A DNA stretch of 64,000 nt from Ryuthela nishihirai (Eukaryota; Arthropoda; Arachnida; Araneae; Heptathelidae), in the NCBI GenBank assembly GCA_038380435.1, contig JAWZYU010000127.1, positions 588,501 to 652,500 of the forward strand. Direction: 5' to 3'. A program made the translations under genes and the position numbers. Of this stretch, positions 1-64,000 are shown in pieces. Within the stretch, counting starts at the first letter, position 1. Each line of letters starts with the position of its first letter. The notes under the pieces were generated by a model that ran no database searches, was not told where the DNA came from, and was given only the letters and a program-made list of their open reading frames with translations.

Positions 1-1537
1 AAAAGTAAGCCAATGGCTCCAGATAGCAAGACCTTTGTTAAGAGCAGTTAGATTCCATGATTTACAACAGTACCCCAACAAGAAACATTACATCATCAAT
101 TTGGTAATTAGCATTGTTAAATACCAAATTTAGTTATCCAGATGCCAACTACAGCACGAACATACCACCACGGCTATTTTGGAAAAAACTAAATTGATTA
201 CGAAAGTTTATAGAAAGAGACACAAGTCTGTCCTTGCACATGATAAATATATTCTTTTGTGGTGTTTACCACATATTTAATCAGTTCACACTTCCTTCTT
301 GCTCCACTCATTTGTATTATTTTTCCTGTCTTCCTTCTTCTTTCCTCTTCTCACCTTTCGCTCAGTCCCTCCCCCCCTGTTATATTCTTTCCCCCCCCCC
401 CCTTCTATTTCTCTTGCCACCTCTCCTTTTTCATATTACCTTTCATTCTCACTATCAAATTATCCTTGCCTTTTTACTTTACCCATATGCTTCAATTAAC
501 TCCTTTTGTTTCAAACCCATTACACACTATCAGAACTTTAGCGCCCCCCCCCCCTTATCGTAACCAATTTTTTTATCACTTTTAACCCTATCATAAGACA
601 ATGCATATTTTTAACAGTTCATAGAGTGTTTACTTGTGGGAATCAGCCATGGGGTTCTCTTGCAATTTGCATTCTCATGGCCCCCCACAATTTCTCTTTT
701 CGGTTTGTTTTAACAAGTTTGAGTAAACAGGTTGCAAGGTATCTGCCCCCACTGGTCGCATTTGGCCATATGAGTAGACACCAGCATAGAGCAATACTGT
801 AGTGTGTTGGTGGCCGCATTTTCCGCCCCCCTCCCTAATTGTGGGAGCTGTGGGAGGGGAGGGGGGTGTAGTGGCCTCACTTCACTGCAGTGTTTAAGAT
901 TTCAAAAGTAGACCTTGCCCATTGAAATTTTCAAACAAATGAAAAATTTCTAATTACCGATGGAATATTTTTGGATAGCCCGGTTTGTTTCGCTAAGAAC
1001 CGGGACTGACAAATGGAGATAGAGTTTGGAAAGTAGTGAGTGAATTTGTAATGTAAAACAATTCGAAGTTGATAAAAGGATTATTCTAATAGAAAAGGTT
1101 TTTAAGGGGATAATAGGCTTTCTATGGTGAAGGGAATTAGAGGTATAAAGCATTAGTATTGTATATTTTTTTCTTTGTTGGCTATGGCTAGGCTTCGTGA
1201 TTTCTATTTCTTTTTGTGAATGCTAGGTGTTAGGGTACGTTTATACGATGTGTGTGTGTGGGGGGGGTTATGTTGTCAGGGGCTGGAATTGTTGGGCGAG
1301 TGCGTTTCTCAGATGGCCATGTTAATACTTGCTGGGTGTGTGGGGTGGGGATGAATAAGGCAAAGGGAGATTCAGGCGAAGTGAGGATGGGCGGGTGGAG
1401 GTGGTTGCGACTGCGTTTCCCGGCATCCGACGGACTTTTCAAAAAAATACATCAGACGGACTTCCTGTTTTGCTTTACATCTGATACGATTACTAAAGAA
1501 CTTTAAATGTTGCATGTACTAATTTTGGATTAAATAT
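1..1537. other. U2 3' flank, no gene seen
   Basis: This is AT-rich sequence downstream of the minus-strand U2 gene. It contains a pyrimidine tract (about 234-585), a short G-rich patch near 860 and a TG run followed by a G run at 1,250-1,267. The open frames here are short and low in complexity, and no protein family is recognisable. No SINE or LINE fragment found elsewhere in the window is visible here. Confidence 0.6.
280..585. repeat. Polypyrimidine low-complexity tract
   Basis: The plus strand is dominated by C and T, with C homopolymers near 390-400 and 545-554. The translated frames are rich in Pro, Ser, Phe and Leu only because of this bias. It is simple sequence, not a gene. Confidence 0.75.
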
Positions 1538-1686
1538 GTGGGCCGCTACCGGAAGTAGTGCAATACCGGTCCAACCCGTGACAGAGGTTGAGCAAGCTCA
1601 AAGCACTCCGTCGAACTACAAAAATAAGATTAATATCTTGATTTCATATAGAAATCGTATCAGATATTAAGCTGATAAGAACAGAT
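1538..1686 (-). ncRNA. U2 snRNA gene, 3' portion (interrupted)
   Basis: Read on the minus strand, this segment continues U2 from nucleotide 43 at position 1,682; positions 1,683-1,686 are the duplicated ATCT. Landmarks in order are GTTCTTATCAGC, the stem IIa region ATATCTGATA, a hairpin with GATTTC and GAAATC arms, the Sm-binding site ATTTTTG, the stem III sequence around GAGCTTGCTC, CCTCTGTCACGGGTTGG, and stem IV with GACCGGTATTGCACTAC. The end near 1,538 gives a total U2 length of about 187 nt, close to the usual 187-192. U2 pairs with the intron branch point in the spliceosome. This copy cannot make U2 directly because a 1,969-bp element separates it from its 5' end. The preserved stems and Sm site suggest that it was a real gene before insertion. 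Confidence 0.93.
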
Positions 1687-1869
1687 GTTTTTTGGTTACC
1701 GGCACTCTAAGTACTATACAAGTAACATAGCGACACCAAACACCAAAACTTTTACTCTATGACCCAGATGCCGCGACCAGGGGTATAGCTACCACAAGAT
1801 CGGGTGGCATCTCGGCCGCAGCAATGCCCGCTACGCAATCCACCGCGCCACGAACACTGCTGCGGGTAC

Positions 1870-2105
1870 CTGAAAACACAGAAACATAACAAAAAACATA
1901 CATATACTACTACAAAAAAAGCAGCAAAAACAAGAAAGTAGGCCATCGCCAAAGAAAAAGGAAACGACCAGGCAAGGGCGGGAAAAAGAGACGCGCAAGG
2001 GGAAAAGGCGCAACCAGAAAAGGCGAAAGAAAAAAGCCTACGAAGAAAAACTACCAAGAAAGGCAACCAAGAAGAGGAGGCGCGCAAGCGCAGGAAAATA
2101 CCTAC
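1870..2105 (-). other. Intron-like segment after ORF1
   Basis: On the minus strand, CAG followed by GTAGGT lies nine bases after the ORF1 stop codon. A long T-rich stretch ends in TGTGTTTTCAG at 1,870, giving 236 nt with consensus GT and AG ends and a strong polypyrimidine tract. It may be a real 3' UTR intron, or just the pyrimidine-rich 3' region of a retroelement. No transcript evidence is available from sequence alone. Confidence 0.3.
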
Positions 2106-2114
2106 CTGGCCCAC

Positions 2115-3320
2115 TCACGGACAGGCCTTCCTCCTCTTCTTCTTACTTACCTTACTGCGCTTCCCACTGGAAGTGCTGCTCGAACCACGTTCGCGACGTG
2201 GAGGCCGGTCAGTTGGCGGCCCTCCACCCGAGAAGTAGTGCACGGACTGGGGCTCTCCATCGACCCAACTCCAGTCGTAACTCTCAGACTCCGAAGGAAC
2301 CGTCTCCATTGTGCAAGACGTAGAACTCGTAGTACTCGTAGTTGCGGCATCCCCCACAGAGAGACTCGGCTGCCGCCCAGCTGGCTCTGACTCAGAGACA
2401 GCGGACGGGGTAGGCGAGCTGGCCGGCACGCTACCCGCAGAGGCGGAGGTGGCTGTGTTAGACGCAGCCACGCTCAGCTCTCCACAGGCAGAGGACCCTG
2501 CCTTCTCCCCCTCCGCAGAAGCCCCCGACGGGACGGCCGCTTTCCCTTCACTTCCAGCATGTCCCTCTGGAGTGACAGGGGGCGCACCGGCCGCCGAAGT
2601 CTTCTCAGCCGCAGTGCTCTCTGCGGTCTGTCTGGTGACAGGGGTAGTGCCCACCTTCGACGCAGCACCAGCCACGTTCGCATAGGAACGCTTCGGACAC
2701 TGCGTGCGAGGATGGGTTTCCCCGCAGATGCCACAAGGCGACGTGCACTTGCCAGCGGTGTGGCCCTTCAACTGGCAATTGCCACACACCACTAGGGTAC
2801 ACTCCGCAACTAAGTGGTCAGGAGAACCACACTTCCTGCAGACGCGAGCCATACCCGAGTAATTCACCATCAGGCGAAATGAGCCAGCCAGAATGAAATT
2901 AGGTACTGGACTGGTCATCTCCATCCTGATGCGACGATTACCCGTCTCCAGCTCCGGGAACTTCGTCCAACATTCCCTGACGATGTTCAGCACCTTCCCG
3001 TAGCGAGAGAGACACGCGCTGAGAACGCTATTGTCCAACTCGTACGGGACATTGTGCACCAGCAGAACACGCTCCTTGTTGTCCAGGGGCTTCACAGGGA
3101 TGGTCCTCTCTTTGAACTGGAATCCACCCAGTGTTAGCAACTTGTCCAACGTCTCAGCTTTACGGAGGGTCATGATGTAACGGCCGCTGCCGAAGCTGGA
3201 CAGACAAGAGGCACACTGGTCTCCGAACTGGCTGTAGAGAGCCTCCACGAGGTCCACTGCCGGTTCTTTGTCTCCTATGACAAAGGAGACCGATAGTTGG
3301 CGCCGCAGCACGCCCGACAT
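2115..3320 (-). CDS. ORF1/gag-like nucleic-acid-binding protein of Tx1-type LINE
   Basis: This is an intact 401-residue reading frame starting at ATG 3,320-3,318 and ending with TGA at 2,117-2,115. Residues about 80-155 match the conserved block seen in Tx1-type ORF1 proteins, with a motif around LLVHNVPYEL, a YGKV turn, the RRIRMEM strand and the VNYSGM segment just before the knuckles. I take it to be RRM-like. Three zinc knuckles follow: C161-C174 and C179-C192 (both CX2CX4HX4C) and C196-C208 (CX2CX3HX4C). Residues about 215-345 are a low-complexity linker rich in Ala, Ser, Thr and Pro. The last 30 residues are strongly basic. Known ORF1 proteins of this type bind the element RNA and escort it in a ribonucleoprotein. 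No ORF2 follows. The same frame stays open after the stop to 1,752, but that stretch is low complexity. Because the ORF is unbroken, the insertion is probably recent or the protein is under selection. Confidence 0.85.
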   Translation of the reverse strand: MSGVLRRQLSVSFVIGDKEPAVDLVEALYSQFGDQCASCLSSFGSGRYIMTLRKAETLDKLLTLGGFQFKERTIPVKPLDNKERVLLVHNVPYELDNSVLSACLSRYGKVLNIVRECWTKFPELETGNRRIRMEMTSPVPNFILAGSFRLMVNYSGMARVCRKCGSPDHLVAECTLVVCGNCQLKGHTAGKCTSPCGICGETHPRTQCPKRSYANVAGAASKVGTTPVTRQTAESTAAEKTSAAGAPPVTPEGHAGSEGKAAVPSGASAEGEKAGSSACGELSVAASNTATSASAGSVPASSPTPSAVSESEPAGRQPSLSVGDAATTSTTSSTSCTMETVPSESESYDWSWVDGEPQSVHYFSGGGPPTDRPPRRERGSSSTSSGKRSKVSKKKRRKACP

Positions 3321-3327
3321 CGTGGTC

Positions 3328-3395
3328 CTGAAACACTAAGAAAAAAGATTAAACAAGTCAACACTACACAAAATACACTACTACAAGATACTCAC
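3328..3395 (-). other. Intron-like segment in 5' UTR of the element
   Basis: On the minus strand GTGAGTATC at 3,395 matches a 5' splice site. A T-rich tract ending in TTAGTGTTTCAG at 3,328 matches a 3' splice site, eight bases upstream of the ORF1 ATG. The 68-nt span is a typical short insect intron length. Splicing is inferred only; the match could be chance. Confidence 0.35.
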
Positions 3396-3655
3396 CCGCT
3401 GAGCAGCTTCCTCTCCAGCACACAGCACGGCAGCCAGAAGCTTGCAAAACCGGTTCAAACAGCAAAGGAGTGCAATCTCATACACCCCAACTACTGCCTA
3501 AATCGGCCAGCAGATGGCACGCAAAACCTGCCCAACCAGCGATCGAGCACCTTAGCGCGAGCGTCGCCCGTTAAACAGATAATGCAAACTAAATTTGTGC
3601 AGTACCACCTCTCAATAAGGGCAGGGCATGCACACGGATCCCTTATTGAACTCCT

Positions 3656-3697
3656 AGATACTACACTTTGATCTTAGCCAAAAGGCCGAGAAGCGAT
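3656..3697 (-). ncRNA. U2 snRNA gene, 5' portion (nt 1-42)
   Basis: The minus strand from 3,697 reads ATCGCTTCTCGG and continues through the highly conserved U2 5' end to nucleotide 42 at 3,656. It includes the branch-point recognition sequence GTAGTA (nt 34-39). The next base (3,655) is element sequence, not U2. The U2 continuation resumes at 1,682. This 42-nt stub keeps its promoter side, so any transcript from it would run into the retroelement 5' UTR. Confidence 0.95.
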
Positions 3698-3740
3698 AAA
3701 CAGTATTCTTTTTAAATTATTAATAATTTTCATAATCAGA

Positions 3741-3760
3741 AATTCATACACGGTAATTCG
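3741..3760 (-). promoter_or_regulatory. Possible U2 proximal sequence element (PSE)
   Basis: On the minus strand the segment containing GAATTACCGTGTATG lies about 44-63 bases upstream of U2 nucleotide 1. Insect snRNA proximal elements usually sit there and often begin with TAATT-like bases. No TATA box is needed for RNA polymerase II U2 genes. Position is the main evidence; the consensus match is weak. Confidence 0.3.
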
Positions 3761-4150
3761 CGCGTAAGAATCCAAAAGTCCGTAGGCGAAGTCGCGGTAA
3801 AGTTGTTAGCGTGTGCGTTAAATCAGTCTGTTCTCCTGAACGGTTAGTCGACTTTATCCCACACAGAGACCGACATATTTTTTAAGCCTCCATTCCCACC
3901 CTCGAGCGAACAACACGGGCCCGGCTGTCCGTCCGTCCGTCCAATAGCATCACTGATCACCGCGGACCGCACCTCTCGAGCCGACAAGTGGTGCCATCTA
4001 TGGGTAGAGCGAAGGGACTAAGCGCATATGTAGATTGGGAGGTTGTAGGCCGTGAGGAGCAATTAGACTTTCCTGCTTCACCATATATTTATTCACCATA
4101 TTTTTTCGGAGAAAATAAAGGACAAATCACAAATTGTTTCATAATGAAAA
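3761..4150. other. U2 upstream flank, no gene seen
   Basis: Moderately GC-rich sequence upstream of U2, with a short GTCC tandem run near 3,928-3,942. The frame at 3,988-4,182 resembles no known protein. No repeat copy is recognised. Confidence 0.5.
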
Positions 4151-4429
4151 AAACAACAGTTTGCATTTATTATAAAATATAAGCATATAATAGCATTTTA
4201 AGCAATCATAATTTGGATATTTTTCACAAGAATGAACTTTTCTTAACCCTTTCAAGTGTCTAGCCTGAAAAACAGGTTTACATCCAGAGGCCAAATTTAA
4301 CTTTAGAACTTTTTTCCCAAATAATTAGTGAAAGGAATTATGGCATGTTATATGCCAAATTAATCAACATTTAAATCTGGATTTTTTCAAAATAAAATAT
4401 TTAACAAAAAAGACCATATCTTTCATTTT

Positions 4430-4860
4430 AATAGGACTTTTTTAGTCATGTAGTAAAAAAATGCATCTTGCAACACAAATAAAAATTTATAAAAAAAAAA
4501 AGAACTAATAGAAATGATTTCTAAATAAAAAAAAAATTCTTGTTTAAAGAAAACATTTCTTCCTTTCTTTCCACCTTTAAAAAAAAATACAGTGCATATG
4601 AAAATCTTTAAGTATTCATTTGATTTTTTTTAATTTAAACACATTTTTAATTATATAAATGTTACTTATCTCGTATAAAAGTGTAAGTTAAAATAGAGTG
4701 GCGGCATGAGAAATAACTGAACTCCTAAAATTAGTGCTGCCAGCCTGTAAATACGGGTTAATAGTAAAGTAGCAAAAACACCGAGATGACGTCAGTACGT
4801 TGAAGTTTTAAAAAAATATATATATATAACTTTTATATATTTATTTTTTTAAAACCAAAC
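4430..4860 (-). mobile_element. One end of a TGACGTCA-family element
   Basis: This is the inverted counterpart of 7,500-7,930. It includes AAAACACCGAGATGACGTCA at 4,775-4,794 and the flanking segment with TTAGTGCTGCC and TTACTTATCTCG. The element breaks off just inside the end. It lacks the SINE-A insertion found in the 7.6-kb copy, so it shows the empty site near 4,661-4,673. Confidence 0.6.
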
Positions 4861-5068
4861 CGGTCGGTTTTATTTTGAAAAAAAGAAAAATTAGTTCTTA
4901 CGCTGAAAATCTTCCTTAGTATTTCCATAATAGTTAATATCAAAAATTATCAGCCCAAGTTTTTTTTAGGTCTCCTTAAAGTCTTTACATGCACATAGCA
5001 ATAAAAACAACACTGAGGAGAAAGGAAACAAATTGTAAATCCGTGCCTAGCATAATACATATGCAGCG

Positions 5069-5180
5069 GCGGGGGTGGCTTAGTCGGTAGCGAGCCAGGC
5101 TCGTAATCTGTAGTTCCCAGGTTCGAGTCCCAGCTGGGTCAGCGTTGAGATTTATCTCCGCAAAAATTCGAGGAGTCATT
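5069..5180 (+). mobile_element. SINE-B head fragment
   Basis: The tRNA-like head of SINE-B, with A-box-like sequence (TGGCTTAGTCGGTAGCG) and B box GGTTCGAGTCC, followed by AGCGTTGAGATTTATCTCCGC, where it stops. Only about 110 of 380 bp remain. Confidence 0.85.
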
Positions 5181-5590
5181 TCAAACCCTAAACATTTAAC
5201 CTCTAATGATTATTTTATTTCCCAATTCAAAGAGGCTTAACGTGTTAGGGAAAAGAGTGAAAATATCTTCATAAATATAATAAAGGAATAAAAAAACACC
5301 CCCTCAAGCAGCTGCTTGCAACAGCGATCTAACAGGAACCTGTCAGTTTACCCGCCATAGTCGAAGATCTGTGAGGGTGGTGACCCCTTTAATTACTTTA
5401 ATACGCCATATATTAGATATGCGTTTGGTTGGGTTGTTTCATCTCTGAACGGTAGTTATTTGCACACAAGGGTCTAAATGGCGACGTCATAAAGAACCAG
5501 AGGGATCAGTTTAGGTTGCGGGAAGGTGACCGAATGTTATGAGACAGATGAAAAAATAGCAGATTGGTTCCAGACGTGAAAAAAAACAAC
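5180..5590 (-). mobile_element. SINE-A and SINE-B remnants in minus orientation
   Basis: At 5,296-5,390 a SINE-A 3' half begins with CCCCCTCAAGCAGCTGCTTG. At 5,437-5,560 a diverged SINE-B 3' module is recognisable by TTGTTTCATCTCTGAACGG and the GAGACAGATG end. The same order recurs at 30,190-30,590, 43,800-44,205 and 58,390-58,750, and inverted at 11,075-11,480. Confidence 0.75.
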
Positions 5591-5750
5591 ATACCCCCTC
5601 AAGCAGCTGCTTCCCACAGAGATCTGACAGGAAGCTGTCAGTTTATATGCCATAATAGAAGGTCTGTGAGGATGGCAGGACCTCACACAAAAAAAGACAC
5701 ATACGTCCATACCTTACCCGGGACTCGAACCCAGGTCCCTTAGACGTGAA
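5588..5750 (-). mobile_element. SINE-A copy, 5' truncated
   Basis: The minus strand runs from the tRNA B box (GGTTCGAGTCCCGGGTAAGG) through the body to the 3' end at CAAGCAGCTGCTTGAGGGGG. The A box is missing. Near-identical copies are at 30,593-30,755 and 44,211-44,365, and inverted at 10,918-11,078. Confidence 0.85.
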
Positions 5751-5962
5751 AACCGAATACAAATGAGTTGTTTTCAAACAAGTGATATCAAAATCTTGAA
5801 GTCTTTATTTCATTTTTATTAATTTTAAGACATTTTTAATTTTATAAACTTAAAAGTTTTCAAATTAAAACCGACCGGTTTGATTTTAAACAAAATAAAT
5901 ATATAAAGAATTCTTAAATATTTTTTAGTTTTTTTTTTTTACCTTTGTCGTGTTTTTTAACT
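5751..5962. repeat. AT-rich repeat with CCGG palindrome
   Basis: A short repeat unit with the near-palindrome AAACCGACCGGTTTGATTTT type core and an A/T-rich tail. Related copies lie at 4,855, 10,740-10,915, 24,915-24,980, 30,755-30,960 and 44,370-44,575. It is non-coding. Confidence 0.55.
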
Positions 5963-6142
5963 CTGTAGTTCCCAGGTTCGAGTCCCAGCTGGGTCAGCGT
6001 GAGATTTATCTCTGCAAAATTCTCCGCCGTGCTCACGGTCAGTAGGGGACACCGGTGGGCTTGGAAAGACCGCCGTCCTTCGGATGGGGCGTTAAGCCTT
6101 GGCCCCGTGTGTGGGAGAGCCATACCCTGTGCACGTGCGCCA
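5963..6142 (+). mobile_element. SINE-B, 3' truncated
   Basis: Starts inside the head at the TCTGTAGTTCCCAGG segment, keeps the B box, and runs to GTGCACGTGCGC, where SINE-B sequence ends and the TGACGTCA-family element begins. The junction suggests insertion of that element into a SINE-B or a duplication break. Confidence 0.8.
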
Positions 6143-7620
6143 TAATAATAATAAATTGGAGAAAACACAGAGGTGACGTCAGCAACGCGGTTTCGGTTAC
6201 TTCCCAGCATAATTTCTATAATGTGAAGAGGAAAAGTATTTTCAGTGTCTCCTGAAAGCCATACAACAAAACTATATTGTGAAATCACACTTTATTATTC
6301 AGTTCAATACATTTTCCAAACATATTTTCTCCTGAGGTCACTCACAATACCTGTCTGATGGACGAAATAAAAGGTGACATTGGCATAATACCTTAGTAGC
6401 AAAATATCTTATTCGATATCTTTTGCATTAGATATCTCTCACACCTGTACGACCTACGTGTAATATCGAATATAAAAAACGTTGGTTGCCGTAATATATA
6501 AATGAAGAACGCTGGAATATTTAACACGCAAAAAAAACAAACATTAAACGCAAAGTTGACATGAAACCTCAAATCACGTTCCGATTTCAGTTTTACTCTT
6601 AATAATTAGTGTATTGCACCGGATAATTATTTTCCATCTTGGCATTTGTAAAATTATCTTATCGTTCTTAACTTTAAAAACGCAAATAACGTAGTTCAAA
6701 AATAGGCCATTTCCATGGCTACAATTAATGGGAACCCTATTTCGTGTCAACACAAATATTTCGTACTCAATTCCTATTTATAGAAATATAATTGCAATTC
6801 TTTATTTCATCTCTCAATAAATAAGTTTTACCCCACCATTCACTATAGAACGAAATATTTATTCACCATAATCATAATTTTTAAACACTACAAACGTTCG
6901 GAAAAAGGGTTAAGGTGCGATGCCAATCCATTCCTATTTTTCTATCTTATTACACCACGACGTGCACATAAGTGTTAATTTTCCTTTCTGGGCCAAAAGA
7001 ATAATATTAATCTTGAGATTACTCGCAAAAACCAAATTTTTTAGCGAAAATGACTTTTCAAAAACCGGAATTTCCAAAGCTTTAACGGTTGGTAAACGTA
7101 CGTAAAGCCCTTCCACATCGCAGTACATCACTAAAATCTGAACCAAAATATATAAAACAAAAGAATGGTTACTTCCTCCGTAGATCATACGAGGGCGAGA
7201 AAAAAAAAATCCAGTGGAACTACTCAAAAAAGCTTGCAATGCGAAACTCAAAGTATGCGACTTCCATCTTTTACTACGGCTTTTTATTTATACTTCTCCG
7301 AAACTTTATATAACCATTTTTCTTCTCTGTAGGTAGAAAAATAAAAATGCATCTTACGTATCTGAGATGATCGAAACATAATATAAAAATATACCTTAAA
7401 TAGGAACATTGTTACGATTAAGAAAAGCATTTTTAAAACTTCAACGTGGCTGTAATATATATTATGCAAAATCTACTGGCAACACAACGAAACAGTACTC
7501 CTGACGTCATCTCTGTGTTTTTGCTCTTTATTATTAACCAGTATTCACAGGCAGCACTAATTTTACGAGTTCACTTATTTCTCATGCCGTCACTCTATTT
7601 TAACTTACATTTTTATACGA
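6143..7620 (+). mobile_element. TGACGTCA-ended element, near complete copy
   Basis: The left end reads ATAATAATAAATTGG then GAAAACACAGAGGTGACGTCA (6,161-6,181). The right end is its inverted counterpart, TGACGTCATCTCTGTGTTTTT (7,502 onward). About 1.33 kb separates the two palindromes. The inside is AT-rich and non-coding; its short frames recur in other copies only because the DNA is repeated. Copies or inverted copies lie at 14,216-15,430, 20,150-20,805, 25,015-26,150, 26,200-27,455, 40,980-41,650, 53,995-54,620 and 61,430-62,820. The inverted ends and lack of coding suggest a non-autonomous DNA transposon, superfamily unknown. Exact termini are uncertain. Confidence 0.6.
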
Positions 7621-7629
7621 GATAAGTAA

Positions 7630-7835
7630 TAATAATAAAAATACCCCCTCAAGCAGCTGCTTGCCACAGAGGTCTGACAGGAGCCTGTCAGTTTATATGC
7701 CATAGTAGAAGGTCTGAGAGGATGGCAGGACCTCAGCAGAAAAACAACACATACAACCATGCCTTATCCGGGGCTCGAACCCAGGTCCCTCAGATCAGTA
7801 GCCAAGCGCGCTAACCACTCGGCCATGGGACGGCT
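7630..7835 (-). mobile_element. SINE-A full-length copy with target-site duplication
   Basis: A 206-bp copy flanked by ATAAGTAA at 7,622-7,629 and 7,836-7,843. On the minus strand it has an A box (TGGCCGAGTGGTTAGCGCG), a B box (GGTTCGAGCCCC), a body of about 110 bp and the palindromic 3' end CAAGCAGCTGCTTGAGG. RNA polymerase III heads of this kind drive SINE transcription. The same insertion is present at 15,945-16,150 and absent from other copies of the host repeat. Confidence 0.92.
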
Positions 7836-8040
7836 ATAAGTAACATTTATATAATTAAAAATGTATTTAAATTAATAAAAATCAAATGAATATTTAAAGA
7901 TTTTCATATCTATTTTTTTCATATGCACTGTATTTTTTTTTAAAGGTTTATTTTTTTACACGGTTTTCTCGGGAATTGGGTGCATTGAATTAGATTATTC
8001 CTATTGTTTATTAAGAAGGATTTATTTATTTTTTTTAATT
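7836..8040. repeat. AT-rich end of host repeat, non-coding
   Basis: A/T-rich sequence shared with 4,430-4,660, 16,151-16,382 and (inverted) 19,970-20,170. No gene. Confidence 0.5.
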
Positions 8041-8250
8041 TGAGTCGTTAGCGCGCTTGGCTACTGATCTAAGACACCTGGGTTCGAGTCCCGGGTACGG
8101 CATGGCTGTTTTGTGTCGTTTTTCTGCTGAGGGCGTGCCATCCTCTCAGACCTTCTACTGTGGCATATGACACTGACAGGCTCCTGTCACACCTCTGTGG
8201 TAAGCAGCTGCTTGAGGGGGTATTTATTTATTTATTTATTTATTTATTAT
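8041..8250 (+). mobile_element. SINE-A copy with (TTTA)n tail
   Basis: The head starts at TTAGCGCGCTTGGCTACTG, keeps the B box GGTTCGAGTCC, and ends with CAAGCAGCTGCTTGAGG-type sequence (here AAGCAGCTGCTTGAGGGGG) and a TTTA microsatellite tail. The copy at 16,383-16,585 is its direct duplicate and 19,789-19,965 its inverted one. Confidence 0.88.
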
Positions 8251-8971
8251 TAAATGTTGAGAAACATCCTGAAACAATTTTTAGAGAATATAATAGCAGG
8301 AATACGCTGTGATGCATACGAATAAACATCTTTGTAAGCTGGATGCTTTTAAATGTAAACACAATCAATTTGAATATCTGACTGGAATTGCATAGAATAA
8401 AATGCATATGATATCATATAGCGCTCAGAGTTGGTAGTTTTACATGTGATCGGCATTTTTTTTGTAGACAATGGGCTAAACGGGCAGGTCACGAGGACCC
8501 CGAAGGCTCAGAGAAGGTTGGGGGAGGGGCCTCACTGGAACAGCTGTTGGGAGACATATGACTTATTTGCAGAATGACTACAGACTATACTTATCTGCAG
8601 AAATGACTCTTAAGTGTCGTTTCGAAGACTCCCGGAAAGATCTTAATAACACAAATAACCATATCTAAATAACCAATGAAATCTATTTCAGTTGAAAACC
8701 TAAGTTTTATATTCACTAATAAATGTTACATTGTGAGTTTCACGATTAAAGAGAAAGGAAGAAAACAAACCTTATGTACAGTCGCTCAAAAAAGTATTCG
8801 AACACCATGGTTGATTACAGAACAGAATTCAGGAAAAAAATCTGGAACGATTTCTTTTTTAATAATTAATGATTTGGCAACCTTCCTGTACGTATGCGAA
8901 GGTTGTCAGATCAGTAATTTCTAAAAAAATCGTTGCCAGGTATTCTTCCTGAATTCTACAATCAACCACAT
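8251..8971. repeat. Non-coding duplicated segment with SINE-B 3' fragment
   Basis: AT-rich sequence shared with 16,586-17,005 (direct) and 19,046-19,780 (inverted). A SINE-B 3' module in minus orientation lies at about 8,455-8,560 (CGGCATTTTTTTTGTAGAC to the CAGCTGTTGGGAG end). The frame at 8,676-8,924 has an inverted twin at 19,145-19,339 and no known family, so it is not called as a gene. Confidence 0.6.
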
Positions 8972-9350
8972 TGGGGACGGGGTGGCTCAGTCGGTAGCGC
9001 GCCAGGCTCGTAATCTGTAGTTCCTAGGTTCGAGTCCCAGCTGGGTCAGCGTTGAGATTTATCACTGCAAAATTTCCCCGTCCTGGCCACGGTCAGTAGG
9101 GGACACTGATGGGCTTGAAAAGGCCGCCGTCCGTCGGATGGGACGTTAAGCCGTGGCCCCGTTTGCGGGAGAGCCCATACCCTGTGCACGTTATAGAACA
9201 CGCTAGATGGCCTTGACGGGAGGCTACCATCTGTCTCCCAACAGCTGTTCCAGTGGGTCCCCTCACCCAACCATCTCTGAGTCTTCGGGGTCCTTGTGGC
9301 CTGGCCATTTAGCCCATGGTGTGCAAAAAAAGTGCCGTTCTGAGGTAATA
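8972..9350 (+). mobile_element. SINE-B full-length copy
   Basis: Begins GGGGACGGGGTGGCTCAGTC, with A box and B box in the expected order. The central body holds GGGACGTTAAGCCGTGG and CCTGTGCACGTTATAG, and the 3' module ends GTGTGCAAAAAAAGTGCCG and TGAGGTAATAC. The inverted duplicate is at 18,665-19,045. Confidence 0.9.
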
Positions 9351-9464
9351 CAATCGAATGCAATCCAATCAACCACATTGTTCGGATACTTTTTCGAAGG
9401 AATGGACAAGAATATATTTCGGATTTTATTTTAAACCACGGAAGGAAAATTAAATTTTTTGGCG

Positions 9465-9815
9465 CCCTGTCGTAATCTTAAGTTCCAGGGTTCGAGTTCC
9501 AGCTGGGGTCAGCGTTAAGATTTATCTCCGTAAGACTCCCCGCCCTGCCGTCGGTCAGTAGAGGACACCGATTGGCTTGTAAACGTCGCCGTCTTCCTAA
9601 CGGGACATTAAACCATGGTTCCGTGTGCCGGAGAGCCATACTGTGTGCGCGTTAAAGAACGCACTGGATGGCTTACCTTCAGGCTACCATTCGTCTTCCA
9701 ACAACTATTCCAATGGGTCCCCTCGCCCAACTTCTTTTGAGCCTTCGAGGTCATTGTGACTTGGCCATTCAGCCTATTCTATGCAAACAAAGTGCCGTTT
9801 AGAGGTATAACTACC
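9465..9815 (+). mobile_element. Older SINE-B copy
   Basis: A more diverged SINE-B whose head lacks the A box. The B box region reads GGTTCGAGTTCC. It runs through a recognisable body to GCCGTTTAGAGGTATAACTACC and then leads straight into the tandem array. The inverted duplicate is at 18,240-18,545. Confidence 0.8.
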
Positions 9816-9819
9816 GAAC

Positions 9820-10550
9820 GTTAAAGAACACGCTGGACGGCCTTGACTGGAGTCTCCCATCTGTCTCCTACAGCTGTACAGTGTGTCCCCTTTCCCTGAG
9901 CCTTCAGGGTCCTTGTGGCGTGGCCATTCAGCCTATTCTATGCAAACAAAGTGCCGTTTAGAGGTAAAACTACCGAACGTTAAAGAACACGCTGGACGGC
10001 CTTGACTGGAGTCTCCCATCTGTCTCTTACAGCTGTCCAGTGTGTCCCCTTTCCCTCAACTTTCCCTGAGCCTTCAGGGTCCTTGTGGCGTGGCCATTCA
10101 GCCTATTCTATGCAAACAAAGTGCCATTTAGAGGTAAAACTACCGAACGTTAAAGAACACGCTGGACGGCCTTGACTGGAGTCTCCCATCTGTCTCCTAC
10201 AGCTGTCCAGTGTGTCCCCTTTCCCTCAACTTTCCCTGAGCCTTCAGGGTCCTTGTGGCGTGGCCATTCAGCCTATTCTATGCAAACAAAGTGCCGTTTA
10301 GAGGTAAAACTACCGAACGTTAAAAGAACACGCTGGACGGCCTTGACTGGAGTCTCCCATCTGTCTCCTACAGCTGTCCAGTGTGTCCCCTTTCCCTGAG
10401 CCTTCAGGGTCCTTGTGACCTGACCATTCAGCTCATTGCATGCAAAAAAAGTGCCGTTTAGAGGTAAAACTACCCAACGTTAAAGAACACGCTGGATGAC
10501 CTTGAGTGGAGTCTGCCATTTGTCTCCTACAGCTGTCCAGTGTGTCCCCT
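9820..10550 (+). repeat. Tandem array of the SINE-B 3' module
   Basis: Four complete units and one partial unit of the SINE-B segment that starts GTTAAAGAACACGCTGGACGG and ends GTTTAGAGGTAAAACTACC. Unit starts are at 9,820, 9,979, 10,149, 10,319 and 10,479, so the periods are 159, 170, 170 and 160 bp. The longer units repeat an extra CAACTTTCCCT. The inverted duplicate at 17,978-18,235 has fewer units. Confidence 0.9.
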
Positions 10551-10677
10551 CGCGGTCAGTACTTGGGAGGGTGACCACCTGGGAACACCGTGTGCAGTTG
10601 GCAATTTTTTTCCCCCAAGCGCTGTACTCCTAGAATATTAGCCAAATTCATTCTGCGTCGGTCGCCGGGTTCCATTC
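10551..10677 (+). pseudogene. 5S rRNA-derived fragment with shared 3' tail
   Basis: Nucleotides about 69-118 of 5S rRNA (CGCGGTCAGTACTTGGGAGG to CAGTTGGC, 10,551-10,602), a T run, then a tail starting CAAGCGCTGTACTCCTAG. The same tail follows the other 5S copies at 17,843-17,925, 22,017-22,142 and 55,572-55,712. It is fused directly to the SINE-B array. Confidence 0.85.
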
Positions 10678-10915
10678 CACTACGAGCCTAGCGCGCTACC
10701 GACTGAGTCAAAAAAAACTACAGAGATAAAAAAAACCCAAAAAATATTGAAGAATTCTTTATATATTTCTTTTCTTTAAAACCAAACCGGTTGGTTTTAA
10801 TTTGAAAACTACTAAGTTTATAAAATTAAAAATGTCTTAAAATTAATAAAAATGAAATAAAGACTTCAAGATTTTGATATCACTTGTTTGAAAACAACTC
10901 ATTTGTATTCGGTTT
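10678..10915. repeat. SINE-B head scrap and CCGG-palindrome repeat
   Basis: At 10,678-10,710 a minus-strand SINE-B head remnant (CGCGCTACCGACTGAGTC) is followed by the AT-rich repeat with AACCAAACCGGTTGGTTTTA at 10,783-10,802. No gene. Confidence 0.6.
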
Positions 10916-10917
10916 TC

Positions 10918-11078
10918 ACGTCTAAGGGACCTGGGTTCGAGTCCCGGGTAAGGTATGGACGTATGTGTCTTTTTTGTGTGAGGTCCTGCCATCCTCACAG
11001 ACCTTCTATTATGGCATATAAACTGACAGCTTCCTGTCAGATCTCTGTGGGAAGCAGCTGCTTGAGGGGGTATGTTGT
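10918..11078 (+). mobile_element. SINE-A copy, 5' truncated
   Basis: Runs from the B box to AAGCAGCTGCTTGAGGGGG. It is the inverted twin of 30,593-30,755 and of 5,588-5,750. Confidence 0.85.
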
Positions 11079-11480
11079 TTTTTTTCACGTCTGGAACCAA
11101 TCTGCTATTTTTTCATCTGTCTCATAACATTCGGTCACCTTCCCGCAACCTAAACTGATCCCTCTGGTTCTTTATGACGTCGCCATTTAGACCCTTGTGT
11201 GCAAATAACTACCGTTCAGAGATGAAACAACCCAACCAAACGCATATCTAATATATGGCGTATTAAAGTAATTAAAGGGGTCACCACCCTCACAGATCTT
11301 CGACTATGGCGGGTAAACTGACAGGTTCCTGTTAGATCGCTGTTGCAAGCAGCTGCTTGAGGGGGTGTTATTTTTATTCCTTTATTATATTTATGAACAT
11401 ATTTTCACTCTTTTCCCTAACACGTTAAGCCTCTTAGGATTAGGAAATAAAATAATCATTAGAGGTTAAATGTTTAGGGT
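11079..11480 (+). mobile_element. SINE-B and SINE-A remnants
   Basis: A diverged SINE-B 3' module (about 11,100-11,235) is followed by a SINE-A 3' half at 11,275-11,375. This is the inverted version of 5,180-5,590. Confidence 0.75.
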
Positions 11481-12817
11481 ATGAAATGACTCCTCGGCTA
11501 AGCACTTAATCCCTGTGTAGTCTGTAATACAGAAATTCGTTAAAATTATGTTGCTGTTATGGATAATTTTATATTGTGAATGTTGTATTCCAAGCCTATC
11601 GGTGTCCAGTACTGACCGTGGGAAGGGCGGGGAGTTTTGCGGAGATAAATCTCAACGCTGAGGATTCTTTATGAGTTCCGTACTTAAATAGAAATGGAAA
11701 CCGAAACATATTTATCGCTGTGCCCAATGAAAGGTACATTATTCCATTCTCCCTTCCTTTAAACTTGTTTCTTTTAGGGTTTCAGACTAAATAAACAGAT
11801 TTCGCTGCTATTAAACATCAGAACTTGCGTTACTAATTAAATACTGCATCAATTGAAGTAGTAAAATAAAATAGTTTTTCTAATGTCTCTTAATTATCAA
11901 GGGTATTTTTTTGTGTTTTAAAACCTATTACTGTTCGTAAATTTTATCCCAATGAGATGATACGGAATACAGCGTCATAACTTAGCGAGTTGCGGAGTGT
12001 CATTTACTACCTGTCTCTGGCAGTCATAACTCATCGGTGAAATCAATGTACACGCTCGAAATTTTCACAGAAAGTTTCAGGTTAAGGTCCAGTTTGCAGT
12101 GCGAAATTTCAGGTCGGAAGTCCAAATAAGTTGAACCGTAACAAAAAAAAAAAATTCACATTTCCCCTCACCCAAAAAAGTGTCCTAAATTTATATTTCA
12201 GCATACTATATGTGGTAATATTCAAATAGTGTTCATTAAAGTTTTGAAACATGAATGCATATATATAACTTATGTACTTAATTAAATTCACACGTACGAC
12301 AATTATTGCTAAATGAAATAAATTCCTCTAGGTGGCGTTAATTTTGTTTTAACGAAATATTTGCTTCTTCCCGCCTCTCCTAACGGTTGTTCGTGTTCCT
12401 CTTCTACGATTGGTCAAATATGTTACAATGGCACGTGCACCTAGATAGCTTCACACGTGGCACCCTTAGTTACGATAGCAACCATATATTCGCTTTGACT
12501 TCAGTGTCAAATTTTACTCTCAATTCATTTCTTCTTTTCCATAATATATTTTATTACGTATATTTAGAATAAAGTTCACACACCACGTAAATTTTACCTA
12601 CACAAGAATCGAACTACAGTTAGCAATGATTAATAGTAATATTACAATATTTCATAAACGTTAATATTTAATATATGCGAATGCAATTAAATATCAAAGC
12701 CGGAAATTACATACAATTCCACTATAACGTTTCAGCTTAAATAACTGGGATTTATTAATTTAATTATCAAACTTCACTGGTTTTATTAACAATCTGACAC
12801 CGTGGAGACGGGGGCGG
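11481..12817 (-). repeat. Repeat unit U, inverted copy
   Basis: An AT-rich non-coding unit of about 1.3-1.4 kb that recurs at 28,861-30,290, 42,484-43,910 and 57,284-58,505 in the opposite orientation. It ends beside a SINE-B in every case. At 11,590-11,665 it holds a SINE-B-like scrap (GGAGTTTTGCGGAGATAAAT). Frames here recur in all copies but match no family I know. Confidence 0.75.
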
Positions 12818-13185
12818 GGTGGCTCAGTCGGTAGCGCGGCAGGCTCGTAATCTGTAGTTCCCAGGTTCGACTCCCAGCTGGTTCAGCGTTCAGATTTTTC
12901 TCCTCAAAATTCCCCGCCCTGCCCACTGTCAGTAGGGAACACCGATGGGCTTGGAAAGGGCGCCGTCCGTCGGATGGGACGTTAAACCGTGGCCCCGTGT
13001 GCGGGAGTGACATACCCTGTGCACGTTAAAGAACACGCTGGATGGCCTTGACGGGAGGCTACCATCTGTCTCACAACAGCTGTTCAAGTGAGTCCCCTCC
13101 CCCAACCTTCTCTCACCCTTCGGGGTCCATGTGACCTGGCCATTTGGCCCATGGTGTGCAAAAAAGTGCCGTTCAGAGGTAGGCA
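12818..13185 (+). mobile_element. SINE-B full-length copy
   Basis: Starts GGCGGGGTGGCTCAGTCGG, with B box GGTTCGACTCC, and ends GTGCCGTTCAGAGGTAGG. It lies at the end of repeat unit U. Equivalents in the other copies are 28,497-28,860, 42,115-42,483 and 56,900-57,283. Confidence 0.9.
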
Positions 13186-13519
13186 GGTCTTTTGCCTGCC
13201 TTCTGCATCGCCTTTTTGTTTTTTCATTAGCGCCATGCACGTTGCCAGCGCGCCTAGAAGAAAACTGAAAAATGTCGACGGTACTACGTACGTTTCACTT
13301 CAACAGATTTCATTAACTGTATACTGTTTGAAAGTAATCGTAATAATTCTTTGCTGACGTCTGAAAATAGCATTGTTGATTTAATTGTTTTCCCGACTTC
13401 GAAGGAAGTGACACCTCTCCATATCCGCAACAAAGTTCTGTTTCTTTAAGCTTCCTTTCTCACCATTTCTCGTACCTGGCCGAAGCCATTTAGTGAATAT
13501 TACAGGAACGAATATTATT
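13186..13519. other. Spacer between two SINE-B copies
   Basis: Sequence shared only with the inverted copy at 28,150-28,495. No gene, RNA or mobile-element signature recognised. Confidence 0.5.
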
Positions 13520-13530
13520 CAACATAACGT

Positions 13531-13910
13531 GGGGCGGGGGTGGCTCAGTCGGTAGCGCGGCAGGCTCGTAATCTGTAGTTCCCAGGTTCGAGTCCCAGCT
13601 GGGTCAGCGTTGAGATTTATCTCCGCAAAATTCCCCGCCTTGCCCACGGTCAGTAGGGGACACCGATGGACTTGGAAATGCCGCCGTCCGTCGGATGGGA
13701 CGTTAAGCCGTGGCCCCGTGTGCGGGAGAGCCATACCCTGCGCACGTTAAAGAACACGCTGGATGGCCTTGACGGGAGGCTACCATCTGTCTCCCAACAG
13801 CTGTTCCAGTGGGTCCCCTCCCCCAACCTTCTCCGAGCCTTTGGGGTCCATGTGACCTGGCCATTTAGCCCATGGTGTGCAAAAAAGTGCCGCTCAGAGG
13901 TAAAACAACC
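13531..13910 (+). mobile_element. SINE-B reference copy with target-site duplication
   Basis: A 380-bp copy flanked by an 11-bp duplication, CAACATAACGT, at 13,520-13,530 and 13,911-13,921. It shows the family structure: tRNA-like head (A box TGGCTCAGTCGGTAGCG, B box GGTTCGAGTCC), a body with GATGGGACGTTAAGCCGTGG, and a 3' module ending GAGGTAAAACAACC. The inverted twin at 27,767-28,146 has the same duplication, so this single insertion was copied with the surrounding DNA. Confidence 0.93.
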
Positions 13911-13921
13911 CAACATAACGT

Positions 13922-14087
13922 AGCAGTGGGGATCGCCATCAAATAACCAAAGTTAATCGAATAACGAAAACTTTCCCTGCCTAGACTTGTTAAAGGATAA
14001 AATGTCCCACGTGTACCGTATAAGAGCTACGTATTGCCATAAATAAGCAAACTAAAATATGTGTAAATAATAAATATAATAATAAAT
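13922..14087. other. Short spacer, no gene
   Basis: AT-rich spacer shared with the inverted copy at 27,595-27,755. Nothing recognised. Confidence 0.5.
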
Positions 14088-14215
14088 ACCCCCTCAAGCA
14101 GCTGCTTGCCACAGAGGTCTGACAGGAGCTTGTCAGTTTATATGCCACAGTAGATCTGAGAGGATGGCAGGACCTCAGCAGAAACAACACGAACATCCAT
14201 GCCTTACCCGGGGCT
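14088..14215 (-). mobile_element. SINE-A copy cut at the head
   Basis: Minus-strand SINE-A body and 3' end (from CCCCTCAAGCAGCTGCTTGCC). The tRNA-like head stops after CTTACCCGGGGCT and the TGACGTCA-family element starts. The inverted twin is 27,463-27,590. Confidence 0.85.
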
Positions 14216-15535
14216 GCGCCTTAATAATAAGAAATTGGAGAAAACACAGAGATGACATCAGCAACGCGGTTGCTTTACAGCATAATTTCTATAATGTGAA
14301 GAGGACAAGCATTATCAGCGTCTCGTGAAAGCCATACAACAAAACTATATTGTGAAATCACCGTTCATTATTCAGTTCAATACATTTTCCAAATCATATT
14401 TTCTCCTGAAGTCACTCACAATACCTATCTGATGGACGAAATGAAAGGTGACATTGGCATAATACCTTAGTAGCAAAATATCTTATTCGATGTCATTTGC
14501 ATTAGATATCGCTCACATCTGTACGACCTACGTGTAATATCGAATATAAAAACGTTGGTTGCCGTAATATATAAATCACGAACGCTGGAATATTTAACAC
14601 GCAAAAAACAAATTATTAAACGCAAAGTTGATTTGAAACTTCAAATCACGTTTAGATTTCAGTTTTACTCTTCATAAAATAATTAGTGTATTCCACCGAA
14701 TAATTATTTTCCATCTCGGCATTTGTAAAATTATCCTATCGTTCTTAACCCTAAAAACGCAAATAACGTAGTTCATTTCCATAGCTACAATTAATGGGAA
14801 CCCTATTTCGTGTCAACACAAATATTTCGTAGTCAATTCCTATTTATAGAAATATAATTGCAACTGTTTAATTCATCTCTCAATAAATAAGTTTTACCCC
14901 ACCATTCACTCTAGAACGAAATATTTATTCACCATAAACGTAAATTTTAAAACACTGAAAACGTTCGGCAAAACCCTTTAGGTGCGATGCCAATCCATTC
15001 CTATTTTTCTATCTTATTACACCACGACGTGCGCATAACTTTTAATTTTCATTTCTGGGCAAAAAAAATAATATTAATCTTGAGATTACTCGCAAAAACC
15101 CAAGTTTTTACCGGAAACGACTTTTCAAAAACCGGAATTTCCAAAGCTTTAACAGTTCGTAAACGTATAAATGGTTGCTGTCTAGGTAAGCAACATTATC
15201 ATGATTAAGAAAAGCATTTCTAAAACTTTAACTGCGTGTAATATATTATACAAAATCTGCTGGCAACACAAACAAAACAGTACTGCTGACGTCATCTCGG
15301 TGTTTTTCCTACTTTATCATTTAATCCGTATTCACAGGCAGCACTAATTTTAGGAGTTGACTTATTTCTCATAATCCGCCATTTTCCTATTTTAACTTCC
15401 ACTTTTATACGAGATAAGTAACATTTATATAATGAAAAATGTGTTTAAATTAATAAAAATAAAATTAATAGTTAAAGATTTTCATATCTATTTTTTTCAT
15501 ATGCACTGTAATTTTTTTTTTTTTTTAAAGGTTTT
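14216..15535 (+). mobile_element. TGACGTCA-ended element
   Basis: The left end reads GAAAACACAGAGATGACATCA (one change in the palindrome) and the right end CTGACGTCATCTCGGTGTTTTT (palindrome 15,287-15,294). The interior aligns with 6,180-7,500 but has deletions, including the segment around 7,110-7,330. It also shows the empty SINE-A site (ATAAGTAACATTT near 15,414). The inverted twin is 26,150-27,455. Confidence 0.6.
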
Positions 15536-15539
15536 AAGG

Positions 15540-15944
15540 CATCGGAAATAAGTGAATTCACTAAAATTTCCAACTTTTATTACGGCTTCACAATGTTTCG
15601 TCTATACTTCTCCGAAACTTTATATAACCATTTTTCTTCTCTGTAGGTAGAAAAATAAAAATGCATCTTACGTATCTGAGATGATCGAAACATAATATAA
15701 AAATATACCTTAAATAGGAACATTGTTACGATTAAGAAAAGCATTTTTAAAACTTCAACGTGGCTGTAATATATATTATGCAAAATCTACTGGCAACACA
15801 ACGAAACAGTACTCCTGACGTCATCTCTGTGTTTTTCCTACTTTATTATTAACCAGTATTCACAGGCAGCACTAATTTTACGAGTTCACTTATTTCTCAT
15901 GCCGTCACTCTATTTTAACTTACATTTTTATACGAGATAAGTAA
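15540..15944 (+). repeat. Second copy of the right part of the TGACGTCA element
   Basis: Repeats 7,262-7,629 closely and continues through both SINE-A copies to about 17,000. It is therefore a direct duplication of 7,262-8,660, joined directly to the end of the previous element. Confidence 0.75.
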
Positions 15945-16150
15945 TAATAATAAAAATACTCCCTCAAGCAGCTGCTTGCCACAGAGGTCTGACAGGAGCC
16001 TGTCAGTTTATATGCCATAGTAGAAAGTCTGAGAGGATGGCAGGACCTCAGCAGAAAAACAACACATACAACCATGCCTTATCCGGGGCTCGAACCCAGG
16101 TCCCTTAGATCAGTAGCCAAGCGCGCTAACCACTCGGCCATGGGACGGCT
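15945..16150 (-). mobile_element. SINE-A copy, duplicate of the 7.6-kb insertion
   Basis: 206 bp flanked by ATAAGTAA at 15,937-15,944 and 16,151-16,158, the same site and duplication as 7,630-7,835. It was copied by DNA duplication, not by a new insertion. Confidence 0.92.
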
Positions 16151-16382
16151 ATAAGTAACATTTATATAATTAAAAATGTATTTAAATTAATAAAAATCAA
16201 ATGAATATTTAACTATTCATTTGTTTTTTATTAATTTAAAGATTTTCATATCTATTTTTTCATATGCACTGTATTTTTTTTTTAAAGGTTTATTTTTTTA
16301 CACGGTTTTCTCGAGAATTGGGTGCATTGAATTAGATTATTCCTATTGTTTTTTAAGAAGGATTTATTTATTTTTTTTTAAT

Positions 16383-16585
16383 TTGAGTCGTTAGCGCGCT
16401 TGGCTACTGATCTAAGACACCTGGGTTCGAGTCCCGGGTACGGCATGGCTGTTTTGTGTCGTTTTTCTGCTGAGGGCGTGCCATCTTCTCAGACCTTCTA
16501 CTGTGGCATATGACACTGACAGGCTCCTGTCACACCTCTGTGGTAAGCAGCTGCTTGAGGGGGTATTTATTTATTTATTTATTAT
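16383..16585 (+). mobile_element. SINE-A copy with short (TTTA)n tail
   Basis: The duplicate of 8,041-8,250. Its TTTA tail is shorter, showing microsatellite change after duplication. Confidence 0.88.
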
Positions 16586-17009
16586 TAAATGTTGAGAAAT
16601 ATCCTGAAACAATTTTTAGAGAATATAATAGCAGGAATACGCTGTGATGCATACGAATAAACCTCTTGGTAAGCTGGATGCTTTTAAATGTAAACATAAT
16701 CAATTTGAATATCTGACTGGAATTGCATAGAATAAAATGCATATGATATCATATAGCGCTCAGAGTTGGTAGTTTTACATGTGATCGGCATTTTTTGGGT
16801 AGACAATGGGCTTAACGGCATGGTCACGAGGACCATGAAGGTTCAGAGAAGGTTGGGGGAGGAGCCTCACTGGAACAGCTGTTGGGAGCCAGATGACTTA
16901 TTTGCAGAATGACTGCAGACTAAACTTGTATGCAGAAATGACTCCTAAGTATCGTTTCGAAGACTCCCGGAAAGATCTTAATAACACAAATAACCATATC
17001 TAAATAATG
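16586..17009. repeat. Duplicate of 8,251-8,665
   Basis: Non-coding. It includes the minus-strand SINE-B 3' fragment at about 16,785-16,890. The match to the 8-kb copy ends near 17,005, where repeat H begins. Confidence 0.65.
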
Positions 17010-17840
17010 GAACAGCTGATATGAGACAGATGGTAACCTCCCATCCAACGTTTTGTTTAACCTGCACAGGGTATGATACATACAAAATTTCTACACTATT
17101 TTACTGTGATTTACATCACTTTTTATTCTAACAATATTAAGTTTTTAAGACATTTTGGTATTTTTTGTCTTCTACTATTGACTTTGGTAACTTCAGTCTT
17201 ATGACGTCATATCTTTGAACTTTATGTATATATAATAGAGCAGTGGTTCTCAAAACCTTTTAGGCCTCACGTACCTTCTGGAAAAGTGTATGTTACTGGC
17301 GTACCCCATGTATAGATATAATTATACTATAACAATTGGAATAAAATAAAACGTATATATATACACACACACATTCTTTATTGTAAAATTTTCGATCAAA
17401 ATATTATCAGATTTATTCCGGATATCGGAGCAATCTTCCGATGTCTGTCGTTTTAAAAATGTTCGGTAATATATGGTCAGTGACTTAATTGTTTATACGA
17501 GAGTTGTTAAAGCTAAAACTAATTCGTGACGGAAATGGAAATTACGAAACAAAAGGCGTATCCGGTTTAACGATTCGAAAAGCATTGTTGTGTCTTCGAT
17601 TCTTTAGCATACAAGCTGTTTTATTCGATTCTTTTTCATCGTGATAGGTTATTTATTTTTTTAAGTCTCATCGTACGATGACAAGGAACTGTTTTAGGTG
17701 CATTGTAACAGTTACTAGTGAATATAGAACTTAGGTTTTCAACTGAAATATATTTCATTGGTTCGATGTCGTTATTTGTGTTATTAAGAGCTTTCCGGGA
17801 GTCTCCGAAACGACACAGAGCAGTCATTTCTGCACGTAAG
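17010..17840 (+). mobile_element. Repeat H with hAT-like end motif
   Basis: Shared with 23,925-24,720 and 58,735-59,510. All three begin with a diverged SINE-B edge (GGAACAGCTG, ACAGATGGTAACCTCCCATC). They then carry AGCAGTGGTTCTCAAAACC (17,241-17,259) and GCGTACCCCATG, which resemble the terminal repeats of hAT transposons. A TA/CA microsatellite is at 17,355-17,372. No transposase or matching second end is visible. Confidence 0.45.
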
Positions 17841-17842
17841 TT

Positions 17843-17977
17843 GCAGGTTTTGTAACCAAAACTAAAACTCCTTTATTTATTTACTAAAAATGGAATGGGA
17901 GTACAGCGCTTGGGGAAAAAAAATTGCCAACTGCACACGGTGTTCCCAGGTGGTCACCCTCCCAAGTACTGACCGCG
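17843..17977 (-). pseudogene. 5S rRNA-derived fragment with shared tail
   Basis: Minus-strand 5S nucleotides about 69-118 (17,926-17,977), a T run, and a tail ending at TTTTGGTTACAAAACCTGC. The tail lacks about 45 bp present in the 22-kb copy. It is the inverted counterpart of 10,551-10,677 and is again fused to the SINE-B array. Confidence 0.85.
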
Positions 17978-18235
17978 AGGGGACACACTGGACAGCTGTA
18001 GGAGACAAATGGCAGACTCCACTCAAGGTCATCCAGCGTGTTCTTTAACGTTGGGTAGTTTTACCTCTAAACGGCACTTTTTTTGCATGCAATGAGCTGA
18101 ATGGTCAGGTCACAAGGACCCTGAAGGCTCAGGGAAAGGGGACACACTGGACAGCTGTAGCAGACAGATGGCAGAGTCCAGTTAAGGCAGTCCAGCGTGT
18201 TCTTTAACGTTCGGTAGTTTTACCTCTAAACGGCA
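17978..18235 (-). repeat. Short tandem array of the SINE-B 3' module
   Basis: The inverted duplicate of the 9,820-10,550 array, with only about one complete and one partial unit. The difference in unit number between the arms is a clear copy-number change. Confidence 0.85.
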
Positions 18236-18239
18236 CTTT

Positions 18240-18545
18240 TTTTGCATAGAATAGGCTGAATGACCTCGAAGGCTCAAAAGAAGTTGGGCGAGGGGACTCA
18301 CTGGAATAGTTGTTGGGAGACAGATGGTAGCCTGAAGGTAAGCCATCCAGTGCGTTCTTTAACGCGCACACAGTATGGCTCTCCGGCACACGGAACCACG
18401 GTTTAACGTCCCGTTAGGAAGACGGCGACCTTCACAAGCCAATCGGTGTCCTCTACTGACCGACGGCAGGGCGGGGAGTCTTACGGAGATAAATCTTAAC
18501 GCTGACCCCAGCTGGAACTCGAACCCTGGAACTTAGGATTACGAC
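18240..18545 (-). mobile_element. Older SINE-B copy
   Basis: The inverted twin of 9,465-9,815, with a deletion of about 50 bp in the 3' module around 18,258. Confidence 0.8.
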
Positions 18546-18664
18546 AGGGCGCCAAAAAATTTTATTTTCCTTCCGTGGTTTAAAATAAAATCCGAAATAC
18601 ATTCTTGTCCATTCCTTCGAAAAAGTATCCGAACAATGTGGTTGATTGGATTGGATTCGATTGT

Positions 18665-19045
18665 TTTACCTCAGAACGGCACTTTTTTGCACACCATGGG
18701 CTAAATGGCCAGGACACAAGGACCCCGAAGACTCAGAGATGGTTGGGTGAGGGGACCCACTGGAACAGCTATTGGGAGACAGATGGTAGCCTCCCGTCAA
18801 GGCCATCCAGCGTGTTCTTTAACGTGCACAGGGTATTGGCTCTCCCGCAAACGGGGCCACGGCTTAACGTCCCATCCGACGGACGGCGGCCTTTTCAAGC
18901 CCATCGGTGTCCCCTACTGACCGTGGGCAGGACGGGGAAATTTTGCGGTGATAAATCTCAACGCTGACCCAGCTGGGACTCGAACCTAGGAACTACAGAT
19001 TACGAGCCTGGCGCGCTACCGACTGAGCCACCCCGTCCCCAATGT
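18665..19045 (-). mobile_element. SINE-B full-length copy
   Basis: The inverted twin of 8,972-9,350, with head at 18,960-19,045 (ACTGAGCCACCCCGTCCCC on plus). A long frame through it (18,605-18,967) is only antisense SINE. Confidence 0.9.
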
Positions 19046-19788
19046 GCTTGATTGTAGAATTCAGGAAGAATACCTGGCAACGATTTTTTTTAGAAATTAC
19101 TGATCTGACAACCTTCGCATACGTACAGGAAGGTTGCCAAATCATTAATTATTAAAAAAGAAATCGTTCCCAGATTTTTTTCCTGAATTCTGTTCTGTAA
19201 TCAACCATGGTGTTCGAATACTTTTTTGAGCGACTGTACATAAGGTTTGTTTTCTTCCTTTCTCTTTAATCGTGAAACTCACAATGTAACATTTATTAGT
19301 GAATATAAAACTTAGGTTTTCAACTGAAATAGATTTCATTGGTTATTTAGATATGGTTATTTGTGTTATTAAGATCTTTCCGGGAGTCTTCGAAACGACA
19401 CTTAAGAGTCATTTCTGCAGATAAGTATAGTCTGTAGTCATTCTGCAAATAAGTCATATGTCTCCCAACAGCTGTTCCAGTGAGGCCCCTCCCCCAACCT
19501 TCTCTGAGCCTTCGGGGTCCTCGTGACCTGGCCGTTTAGCCCATTGTCTACAAAAAAAAAATGCCGATCACATGTAAAACTACCAACTCTGAGCGCTATA
19601 TGATATCATATGCATTTTATTCTATGCAATTCCAGTCAGATATTCAAATTGATTCTGTTTACATTTAAAAGCATCCAGCTTACAAAGAGGTTTATTCGTA
19701 TGCATCACAGCGTATTCCTGCTATTATATTCTCTAAAAATTGTTTCAGGATGTTTCTCAACATTTAATAATAAATAAATAAATAAATA
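19046..19788. repeat. Inverted duplicate of 8,251-8,970
   Basis: Non-coding, including a plus-strand SINE-B 3' fragment at about 19,455-19,565. No gene. Confidence 0.65.
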
Positions 19789-19965
19789 CCCCCTCAAGCA
19801 GCTGCTTACCACAGAGGTGTGACAGGAGCCTGTCAGTGTCATATGCCACAGTAGAAGGTCTGAGAGGATGGCACGCCCTCAGCAGAAAAATGACACAAAA
19901 CAGCCATGCCGTACCCGGGACTCGAACCCAGGTGTCTTAGATCAGTAGCCAAGCGCGCTAACGAC
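19789..19965 (-). mobile_element. SINE-A copy
   Basis: The inverted twin of 8,041-8,250, running from CCCCTCAAGCAGCTGCTTACC to the head segment AGCCAAGCGCGCTAACGAC. Confidence 0.88.
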
Positions 19966-20149
19966 GCAAATTAAAAAAAATAAATAAATCCTTCTTAATA
20001 AACAATAGGAATAATCTAATTCAATGCACCCAATTCCCGAGAAAACCGTGTAAAAAAATAAACCTTTAAAAAAAAAATACAGTGCATATGAAAAAATAGA
20101 TATGAAAATCTTTAAATTAATAAAAAACAAATGAATAGTTAAACACATT
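19966..20149. repeat. AT-rich non-coding spacer
   Basis: Inverted copy of 7,850-8,040. No gene. Confidence 0.5.
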
Positions 20150-20805
20150 TTTAATTATATAAATGTTACTTATCTCGTATAAAAGTGTAAGTTAAAATAG
20201 AGTGGCAGCATGAGAAATAAGTGAACTCCTAAAATTAGTGCTGCCTGTGAATACGGGTTTAATAATAAAGTAGCAAAAACACCGAGATGACGTCAGGAGT
20301 ACTGTTTCGTTGTGTTGCCAGTAGATTTTGCATAATATATTACAGGCAGGTTGAAGTTTTAAAAATGCTTTTCTTAATCGTAACAATGTTCCTATTTAAG
20401 GTATATTTTTATATTATGTTTCGACCATCTCAGATACGTAAGATGCATTTTTATTTTTCTGCCTACAGAGAAGAAAAATGGTTATATAAAGTTTTGGAGA
20501 AGTATAGACGAAACATTGTGAAGCCGTAATAAAAGTTGGAAGTCGCATACTTTGAGTTTCGCATTGCAAGCTTTTTTGAGTAGTTCCACTGGATTTTTTT
20601 TTTCTCGCCCTCGTATGATCCACGGAGGAAGTAACCATTCTTTTGTTTTATATATTTTGGGTGAGGTTTTAGTGATGTACTGCGATGTGGAAGGGCTTTA
20701 CGTAGGCAGCAACCATTTATACGTTTACGTTGAACCGTTAAAGCTTTGAAAATTCCGGTTTTTTAAAAGTCATTTTCACTAAAAAATTTGGTTTCTGCGA
20801 GATTT
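20150..20805 (-). mobile_element. Partial TGACGTCA-ended element
   Basis: One end (AAAACACCGAGATGACGTCA, 20,276-20,295) and about 500 bp of interior, inverted relative to 6,900-7,630. It stops near 20,805, where a scrap of repeat unit U begins. The SINE-A site is empty (TTACTTATCTCG at 20,167). Confidence 0.6.
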
Positions 20806-21239
20806 GAAGCTGGAAATTACATACCATTGCACTGTTTCGTTTGAGCTCAAATAACTACGTTTTATTAATTTAATTATAAAACTTTACAGGTTTTACTAAC
20901 AATTGTGACACCGTGGAGACACCCAATTTATTGAAATTAAATCATCACGGACATGATATGTTTTATAGGATAAGGTCTGCCGCATTACTAAATACAATCT
21001 CAAAACATATGCGGTCAGAAGGAGTAAAGATGGAAGAAGCAATGGTCAAGTCGTTAGGTGTCCATGCTGCGAATATGAAATTTTGAGGTTTGAGTCACAC
21101 TTCGGTCAACGTTAAGATTTAATTCCGTTGTTCTGCGAATGAATAAGGAAACACCAATAGGTTTGCAAAGTCGCTGTGAAGTTAACTCATGGTTGACCTA
21201 TGCAGGAAATAAATGCTCCGTATAAATCCCCGTCCCAAA
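20806..21239. repeat. Repeat U scrap and old SINE-B-like sequence
   Basis: 20,806-20,920 matches the end of unit U (TGTGACACCGTGGAGAC). At 21,080-21,180 a very diverged SINE-B-like stretch (GTCAACGTTAAGATTTAATTCCG) remains. No gene. Confidence 0.45.
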
Positions 21240-21532
21240 AAATAAAAAAAATTATTTCTTATTCTACATGCGGCCCAGTTTATGTTAAATCTTAGGAACG
21301 TGAGGCCCGAACGCAACAAGATCCATGTCACATGAAAACTCGTTAAGTAGGTAATGCTGCTGTCCATAAAACTAAAAACCTTCGTTTACTTTCCCCTCAA
21401 AATTGAAGAAATTTACTAGTCAGTACATGTTCTGACAGCAAAGAATTACGAATTTCATATGAAATGGAAGCTCGTATGAGGATCCGTGTGTGGGAAACAT
21501 CCATACCCTGTACATGTTAAACACGCTGTATG
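21240..21532. repeat. Arm of an old inverted duplication
   Basis: Aligns in reverse with about 56,240-56,530 (shared CATGTGACATGGA-type and GTAATGCTGCT segments). Clearly more diverged than the other duplications. No protein family recognised. Confidence 0.55.
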
Positions 21533-21539
21533 CCCTTGA

Positions 21540-21887
21540 TTGGGCTTAGTAGGTAGCGCACCAGGCTTGTAATCTGCAGTTCGCAGATTCGAGTCCCAGC
21601 TGGGTCAGCGTTGACACATATCTGTGCACAACTGTCCGCTACTGCCCCGATGGGCTTGGAAAGGCCGTCGTCCGTCAGATGGGACGTTAAGCCGTGGCTC
21701 CGTGTCTGGGAGAGGCATACCCTGTGCAAGTTAAAGACACTGGATGGTCTTGACGGGAGGATACCATCTGTCTCCCAACAGGTGTTTCAGTGTGGGTCCC
21801 CTCCCCCCCAACCTTCGAGGTCCTTGAGACCTGGCCATTTAGCCCATGGTGTGAAAAATAATGCCGCTCACGGGTAAAACAACCGAA
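21540..21887 (+). mobile_element. SINE-B copy with target-site duplication
   Basis: A diverged SINE-B with B-box-like AGATTCGAGTCCC and 3' end CGGGTAAAACAACCGAA. CCCTTGA occurs at 21,533-21,539 and 21,888-21,894, a likely target-site duplication. The inverted homologue near 56,220-56,235 lacks the SINE. Confidence 0.8.
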
Positions 21888-22016
21888 CCCTTGAGAGGCG
21901 GACAAGCTGGAATTGGCATTTCGAACGTGTCGAGTGTTACCAGTATACTCTGACGATGGTCTTAAATTCGTACCTTACATATATAGTTTTTGTTCGAGAT
22001 ACGTAGAACCAATGCA

Positions 22017-22142
22017 GGTTTTGTAACCAAAGGAAATTCTCCTTTATTTATTTACTAAAAATGGAATGGAACCCGGCGACCGACGTAGAATGACTTTGGC
22101 TAATATTCTAGGAGTACAGCGCTTGGGGGGGGAAAAAAAAAT
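22017..22142 (-). repeat. Shared 3' tail of 5S-derived family
   Basis: Downstream of the 5S copy on the minus strand: nine T, eight C, then AAGCGCTGTACTCC, GCCGGGTTCCATTCC, TTTTTAGTAAATAAATAAA, ending GTTACAAAACCTGC. The same tail follows all four 5S copies in the window. Confidence 0.8.
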
Positions 22143-22260
22143 GTCAACTGCACGCGGTGTTCCCAGGTGGTCACCCTCCCAAGTACTGACCGCGCCCAAA
22201 GCTGCTTAACTTCGGGGATCAGACGAGAACCGGTGCTTTCAGCTTGGTATGGCCGTTGAC
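22143..22260 (-). rRNA. 5S rRNA gene copy, apparently complete
   Basis: An exact 118-nt minus-strand match to the 5S structure, from GTCAACGGCCATACCAAGC to GCGTGCAGTTGAC. The internal promoter region (AAGTTAAGCAGC, then GGTCAGTACTTGGGAGGG and GACCACCTGGG) is intact and a run of nine T follows directly as an RNA polymerase III terminator. The ends GTCAAC and GTTGAC pair perfectly. It sits alone among repeats, not in a tandem 5S array, so it may be a dispersed gene, a retro-copy or a 5S-headed SINE. Confidence 0.85.
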
Positions 22261-22422
22261 ACTCCAATTCTTTCTTATCTGCCTTATAAAGTTACTCGCA
22301 TTATCAATAACGGAACAATTCTTAAAAATCAGTTATTAAATGGCGTGGAATAGTGCTAAAGGATTTCCTTCACGATATAGTATTTCATAGATTTATATAA
22401 ATAAGTAAAAAAAAATAAATAC
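22261..22422. other. 5S upstream flank, no gene
   Basis: AT-rich. On the minus strand GATAAGAAAG lies near -20 of 5S, which may be a weak upstream element. Nothing else seen. Confidence 0.4.
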
Positions 22423-22595
22423 CCCCTCAAGCACCTGTTTGCCACAGAGGTCTGACAGCAGCCTGTCAGTTTACATGCCATAGTAGATGTTCCGAGAGGA
22501 TGGCAGGACCTCAGCCAAAAAACAACATGCACATTCATGCCTTACCAGGGACTCGAACCCAGTTCCATTGGGTCACTAGCGAAGCGCGTTACGCA
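22423..22595 (-). mobile_element. SINE-A copy
   Basis: Diverged: the 3' palindrome is altered (CAAGCACCTGTTTG) and the head reads AACGCGCTTCGCTAGTGAC. Single copy with no duplicate in the window. Confidence 0.85.
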
Positions 22596-22754
22596 CTCGG
22601 TATATTTAAAAAAAAAAATTTTAATACTTACTGATTCGTTTTAAAATGTTTAAATTTAAACTTTTTACGGTGGTTAATATAGAATTCATATTAACATTTT
22701 TTTCGACATAATAGCGTACAATTAAACGTAACACAGAAAAGTAATAAATAAATA

Positions 22755-22805
22755 AATACCCCCTCAAGCAGCTGCTTGCCACAGAGGTGTGACAGGAGCC
22801 TGATA
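22755..22805 (-). mobile_element. SINE-A 3' end fragment
   Basis: Only about 50 bp of the 3' end (CCCCCTCAAGCAGCTGCTTG to GACAGGAGCCTG). Confidence 0.8.
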
Positions 22806-22944
22806 ATTATTTACATTTCATCACCCTACTTCTGCGACCCGTCCGAAGAGAGTAGACTTAATTACTTTCACAGAGCAAGTTTGTTTTTCATTTCTTTGTT
22901 TGTTTCAACGACCGAGAGGCCATTTCCTACAACGCCGTGGCCTA
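22806..22944. other. Spacer, no gene
   Basis: Sequence not matching the other repeats. The open frame through it is short and unrecognised. Confidence 0.4.
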
Positions 22945-23812
22945 CCAAACCAAAGGTTTCTGAAACTCTAAACATTTCTCAAGAATCTGCGTAAGTGAAA
23001 ATATCTGATCCACACATCCCTTACCTCTTTCTGAATCCACATTGCTCATAACGCAATTGCCTGTCAACCAGATTCTTAATTATATTAAGCACAATCATGG
23101 AAAGAACTTTACCTGGAGCAGAGATTAGGCTGATACCCCTATAGTTATCACAAGCACTGCGATCACCTTTTTTGAAAAGAGGGATAACAATAGCTCTGGT
23201 AAAAACCTTACCATGCCTTTATCATAAAAGATATTCAGAATTTCGGTCATCCAAGTGGTAACCGAAACATTCCCAGTTCTGAGCATTTTTGTAGTAATTT
23301 CATCTATCCCTGGGGATTTATGAAGTTTAAGCTAAGTAACCTATCATGGTAAGTTTTGGCTATCACTGGGTCTTTCAGATGCTTCAGTATTAAAAGCAAT
23401 TTTTTTAACCCTAGCACAAAACTTTTTAAGTTTAAGTTGCAAGACACTTTTAACAAGATAAAGGTCAGATCCAATTTCAGTTCCCCTATATGACCTGGTA
23501 TTCCTAACAGAACTAGCCCATTTGATGTTAATTAATATATAATCAGTCATATTCTTATGCAGCCCATCGGGTGAAACCCATGTGTACTTATCTATGTCGC
23601 AGTGTTTGTAATAATTGTTAGTTATTCTGAATCCATTGAGTTTACTTACCTGCAGGAGATGCTGCCCATTGCAGCTACCTATACCAAAAGGGCCTATTAC
23701 TCCTCCCCAAAGGTCAGAGTCAGTATCAACTTTGGCATTGAAGTCACCAAGAACAAGGGTAATATCTCCTTTCTTGACAGAATTCAAAATATCCTGAAGT
23801 TGTTCATAAAAT
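22945..23812 (-). pseudogene. RTE-like LINE fragment (copy C), broken
   Basis: Minus-strand remnant of the same LINE found at 36.4-39.1 kb. 23,812-23,336 encodes the C-terminal part of the endonuclease domain, with VLGDFNAKV, the YTWVSPDG block, DYILIN and GSD (the catalytic SDH is altered to SDL). 23,335-22,945 encodes the first reverse-transcriptase blocks (NYRGISL). The roughly 560 bp between them in copy A (about 37,660-38,220) is deleted at a junction sharing AAG. The reading frame is interrupted. In one A run copy C keeps four A where copy A has three, so it preserves a frame that copy A lost. Confidence 0.85.
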
Positions 23813-24720
23813 GCGTTTGGTTGCGTTGTTTTATCTCTGACCGGTAGTTATTTGCACACAAGGGTCTAAATGGCGACGTCATAAAGAACCAGAGGGATCA
23901 GTTTAGGTTGCGGGAAGGTGACCGAATGGAACAGCTGTTACGAGACAGATGGTAACCTCCCATCCAACGTTTTATTTAATCTGCACAGGGTATGATACAT
24001 ACAGAATTTGTACACTATTTTCTTGTGGTTTTCACCAGTTTTTATTTTAACAATATAAGTTTTTACGGCATTTTGGTATTTTTACGCTTATGACATCATC
24101 TCCTTGAATTTATATATATAATAGAGCAGTGGTTCTGAAAACCTTTTATGCCTCACGTACCTGCTGGAAATGTGCATGTTACTGGCGTACCCGATGAATC
24201 GATAAAGAAAACTATAGTTATAAGAATGGGAATAAAATAAAACATATATATATACACACATTCTTTATTGTAAAATTTGGAATGAAAATATCATTACCAG
24301 ATTTATTCCGGATATCGGAACAATCTTCCGATGTGTGTCGTTTTTAAATAGTTCCGTTTATACGAAAGTTGTTAAAGCTAAAACTAATTCGTGACGGAAA
24401 TGAAAATTACGAAACGAAAGGCGTATCCGGTTGGACGATTCGAAAAGCATTGTTGTGTCATCGATTCTTTAGGATGGAAGCTGTTTTATTCGATTCTCTT
24501 TCATCGTGAAAGGTTAATTATTTTTTTAAAAGTGTCATCGTATGATGAGAACTGTTTTCGATGCATTGTAACAGTTACTAGTGAATATAGAACTTAGTTT
24601 TCAACTAAAATAGATTTCACTGGTTATTTAGATATGGTTATTTGTGTTATTAAGAACTTTCCGGGAGTCTTCGAAAAGACACTTAGGAGTCATTTCTGCA
24701 GATAAGTTTGGTCGAAATAG
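23813..24720 (+). mobile_element. SINE-B remnant and repeat H, second copy
   Basis: A diverged SINE-B 3' module (23,813-23,930) leads into repeat H, with AGCAGTGGTTCTGAAAACC at 24,125-24,143, GCGTACCCGATG and a short TA/CA run. The order is as at 58,630-59,510. Confidence 0.5.
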
Positions 24721-25014
24721 GATTTCATCAATTACGAATAGTTATGGAATACAACGGACTCGTTTATGACGGCATCATACTGTTGCAAGTAACGTTCACT
24801 TCAGTGAACTCTTATTACGACGGATGTTATGCAAATATGACTTTACAGAAACCATCGGTGTTCGCTTTTCTAACCGATATAACGATGGGGTGTTTAACGT
24901 AAAGTTTTTTTTTTTTTTCAAATTAAAACCTACCAGTTTGGCTTTAAAGAAAATAAATATATAAACAATTCTTAAATATTTTTTGACTATTAACCATAAA
25001 ATTACCTAGCCTTA
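24721..25014. other. Spacer with CCGG-type repeat scrap
   Basis: A frame at 24,708-24,902 is open but matches no known family. 24,905-24,985 resembles the AT-rich CCGG-palindrome repeat. No supported gene. Confidence 0.4.
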
Positions 25015-26150
25015 TTAATGAACTGTATAAAACACAGAGATGACGTCATCAACGCGGTTTCGACTGCTTTCAGAGATAAATCGTATGGTATGCACGTATG
25101 GAAAAAGCATTTCTAATGTGTCATCAACGCCATACAAGAAAAATATAAATCGAAAGAAACATTCATATTCCAATATTCATCTCAATACATTTTTTCTCCT
25201 GAGGTCAATCGCAACACGTAGGTCAATGATCAAAAAATCGGAAACATTTCCGTAATACCTCAGTAGCAAAATAACAGACCGATCTCAAGAACTTATACAA
25301 TATCATTTGCATTTCACATCTGTAACACCTACACAAGATATCTAAATGTCGTTAAAATTACCCCACCAATCACTCTAAATCGGAATATTTATTGACATAG
25401 TCTACCTTTAGCATAAAGAGAATTTTTTTTTTGAACACTTGAAACATTGAAGAAAACGTTTATGGTGCCATGCAATTCCTTTCCTAATTTTCTATATTAT
25501 TATACCATGACGTGCACATAAGTGTTAATTTTGATTTGTCAGCCACAACAGAAATATTAATCTTGATATTATTATTCGTAAAAAAAAAAAAAGTTTTTAC
25601 CGAAAATGAATTTTCAAAGCTTTAACGATGGGTAATCATATGAATGGCTGCTACGAACTAAAAAGCCCTGCAATATCGCAGTCCATCACTAGAATCTCAC
25701 CCGAAATATATTTAATACAAAAATTGTTTATACCCTCTACCTCCTTGCCACTGTGGATGGTAGTAGCGTAAGACAAATCTTCCCGTGGATTTCTCATCAT
25801 ACAGAAAAAATCTTTTTCGAACTTCCAACTTTTCACTACGGCTTCGCAATGTTTCGTCTGTACCTCTACGTACCTTACACAAGCATTTTCAATTTTCTCT
25901 AGAAAATTATTTATTACGTAACAGGTACATCGAAATATTTCACTTTTCAGATATTCGTTCCCCTAAAGTAGCAATATTATGATTTACAAAAACATTTGTA
26001 AAACTTGAATATGCATCTAATATACAAAATGTACTGACAACACAAGAGTACTGCGGAAGTCACCTCGCTGTTTTACCTACTTTATTTCTAACCCTTATTC
26101 ACATGCGGCACTAATTTTAGTGAATTCACTTATTTCCGATGCCTTAAAAC
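25015..26150 (+). mobile_element. Diverged TGACGTCA-ended element
   Basis: The left end reads AAAACACAGAGATGACGTCA (25,029-25,048) and the right end is a decayed GGAAGTCACCTCGCTGTTTT near 26,057. The interior aligns loosely with 6,180-7,500. It is the oldest-looking copy. Confidence 0.55.
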
Positions 26151-27455
26151 CTTTAAAAAAAAAAAATTACAGTGCATATGAAAAAATAGATATGAAAATC
26201 TTTAACTATTAATTTTATTTTTATTAATTTAAACACATTTTTCATTATATAAATGTTACTTATCTCGTATAAAAGTGGAAGTTAAAATAGGAAAATGGCG
26301 GATTATGAGAAATAAGTCAACTCCTAAAATTAGTGCTGCCTGTGAATACGGGTTAAATGATAAAGTAGGAAAAACACCGAGATGACGTCAGCAGTACTGT
26401 TTTGTTTGTGTTGCCAGCAGATTTTGTATAATATATTACACGCAGTTAAAGTTTTAGAAATGCTTTTCTTAATCATAATAATGTTGCTTACCTAGACAGC
26501 AACCATTTATACGTTTACGAACTGTTAAAGCTTTGGAAATTCCGGTTTTTGAAAAGTCGTTTCCGGTAAAAACTTAGGTTTTTGCGAGTAATCTCAAGAT
26601 TAATATTATTTTTTTTGCCCAGAAATGAAAATTAAAAGTTATGCGCACGTCGTGGTGTAATAAGATAGAAAAATAGGAATGGATTGGCATCGCACCTAAA
26701 GGGTTTTGCCGAACGTTTGCAGTGTTTTAAAATTTACGTTTATGGTGAATAAATATTTCGTTCTAGAGTGAATGGTGGGGTAAAACTTATTTATTGAGAG
26801 ATGAATTAAACAGTTGCAATTATATTTCTATAAATAGGAATTGACTACGAAATATTTGTGTTGACACGAAATAGGGTTCCCATTAATTGTAGCTATGGAA
26901 ATGAACTACGTTATTTGCGTTTTTAGGGTTAAGAACGATAGGATAATTTTACAAATGCCGAGATGGAAAATAATTATTCGGTGGAATACACTAATTATTT
27001 TATGAAGAGTAAAACTGAAATCTAAACGTGATTTGAAGTTTCATGTCAACTTTGCCTTTAATATTTTGTTTTTTGCGTGTTAAATATTCCAGCGTTCGTG
27101 ATTTATATATTACGGCAACCAACGTTTTTATATTCGATATTACACGTAGGTCGTACAGATGTGAGCGATATCTAATGCAAATGACATCGAATAAGATATT
27201 TTGCTACTAAGGTATTATGCCAATGTCACCTTTCATTTCGTCCATCAGATAGGTATTGTGAGTGACTTCAGGAGAAAATATGTTTTGGAAAATGTATTGA
27301 ACTGAATAATCAACTGTGATTTCACAATATAGTTTTGTTGTATGGCTTTCACGAGACGCTGATAATGCTTGTCCTCTTCACATTATAGAAATTATGCTGT
27401 AAAGTAACCGCGTTGCTGATGTCATCTCTGTGTTTTCTCCAATTTCTTATTATTA
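26150..27455 (-). mobile_element. TGACGTCA-ended element, inverted twin of 14,216-15,535
   Basis: The ends carry AAAACACCGAGATGACGTCA (26,371-26,390) and a decayed GATGTCATCTCTGTGTTTTC near 27,420. Highly similar in reverse to the 14-15 kb copy. Confidence 0.65.
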
Positions 27456-27462
27456 AGGCGCA

Positions 27463-27600
27463 GCCCCGGGTAACGCATGGATGTTCGTGTTGTTTCTGCT
27501 GAGGTCCTGCCATCCTCTCAGATCTACTGTGGCATATAAACTGACAAGCTCCTGTCAGACCTCTGTGGCAAGCAGCTGCTTGAGGGGGTATTTATTATTA
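27463..27600 (+). mobile_element. SINE-A copy cut at the head
   Basis: The inverted twin of 14,088-14,215, with 3' end CAAGCAGCTGCTTGAGG. Confidence 0.85.
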
Positions 27601-27766
27601 TATTTATTATTTACACATATTTTAGTTTGCTTATTTATGGCAATACGTAGCTCTTACACGGTACACGTGGGATATTTTATCCTTTAACAAGTCTAGGCAG
27701 GGAAAGTTTTCGTTATTCGATTAACTTTGGTTATTTGATGGCGATCCCCACTGCTACGTTATGTTG

Positions 27767-28146
27767 GGTTGTTTTACCTCTGAGCGGCACTTTTTTGCAC
27801 ACCATGGGCTAAATGGCCAGGTCACATGGACCCCAAAGGCTCGGAGAAGGTTGGGGGAGGGGACCCACTGGAAACAGCTGTTGGGAGACAGATGGTAGCC
27901 TCCCGTCAAGGCCATCTAGCGTGTTCTTTAACGTGCGCAGGGTATGGCTCTCCCGCACACGGGGCCACGGCTTAACGTCCCATCCGACGGACGGCGGCAT
28001 TTCCAAGCCCATCGGTGTCCCCTACTGACCGTGGGCAAGGCGGGGAATTTTGCGGAGATAAATCTCAACGCTGACCCAGCTGGGACTCGAACCTGGGAAC
28101 TACAGATTACGAGCCTGCCGCGCTACCGACTGAGCCACCCACGCCC
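27767..28146 (-). mobile_element. SINE-B copy with target-site duplication
   Basis: The inverted twin of 13,531-13,910, flanked by ACGTTATGTTG at 27,756-27,766 and just after 28,146. Confidence 0.92.
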
Positions 28147-28496
28147 CACGTTATGTTGGATAATATTCGTTCCTGTAATATTCACTAAATGGCTTCGGCC
28201 AGGTACGAGAAATGGTGAGAAAGGAAGCTTAAAGAAACAGAACTTTGTTGCGGATATGGAGAGGTGTCACTTCCTTCGAAGTCGGAAAACAATTAAATCA
28301 ACAATGTTATTTTCAGACGTCAGCAAAGAATTATTACGATTACTTTCAAACAGTATACAGTTAATGAAATCTGTTGAAGTGAAACGTACGTAGTACCGTC
28401 GACATTTTTCAGTTTTCTTCTAGGCGCGCTGGCAACGTGCATGGCGCTAATCAAAAAACAAAAAGGCGATGCAGAAGGCAGGCAAAAGACCTGCCT
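28147..28496. other. Spacer between SINE-B copies
   Basis: Inverted copy of 13,186-13,519. The 149-residue frame spanning 27,944-28,393 is antisense SINE plus spacer, not a gene. Confidence 0.5.
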
Positions 28497-28860
28497 ACCT
28501 CTGAGCGGCACTTTTTTGCACACCATGGGCCAAATGGCCAGGTCACATAGACCCCGAAGGGTGAGAGAAGGTTGGGGGAGGGGATTCACTTGAACAGCTG
28601 TTGTGAGACAGATGGTAGCCTCCCGTCAAGGCCATCCAGCGTGTTCTTTAACGTGCACAGGGTATGTCTCTCCCGCACACGGTTTAACGTCCAATACGAC
28701 GGACGGCGCCCTTTCCAAGCCCATCGGTGTCCCCTACTGACAGTGGGCAGGGCAGGGAATTTTGCGGAGAAAAATCTGAACGCTGAACCAGCTGGGAGTC
28801 GAACCTGGGAACTACAGATTACGAGCCTGGCGCGCTACCGACTGAGCCACCCCGCCCCCG
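28497..28860 (-). mobile_element. SINE-B copy at the start of unit U
   Basis: Minus-strand SINE-B with head ending at ACCCCGCCCCCG on the plus strand. A short deletion removes part of the GGGGCCACGG block. Confidence 0.9.
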
Positions 28861-30290
28861 TCTCCACGGTGTCAGATTGTTAATAAAACCAGTGAAGTTT
28901 GATAATTAAATTAATCAATCCCAGTTATTTAAGCTGAAACGTTATAGTGGAATTGTATGTAATTTCCGGCTTTGATATTAAATTGCATTCGCATATTTTA
29001 AATATTAACGTTTCTGAAATATTATAATATTACTATTAATCCTTCCTAAATGTAGTTCGATTCTTGTTTAGGTAAAATTTACGTGGTCTATGAACTTTAT
29101 TCTAAATATACGTAATAAAATATATTATGGAAAAGAAGAAATGAATTGAGAGTAAAATTTGACACTGAAGTGAAAGCGAATACATGGTTGCTATCGTAAC
29201 TAAGGGCGCCACGTGTGAAGCTATCTAGGTGCACGTGCCATTGTAACATATTTGACCAATCGTAGAAGAGGAACACGAAGAACCGTTGGGAAAGGCGGGA
29301 AGCAGGAAATATTTCATTAGAAACAAAATTAACGCCACCTAGAGGAATTTATTTCATTTAGCAATAATTGTATGTGTTTAAGTACATAAGTTATATTTAT
29401 GCATTCATGTTTCAAAACTTTAATGAACACTATTTGAATATTACCACGTATAGTATGCTGGAATATAAATTTAGGACACCTTTTTGGGTGAGGGGAAATG
29501 TGAATTTTTTTTTTTGTTACGGTTCAACTTATTTGGACTTCCGACCTGAAATTTCGCACTGCAAACTGGACCTTAACCTGAAACTTTCTGTGAAAATTTC
29601 GAGCGTGTACATTGATTTCCCCGATGAGTTATGACTGCCAGAGACAGGTAGTAAATGCCACTCCGCAACTCGCTAAGTTATGACGCTGTATTCCGTATCA
29701 TCTCATTGGGATAAAATTTACGAACAATAATAGGTTTTAAAACACAAAAAAATACCCTTGATAATTAAGAGACATTAGGAAAACTATTTTATTTTACTAC
29801 TTCAACTGATGCAGTATTTAATTAGTAACGCAAGTTCGGATGTTTAATAGCAGCGATATCTGTTTATTTAGTCTGAAACCCTAAAAGAAACAAGTTTAAA
29901 GGAAGGGAGAATGGAATAATCTACCTTTCATTGGGCACAGCGATAAATATGCTTCGGTTTCCATTTCTATTTAAGTACGGAGCTCATAAAGAATCCTCAG
30001 CGTTGAGATTTATCTCCGCAAAACAAAAATTTATCTCGCCCTTCCCACGGTCAGTACTGGACACCGATTGGCTTGGAATACATTATTCACAATATAAAAT
30101 TATCCATAACAGCAACATAATTTTAACGAATTTCTGTATTACAGACTACACAGGGATTAAGTGCTTAGCCGAGGAGTGATTTCATACCCTAAACATTTAA
30201 CCTCTAATGATTATTTTATTTCCTAATCCAAAGAGGCTTAACGTGTTAGGGAAAAGAGTGAAAATATCTTCATAAATATAATAAAGGAAT
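28861..30290 (+). repeat. Repeat unit U
   Basis: From TCTCCACGGTGTCAGATTG to the AT-rich end before SINE-A. It is nearly identical to 42,485-43,910, similar to 57,284-58,505, and inverted at 11,481-12,817. A SINE-B-like scrap near 30,000-30,075 is partly rearranged. Non-coding. Confidence 0.8.
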
Positions 30291-30960
30291 AAAAAAACAC
30301 CCCCTCAAGCAGCTGCTTGCAACAGCGATCTAACAGGAGCCTGTCAGTTTCCCCGCCATAGTCGAAGGTCTGTGAGGGTGGTGACCCCTTTAATTACTTT
30401 AATACGCCATATATTAGATATGCGTTTGGTTGGGTTGTTTCATCTCTGAACGGTAGTTATTTGCACACAAGGGTCTAAATGGCGACGTCATAAAGAACCA
30501 GAGGGATCAGTTTAGGTTGCGGGAAGGTGACCGAATGTTATGAGACAGATGAAAAAATAGGAGATTGGTTCCAGACGTGAAAAAAAACAACATACCCCCT
30601 CAAGAAGCTGCTTCCCACAGAGATCTGACAGGAAGCTGTCACTTTACATACCATAATAGAAAGTCTGTGAGGATGACAGGTCCTCAGCACAAAAACGACA
30701 CGTACGTCCATGCCTTACCCGGGACTCGAACCCAGGTCCCTTAGACGTGAAAACCGAATACAAATGAGTTGTTTTCAAACAAGTGATATCAAAATCTTGA
30801 AGTCTTTATTTCATTTTTATTAATTTTAAGACATTTTTAATTTCATAAACTTAGTAGTTTTCAAATTAAAACCAACCGGTTTGGTTTTAAAGAAAAGAAA
30901 TATATAAAGAATTCTTCAATATTTTTTGGTTTTTTTTTATCTTTGTAGTTTTTTTTTTAA
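30291..30960 (-). mobile_element. SINE-A, SINE-B and CCGG-repeat cluster
   Basis: SINE-A 3' half at 30,298-30,385, SINE-B remnant at 30,425-30,555, SINE-A from the B box at 30,593-30,755, then the repeat with AACCAACCGGTTTGGTTTTA near 30,870. The same cluster is at 5,290-5,960 and 43,915-44,575. Confidence 0.8.
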
Positions 30961-30964
30961 CTCA

Positions 30965-31318
30965 GCTCGTAGTCTGTAGTTCCCAGGTTCGAGTCCTAGC
31001 TGGGTAAGCGTTGAGATTTATCTCCGCAAAATTCCCCGCCCTGCTCACGGTCAGTAGGGGAGACCGGTGGTCTTGGAAAGGATGCCGTCCGTCGGATGGG
31101 GCGTTAAGCATTGGCCCCGTGTGTGTGAGAGCCATATCCTGTGCACGTTAAAGAACACGCTGGATGGCCTTGACGGAAGGCTACCATCTGTCTCCCAACA
31201 GCTGTTCCAGTAAGTCCCCTCCGCCAACCTTCTCTGAGCCTTCGGGGCCCATGTGACCTGGCCATTTAGCCCATGGTGTGCAAAAAAGTGCCGCTCAGAA
31301 GTAAAACAACCCAACCTA
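30965..31318 (+). mobile_element. SINE-B copy, head truncated
   Basis: Starts at CTCGTAGTCTGTAGTTCCC, keeps the B box, and ends GAAGTAAAACAACCCAAC. The duplicate is at 44,585-44,935. Confidence 0.88.
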
Positions 31319-31755
31319 TTAGATTATCTAAATATTGTTTCAGGATGTTTCTGAAGGGTAAAATAATTCATTTATACTACAGAAAATAAATGATCTAAAT
31401 AAATGCACCAAATTCTGTTTTAAATTTTTAAACGGTAAATAGGTTCCGGAAAAAAACGTGTAAAAAAAAAATTCTAAAACAAAACACAGTGCATATGAAA
31501 AAATAGAAGATTGGTTCCAGACGTGAAAAAAAAAACATACCCCCTCAAGCAGTTGCTTGCCACAGAGATCTGATAGGAACCTGTCAGTTTATATGCAAGT
31601 GTTAGTTTAATTATCTTTATAACTTTAAACACATGAGAGACCAAGACTAACGTATATTGCAGATAAAAATGAGGGGAATTCCCAGAACTCAAAGTTACCA
31701 TTTTTTCTAAATGGTTTCGTAGTTTTTCGATCAAATGGAAAATAAAATGCATTAA
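31319..31755. repeat. Spacer with SINE-A 3' fragment
   Basis: A minus-strand SINE-A 3' end (CCCCCTCAAGCAGTTGCTTG) lies at 31,540-31,600. The rest is AT-rich with no gene. The duplicate is at 44,936-45,370. Confidence 0.6.
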
Positions 31756-32500
31756 AATGTTGAGTTGTTTTACCTCTGAGCGGCTCTTTCTTACACACCA
31801 TGGGCTAAATGGCCATGCCACATGGACCCCGAAGGCTCAGAGAAGGTTGGGGGATGGGACCCACTTGAATAGCTGTTGTGAGACAGATGGTAGTCTCCCG
31901 TGAAGGCCATCCAGTGTGTTCTTTAAAGTACACAGGGTATGGTACTTTTTTGAAAACCATGGGCTAAATGGCCATGCCACATGGATCCCGAAGGCTCAGA
32001 GAAGGTTGGTGGAGGGTCCTCACTGGAACAGCTGTTGGGAGACAGATGGTAGCCTCCCGTCAAGGACATCCAGCGTGTTCTTTAACGTAAACAGGGTATG
32101 GTACATTTTTGCAAACCATGGGCTAAATGGCCAGGTCACATGGACCCCGAAGGCTCAGAGAAAGTTGGGGGAGGCTAAACAGCTGTTGTGAGACAGATGA
32201 TAGCCTCCCGTCAAGGCCACCCAGCGTGTTCTTTAACGTAAACAGGGTATGGTACTTTTTTTTGCAAACCATGGGTTAAATGGCCATGCCACATGGACCC
32301 CGAAGGCTCAGAGAAGGTTGGGGGAGGGTCCTCACTGGAACAGCTGTTGGGAGACAGATCATAGGCTCCCGGCAAAGCCATGCAACGTGTTCTTTAACGT
32401 GCACAGTGTATGGCTTTTCCGCACACGGGGACACGGCCTAAGATCCCATCCGACGGATGGTGACACGGCCTAAAATCCATCCGACGGCCTTTCCAAGTTT
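31756..32500 (-). repeat. Four-unit tandem array of the SINE-B 3' module
   Basis: The block ACCATGGGCTAAATGGCC (or a close variant) recurs with spacings of 159, 159 and 153 bp (31,798, 31,957, 32,116 and 32,269), ending in a partial SINE-B body with two truncated GATCCCATCCGACGGATGG-like blocks. The duplicate is at 45,373-46,115. Confidence 0.88.
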
Positions 32501-32509
32501 ATCGATTAG

Positions 32510-33000
32510 TAGAACTAATGGTTGGGCGAGGAAAAAAAATTCTTTGCTTAATTTTTGATTTCTTCATTTTCGTATTTGTCGTTACAGTAGGCGTAGAAAT
32601 ATATCTATATCGTAAATGATCAAACGGCAGTTTTTTTTTATGTACAGGTTTTCACATCTATTTGACCCATTACCGCCTGTCTGGATAGCCTTCTACAAAA
32701 AGAGCGAAAATAGATATGCCTAAACAAGCAATTCCATTCATTGGTTTAAGATAACTTAAAGTTAATTTATTTTAATAACATTCAAAATAATTTACTTATT
32801 AAGATTTTATTTAAATGTTTCCGAATATTTTAAAAATATTTCAAATAACTAGCAGTTAATATTTTAGGATTAGAAATTCTTTTTGATTTACACACTTTGT
32901 TTCTGAAATATATTGTAAAAATTAAAGTGGGAACATTGGACATTCTCATTCTACTGGGTGACGTCACTTCCGTGTTTTCGCGATATCGTTTGTAATCCTT
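32510..33000. repeat. Left arm of an imperfect inverted repeat
   Basis: 32,512-32,645 pairs in reverse with 35,820-35,950 and 32,660-32,905 with 35,195-35,435. Near its inner side it carries GTGACGTCACTTCCGTGTTTTCGCG (palindrome 32,959-32,966), a variant of the TGACGTCA element end. Confidence 0.6.
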
Positions 33001-33199
33001 ATTTAACCGCTGTATTCTTCTAGTAATTTAACTTTTAATTTATATTCACACGTTATAGTTTTTATTCTGAGGAAGTCATACAATCTGTAGCTGAATTTCT
33101 TATCACTGTGGTAAATAATAATTATTGATGACACATTTGAAATTTCGGTACGAGAATAGATAGTTTCGTCGCTGCAGTGTAAAATTTTACCTTTAGGCC

Positions 33200-34080
33200 T
33201 TTGTAATTACTTTACGAGTTATTTGTTTCGCTGAGTTGCCTGGTATAGCTCTGTGCTGTCCAACTGCTTCTTCGGCTCTGTCATCCAAAGATTATTATCA
33301 GGAGCTAACTGATCCTTTACACGTTTATTAAGCTCTCTATAATGTTTTCTATTAGAATTAATATTGATTCAGGACATTCCTGTAGTTCTTTCTTTCTAAA
33401 ATAAACTCAAGTGCCTTGTCACTCGGATAATTATGCGTCCTCTGTTTCATTTTACGTAAGAGTACCTGTTAGTTTGCAAAAAAGTCTATTTTAGGTGGTC
33501 ACATTTTTCCTGAACTTAAGTAGCAAGTAAACCACGACTGTCATAATGAGTAAGTAACCTATCATGATAAGATGTACTCTAATTAGGTCTTTCACAGCTT
33601 CATAATTAAAGGTAAATTTTTTAACCTTAACACAACACTTCTTAAGTTTAAAACGCAAAACGCTTTTAACAAGATAATGGTCAGATCCAATTTCAGCTTC
33701 CGAATATGACCTGTTCTTTGTAACAGAAGTAGTCCATTTGCTGTTAATTAATATATAATCTACAAAGTTCTTATGCAGCCCATGAGATGAAACCCACGTG
33801 TACTTATGTATGTCGCGGTGTTTGTAATAAGTGTTAGTTATTGTAAAACCATTGAGGTTAACATTGACATTGACGTCACGAAGAACAAGGGTAACATCTC
33901 ATTTCTTCACAGAATTCGAAATACCTTGAAGTTGTCTGTAAAACCTATTTTCTCATCGTCATTCAAAGTGGTGGCATAACAGTAGATAAGTTTGAAGTCC
34001 TTAACCCTTGTCTGTAATTTTGCTGTAAAGAACCTTTCATTAATATCCTAGGAGAGCATCACTAGCGTCTCATGCCTTGG
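33200..34080 (-). pseudogene. Decayed LINE endonuclease fragment (copy D)
   Basis: Minus-strand DNA clearly related to 37,860-38,830 of copy A (shared segments such as AATGGTCAGATCCAATTT and GAAACCCACGTGTACTTATG). It is full of stops and small gaps, with no long frame left. It is older than copies A-C. The duplicate is at 46,835-47,690. Confidence 0.75.
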
Positions 34081-35110
34081 TGATGTTTATTCTCTTTCTT
34101 CACCGAAAATTTCAGATAGTCACGGTGAATCCGAAAAACTTTTGAAAGAGGTACTAGGTTAAAAGGAATGCATCTTATTTCTCGTCTATAATTTTTAGTA
34201 AATTTGGTATACAAGATATCGAAAAATATTAGTGCGGAAGAGGAAACAAACTCCTCTGTTGGGAATACGAAACAATGTAAATGTCACTTCCTCCGGATTG
34301 TGTAAACAATGCATTCTGAAACGTCACTCTCCGATGTCATTCGCCTCTTATTGAATTCGTCCAACGCTTTTGTCGCTGTTCCATTAGTCGCGTTAGCTAT
34401 TAAAATATGGCGAAGAAGTCATCCTATTTTGAGGGTCTGTAATTATCAGAGCTTTGCCTATCGCGAACAGATTCGAGTATAATAAGGAGCCACAGACAAG
34501 GTCCTTGCGGTTGATAAATAACGTCAGCCTGTCCTTCCGTAACTTAGATCTCTGGTGGTCGAAAAGTTTCAGCTAAAGCCAGTTAAATAATATTCGTGAA
34601 GTGTTTGTGGTTCTTTTATATTTTCCTTCAGGTAAGTAATTTTGTAATGAATAATTAGTTAAGAGTATAGGTAATCTAATTCTACAGTTTTTAGCCTAAG
34701 AGCTATGAAATTTCGGACGGTTTCGAACCAACAAATAGTACGCAGCACATTATTCTGATTATGGGATATAAAATTGATAGCTAAGCGCTATTTGACGTGT
34801 CGACCACTTTATTTTGGCTCGTCATACGGACATTATTCATTTCCTATGCTTTTCACACACCCTACGGAACGGCAACAGAATTTCCTTGTTATGCCAGTGA
34901 GAAACGTTACTTGGAAGCTCTAAAATATGCATTTAATGGAAAAATGTCACTGATGATAAATTAAAGATCATAATCAAATATTTTTTTTAAATATCGGTTT
35001 TAAAAAACATTGTTTTAGTTATATAAAAATATTGTTTAGTCTTCAGTGGTATGCCAGTGAGAAACTGGAATTATTATTTCAGCAGGTAAATTAGAATTAC
35101 TAATCCTATC
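34081..35110. repeat. Inner part of the inverted repeat, no gene
   Basis: Contains a single satellite-like monomer (34,890-35,075, see 59,515-60,290). At 34,545-34,820 a segment pairs in reverse with 35,985-36,200; both carry CAGGTAAGTA, a consensus 5' splice site. No protein family recognised. Confidence 0.45.
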
Positions 35111-36220
35111 GCGAAAATACGGACATGACGTCATCTATCGTATGTCCAAGTGTTGCCACCATAATTTCTATAAGATCTTTCAAAACCAAAGTATGTATAA
35201 ATCGAAAAGAATTTCTAATCCTAAAATATTAACTGGTAGTAGTTATTTCCTTTTTTTAATTTTGGTAAATATTTTTATAATATTCTGAAATATTTAAATA
35301 AAATCTTAATAAGAAAATTATTTTGAGTGTTATTAAAATAAGTTAACTTTAAGTTATCTTAAACCAATGAATGGAATTGCTTGTTTAGGCATATTTATTT
35401 TCGCTCTTTTTGTTGAAGGCTGTCCAGACAGGCGGTAACTAGGTGGCTTTCACGAAACGCGTTTCCCTATGGTGTCCAACGAGAAATTCGTAGATCGAGG
35501 CTAGGTGTGAATCTCTTACGTATGTCATAGGCAACTTTGTCCTTAGGGGTAAAGAACGGTTTTTCCTGTGTTCACAAAGAACAACTCTGTGGTTTAATCT
35601 AAGGCTTCTATTACACGTTTCGCTGTACTGTACATTACCTTCTTCTTAGCTCTGAGCAATGCGTTTCCGTGTAGTGGGTAAATTATATATTTATCGCCAC
35701 GTTGACATTTCTTGGGCTCGTTACGTCACCCTATCAGCTCGATATATCTGTTGCGAACATGAGACGTTGGTTTCAAACTTCGTCCACGATAATGGGCAAA
35801 TACATCTGAAAGCATGTACATAAAAATACTGCCGTTTGATCATTTACGATATAGAACTATTTATACGCGTACTGTAACGACGAATGGCGAAATGAAGAAA
35901 TCAAAAATTAAGCAAAGAATTTTTTTTCCTCGGACAACCATTAGTCCTACTGACCGAGCCTAAATGAAAGGGGTGGTTTGTGGTCGACAGCGACAAATAG
36001 CGTTTAACTATAAAATTTATATCTCATAATCAGATTAATGTGCTGTACAGTAGCTCTCGGTTGAAATTTCATAACTCTCGTGTTAAAAAGTGGAAAATTA
36101 CACTACCTCTACTGTAAATTAATTATTCAGTACAAAGTTACTTACCTGAAAGAATTTATAAACGAACCACCAACACTTTATGAATATTATTAAACTTGAT
36201 TCACCTGATATTTTTTCGAA
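35111..36220. repeat. Right arm and outer flank of the inverted repeat
   Basis: It begins with CGCGAAAATACGGACATGACGTCATC (palindrome 35,126-35,133). 35,436-35,819 has no partner in the left arm, and most of 35,392-35,683 is missing from the duplicate at 49,000. No gene. Confidence 0.55.
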
Positions 36221-36375
36221 CAGCAGAATGGTGGTTTAGAGAAGGGAATAGGGAATACAGTCCGTGTGTATTTTTTAATCGCATAGACCTTGCCAATGAT
36301 TGCTTATTACACTGTAATGTGTTCCCGGCTATGCAAAGGTCCAAAAATATGAAAAAAAGAAAAACTCAAATTATA

Positions 36376-39130
36376 TCAATTATTATTCGCCAATCTATAA
36401 TTATTCGTACGGGCAACATGGCGAAACCAACGGAGTCTCTCTCTGCAAAATATGCTGCTTAAAGGAGGTTGCAAACTCCTTTGCCTAACCTGATCATTAG
36501 TTTCAAAGTTGAACCACCTAATGCCCAAGATACTGCGTATGCATCTGGAATCAAAAGCATCTAGTTTCCTGTTATCTTGTTTACAAAGTGTCCAAGTTTC
36601 ACTACCGTAACTAACCCTAGAAAGAACCAAACTATTATACAGTCTAATTTTAGTCTTTAGGTGTATACGCCTATTTCTCCACACTCTACATAGGTTCTTA
36701 AAAGTCCCGGCAGCAATCCCTATTCGTCTGTTAATCTCGTGCCGCACATCACCATTATCTGTTAGATAGCTCCCAAGATAATTAAACTGTGATACCTGCT
36801 CAAGACTACAACCATTCAGCTTAACTGAATCACAGCCTGCCTGACCAATTTTCATCACTTTAGTTTTCTCTCTGTTTATAACCAAACTTACTCTACTTCC
36901 AGTCTCATCAACAGCTCGAATGAAAGAGTTCATCTCATCAACATCTTTTGCCAAAAGGGCTAAATCATCAGCCTAATCTATATCAGAAATTTTCGTATCT
37001 CCAGTCCATTAAAGGCCAAAATCTTTCCCTTGAAGTGAATTTCGCATAACGTAATCAATAACCAATATAAAGATAAAAGGCGACAAAATGGACTCTTGTG
37101 GAACAGCAGAAGTAATGCTAAAGCAATTGCTACAAGCCTTACAAGCTTTCACACACGACTCAGTGTTATTATAGAGAGTTTTCAGTATGTTAACTAACTT
37201 GTCACGTATACCATATGATATATCATGACGATCAACAGAGTCGAAAGCCTTTTGGAAATCAACAGAGCTACCAACCAAAGGTTTTGGAAACTCTAAACAT
37301 TTCTCAAGAATCTGCGTAAGTGAAAATATCTGATCCACACATCCCTTACCTCTTTCTGAATCCACATTGCTCATAACGCAATTGCCTGTCAACCAGATTC
37401 TTAATTCTATTAAGCACAATCATGGAAAGAACTTTACCTGGAACAGAGAGTAGGCTGAAACCCCTATAGTTATCACAAGAACTGCGATTACTTTTCTTGA
37501 AAATTGGGATAACAATAGCTCTGGTAAAATTCTTAGGAACCATGCCTTTATCATAAAAGATATTCAGTTTTTCAGTCATCCAAGTGGTAACCGAAACATT
37601 CCCAGTTCTGAGCATTTCTGTAGTAATTTCGTTTACCCTTGGGAATTTATGAGGTTTAAGTTTAGAAACATCCAAAATAAATTCAGATTGTCTTATAGGG
37701 CCACCATTAAAGGCATCAATGCATGTATCATCATTCGAAAAAATGATGAAGAACTAACCGCATTGTTTAGAACATCACTGAAATGCTCAGCCCATCTAGC
37801 CATGAGATACTATAACCTTACCTTGTTTATGCTTCAATCCCTGTATACCTGTCTGTTTTTCACCACACAAAACATTAACTATCTGGTACAGCTCTCTGGT
37901 GTTGTGCTGTCTAACTGCTTCCTCGGCTTGTCAGTCAAACCATCATGCCAAAGATTCTTATCAGCAGCTAACTGATCTTTTACACGTTTATTAAGTTCTC
38001 TGTAATGCTTTCTATTAGGACTAGTAGGGTATTGGATCAAGGACATTCCTGAAGTTCTTTCTTTCCAAAATAAGCTCAAGTGCCTTATCACTCAGATAAT
38101 TCTGCCCTCCATTGTTCCTTTTTTCCTAAAAGAGTACTGTTAGTGTCCAAAAAAGTCTGTTTAAAGTGGTCCCATTCATCCTCAACTTCAGTAGTAAGCA
38201 TACCATGACTGTCATAATGACTAAGTAACCTATCACGGTAAGCTTTGGCTATAACTGGGTCTTTCAGAGCTTCAGTATTAAAAGTAAATTTTTTAACCCT
38301 AACACAACAATTTTTAATTTCAAGTTGCAAGACACTTTTAACAAGGTAATGGTCAGATCCAATTTTAGCTCCCCTATATGACCTGGTATTCCTAACAGAA
38401 CTAGCCCATTTGCTGTTAATTAATATATAGTCAATCATATTCTTATGCAGCCCATCGGATGAAACCCATGTGTACTTGTGTATGTCGTGGTGTTTGTAAT
38501 AAGTGTTAGTTATTCTGAATCCATTGAGTTTACTTACCTGGAGGAGACGTTGCCCATTGCCATTGCAGCTACCGATGCCAAAAGGGCCAATTACCCCTCC
38601 CGAAAGGTCAGAGTTAGTACCAACTTTGACATTGAAGTCACCAAGAACAAGGGTAATATCTCCTTTCTTGACAGAATTCAAATATCCTGAAGTTGTCCAT
38701 AAAACTTATCCTTCTCATCCTCATCCTCGGTGGGGGCATAACAGCCTATAACATTCAAGTCTTTAACGCTTGTCTGAAATTTTGCTGTAAGAAGCCTTCC
38801 ATTAATGCACTCATATCCTAGAAGAGCATCACTAGCGTGTCTGGTGAGAAGCAGACCCCCGCCTTGCTGAATCTTATTGTCGTCCTCCCTTAAAATTTTC
38901 TTTTTATGAATCTGACCTTTATCTGTCGATTTGCTCTCTTGCAAGCCGAGAATATCTAAATTACAATGGTGGAATTCTTGTGTGAGAACATTAAGAGAGT
39001 AAGCTCTGTGCAGAGTCCTCACATTCCAACTACCTATGGAGAGAAAATGGTTAGTGGGATGTTTAAAGAAACTATGTTTATTGAGAGAGGGAATGCCGAC
39101 AATATCAAACAGCCCCCTAATCGCAGACAT
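36376..39130 (-). pseudogene. RTE-like LINE (copy A), most complete but broken
   Basis: Minus-strand LINE in several frames. 39,130-38,678 encodes the endonuclease N-terminus (GSWNVRTL, LGLQES, YAPTEDE). 38,681-38,088 continues it (VLGDFNVKVG, YTWVSSDG, MIDYILIN and the catalytic GSDH). 38,091-37,879 is the linker. 37,675-36,376 is the reverse transcriptase (NYRGFSLLSV, DFQKAFDSVDR, LSPF, ADDLALLA, then FNYLGSYLTDNGD and a C-terminal SETWTL block). Breaks: a single-base loss in an A run near 38,681, an extra C near 38,106, a frame break near 37,360 shared with copies B and C, and TAG at 36,973-36,975 replacing the tyrosine of YADD. The EN type and C-terminal block fit the RTE/BovB-like group. 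The 5' untranslated part probably extends to about 39,600. Confidence 0.88.
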
Positions 39131-39600
39131 GGGGCAGATACCCTTTCCCCCACCACTAAAGGCTCAAGTCATCTACACTGGAAGACTTCCTCCAATGTAG
39201 AATTTGACGATGCCAATAGAAGCAAAGAGTTCAGGTGGCTGCGATGACCTCTGCTCAGGATTATCCACCAGCTGATAAACATATCCTGTGAATCTATTCA
39301 CTTGGGGCTGTCAACCCAGAAACAAACAGAAAACATAGCGGAAGATCATCCCTCCACAGAAGCCCACCAGTGCAGCAAAATCAGGATCCATAATCAAGCT
39401 CAGAGCCATATATCTGTCCAGTCCAGTGGGTATATGGTCAGCACCTGGACCCTGTGTGGTTGACCACTCCTCAGTAGGGTGGAAAAATGAGAAAAGTAGC
39501 CATAGTTGTCGAGATCAGTAGGCCACACTGATCTGGCAGCCCTTCCCTTCCGTTAACTTCCACAAGAGAGTATCTCTTTTGAAAGGTCCCCCACATTTCC
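39131..39600 (-). other. Probable 5' region of LINE copy A
   Basis: Moderately GC-rich sequence immediately upstream of the endonuclease frame, present only where the LINE is (also 52,143-52,620). It is likely the LINE 5' end, though no boundary or target-site duplication was found. Confidence 0.5.
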
Positions 39601-40890
39601 ACCCCGCTAAGAACCCATTGAAATTCTTCTCAATTTACATAAATATCACGCACTTTCAACATAAGGAAAACTTTAAAACATATTACTATCGACTAAATTA
39701 AAACCGTTTTCTCGAATTCTTTAGAATACACCACTGTACACTATTCATGAGACAAAATCATATTAACTCCAACATTGCCACCAAATACACCTGAACAGTA
39801 GAAATATCAAATACCCTATATATATATATACACACAACATACCGAGAGGAAAAATATAAATACTTAAAAAGAAAGAAACCAATCCTGCTATTCTTAAAGA
39901 GATTTTCTCCAAACCTCAATTAGAAGTTTAGAAAACACAGCTCAAAGCTAAACTCTATAAATTACACAGATTCAATTATTTTTAAACCTCTTAACAGGAA
40001 AGGAAATTAAAAAAAGAATCAACAATAAACTATATTCAAGTGAGCTACGTAACTCATAACTTATGATCATTTCCGCTTCCTTTCTGCTAAACTGTCACTT
40101 TACATTATCAGATTTAAACATCATTCGAACATGGAAATTTTTTCTCACCAAATATCTACAACAGTTGATTAATCATTTCACCGTCTAATACAGAAAATAA
40201 ATCACATCAGATCTACATATTATGAAATTAAAATCTTGTAAATAATCTCTCTCATATCAACTTCATCTTACACCTAAAATATGTTCATATTTGCAATAAT
40301 ACTACACATACGTTGCTACTTTGACGAAAGAATATCATGCACTTCCGGTTATAGCGATATAATTGTTGGAAATTTTAGTATTTCCGGCTACGCGTAGAAG
40401 ATTAAGCAGAGGTTTGGTTTCCGAATATAAAAAATAGACCTGGGATTTTAAGACGTATACCTGATTTGAAAACCATATATTGCGATAACAGACGTTATAT
40501 AGCGAATGGTTAGTCACAGCGAGGTAATTATCAGAGTTTATAATTCAAATAGGAAAGGGGGATATGTTTTCAACAGGATTCTGAATAGAAAGTAGTTGAT
40601 TATGAATTAATACAAAGTCTGAAGATTAGATATAACACTGTGACTTTTAAAATTTTTTTATATTTAGATTATTCATTGTGAATAATTTATTTTGAAATTT
40701 TTCATTGTCAATTATCATTGATTATTCATTGTCAATAATTTATTTTGAAATTTTGTGAGGTTTCGTAATTAGTAGGGTAAATCCGGTCTTGGGATATTAA
40801 TTCAACGTTACATCATACTGGGCGATCCTTCTCGAGGTTTTCCAAAATGCAATTTAAATTCGAGTTTTGAATATCGAAAAAACCTGACAT
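39601..40890. repeat. AT-rich duplicated sequence, no gene
   Basis: Closely matched at 52,621-53,900. It has a short TA/CA microsatellite at about 39,818-39,836 and a small duplication of TTATTCATTGTCAAT near 40,700-40,740. No gene or RNA recognised. Confidence 0.55.
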
Positions 40891-40894
40891 TTCG

Positions 40895-41660
40895 GTTGTT
40901 TCACCTCTGAGCGGCACTTTTTTGCACACCATCGGTTAAATAGTTAGGTCACAAGGATATGTAGAAGACTCAGATACCGTTCGATGCAAATCCATTCCTA
41001 ATTTTGTATCTTATTACATCACGACGTGAACCTAACAGTTAATTTTCATTTCTGCGCCAAAACAATAATATCAATCTTGAGATTGCTCGCATATATCAAA
41101 TTTTTTTACCGAAAACGACTTTTCAAAAACCGGAATTTCCAAAGCTTTAACGGTTCGTAAACGTATAAATGGTTGCTGCCTACGTAAAGCCCTTCCACAT
41201 CACTAAAATCTCACCCAAAATATCTAAAACAAAAGAATGGTTACTTCCTCCGTGTATCGTACGAGGGTGAGAAAAAAAAAAAAATCCAGTGGAACAACTC
41301 AAAAAAGCTTGGAATGCGAAACTCAAAGTATGCAACTTCAAACTTGTACTACGGCTTCACAATGTTTCGTGTATACTTCTCCGAAACTTTATATAACCAT
41401 TTTTCTTCTCTGTAGAAAAATAAAAATGCATCTTACGTACCTGAGATGATCGAAGCATAACATAAAAATATACCTAAAATAGAAACATTATTATGATTAA
41501 GAATAGCATTTTTTAAACTTCAACGTGATTGTAATATATTATACCAAATGTGCTGGCAACACAACGAAAGAGTACTGCTGACGTCATCTCGGTGTTTTTC
41601 CTAACTTTATTATTAACCCGTATTCACAGGCAGGCAGCACTAATTTTAGGAGATTTAAAC
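40895..41660 (+). mobile_element. SINE-B scrap and partial TGACGTCA element
   Basis: SINE-B 3' end in minus orientation at 40,895-40,975, followed by the right part of a TGACGTCA element (palindrome 41,579-41,586) that lacks its left end. The duplicate is at 53,905-54,620. Confidence 0.6.
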
Positions 41661-42114
41661 ATTTTGATATCCATTTTTTCATATGCACTGTATTTTTTTT
41701 AAAGGTTTATTTTTTTTACACTGTTTTCTCGGGAACCTATCAGAAACAGAATTGGGTGCATTGAATTAATTATTCCTATTGTTTATTAAGAAGGATTTAT
41801 TTTTTTTTAAAGTTGATTGCTTCGCGCGCTTGGCTACTGATCTAAGAGACCTGGGTTCGAATCTAGGGTAAGGAATTGATGTGTGTTGCTTTTCTGCTCA
41901 GGTGCTTACTTACGGTAGCAACAATGTAATCAGTTTAGGTTAATCAGTGACAAATTTGAATCTCAATCAAGTATATATTTTTTTTACACGTTTTTGATTT
42001 AACACAGATCAGAAAAGAAATTTAAATTCCCTATTTAAACGATTTATTTTGATGTAACACGGTTGACACGAAGCCTTTTTGAAAAACCCCATTTGAATTT
42101 AATTCTGAAAAAAT
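41661..42114 (+). mobile_element. SINE-A head and AT-rich spacer
   Basis: A SINE-A head at about 41,815-41,910 (CGCGCTTGGCTACTGATC, B box GGTTCGAATCT) stops at TTTTCTGCTCAGG. The remainder is AT-rich. The duplicate is at 54,621-55,080. Confidence 0.7.
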
Positions 42115-42483
42115 TGTTTTACCTCTGAGCGGCACTTTGTTGCACACCATGGGCTAAATGGCCACGTCACATGGACCCGGAAGAAGGCTGGGGTAGGGGA
42201 CCAACTGGAACAGCTATTGTAAGACAGATGGTAGCCTCCCGTCAAGGCCATCGAGCGAGTTCTTTAACATGCACAGGGTATGGCTGTCGCACACACGGGG
42301 CCACGGCTTAACGTCCCATCCGACGGACGGCGGCCTTTCCAAGCCCATCGGTGTCCGCTACTGACCGTGGGCAGGGCGGGGAATTTTGCGGAGAAAAATC
42401 TGAAAGCTGAACCAGCTGGGACTCGAACCTGGGAACTACAGTTTACGAGCCTGGCGCGCTACCGACTGGCCCACCCCGCCCCT
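42115..42483 (-). mobile_element. SINE-B at the tandem duplication junction
   Basis: Minus-strand SINE-B with head at 42,410-42,483. It joins the end of copy 1 to the start of copy 2 and is the likely crossover point. Confidence 0.88.
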
Positions 42484-43910
42484 GTCTCCACGGTGTCAGA
42501 TTGTTAATAAAACCAGTGAAGTTTGATAATTAAATTAATCAATCCCAGTTATTTAAGCTGAAACGTTATAGTGGAATTGTATGTAATTTCCGGCTTTGAT
42601 ATTAAATTGCATTCGCATATTTTAAATATTAACGTTTCTGAAATATTATAATATTACTATTAATCCTTCCTAAATGTAGTTCGATTCTTGTTTAGGTAAA
42701 ATTTACGTGGTCTATGAACTTTATTCTAAATATACGTAATAAAATATATTATGGAAAAGAAGAAATGAATTGAGAGTAAAATTTGACACTGAAGTGAAAG
42801 CGAATACATGGTTGCTATCGTAACTAAGGGCGCCACGTGTGAAGCTATCTAGGTGCACGTGCCATTGTAACATATTTGACCAATCGTAGAAGAGGAACAC
42901 GAAGAACCGTTGGGAAAGGCGGGAAGCAGGAAATATTTCATTAGAAACAAAATTAACGCCACCTAGAGGAATTTATTTCATTTAGCAATAATTGTATGTG
43001 TTTAAGTACATAAGTTATATTTATGCATTCATGTTTCAAAACTTTAATGAACACTATTTGAATATTACCACATATAGTATGCTGGAATATAAATTTAGGA
43101 CACCTTTTTGGGTGAGGGGAAATGTGAATTTTTTTTTTGTTACGGTTCAACTTATTTGGACTTCCGACCTGAAATTTCGCACTGCAAACTGGACCTTAAC
43201 CTGAAACTTTCTGTGAAAATTTCGAGCGTGTACATTGATTTCCCCGATGAGTTATGACTGCCAGAGACAGGTAGTAAATGCCACTCCGCAACTCGCTAAG
43301 TTATGACGCTGTATTCCGTATCATCTCATTGGGATAAAATTTACGAACAATAATAGGTTTTAAAACACAAAAAAATACGCTTGATAATTAAGAGACATTA
43401 GGAAAACTATTTTATTTTACTACTTCAACTGATGCAGTATTTAATTAGTAACGCAAGTTCGGATGTTTAATAGCAGCGATATCTGTTTATTTAGTCTGAA
43501 ACCCTAAAAGAAACAAGTTTAAAGGAAGGGAGAATGGAATAATCTACCTTTCATTGGGCACAGCGATAAATATGCTTCGGTTTCCATTTCTATTTAAGTA
43601 CGGAACTCATAAAGAATCCTCAGCGTTGAGATTTATCTCCGCAAAACTCCCCGCCCTTCCCACGGTCAGTACTGGACACCGATAGGCTTGGAATACATTA
43701 TTCACAATATAAAATTATCCATAACAGCAACATAATTTTAACGAATTTCTGTATTACAGACTACACAGGGATTAAGTGCTTAGCCGAGGAGTGATTTCAT
43801 ACCCTAAACATTTAACCTCTAATGATTATTTTATTTCCTAATCCAAAGAGGCTTAACGTGTTAGGGAAAAGAGTGAAAATATCTTCATAAATATAATAAA
43901 GGAATAAAAA
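42484..43910 (+). repeat. Repeat unit U, copy 2
   Basis: Nearly identical to 28,861-30,290. It keeps the SINE-B-like scrap intact near 43,645-43,680 where copy 1 is rearranged. Confidence 0.8.
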
Positions 43911-44580
43911 AACACCCCCTCAAGCAGCTGCTTGCAACAGCGATCTAACAGGAGCCTGTCAGTTTCCCCGCCATAGTCGAAGGTCTGTGAGGGTGGTGAC
44001 CCCTTTAATTACTTTAATACGCCATATATTAGATATGCGTTTGGTTGGGTTGTTTCATCTCTGAACGGTAGTTATTTGCACACAAGGGTCTAAATGGCGA
44101 CGTCATAAAGAACCAGAGGGATCAGTTTAGGTTGCGGGAAAGTGACCGAATGTTATGAGACAGATGAAAAAATAGGAGATTGGTTCCAGACGTGAAAAAA
44201 AACAACATACCCCCTCAAGAAGCTGCTTCCCACAGAGATCTGACAGGAAGCTGTCACTTTACATACCATAATAGAAAGTCTGTGAGGATGACAGGACCTC
44301 AGCACAAAAGCGACACGTACGTCCATGCCTTACCCGGGACTCGAACCCAGGTCCCTTAGACGTGAAAACCGAATACAAATGAGTTGTTTTCAAACAAGTG
44401 ATATCAAAATCTTGAAGTCTTTATTTCATTTTTATTAATTTTAAGACATTTTTAATTTTATAAACTTAGTAGTTTTCAAATTAAAACCAACCGGTTTGGT
44501 TTTAAAGAAAAGAAATATATAAAGAATTCTTCAATATTTTTTGGTTTTTTTTTATCTTTGTAGTTTTTTTTTTAACTCAG
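43911..44580 (-). mobile_element. SINE-A, SINE-B and CCGG-repeat cluster, copy 2
   Basis: The same order as 30,291-30,960, with SINE-A pieces at 43,915-44,000 and 44,211-44,365. Confidence 0.8.
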
Positions 44581-44584
44581 CTCG

Positions 44585-44935
44585 TAGTCTGTAGTTCCCA
44601 GGTTCGAGTCCTAGCTGGGTAAGCGTTGAGATTTATCTCCGCAAAATTCCCCGCCCTGCTCACGGTCAGTAGGGGAGTCCGGTGGTCTTGGAAAGGATGC
44701 CGTCCGTCGGATGGGGCGTTAAGCATTGGCCCCGTGTGTGTGAGAGCCATATCCTGTGCACGTTAAAGAACACGCTGGATGGCCTTGACGGAAGGCTACC
44801 ATCTGTCTCCCAACAGCTGTTCCAGTAAGTCCCCTCCGCCAACCTTCTCTGAGCCTTCGGGGCCCATGTGACCTGGCCATTTAGCCCATGGTGTGCAAAA
44901 AAGTGCCGCTCAGAAGTAAAACAACCCAACCTATT
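44585..44935 (+). mobile_element. SINE-B copy, head truncated, copy 2
   Basis: The duplicate of 30,965-31,318 with very few changes. Confidence 0.88.
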
Positions 44936-45372
44936 AGATTATCTAAATATTGTTTCAGGATGTTTCTGAAGGGTAAAATAATTCATTTATACTACAGAAA
45001 ATAAATGATCTAAATAAATGCACCAAATTCTGTTTTAAATTTTTAAACGGTAAATAGGTTCCGGAAAAAAACGTGTAAAAAAAAAATTCTAAAACAAAAC
45101 ACAGTGCATATGAAAAAATAGAAGATTGGTTCCAGACGTGAAAAAAAAAACATACCCCCTCAAGCAGTTGCTTGCCACAGAGATCTGATAGGAACTTGTC
45201 AGTTTATATGCAAGTGTTAGTTTAATTATCTTTATAACTTTAAACACATGAGAGACCAAGACTAACGTATATTGCAGATAAAAATGAGGGGAATTCCCAG
45301 AACTCAAAGTTACCATTTTTTCTGAATGGTTTCGTAGTTTTTCGATCAAATGGAAAATAAAATGCATTAAAA
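44936..45372. repeat. Spacer with SINE-A 3' fragment, copy 2
   Basis: The duplicate of 31,319-31,755, with a SINE-A fragment at 45,155-45,210. No gene. Confidence 0.6.
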
Positions 45373-46115
45373 TGTTGAGTTGTTTTACCTCTGAGAGGCT
45401 CTTTCTTACACACCATGGGCTAAATGGCCATGCCACATGGACCCCGAAGGCTCAGAGAAGGTTGGGGGATGGGACCCACTTGAATAGCTGTTGTGAGACA
45501 GATGGTAGTCTCCCGTCAAGGCCATCCAGTGTGTTCTTTAAAGTACACAGGGTATGGTACTTTTTTGAAAACCATGGGCTAAATGGCCATGCCACATGGA
45601 TCCCGAAGGCTCAGAGAAGGTTGGTGGAGGGTCCTCACTGGAACAGCTGTTGGGAGACAGATGGTAGCCTCCCGTCAAGGACATCCAGCGTGTTCTTTAA
45701 CGTAAACAGGGTATGGTACATTTTTGCAAACCATGGGCTAAATGGCCAGGTCACATGGACCCCGAAGGCTCAGAGAAAGTTGGGGGAGGCTAAACAGCTG
45801 TTGTGAGACAGATGATAGCCTCCCGTCAAGGCCACCCAGCGTGTTCTTTAACGTAAACAGGGTATGGTACTTTTTTTGCAAACCATGGGTTAAATGGCCA
45901 TGCCATATGGACCCCGAAGGCTCAGAGAAGGTTGGGGGAGGGTCCTCACTGGAACAGCTGTTGGGAGACAGATCATAGGCTCCCGGCAAAGCCATGCAAC
46001 GTGTTCTTTAACGTGCACAGTGTATGGCTTTTCCGCACACGGGGACACGGCCTAAGATCCCATCCGACGGATGGTGACACGGCCTAAGATCCATCCGACG
46101 GCCTTTCCAAGTTTA
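45373..46115 (-). repeat. Four-unit SINE-B 3' module array, copy 2
   Basis: The duplicate of 31,756-32,500 with the same unit number. The array therefore formed before the 13-kb duplication. Confidence 0.88.
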
Positions 46116-46830
46116 TCGATTAGTAGAACTAATGGTTGGGCGAGGAAAAAAATTCTTTGCTTAATTTTTGATTTCTTCATTTTCGTATTTGTCGTTACAG
46201 TAGGCGTAGAAATATATCTATATCGTAAATGATCAAACGGCAGTTTTTTTTTATGTACAGGTTTTCACATCTATTTGACCCATTACCGCCTGTCTGGATA
46301 GCCTTCTACAAAAAGAGCGAAAATAGATATGCCTAAACAAGCAATTCCATTCATTGGTTTAAGATAACTTAAAGTTAATTTATTTTAATAACATTCAAAA
46401 TAATTTACTTATTAAGATTTTATTTAAATGTTCCGGAATATTTTAAAAATATTTCAAATAACTAGCAGTTAATATTTTAGGATTAGAAATTCTTTTTGAT
46501 TTACACACTTTGTTTCTGAAATATATTGTAAAAATTAAAGTGGGAACATTGGACATTCTCATTCTACTGGGTGACGTCACTTCCGTGTTTTCGCGATATC
46601 GTTTGTAATCCTTATTTAACCGCTGTATTCTTCTAGTAATTTAACTTTTAATTTATATTCACACGTTATAGTTTTTATTCTGAGGAAGTCATACAATCTG
46701 TAGCTGAATTTCTTATCACTGTGGTAAATAATAATTATTGATGACACATTTGAAATTTCGGTACGAGAATAGATAGTTTCGTCGCTGCAGTGTAAAATTT
46801 TACCTTTAGGCCTTTGTAATTACTTTAGGA
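46116..46830. repeat. Left arm of inverted repeat, copy 2
   Basis: The duplicate of 32,510-33,200, including the GTGACGTCACTTCCG block. No gene. Confidence 0.6.
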
Positions 46831-46834
46831 GTTA

Positions 46835-47690
46835 TTTGTTTCGCAGAGTTGCCTGGTATAGCTCTGTGCTGTCCAACTGCTTCTTCGGCTCTGTCATCCA
46901 AAGATTATTATCAGGAGCTAACTGATCCTTTACACGTTTATTAAGCTCTCTATAATGTTTTCTATTAGAATTAATATTGATTCAGGACATTCCTGTAGTT
47001 CTTTCTTTCTAAAATAAACTCAAGTGCCTTGTCACTCGGATAATTATGCGTCCTCTGTTTCATTTTACGTAACAGAGTACTGTTAGTTTCCACAAAAGTC
47101 TATTTTAGGTGGTCACATTTTTCCTGAACTTAAGTAGCAAGCAAACCACGACTGTCATAATGAGTAAGTAACCTATCATGATAAGATGTACTCTAATTAG
47201 GTCTTTCACAGCTTCATAATTAAAGGTAAATTTTTTAACCTTAACACAACACTTCTTAAGTTTCAAACGCAGAACGCTTTTAACAAGATAATGGTCAGAT
47301 CCAATTTCAGCTTCCGAATATGACCTGTTCTTTGTAACAGTAGTAGTCCATTTGCTGTTAATTAATATATAATCTACAAAGTTCTTATGCAGCCTATGAG
47401 ATGAAACCCACGTGTACTTATGTATGTCGCGGTGTTTGTAATAAGTGTTAGTTATTGTAAAACCATTGAAGTTAACATTGACATTGACGTCACGAAGAAC
47501 AAGGGTAACATCTCATTTCTTCACAGAATTCGAAATACCTTGAAGTTGTCTGTAAAACCTATTTTCTCATCGTCATTCAAAGTGGTGGCATAACAGTAGA
47601 TAAGTTTGAAGTCCTTAACCCTTGTCCGTAATTTTGCTGTAAACAACCTTTCATTAATATCCTAGAAGAGCATCACTAGCGTGTCACGCC
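46835..47690 (-). pseudogene. Decayed LINE endonuclease fragment (copy D')
   Basis: The duplicate of 33,200-34,080. No long frame remains. Confidence 0.75.
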
Positions 47691-49500
47691 TTGGTGATGT
47701 TTATTCTCTTTCTTCACCGAAAATTTAAGAATCCGAAAAACTTTTGAAAGAGGTACTAGGTTAAAAGGAATGCATCTTATTTCTCGTCTATAATTTTTAG
47801 TAAATTTGGTATACAAGATATCGAAAAATATAAGTGCGGAAGAGGAAACAAACCCCTCTGTTGGGAATACGAAACAATGTAAATGTCACTTCCTCCGGAT
47901 TGTGTAAACAATGCATTCTGAAACGTCACTCTCCGATGTCATTCGCCTCTTATTGAATTCGTCCAACGTTTTTGTCGCTGTTCCATTAGTCGCGTTAGCT
48001 ATTAAAATATGGCGAACAAGTCATCCTATTTTGAGGGTTTGTAGTTATCAGAGCTTTGCCTATCGCGAACAGATTCGAGTATAATAAGGAGGCATAGACA
48101 AGGTCTTTGCGGTTGATAAATAACGTCAGCCTGTCCTTCCGTAACTTAGAACTCTGGTGGTCGAAAAGTTTCAGCTAAAGCCAGTTAAATAATATTCGTG
48201 AAGTGTTTGTGGTTCTTTTATATTTTCCTTCAGGTAAGTAATTTTGTAGTGAATAATTAGTTAAGAGTATAGGTAATCCAATTCTACAGTTTTTAGCCTA
48301 AGAGCTATGAAATTTCGGACGGTTTCGAACCAACAAATAGTACGCAGCACATTATTCTGATTATGGGACATAAAATTGATAGCTAACCGCTATTTGACGG
48401 TGTCGACCACTTTATTTTGGCTCGTCATACGGACATTATTCATTTCCTATGCTTTTGACGTACCCTACGGAACGTCAACAGAATTTCCTTGTTATGCCAG
48501 TGAGAAACGTTACTTGGAAGCTCTAAAATATGCATTTAATGGAAAAATGTCACTGATGATAAATTAAAGATCATAATCAAATATTTTTTTTTAAATATAG
48601 GTTTTAAAAAATATTGTTTTAGTTATATAAAAATATTGTTTAGTCTTCAGTGGTATGCCAGTGAGAAACTGGAATTATTATTTCAGCAGGTAAATTAGAA
48701 TTAGAAATCCTATCGCGAAAACAAGGACATGACGTCATCTATCGTATGTCCAAGTGTTGCCACCATAATTTCTATAAGATCTTTCAAAACCAAAGTATGT
48801 ATAAATCGAAAAGAATTTCTAATCCTAAAATATTAACTGGTAGTTATTTCCTTTTTTTAATTTTGGTAAATATTTTTATAGTATTCTGAAATATTTAAAT
48901 AAAATCTTAATAAGTAAATTATTTTCAATGTTATTAAAAATAAATTAACTTTAAGTTATCTTAAACCAATGAATGGAATTGCTTGTTCAGGCAAAGTTTT
49001 GTTAGTTATATATTTATCGCCACGTTGACATTTCTTGGGCTCGTTACGTCACCCTATCAGCTGGATATATCTGTTGCGAATATTAGACGTTGGTTTCAAA
49101 CTTCGTCCACGATAATGGGGAAATACATCTGAAAGCATGTACATAAAAATACTGCCGTTTGATCATTTACGATATAGAACTATTTATACGCATACTGTAA
49201 CGACGAATGGCGAAATGAAAAATTAAGCAAAGATATTTTTTTTTCCTCGGACAACCATTAGTCCTACTGACCGAGCCGAAATGAAAGGGGTGGTTTGTGG
49301 TCGACAGCGACAAATAGCGTTTAACTATAAAATTTATAACTCATAATCAGATTAATCTGCTGTACAGTAGCTCTCGGTTGAAATTTCATAACTCTCGTGC
49401 TAAAAAGTGTAAAATTACATTACCTCTAACTGTAAATTAATTATTCACTACAAAGTTACTTACCTGAAAGAATTTATAAACGAACCACCAACACTTTATG
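47691..49500. repeat. Inverted-repeat interior and right arm, copy 2
   Basis: The duplicate of 34,081-36,180. It lacks about 290 bp present at 35,392-35,683 (junction near 48,993). The frame at 48,376-48,567 spans the satellite-like monomer and matches no family. Confidence 0.55.
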
Positions 49501-49702
49501 AATATTATTAAACTTGATTCACCTGATATTTTTTCGAACAGCAGAATGGTGGTTTAGAGAAGGGCATAGGGAATACAGTCCGTGTGTATTTTTTAATCGC
49601 ATAGACCTTGCCAATGATTGCTTATTACACTGTAATGTGTTCCCGGGTACGCAAAGGTCCGAAAATCTCAAAAAAAAAAATAAAATAAAAACTCAAATTA
49701 TA

Positions 49703-52142
49703 TCAATTATTATTCGCCAATCTATAATTATTCGTACGGGCAACATGGCGAAACCAAGGGAGTCTCTCTCTACAAAATATGCTGCTTAAAGGAGGTTGCA
49801 AACTCCTTTGCCTAACCTGATCATTAGTTACAAAGTTGAAGCACCTAATGCCCAAGATACTGCGTATGCATCTGTAATGAAAAGCATCTAGTTTCCTCTT
49901 ATCTTGTTTACAACCCGGCAGCAATCGCTATTCGTGTGTTAATCTCATGCCGCACATCACCATTATCTGTTACATAGCTCCGAAGATAATTAAACTGTGA
50001 TACCTGCTCAAGACTACAACCATTCAGATTAACTGAATCACAGCCTGCCTGACCAATTTTCATCACTTTAGTTTTCTCTCTGTTTATAACCAAACTTACT
50101 CTACTTCCAGTCTCATCAACAGCTCGAATGAAAGAGTTCATCTCATCAACATCTTTTGCCAAAAGGGCTAAATCATCAGCCTAATCTATATCAGAAATTT
50201 TCGTATCTCCAGTCCATTAAAGGTCAAAATCTTTCCCTTGAAGTGAATTTCGCATAACATAATCAATAACCAATCTAAAGATAAAAGGCGACAAAATGCA
50301 CTCTTGTCGAACAGCAGAAGTAATGCTAAAGCAATTGCTACAAGCCTTACAAGCTTTCACACACGACTCAGTGTTATTATAGAGAGTTTTCAGTATGTTA
50401 ACTAACTTGTCAGGTATACCATATGATCTCACAATCAAGTACAAATCATGACGATCAACAGAGTCGAAAGCCTTTTTGAAATCAACAGAGCTACCAACCA
50501 AAGGTTTCGGAAACTCTAAACATTTCTGAAGAATCTGCGTAAGTGAAAATATCTGATCCACACATCCCTTACCTCTTTCTGAATGCACATTGCTCATAAC
50601 GCAATTGCCTGTCAACCAGATTCTTAATTCTATTAAGCACAATCATGGAAAGAACTTTACCTGGAACAGAGAGTAGGCTGATACCCCTATAGTTATCACA
50701 AGAACTGCAATTACGTTTCTTGAAAATTGGGATAACAATAGCTCTGGTAAAATTCTTAGGAACGATGCCTTTATCATAAAAGATATTCAGAATTTCAGTC
50801 ATCCAAGTGGTAACCGAAACATTCCCAGTTCTGAGCATTTCTGTAGTAATTTTGTCTACCCCTGGGGATTTATGAGGTTTAAGTTTAGAAACATCCAAAA
50901 TAAATTCAAATTGTCTTATAGGGCCAACATTAAAGGCATCAATGCATGTATCATCATTCGAAAAAATGATGAAGAACTAACCGCATTGTTTAGAACATCA
51001 CTGAAATGCTCAGCCCATCTAGCCATGAGAGAATCCTCACCTTCTATAACCTTAGCTTGTTTATCCTTCAATCCCTGTATACCTGTCCGTTTTTTACCAC
51101 ACAAAACATTAACTATCTGGTACAGCTCTCTGGTGTTGTGCTGTCTAACTGCTTCCTCGGCTTGTCAGCGAAACCATCATGCCAAAGATTCTTATCAGCA
51201 GCTAACTGATCTTTTACACGTTTATTAAGTTCTCTGTAATGCTTTCTATTAGGACTAGTAGGGTATTGATCAAGGACATTCCTGAAGTTCTTTCTTTCGA
51301 AAATAAGCTCAAGTGCCTTATCACTCAAATAATTCTGCCTCCATTGTTCCTTTTTTCCTAAAAGAGTACTGTTAGTGTCCAAAAAAGTCTGTTGAAAGTG
51401 GTCCCATTCATCCTCAACTTCAGTAGTAAGCATACCATGACTGTCATAATGACTAAGTAACCTATCATGGTAAGCTTTGGCTATAACTGGGTCTTTCAGA
51501 GCTTTAGTATTAAAAGTAAATTTTTTAACCCTAGCACAACATTTTTTAAGTTTAAGTTGCAAGACACTTTTAAGAAGGTAATGGTCAGATCCAATTTTAG
51601 CTCCCCTATATGACCTGGTATTCCTAACAGAACTAGCCCATTTGCTGTTAATTAATATATAATCAATCATATTCTTATGCAGCCCATCGGATGAAACCCA
51701 TGTGTACTTATGTATGTCGTGGTGTTTGTAATAAGTGTTAGTTATTCTGAATCCATTGAGTTTACTTACCTGTAGGAGACGTTGCCCATTGCCATTGCAG
51801 CTACCGATGCCAAAAGGGCCAATTACCCCTCCCGAAAGGTCAGAGTTAGTACCAACTTTGACATTCCTAAGTCTCCCTAGTCCCTCTTTGACAAGAGAAA
51901 TTTAAAGTTTTCTTTTTATGAATCTGACCTTTATCTGTCCATTTGCTCTCTTGCAAGCCGAGAATATCTAAATTACAATGGTGGAATTCTTGTGTGAGAA
52001 CATTAAGAGAGTAAGCTCTGTGCAGAGTCCTCACATTCCAACTACCTATGGAGAGAAAATGGTTAGTGGGATGTTTAAAGAAACTATGTTTATTGAGAGA
52101 GGGAATGCCGACAATATCAAACAGCCCCCTAATCGCAGACAT
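49703..52142 (-). pseudogene. RTE-like LINE (copy B), broken
   Basis: The duplicate of copy A with its own lesions. A clean 119-bp deletion (equal to 36,587-36,705) lies at 49,912-49,916. About 262 bp of the endonuclease (equal to about 38,634-38,895) are replaced by about 42 bp of unrelated filler at 51,866-51,907. Its linker frame (51,670-51,113, with DYILIN, GSDHYLL and a 120-residue basic stretch) is less damaged than in copy A. It shares the TAG at the YADD tyrosine (50,181-50,183) and the RT frame break near 50,590. Confidence 0.88.
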
Positions 52143-53900
52143 GGGGCAAATACCCTTTCCCCCACCACTAAAGGCTCAAGTCATGTACACTGGAAGACTT
52201 CCTCCAATGTAGAATTTGACGATGCCAATAGAAGCAAAGAGTTCAGGTGGCTGCGATGACCTCTGCTCAGGATTATCCACCAGCTGATAAACATATCCTG
52301 TGGATCTATTCACTTGGGGCTGTCAACCCACAAACAAAAAGAAAACACAGCGGAAGATTTTCCCTTCACAGAAGCCCACCAGTGCAGCAAAATCAGGATC
52401 CATAATCAAGCTCAGAGCCATATATCTGTCCAGTCCAGTAGGTTTATATGGTCAGCACCAGGACCCTGTGTGGTTGACCACTCCTCAGCAGGGTAGAAAA
52501 AAAAGAAAAGTAGCCATAGTTGTCGAGATCAGTAGGCCACAGTAATCTGGCAGCCCTCCTCTTCTGTTAACTTCCACAACAGAGTATCTCTTTTGAAAGG
52601 TCCCTCACATTTCCACCCCGCTAACAACACATTGAAATTCTTCTCAATTTACATAAATATCACAACACTTTCAACATAACGAAAACTTTAAAACATATTA
52701 CTATCGACTAAATTAAAACCGTTTTCTCGAATTCTTTAGAATACACCACTGTACAGTATTCATCAGACAAAATCATATTAACTGCAACATTGCCACCAAA
52801 TACACCTGAACAGTAGAAATATCAAATACCCTATATATATATACACACACAACATACCGAGAGGAAAAACTAGGGAAAGAAAGTACAGCATCATACTTAA
52901 AAAAAAAAGAAACCAATCCTGCTATTCTTAAAGAGATATTCTCCAAACCTGAATTAGAAATTTAGAAAACACAGCTCAAAGCAAAACTCTATAAATTACA
53001 CAGATTGAATTATTTTTAAACCTCTTAACAGCAAAGGAAATTAAAAAAAGAATGAACAGTAAACTATATTCAAGTGAGCTACGTAACTCATAACTTATGA
53101 TCATTGCCGCTTCCTTTCTGCTAAACTGTCACTTTACATTATCAGATTTAAACATTATTCGAACATGGAAATTTTTTCTCACCAAATATCTACACTTGAT
53201 AAATAATTTCACCGTGTAATACAGAAAATAATTCACATCAGATCTACATATTATGAAATTCAAATCTTGTAAATAATCTCTCTCATATCAACTTCGTCTT
53301 ACACCTAAAATATGTTCATATTTGCAATAATAACTACACATAAGTTGCTACTTTGACGAAATAATATCATGCACTTCCGGTTATTGAATAAGCTTTATGC
53401 GATATAATTGTTGGAAATTTTAGTATTTCCGGCTACGCGTAGAAGATTAAGCAGAGGTTTTGTTTCCGAATATAAAAAATAGACCTGGTATTTTAAGACG
53501 TATACCTGATTTGAAAACCATATATTGCGATAACAGACGTTATATAGCGAATGGTTAGTCACAGTGAGGTAATTATGAGTTTATAATTCAAATAGGAAAG
53601 GGGGATATGTTTTCAACAGGATTCTGAATAGAAAGTAGTTGATTATGAATTAATAGAAAGTCTGAAGATTAGATATAACACTACGACTTTTAAATTTTTT
53701 TTATATTTAGATTATTCATTGTGAATTATCATTGATTATTCATTGTCAATAATTTATTTTGAAATTTTGTGAGGTTTCGTAATTAGTAGGGTAAATCCGG
53801 TCTTGGGATATTAATTCAACGTTACATCATACTGGGCGATCCTTCTCGAGGTTTTCCGAAATGGAATTAAAATTCGAGTTTTGAATATCGAAAAAACCTG
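52143..53900. repeat. LINE 5' region and AT-rich flank, copy 2
   Basis: The duplicate of 39,131-40,890. The short frames in 52,300-52,545 are not recognised. There is a TA/CA run at about 52,832-52,850. No gene. Confidence 0.5.
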
Positions 53901-53904
53901 ACAT

Positions 53905-55082
53905 TTGGGTTGTTTCACCTCTGAGCGGCACTGTTTTGTACACCATCGGTTAAATAGTTAGGTCACATGGACGTAGAAGACTCAGATACCGTTCGATGCA
54001 AATCCATTCCTAATTTTGTATCTTATTACATTACGACGTGCACCTAACTGTGAATTTTCATTTCTGCGCCAAAAGAATAATATGAATCTTGAGATTGCTC
54101 GCATATATCAAATTTTTTACCGAAAACGACTTTTCAAAAACCGGAATTTCGAAAGCTTTAACTGTTCGTAAAAGTATAAATGGTTGCTGCCTACGTAAAG
54201 CCCTTCCACATCACTAAAATCTCACCCAAAATATATAGAGGAAAAGAATGGTTAGTTCCTCCGTGTATCGTACGAGGGTGAGAAAAAAAACATCCAGTGG
54301 AACAACTCAAAAAAGCTTGCAATGAGAAACTCAAAGTATGCAACTTCCAACTTGTACTACGGCTTCACAATGTTTCATTTATACTTCTCCGAAACTTTAT
54401 ATAACCATTTTTCTTCTCTGTAGAAAAATAAAAATGCATCTTACGTACCTGAGTTGATCGAAGCATAACATAAAAGTATACCTAAAATAGCAACATTATT
54501 ACGATTAAGAATACCAAACCTGCTGGCAACACAACGAAAGAGTACTGGTGACGTCATCTCGGTGTTTTTCCTACTTTATTATTAACCCGTATTCACAGGC
54601 AGGCAGCACTAATTTTAGCAGATTTAAAAATTTTCATATCCATTTTTTCATATGCACCGTATTGTTTTTTAAAGGTTTATTTTTTTACACGGTTTTCTCG
54701 GGAACCTATCAGGAACAGAATTGGGTGCATTGAATTAATTATTCCTATTGTTTATTAAGAAGGATTTATTTTTTTTTTAAGTTGATTGCTTAGCGCGCTT
54801 GGCTACTGATGTAAGAGACCTGGGTTCGAACCTAGGGTAAGGAATTAATGTGTTGCTTTTCTGCTCAGGTGCTTACTTACGATAGCAAGAATGCAATGAG
54901 TTTAGGTTAATCAGTGACAAATTTGAATCTCAATCAAGTATATATTTTTTTACACGTTTTTGATTTAACACAGATCAGAAAAGAAATTTAATTTCGCTAT
55001 TTACACGATTTATTTTGATGTAACACGGTTGACACGACGCCTTTTTAAAAAACCCCATTTGAATTTAATTCTGAAAAAATTG
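53905..55082 (+). mobile_element. SINE-B scrap, partial TGACGTCA element and SINE-A head, copy 2
   Basis: The duplicate of 40,895-42,114: palindrome at 54,549-54,556 and SINE-A head at 54,780-54,860. A deletion removes part of the interior near 54,510. Confidence 0.65.
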
Positions 55083-55457
55083 TTTTACTTCTGAGCGGCA
55101 CTTTTTTGCACACCATGGGCTAAATGGCCAGGTCACATGGACCCCGAGGCTCAGAGGAGGTTGGGGGAGGGGACCCACTGGAACAGCTGTTGGGAGACAG
55201 ATGGTAGCCTCCCGTCAAGGCCATCCAGCGTGTTCTTTAACGTGCACAGGGTATGGCTCTCCCGCACACGGGACCACGGCTTAACGTCCCATCCGACGGA
55301 CGGCGGCCTTTCGAAGCACATCGGTGTCCCCTATTGACCGTGGGCAGGGCGGGGAGTTATGCGGAGATAAATCTCAACGCTGACCCAGCTGGGACTCGAA
55401 CCTGGGAACTACAGATTACGAGCCTGGCGCGCTACCGACTGAGCCATCCCCGTCCCA
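55083..55457 (-). mobile_element. SINE-B full-length copy
   Basis: Minus-strand SINE-B ending with its head at 55,385-55,457 (GAGCCATCCCCGTCCCA on plus). The 5S-derived sequence starts immediately after it. Confidence 0.9.
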
Positions 55458-55712
55458 TCAACGGCCATAGCAAGTTGAACACACTGGTTCTCGTCTGATC
55501 CCCGAGGTTAAGCTTTGGGCGCGGTCAGTACTTGGGAGGGTGAGAACATGGAAACACCGCGTGCAGTTGGCAGTTTTTTTTCGTATGCGCTGTTACTCCT
55601 AAAATATTGGTCTACGTTATTCTACGTTGGTTGTCGGGTTCGAATACATTTTTAGTAAATAAATAAATGAAGAATTAAAGCGTTCACAGAATAGTTTTGG
55701 TTACGAAACCTG
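55458..55712 (+). pseudogene. 5S rRNA-derived copy with shared tail
   Basis: About 114 nt of 5S (55,458-55,571) with a small deletion (CAGC missing after GTTAAG) and changes in the GACCACC block (GAGAACA), then eight T and the family tail ending GGTTACGAAACCTGC. It is inactive as 5S but is the second near full-length member of the 5S-plus-tail family. Confidence 0.85.
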
Positions 55713-56540
55713 CAACGTTTCTAGGTTGTTTAGCGAATGGACTCTCTGCAGACAGAACGTAAAAATAAAAGATTATATTTCTCGGGGTTGCAGATATATT
55801 TCGCCCACTGTTTCAGAAAGTAGAAGTGCATAATTTTTTTTTTAATATTCGATAGAAACACGTGAAATATAAAGAAATATTTAAAGTTGTATTGAAATAT
55901 AGTTATAGAAAAATGTTCATTTCCTTCTGGCCCTATATTACCGTTTGTATTATAATTATATGTAAATGTTCCTTACTAACGACTTGATTTAAACATCAGA
56001 TTTACCGAATATGGAGAGATTAGCGTTCACACTGAGAATATAAGGAAAGAATAATGTTAGTTTATTTCCACCGAAGGTGTTGCCACTGGAAATGGTGTAA
56101 TGAGACATTTAAAAGTTAAGAATGAAAATAGCGAATAGAATCTATATATGTAAGGTACTAATTTTAGACTCTAATCAGAGTATACTGGCAATACTCGACA
56201 CGTTCGAAATGCCAATTCAACTTTTTCCACCTGTGAATGACATCCAGCGTGTTGTTCAATACAGGGTATGGATGTCTGACGTACACGGGATCTCGTACGA
56301 GCTTCGATTTGAACCTAAATTCGCAATTCTTTGCTTTCCGAATATGTAGTATTTAGTAATTTTTTTTTTATTTTGTGGTGGAAAGTAAACGAAGTGGGTT
56401 ACTCTTATGGAGAGCAGCATTACCTGCTTAACGAGTTTTCATGTGACATGGAACCTGTTGCATTCGGCCCTCAATTCATGTTCCTAAGATTTGACAGAAG
56501 CTGGGCATCATGTAGGTAAAAAAATAAATAAACTTTTATT
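55713..56540. repeat. Old inverted-duplication arm, no gene
   Basis: 56,125-56,530 aligns in reverse with 21,240-22,010 but lacks the SINE-B found there. 55,713-56,120 is AT-rich with no match. The frames at 56,122-56,519 are unrecognised. Confidence 0.5.
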
Positions 56541-56544
56541 TGGG

Positions 56545-56812
56545 GGCTGGAAGAGCTGTTGGGAGGGATGGAAGCTTGCCGTCAAGCGTGTTCTTTGACG
56601 TGTATAAGGTATGGCTGTCCTGCACACGGGCCAAAGGCTTAACGTACCTTCTGACGGACGGCGGCTTTTCCAAGCCCATCGGTGTCCTCTACTGACAGTG
56701 GGAAGGGTGGGGAATTTTGCCTAGATAAATAAATCTGAACCAGCAAAGTCTCAAACCTCGGAACTAAAGATTACGAGCCTGGCGCGCTACCGACTGAGCC
56801 CCCCCCCCCCCC
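56545..56812 (-). mobile_element. Diverged SINE-B copy
   Basis: Minus-strand SINE-B with many changes and a shortened 3' module. It ends in its head followed by a C run (56,801-56,812). Confidence 0.82.
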
Positions 56813-56899
56813 GTGTTTTTAGTTTCTATTTGAAATGCTATGAAACAGATATCATCTTGGCGATGAATTAATTTCTGGAATTGGATGTCTCCACGGTTG

Positions 56900-57283
56900 G
56901 GTTGTTTTACCTCTGAGCGGCACTCTTTTGCACACCATGGGCTAAATGGGCAGGTCACATTGACCCCGAAGGCTCAGAGAAGGTTGGGGGAGGGGACCCA
57001 CTGGAACAGCTGTTGGGAGACAGGTGTTAGCCTCCCGTCAAGGTCATCCAGCGTGTTTTTTAACGTGCACAGGGTATGGCTCTGCCGCACACGGGGCCAC
57101 GGCTTAACGTCCTATTCGACGGACGGCGGCCTTTCAAAGCCCATCGGTGTCCCCTACTGACCGTGGGCAGGGCGGGGAATTTTGCGGAGAAAAATGTGAA
57201 CGCTGAACCAGCTGGGACTAGAACCTGGGAACTACAGATTACGAGCCTGGCGCGCTACCGACTGGCCCACTCCACCCCTGTCT
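56900..57283 (-). mobile_element. SINE-B copy at the start of the third unit
   Basis: Minus-strand, nearly full-length. Occupies the same position next to unit U as 28,497-28,860 and 42,115-42,483. Confidence 0.9.
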
Positions 57284-58505
57284 CCACGGTGTCAGATTGT
57301 TAATAAAACCAGTGAAGTTTGATAATTAAATTAATCAATCCCAGTTATTTAAGCTGAAACGTTATAGTGGAATTGTATGTAATTTTCGGCTTTGATATTA
57401 AATTGCATTCGTATATTTTAAATATTAACGTTTCTGAAATATTATAATATTACTATTAATCGTTGCTAACTGTAGTTCGATTCTTGTGTAGGTAAAATTT
57501 ACGTGGTGTATGAACTTTATTCTAAATATACGTAATAAAATATATTATGGAAAAGTAGAAATGAATTGAGAGTAAAATTTGACACCGAAGTGAAAGCGAA
57601 TATATGGTTGCTATCGTAACTAAGGGCGCCACGTGTGAAGCTATCTAGGTGCACGTGCCATTGTAACATATTTGACCAATCGTAGAAGAGGAACACGAAC
57701 AACCGTTGGGGAAGGCGGGAAGAAGCAGATATTTCATTAGAAACAAAATTAACGCCACCTAGAGGAATTTATTTCATTTAGCAATAATTGTATGTGTGAA
57801 TTTAATTAAGTACATAAGTTATATTTATGCATTCATGTTTCAAAACTTTAATGAACACTATTTGAATATTACCACATATAGTATGTTGGAATATAAATTT
57901 AGGACAGTTTTTTGGGTGAGGGGATATGTGAATTTTTTTTTTGTTACAGTTCAACTTATTTGGACTTTGGACCTCAAATTACGTTTGATAATTAACAGAC
58001 ATTAGAAACAGTATTTTATTTTACTACTTCAACTGATGCAGTATTTAATTAGTAACGCAAGTTGAGATGTTTAATAGCAGCGATATCTGTTTATTTAGTC
58101 TGAAACCCTAAGAGGAACAAGTTTAAAGGAAGGGAGAATGGAATAAGTTGCCTTTTATTGGGGAAAGCGATAAATATGTTTCCGTTTTCATTTCTATTTA
58201 AGTACGTAACTCATAAAGAATCCTCAGCGTTGAGATTTATCTCCGCCAAACAAAAGTTTATCTCGGCCTTCCCACGGTCTGTACTGGACACCGATAGGCT
58301 TGGATATAAAATTATCCATAACAGCAACATAATTTTAACGAATTTCTGTTTTACAGACTACACAGGGATTATGTGCTTCGCCGAGGAGTCATTTCATACC
58401 CTAAACATTTAACCTCTAATGATTATTTTATTTCCTAATCCAAAGAGGCTTAACGTGTTAGGGAAAAGAGTGAAAATATCTTCCTAAATATAATAAAGGA
58501 ATAAA
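57284..58505 (+). repeat. Repeat unit U, third copy
   Basis: More diverged than the other two plus-strand copies and missing about 150-200 bp near 57,985. Non-coding. Confidence 0.78.
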
Positions 58506-58744
58506 AATAACACCCCCTCAAGCAGCTGCTTGCAACAGCGATGTTTCTCCGCAATAGTCGAAGGTCTGTGAGGGTGGTGACACCTTTAATTACTTTAATA
58601 CGCCATATAGAAGATATGCGTTTGGTTGGGTTATCTCTGAACGGTAGTTATTTGCACACAAGGGTGTAAATGGCGACGTCATAAAGAACCAGAGGGATCA
58701 GTTTAGGTTGCGGGAAGGTGATCGAATGGAAGAGCTGTTATGAG
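58506..58744 (-). mobile_element. SINE-A and SINE-B remnants
   Basis: SINE-A 3' half with a gap (58,512-58,585), then the diverged SINE-B module (58,630-58,744). After this the third unit stops matching the 13-kb duplication and continues into repeat H. Confidence 0.75.
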
Positions 58745-59510
58745 ACAGATGGTAACCTCCCATCCAACGTTTTATTTAACCTGCACGGGTAGGATATATA
58801 CAGAATTTCTACACTATTTTCTTGTGGTTTTTATCAGTTTTTATTCTAACATTTTTAAGATTTTGCGACATTTTGGTATTTTTTTGTCTTCTACTATTGG
58901 CTCCTTGAACTTTATATATATAATAGAGCAGTGGTTCTCAAAACCTTTTATGCCTTACGTACCTGCTGGAGATGTGTATGTTACTGACATACCCCATGTA
59001 TAGATACAGAAAGATATAGTTATAAGAATGGGAATAAAATAAAACATATATATATACACACCTTCTTTATTTTAAAATTTTGAATCAAAATATGATTAGC
59101 AGATTTATTCCGGATATCGGAGTAATCTTCCGATGTGTGTCGTTTTTAGAAAGTTCGGTTTATACGAAAGTTGTTAAAGCTAAAAGTAATTCGTGACGGA
59201 AATGAAAATTACGACACGAAAGGCGTATCCGGTTTGACCATTCGAAAAGCACTGTTGTGTCATCGATTCTTTAGGATAGAAGCTGTTTTATTCGATTCTC
59301 TTTCATCGTGAAAGGTTAATTATTTTTTTAAAAGTCTCATCGTATGATGAGAAGAAATTGTTTTCGATGCATTGTAATAGTTACTAGTGAATATAGAACT
59401 TACGTTTTGAACTGAAATAGATTTCACTGGTTATTTGTGTTATTAAGAACTTTCTGGGAGTCTTCGAAACAACACTTAGTAGTCATTTCTGCAGATAAGT
59501 TTGGTCGAAT
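58745..59510 (+). mobile_element. Repeat H, third copy
   Basis: Contains AGCAGTGGTTCTCAAAACC at 58,927-58,945 and a short TA run. Similar to 17,010-17,840 and 23,930-24,720. No coding capacity. Confidence 0.45.
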
Positions 59511-59514
59511 TCTT

Positions 59515-60290
59515 AAAAAATGCATTTAATGGAAAAACGCAAATTATAGACCCCAGTGAAATCTTTTTAAATATCGTTTTTTAGACTATATTGTTCTAGT
59601 ATTTTAAGTAGTTGCGGTAGGTGGAATATTTGCGAATCTTCCACGTTATGTAAGAAAACGTAACTTGGAAGGTTTATAACTTGTAAAATATGCATTTAAT
59701 GGAAAAATGTGACTGAAGATAAATTAAAGATCAGAATGAAATCTTTTTAATTTATCATTTTTGAACGATATTCGTTTAGTATTTAAAAAGCTGCAGAAAC
59801 TGAAATATTTAACAATAATATTCCGTAGTATGGCAGAGAGAAAGTGGAAACTGTATATATAACTTCTAAAACATGCACTTAATGGAAAAATGTGACTGGA
59901 GGTCAATTAAAATCTATATAAATATCGTTATTTAACAGTGTAGTTTTAGTATTTGAATAGTTGCGGAAGGTGGAATATTGAACTATAATCTTTCATTTTA
60001 TGCCGGTGAGAACGTAAGTTGGAAGATGTATAATTTATAAAACATAGATATATTTGAAAAATATGACTGAAAATAAATTTAAGATCATAATGAAATGTGT
60101 TTAAATATGGAATTTTCAAAATATATTTTTTTTAGTATTGAAATATTTGCGGAAGCTGGAATATTTAACAATAATCTTCCGTGTTGTGCAACTTGTGAGC
60201 TTGAAGCGTAAATTAAGCGTAAGTTCGAACCTCTATAACTTCTAAAATATGCATTTAATGGAAGAATGTGACGAGCTTTCAGCTTTAGAA
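59515..60290 (+). repeat. Diverged tandem satellite, about four units
   Basis: The marker TGCATTTAATGGAAAAA and variants recurs at 59,521, 59,691, 59,874, about 60,044 and 60,250, giving periods of about 170, 183, 170 and 206 bp. Units also share GTTGCGGAAGGTGGAATATT. Related single monomers are at 34,890-35,075 and 48,510-48,690. Confidence 0.8.
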
Positions 60291-61429
60291 AAGTTTGGTA
60301 AAATAATGATATTATTTAATTGATTCTATTCAAGGCAGCACGTTTTTTAATTGCTACGTTACAAAATTTAAATTTGTGTTACGTAATTAAGTTTATTTAA
60401 AATGTCGTTTTCTACATTTATTTTGCAAGAATTTACATTTTGAAATTTTTCGTCGGGAGATTTTATTTAGAGAAGTTACGCCAAATGAGGAACGGAAAAC
60501 TCCCTCGACCTGAAAAAAATAGCGAGGTATATAACGTGATATGTTTTTGTAATGGAATGTAACATTTTTCTCCCGTTTTGGTAGGTGTTTAAAATATGAA
60601 GCCTTAGTTTATTCTTCAGTAGCAGGGAATATAAAGAAGTTGAATAGTTTGTTGTCCTTATTAAACCCTTACTACATTGGATATCATAGTAAACTCCATT
60701 TTATGAAAAAGATGCTGCAAAGGTTGCATTTAGAATGTTATTTGCGGACTAATCTGAAGTGGGGTTAAATAACTGTGTTTAAAAAGAAAAGTGATTGCAT
60801 AAGTAAAAAATTATATACGTTGCATAACAAAATCGTTTTTTTTTTTTGGAATAATTAGATATAGTATGCTAGTCGAATGAAAGGGGGTTCAGTGACATTT
60901 AAATGCTGAATGGGAATCTTTTAGTACGTCAAACGAATGCGATTGTATTGAATTGTACTGGGATTAAATTTTCGGACATATTGGAACTGAGATGCAGTGC
61001 GCAGCTTTCTGAGTAGGCAGAACACGTGTACCGTCGTTCTCCGAGGCTACACTAGCGGCCTATGCTAAGAGGATAGAAAGGGAATGGAATTATAACGGAT
61101 ATTACACTGCTAAGAACAAACCACAGTCTCGAACAGCACACTGAAACGCACAGATTCTTGTAGTATATTATGAAATGGTTGGCAACACGATCGGACTGAG
61201 GGAAAGCAAAAATAAGTATTGGTGGGTGGTTATTAAGCAGTGGAAATGCATTCCTGTTTGCGTAATCGTCTTTATTTCTAGACTTGTTTTATTAAATTTT
61301 CACGCAGAACTGTATGCTCGAAGTTCATCAGTAGGCAATCGTGCTAAGCACTCGGCAACGGACGGCGGGAAATAACGTTACTTATCGCGTTTCAAAGTGC
61401 AAGTCAAAAAGGAGTGGTGACAAAGACAA
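60291..61429. other. Unmatched AT-rich sequence, no gene
   Basis: Does not match the repeats in the window. The frame at 61,175-61,375 (66 codons) is not recognised. 61,000-61,160 is somewhat richer in G and C. Confidence 0.45.
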
Positions 61430-62825
61430 ATGGCGGCATGAGAAATAAGTGAACTCCTAAAATTAGTGCTGCCTGTGAATACGGGTTTAATAATAAAGTA
61501 GCAAAAACACGGAGATGACATCAGGAGTACTGTTTCGTTGTGTTGGCAGTAGATTTTGCATAATATATTACAGGCGCGTTGAAGTTTTAAAAATGCTTTT
61601 CTTAATCGTAACAATGTTCCTATTTAAGGTATATTTTTATATTATGTTTCGATCATCTCTGATACGTAAAATGCATTTTTATTTTTCTACAGAGAAGAAA
61701 AATGGTTATAATAAAGTTTCGGAGAAGTATAGACGAAACATTGTGAAGCCGTAGTAAATGTTGGAAGTTGCATACTTTGAGTTTCGCATTGCAAGCTTTT
61801 TTGAGTTGTTCCACTGGTTTTTTTTTTTCTCATCCTCGTACGATACATGGAGGAAGTAAGGATTCTTTTGTTTTATATATTTTGGGTGAGATTTTAGTGT
61901 TGTACTGCGATGTGGAAGGGCTTTACGTACGTTTACCAACCGTTAAAGCTTTGGAAATTCCGGTTTCTGAAAAGTCATTTTCGGCAAAAAATTTGGTTTT
62001 TGCGAGTAATCCTCAAGATTAATATTATTCTTTTGGCCCAGAAAGGAAAATTAACACTTATGTGCACGTGTATCGTGGTGTAATAAGATAGAAAAGTAGG
62101 AATGGGTTGGCATCGCACCTAAAGGGTTTTAGCCGAACGTTTGCAGTGTTTAAAATAAATATTTCGTTCTAGAGTGAATGGTGGGGTAAAACTTATTTAT
62201 TGAGAGATGAAATAAACAGTTGCCATTATCTTTCTATAAATAGGAATTGACTACGAAATATTTGTGTTGACACGAAATAGGATTCCCATTAATTGTAGCT
62301 ATGGAAATGAACTACGTTATTTGCGTTTTTAGGGTTAAGAACGATAGGATAATTACACTAATTATTTTATGAAGAGTAAAACTGAAATCTAAACGTGATT
62401 TGAAGTTTCATGTCAACTTTGCGTTTAATATTTTGTTTTTTGCGTGTTAAATATTCCAGCGTTCGTGATTTATATATTACGGCAACCAACGTTTTTATAT
62501 TCGATATTACACGTAGGTCGTACAGGTGTGAGAGATATCTAATGAAATGATATCGAATAAGATATTTTGCTACTCAGGTATTATGCCAATGTCACCTTTT
62601 ATTTCGTCCATCAGACAGGTATTGTGAGTGACCTCAGGAGAAAATATGTTTGGAAAATGTATTGAACTGAATAATAAAGTGTGATTTCACAACATAGTTT
62701 TGTTGTATGGCTTTCAGGAGACACTGAAAATGCTTTTCCTCTTCACATTATAGAAATTATGCTGGGAAGTAACCGAAACCGCGTTGCTGACGTCACCTGT
62801 GTGTTTTCTCCAATTTATTAAGATA
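61430..62825 (-). mobile_element. TGACGTCA-ended element, inverted copy
   Basis: Inverted relative to 6,143-7,620. The ends read AAAACACGGAGATGACATCA (one change) and CTGACGTCACCTGTGTGTTTTC (palindrome 62,788-62,795). It starts at ATGGCGGCATGAGAAATAAG, where the upstream sequence differs from the other copies, a hint of the true outer edge. Confidence 0.62.
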
Positions 62826-63395
62826 TATTTCAGTTTGCTTATTTATGGAAATACACTTTTTTATTTTAACGAGTCTAGGCAGGGAAAGTTTTCGTTATGC
62901 GATTATTATTCAAGCTCTTTAAATAATATTCAGAGTTATATTTTCGTTAAATGCATAGTTCCTAAGTTAATATCGTTGAATATTCCAGTTTCGATGAGTC
63001 TTGTAATAGTCAATTTCTGCATTGTATCTGCTTATTTAATAAGTTTTAGGACTTGAAACGTCGATTGTCATAAACATGAAAATTCGGTAGGATAGATTTC
63101 GGTAGAGGAAATGACGTATGTTTTGGAGAAATTTATAGTAAACCTCGATTTCATCATTTTACATTAAAAAAGAGTGAAATTCTTCCTGCCGTAGGTCCTG
63201 ACCTAGTTAGTATATTATCTATTTCGAGAAAAAATTTGACAGGTTCATTCTTATTGAACGCATTTCACGGTCGTTGTTAGGACAGTTATAATACGTTACA
63301 TGCGACTCGTTTTTCTTCCTATCTCAATGCTTGCAATGGTACTTATAGTTTTGTGTGTCTGCCGCTCGCCGTAATGATTATCCTTCTCGTCAGGA
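62826..63395. other. AT-rich sequence, no gene
   Basis: 62,826-62,900 resembles 13,960-14,060 in reverse; the rest is unmatched. The 90-codon frame here has no recognisable family. Confidence 0.45.
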
Positions 63396-63401
63396 ACTAG
63401 A

Positions 63402-63640
63402 TAAGTGGTTCCCAAAGTTATTTGTCCTACCGCCCCCTTTTCCGGAAAAAAATACCTGGTAAACTACGTTCTTGAAGTGAAGAAAGAGAAAGGTGCAGTT
63501 AGAAATGTGTGTTCTTTAATGTCCTACAATATAGTAAAGAAAGATGTTGTTGTAAATAAGACACCTTGCTCGAAGCTTCAAATTATAAAATTATTTATTA
63601 AAATCAACCCTAGTAACAATCGCATTGCACACAGAAAATT
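63402..63640 (+). mobile_element. Possible hAT-like end
   Basis: AGTGGTTCCCAAAGTTATTT followed by a run with CCGCCCCC resembles the 5' ends of some hAT transposons and MITEs. No transposase or second end is seen in the remaining 360 bp. Confidence 0.35.
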
Positions 63641-64000
63641 AAGATAAAGATGGATAAATTTATGTGTTTATTTGGAAAATAATGTAGTCACTACGAATAA
63701 CTCTTACGTTACACAATAGATGAAATATGTAGGAATATTAACTAATGTTGAAGTCTATTTCTACAGGTAATGTGTGTATTTATTAAGGATGTAATTTTAT
63801 TCTTATTAGAAAGTGGAGCTGTTTTCTATTAATAAACTTTTAACAACCAGATGACAGCAATTTCTGCATGCTAGAAAGCTGAACAGATGGATGGGCGATT
63901 TTCGATAAGTACTGTAGAAATTTGGCATTAAAGTCATGCAAACAGTAGGCAAGGATGCATGGCACATTTTAGCATGCATGCATGCATTCTGATAAGTGAA
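63641..64000. other. AT-rich end of window, no gene
   Basis: Unmatched sequence. A GCAT microsatellite (GCATGCATGCATGCAT) lies at about 63,973-63,988. Confidence 0.5.

Follow-up and report, generated by a model that had tools for sequence, protein, structure and literature searches.

Keno belongs by its reverse transcriptase (RT) to the Tx1 clade, and HAL1 is an ORF1-only derivative of L1 that is mobilised in trans. In the available part of PMC4640811, Keno is described as an APE-type, U2-specific element reported from frogs, fish, lancelet and hydra, and Utopia as a U2-specific element of the NeSL clade with an RLE, U2 nt 39 being the published 3' site for both. The same text asks what allows target-specific elements to survive in U2, an essential gene with few copies. 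For R2, the available part of PMC3774820 describes upstream 28S duplications together with uniform joints in which the leader is kept, and explains them by annealing of a 28S leader. Here we describe el1, an element found within a U2 gene of the spider Ryuthela nishihirai in a stretch of 64,000 nucleotides, called the window in the following (contig JAWZYU010000127.1, abbreviated as C127, positions 588,501 to 652,500). The 3' junction of el1 at U2 nt 39 is shared with Keno and equally with Utopia.

A U2 gene cut in two by el1

Both parts of the interrupted gene, which lies on the minus strand, match the Rfam U2 family (RF00004), one at 1533-1717 with 116 bits (E 9e-23) and the other at 3566-3697 with 48.8 bits (E 1e-6), the true U2 of the latter match being nt 1-42 only. 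The exact joints place the 5' part (nt 1-42, identical to that of all 30 intact loci compared) at 3656..3697, el1 at 1687..3655, and the 3' part (nt 39-192) at 1533..1686, all on the minus strand. The two U2 parts flanking el1 overlap by ATCT (U2 nt 39-42), which occurs on that strand at 1683..1686 as the start of the 3' part and at 3656..3659, where it may represent the end of a U2 leader carried by the element. Joined together, the two parts give 192 nt with zero differences from each of the 30 intact U2 loci (30 fetched out of 33 found), none of which contains a U2 duplication. Two empty sites, one on the contig of the window 385 kb away (L002) and one at L026, show 100% identity to the joined flanks along 3,192 bp. 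Because the joined flanks equal the intact genes and the empty sites, the insertion looks young and the host U2 gene normal. A sequence-only reading had reported a U2 gene split by a retroelement and proposed an alignment to intact U2 genes of the same assembly; the split, the insert length of 1,969 bp (3655-1687) and the 42-nt 5' end (3697-3656) are borne out, and the remainder of U2, given there as about 145 nt with its low end at 1538, is corrected to 154 nt, or 150 nt if the repeated ATCT is not counted, ending at 1533.

The window lies in one of several repeated units, marked on C127 by six U2 parts spaced 124-130 kb apart. It also contains a 5S rRNA match of 102 bits at 22142-22260 on the minus strand and another of 52.5 bits, with many broken pairs, at 55457-55572 on the plus strand. 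Six tRNA-Thr(CGT)-like sequences (8976-9048, 12812-12885, 18965-19037, 28072-28145, 28784-28857 and 55381-55454) are likely to constitute a tRNA-derived repeat family. A direct duplication of 6.9 kb with 97.9% identity and a spacing of 13.6 kb occupies 28496-35391 and 42120-48993.

Structure and coding content of el1

On the minus strand, el1 consists of a 5' untranslated region of 335 bp (3321..3655), an ORF1 of 401 aa plus stop (2115..3320; coding span from the ATG 2118-3320), and a 3' region of 428 bp (1687..2114). The 5' end begins with AGGAGTTC and is identical in the 16 sampled untruncated U2 copies; the 3' region ends with ...CCGGTAACCAAAAAAC and has no RT-like ORF. ORF1 has the same sense as U2 and is the sole long ORF of el1. 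The predicted protein has a weak RRM-like region (RRM_1, E 0.25 with the first 226 aa), CCHC knuckles and a low-complexity tail. Pfam reported one zf-CCHC, just under the cut-off with the whole ORF (E 6e-4) and just over it with the first 226 aa (E 3e-4), and three CCHC-type spacings can be discerned by eye. Neither a reverse transcriptase nor an endonuclease was revealed by inspection of ORFs and Pfam matches, be it in the 428 bp that follow ORF1 or in the whole 1,969 bp. The earlier suggestion of a LINE in U2 is upheld as to a site-specific retroelement and fails as to a LINE with RT, the element encoding one ORF1-like protein of 401 aa. ORF1 retrieved no protein homologue at E<=1 among the best 7,984 candidates from public proteins, and a two-sequence ORF1 alignment retrieved none at E<=0.1 among 7,738 candidates. 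Structure models were uninformative (mean pLDDT 35 and 34). Besides U2, no Rfam family matched the 5' end of el1 up to E 10, HDV-like ribozymes included.

A chance ORF was rejected on the basis of 2,000 mononucleotide shuffles, in which the longest stop-free run was 320 codons versus 406 in el1. A Dada-like DNA transposon was also discarded, as none of the five inverted pairs in 1400-3800 joins the ends of el1, and the 5' truncations of its copies point to reverse transcription instead. Putative splice-like sites occur at el1 donor 261/acceptor 328 and donor 1506/acceptor 1786 (numbered within 1687-3655, minus strand), the latter of which would alter the C-terminus of ORF1.

We searched for kin of ORF1 by tblastn in 262.5 kb of C127, comprising the window and a further stretch and including 20,000 bases of N. 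An ORF with 33% identity to ORF1 over 223 aa (E 1e-35) was found once in each of two C127 repeat units. The copy 6 kb before the window belongs to a decayed L1-group LINE (L051; C127:582,495 to ~588,630, in the orientation opposite to U2), in which the ORF1 (RRM_1 E 0.0015, also under the cut-off) is followed by broken ORF2 pieces matching Exo_endo_phos (1.4e-8), RVT_1 (1.7e-15) and zf-RVT (9e-8). This LINE stops near the start of the window. The best solved relatives of its RT and endonuclease pieces are human L1 ORF2p (2e-23) and the L1 endonuclease (2e-12), respectively; the next relatives of the RT piece are 8gh6, a "Reverse transcriptase-like protein" (2.9e-13), which we take to be R2Bm, and entries named R2 (2.5e-9). 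Since the ORF2 pieces of this kin LINE resemble L1 most, el1, having no RT of its own, is placed by its predicted ORF1 on the APE, L1-group side of LINEs, to which Keno also belongs, and not on the RLE side of Utopia. An RT piece of this passenger LINE lies about 3 kb from five of the six U2 parts on C127. A genome search with RT for an autonomous partner, with 148 scored of 69,617 candidates, yielded near-identical copies of the passenger LINE throughout.

Genomic copies and their junctions with U2

A DNA search of the 3.11-Gb genome with el1 gave at least 41 matches (40 scored of 260 candidates). The matches listed comprise 23 full-length copies (1-1969) at 99-100%, three copies truncated at the 5' end that begin at nt 67, 190 and 202, a subfamily at 87% with 12 full-length copies and one covering 1-1880, one copy at 92%, and one fragment (1-1201) at 96%. 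ORF1 as query gave 106 matches, which are the best-scoring ones (103 scored of 5,255 candidates). Among those listed, the frame has no stop in all 26 matches at 99-100%, in all 34 at 90-91% (32 spanning 1-401 and two nearly so), in the 92% copy on C61, and in 22 of 22 matches at 51-52% covering 1-398; a 51% match on C17 (1-397) has two stops, and several lower-identity or partial matches are broken. These open frames are non-independent, as copies may come from duplicated units and not from insertions. el1 is a multicopy family with an open ORF1 and no ORF2, as in an ORF1-only LINE derivative of the HAL1 kind.

U2 nt 39-69 occurs 312 times exactly in the genome, and the reversed control pattern does not occur. 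The exact pattern of nt 30-69 was found 33 times, so that 33 of the 312 copies keep the 5' side, a count that misses copies changed within nt 30-38. The 3' site of el1 could be checked on contigs represented among the first 100 of the 312 places, which hold 12 el1 matches. Eight of them end exactly before U2 nt 39, including one copy of the 87% subfamily (C170); three end 2.0-2.3 kb before a U2 nt 39 on the same strand, two of them being followed by U2 nt 39-59 and a further insert; and one, on C61, lies outside U2. Five 3' flanks were read (C78, C86, two on C195, and C61). On C78, C86 and C195 (L093, L094 and L096), the element is followed by U2 nt 39-59 and then by a different insert, el1 having apparently inserted into U2 target sequence that remained in front of an older insertion. 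The flank on C61 reads ATCTAGTG, a non-U2 site sharing ATCT, and the one behind the 1-1201 fragment on C195 is neither U2 nt 39-59 nor a site of the C61 type.

The 5' joints were sampled in 20 of the 41 matches, and 19 of these lie in U2. Eleven are plain, with U2 1-42 running directly into the first bases of el1. Five others (L077, L078, L080, L089 and L091) bear a second U2 piece, whose last base before the element is nt 42. In these double-U2 joints, the boundaries of which are ambiguous by a base or two where the pieces share letters, the first piece ends close to the cut, between about nt 32 and 45, and the second starts at about nt 22 (L077), 16 (L078), 29 (L080) or 14 (L089, with extra letters between its two pieces). 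L091 combines U2 1-38 with a complete U2 1-42, the second piece starting from exactly nt 1. As for the 5'-truncated copies, U2 1-38 is joined straight to the element without ATCT in L082 and L084, and L083 (C93:977,475-977,595) has U2 1-34, U2 17-34 and then element nt 190; the 17-34 piece may stem from a template jump to a U2 RNA. The copy outside U2 (L085 on C61) has a non-U2 flank, U2 nt 24-42 and then the element.

Because the U2 units are duplicated, copy number is not insertion number, and we counted distinct junctions: nine 5' joints in U2, among the 19 read, and one outside U2. A single chance insertion later amplified by duplication of U2 units would agree with flanks of the units being 98-100% alike over about 3 kb and with the 23 closest full-length copies being 99-100% alike, but it is contradicted by these distinct joints, three of which are different 5' truncations, as well as by the copy outside U2 and by the presence at this base of a subfamily with 87% identity, so that we consider it extremely improbable. 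The sequence-only reading had called for a genome search for the U2/el1 junction and would have taken a junction found nowhere else, with the element at random sites, as the sign of chance; instead, copies elsewhere adjoin U2 nt 39 to the base (8 of 12) and all but one of the 20 sampled 5' junctions fall within U2, from which we conclude that the insertion was not a chance event.

ATCT is repeated in the untruncated copies and plainly unrepeated in two of the three truncated ones. Since truncated copies lack ATCT, the U2 pieces end at nt 42, and the C61 copy carries U2 24-42, the repeat, which the sequence-only reading had noticed and taken for a 4-bp duplication, is probably not a classic target-site duplication. 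The joints suggest a simple reading in which both strands would be cleaved at position 38/39 or close to it, and the ATCT before the element would be part of a U2 leader borne by the RNA. As the complete leader of L091 begins at nt 1, this one junction suggests that the template RNA might start at U2 +1, namely by transcription from the U2 promoter. On the other side, the 11 plain joints fit a simple 4-bp duplication equally well, and so does the C61 copy with ATCT on both sides. An ordinary Keno-like, U2-specific APE LINE producing a true 4-bp target duplication could account for these features if the copies were internally deleted and the 5' U2 duplications were later products of slippage or of unequal exchange among U2 units. 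The 3' site is that of Keno (PMC4640811, available part), 11 of the 20 sampled joints look plain, and exchange is possible between repeated units; yet ATCT is missing from two of the 5'-truncated copies, each of the five extra U2 pieces stops at nt 42 where it meets the element, U2 24-42 accompanies the off-target copy, and the 30 intact U2 genes compared are free of duplications, which makes this origin quite unlikely in our judgement.

Considering the evidence as a whole, we find it probable that el1 is a U2-gene-specific, non-autonomous, ORF1-only family of non-LTR retroelements with a U2 leader, mobilised in trans. The template RNA would be a cotranscript from U2 +1, so that it would carry U2 nt 1-42 as its leader, and target-primed reverse transcription would begin at a nick immediately preceding U2 nt 39. 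The end of the cDNA would then anneal to the U2 DNA upstream; in most cases this would rebuild nt 1-42 without a seam, and in the others partial U2 duplications would remain at the 5' joint. RT, endonuclease and target recognition would be supplied in trans by an autonomous element with a related ORF1.

Possible partners and relation to known systems

At two loci on C159, an open ORF1 with 51% identity precedes U2 nt 39 by 3,806 and 3,807 bp, respectively. The intervening stretches, C159:15,044-18,849 and C159:535,566-539,372, leave enough room for an ORF2, and these loci might be regarded as candidate donors only. The other six of the eight 51% ORF1s on the listed contigs are unlike these two: a third on C159 lies 5,802 bp before U2 nt 39, those on C88 lie 8.9 and 21.7 kb and the one on C86 13.5 kb before it, and the two on C17 have no U2 there among the places listed.

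The U2 nt 39 site has other residents. Two of the first 22 listed U2 nt 39-69 places hold el1, and the remaining 20, read upstream, all end in a retroelement-like tail, 19 of the AATAAA type and one el1-like. The 19 tails fall into nine groups at 90% identity, within a non-random sample in which a single family accounts for 8 of the 20 junctions, seven of these lying on contig C51. The el1-like tail (L060; C28:1,008,107-1,008,237) is 77% identical to el1 and joined to U2 nt 39, possibly representing a further related family that may have other coding content. In the U2 unit next before the window (L039; C127:460,309-464,024), two tandem copies (1,853 and 1,846 bp, 98.3%) of an element unrelated to el1 and without a long ORF, el2, occupy the same U2 base, with U2 nt 39-55 present as 17-bp repeats. 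The U2 nt 39 site is used by several element families.

The donor might accordingly be sought among the AATAAA-tailed, perhaps Utopia-like (RLE) families and not in an APE LINE, a variant that overlaps with the explanation preferred above and concerns the donor only. Nineteen of the 20 sampled U2 nt 39 junctions have such tails, and arthropod Utopia makes no target duplication according to the available text of PMC4640811, like the truncated el1 copies. We nevertheless regard this donor as unlikely: the el1 tail is 51-58% identical to the AATAAA tails versus 64-77% among those (one per group), the ORF1 of el1 is of the APE-LINE kind, and the tails are only putatively Utopia, el2, itself one of these elements, differing from published arthropod Utopia by its 17-bp repeats. 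More tentatively, and doubtful to us as it stands, el1 might be one half of a split LINE that lives almost only in U2 genes, with ORF1 maintained by selection on its own element and the snRNA promoter giving rise to its capped mRNA with a U2 leader, and with ORF2 coming from other U2 residents, the parasites together holding about nine tenths of the U2 copies of this genome.

A single genome presents 312 exact U2 3' parts, 33 of them with the 5' side, in repeated units in which one base is occupied by several families. With the series of junctions, it can be tested whether a protein-coding retroelement is driven by an snRNA promoter, and asked what keeps the frame open in an element that has ORF1 only.

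Compared with Keno, which has an ORF2 with APE endonuclease and RT, el1 has no such ORF in its 1,969 bp, although its ORF1 has a relative in the ORF1 of an APE LINE from this genome and is Keno-like in this respect. The variable 5' boundaries of el1 are reminiscent of Utopia, as is the excess of disrupted over intact U2 genes, described for Utopia in Nasonia, and the arthropod Utopia families lack a target duplication, as do the truncated el1 copies L082 and L084, the ATCT repeat being present in the untruncated ones (PMC4640811, as far as its available part goes). In that account, however, the product of Utopia is in general a single protein that combines N-terminal zinc fingers with RT and RLE, in contrast to the ORF1-type protein with CCHC knuckles of el1. 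R2 and the R2/R1 SIDEs, in the available parts of PMC3414825 and PMC3774820, use a target cotranscript with a target-derived leader, to which el1 would be similar if its own cotranscript is as we suppose; they also share with el1 upstream-target duplications at 5' joints, non-autonomous site-specific copies and template jumps to snRNA, the last being a possibility in el1 (L083). In these sources, an HDV-like ribozyme cleaves the R2 cotranscripts, whereas Rfam recognised none in el1, and the R2 SIDE retains two ends, whereas el1 retains an open ORF1. As regards the ends that a SIDE has in common with its autonomous element, the two C159 loci with room for ORF2 are the candidates. HAL1 resembles el1 in being ORF1-only and in trans mobilisation, which is presumed for el1, but HAL1 is not target-specific, unlike the U2-specific el1. 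No ORF1-only U2-specific element is named in the titles and abstract openings retrieved by searches of open-licence papers. Site-specific U2 insertion, its site and its logic are already known from Keno, Utopia and R2; the new variant is an ORF1-only, U2-specific family, probably with a U2 leader, whose frame is open in 60 near-full-length matches at 90-91% and 99-100% identity.
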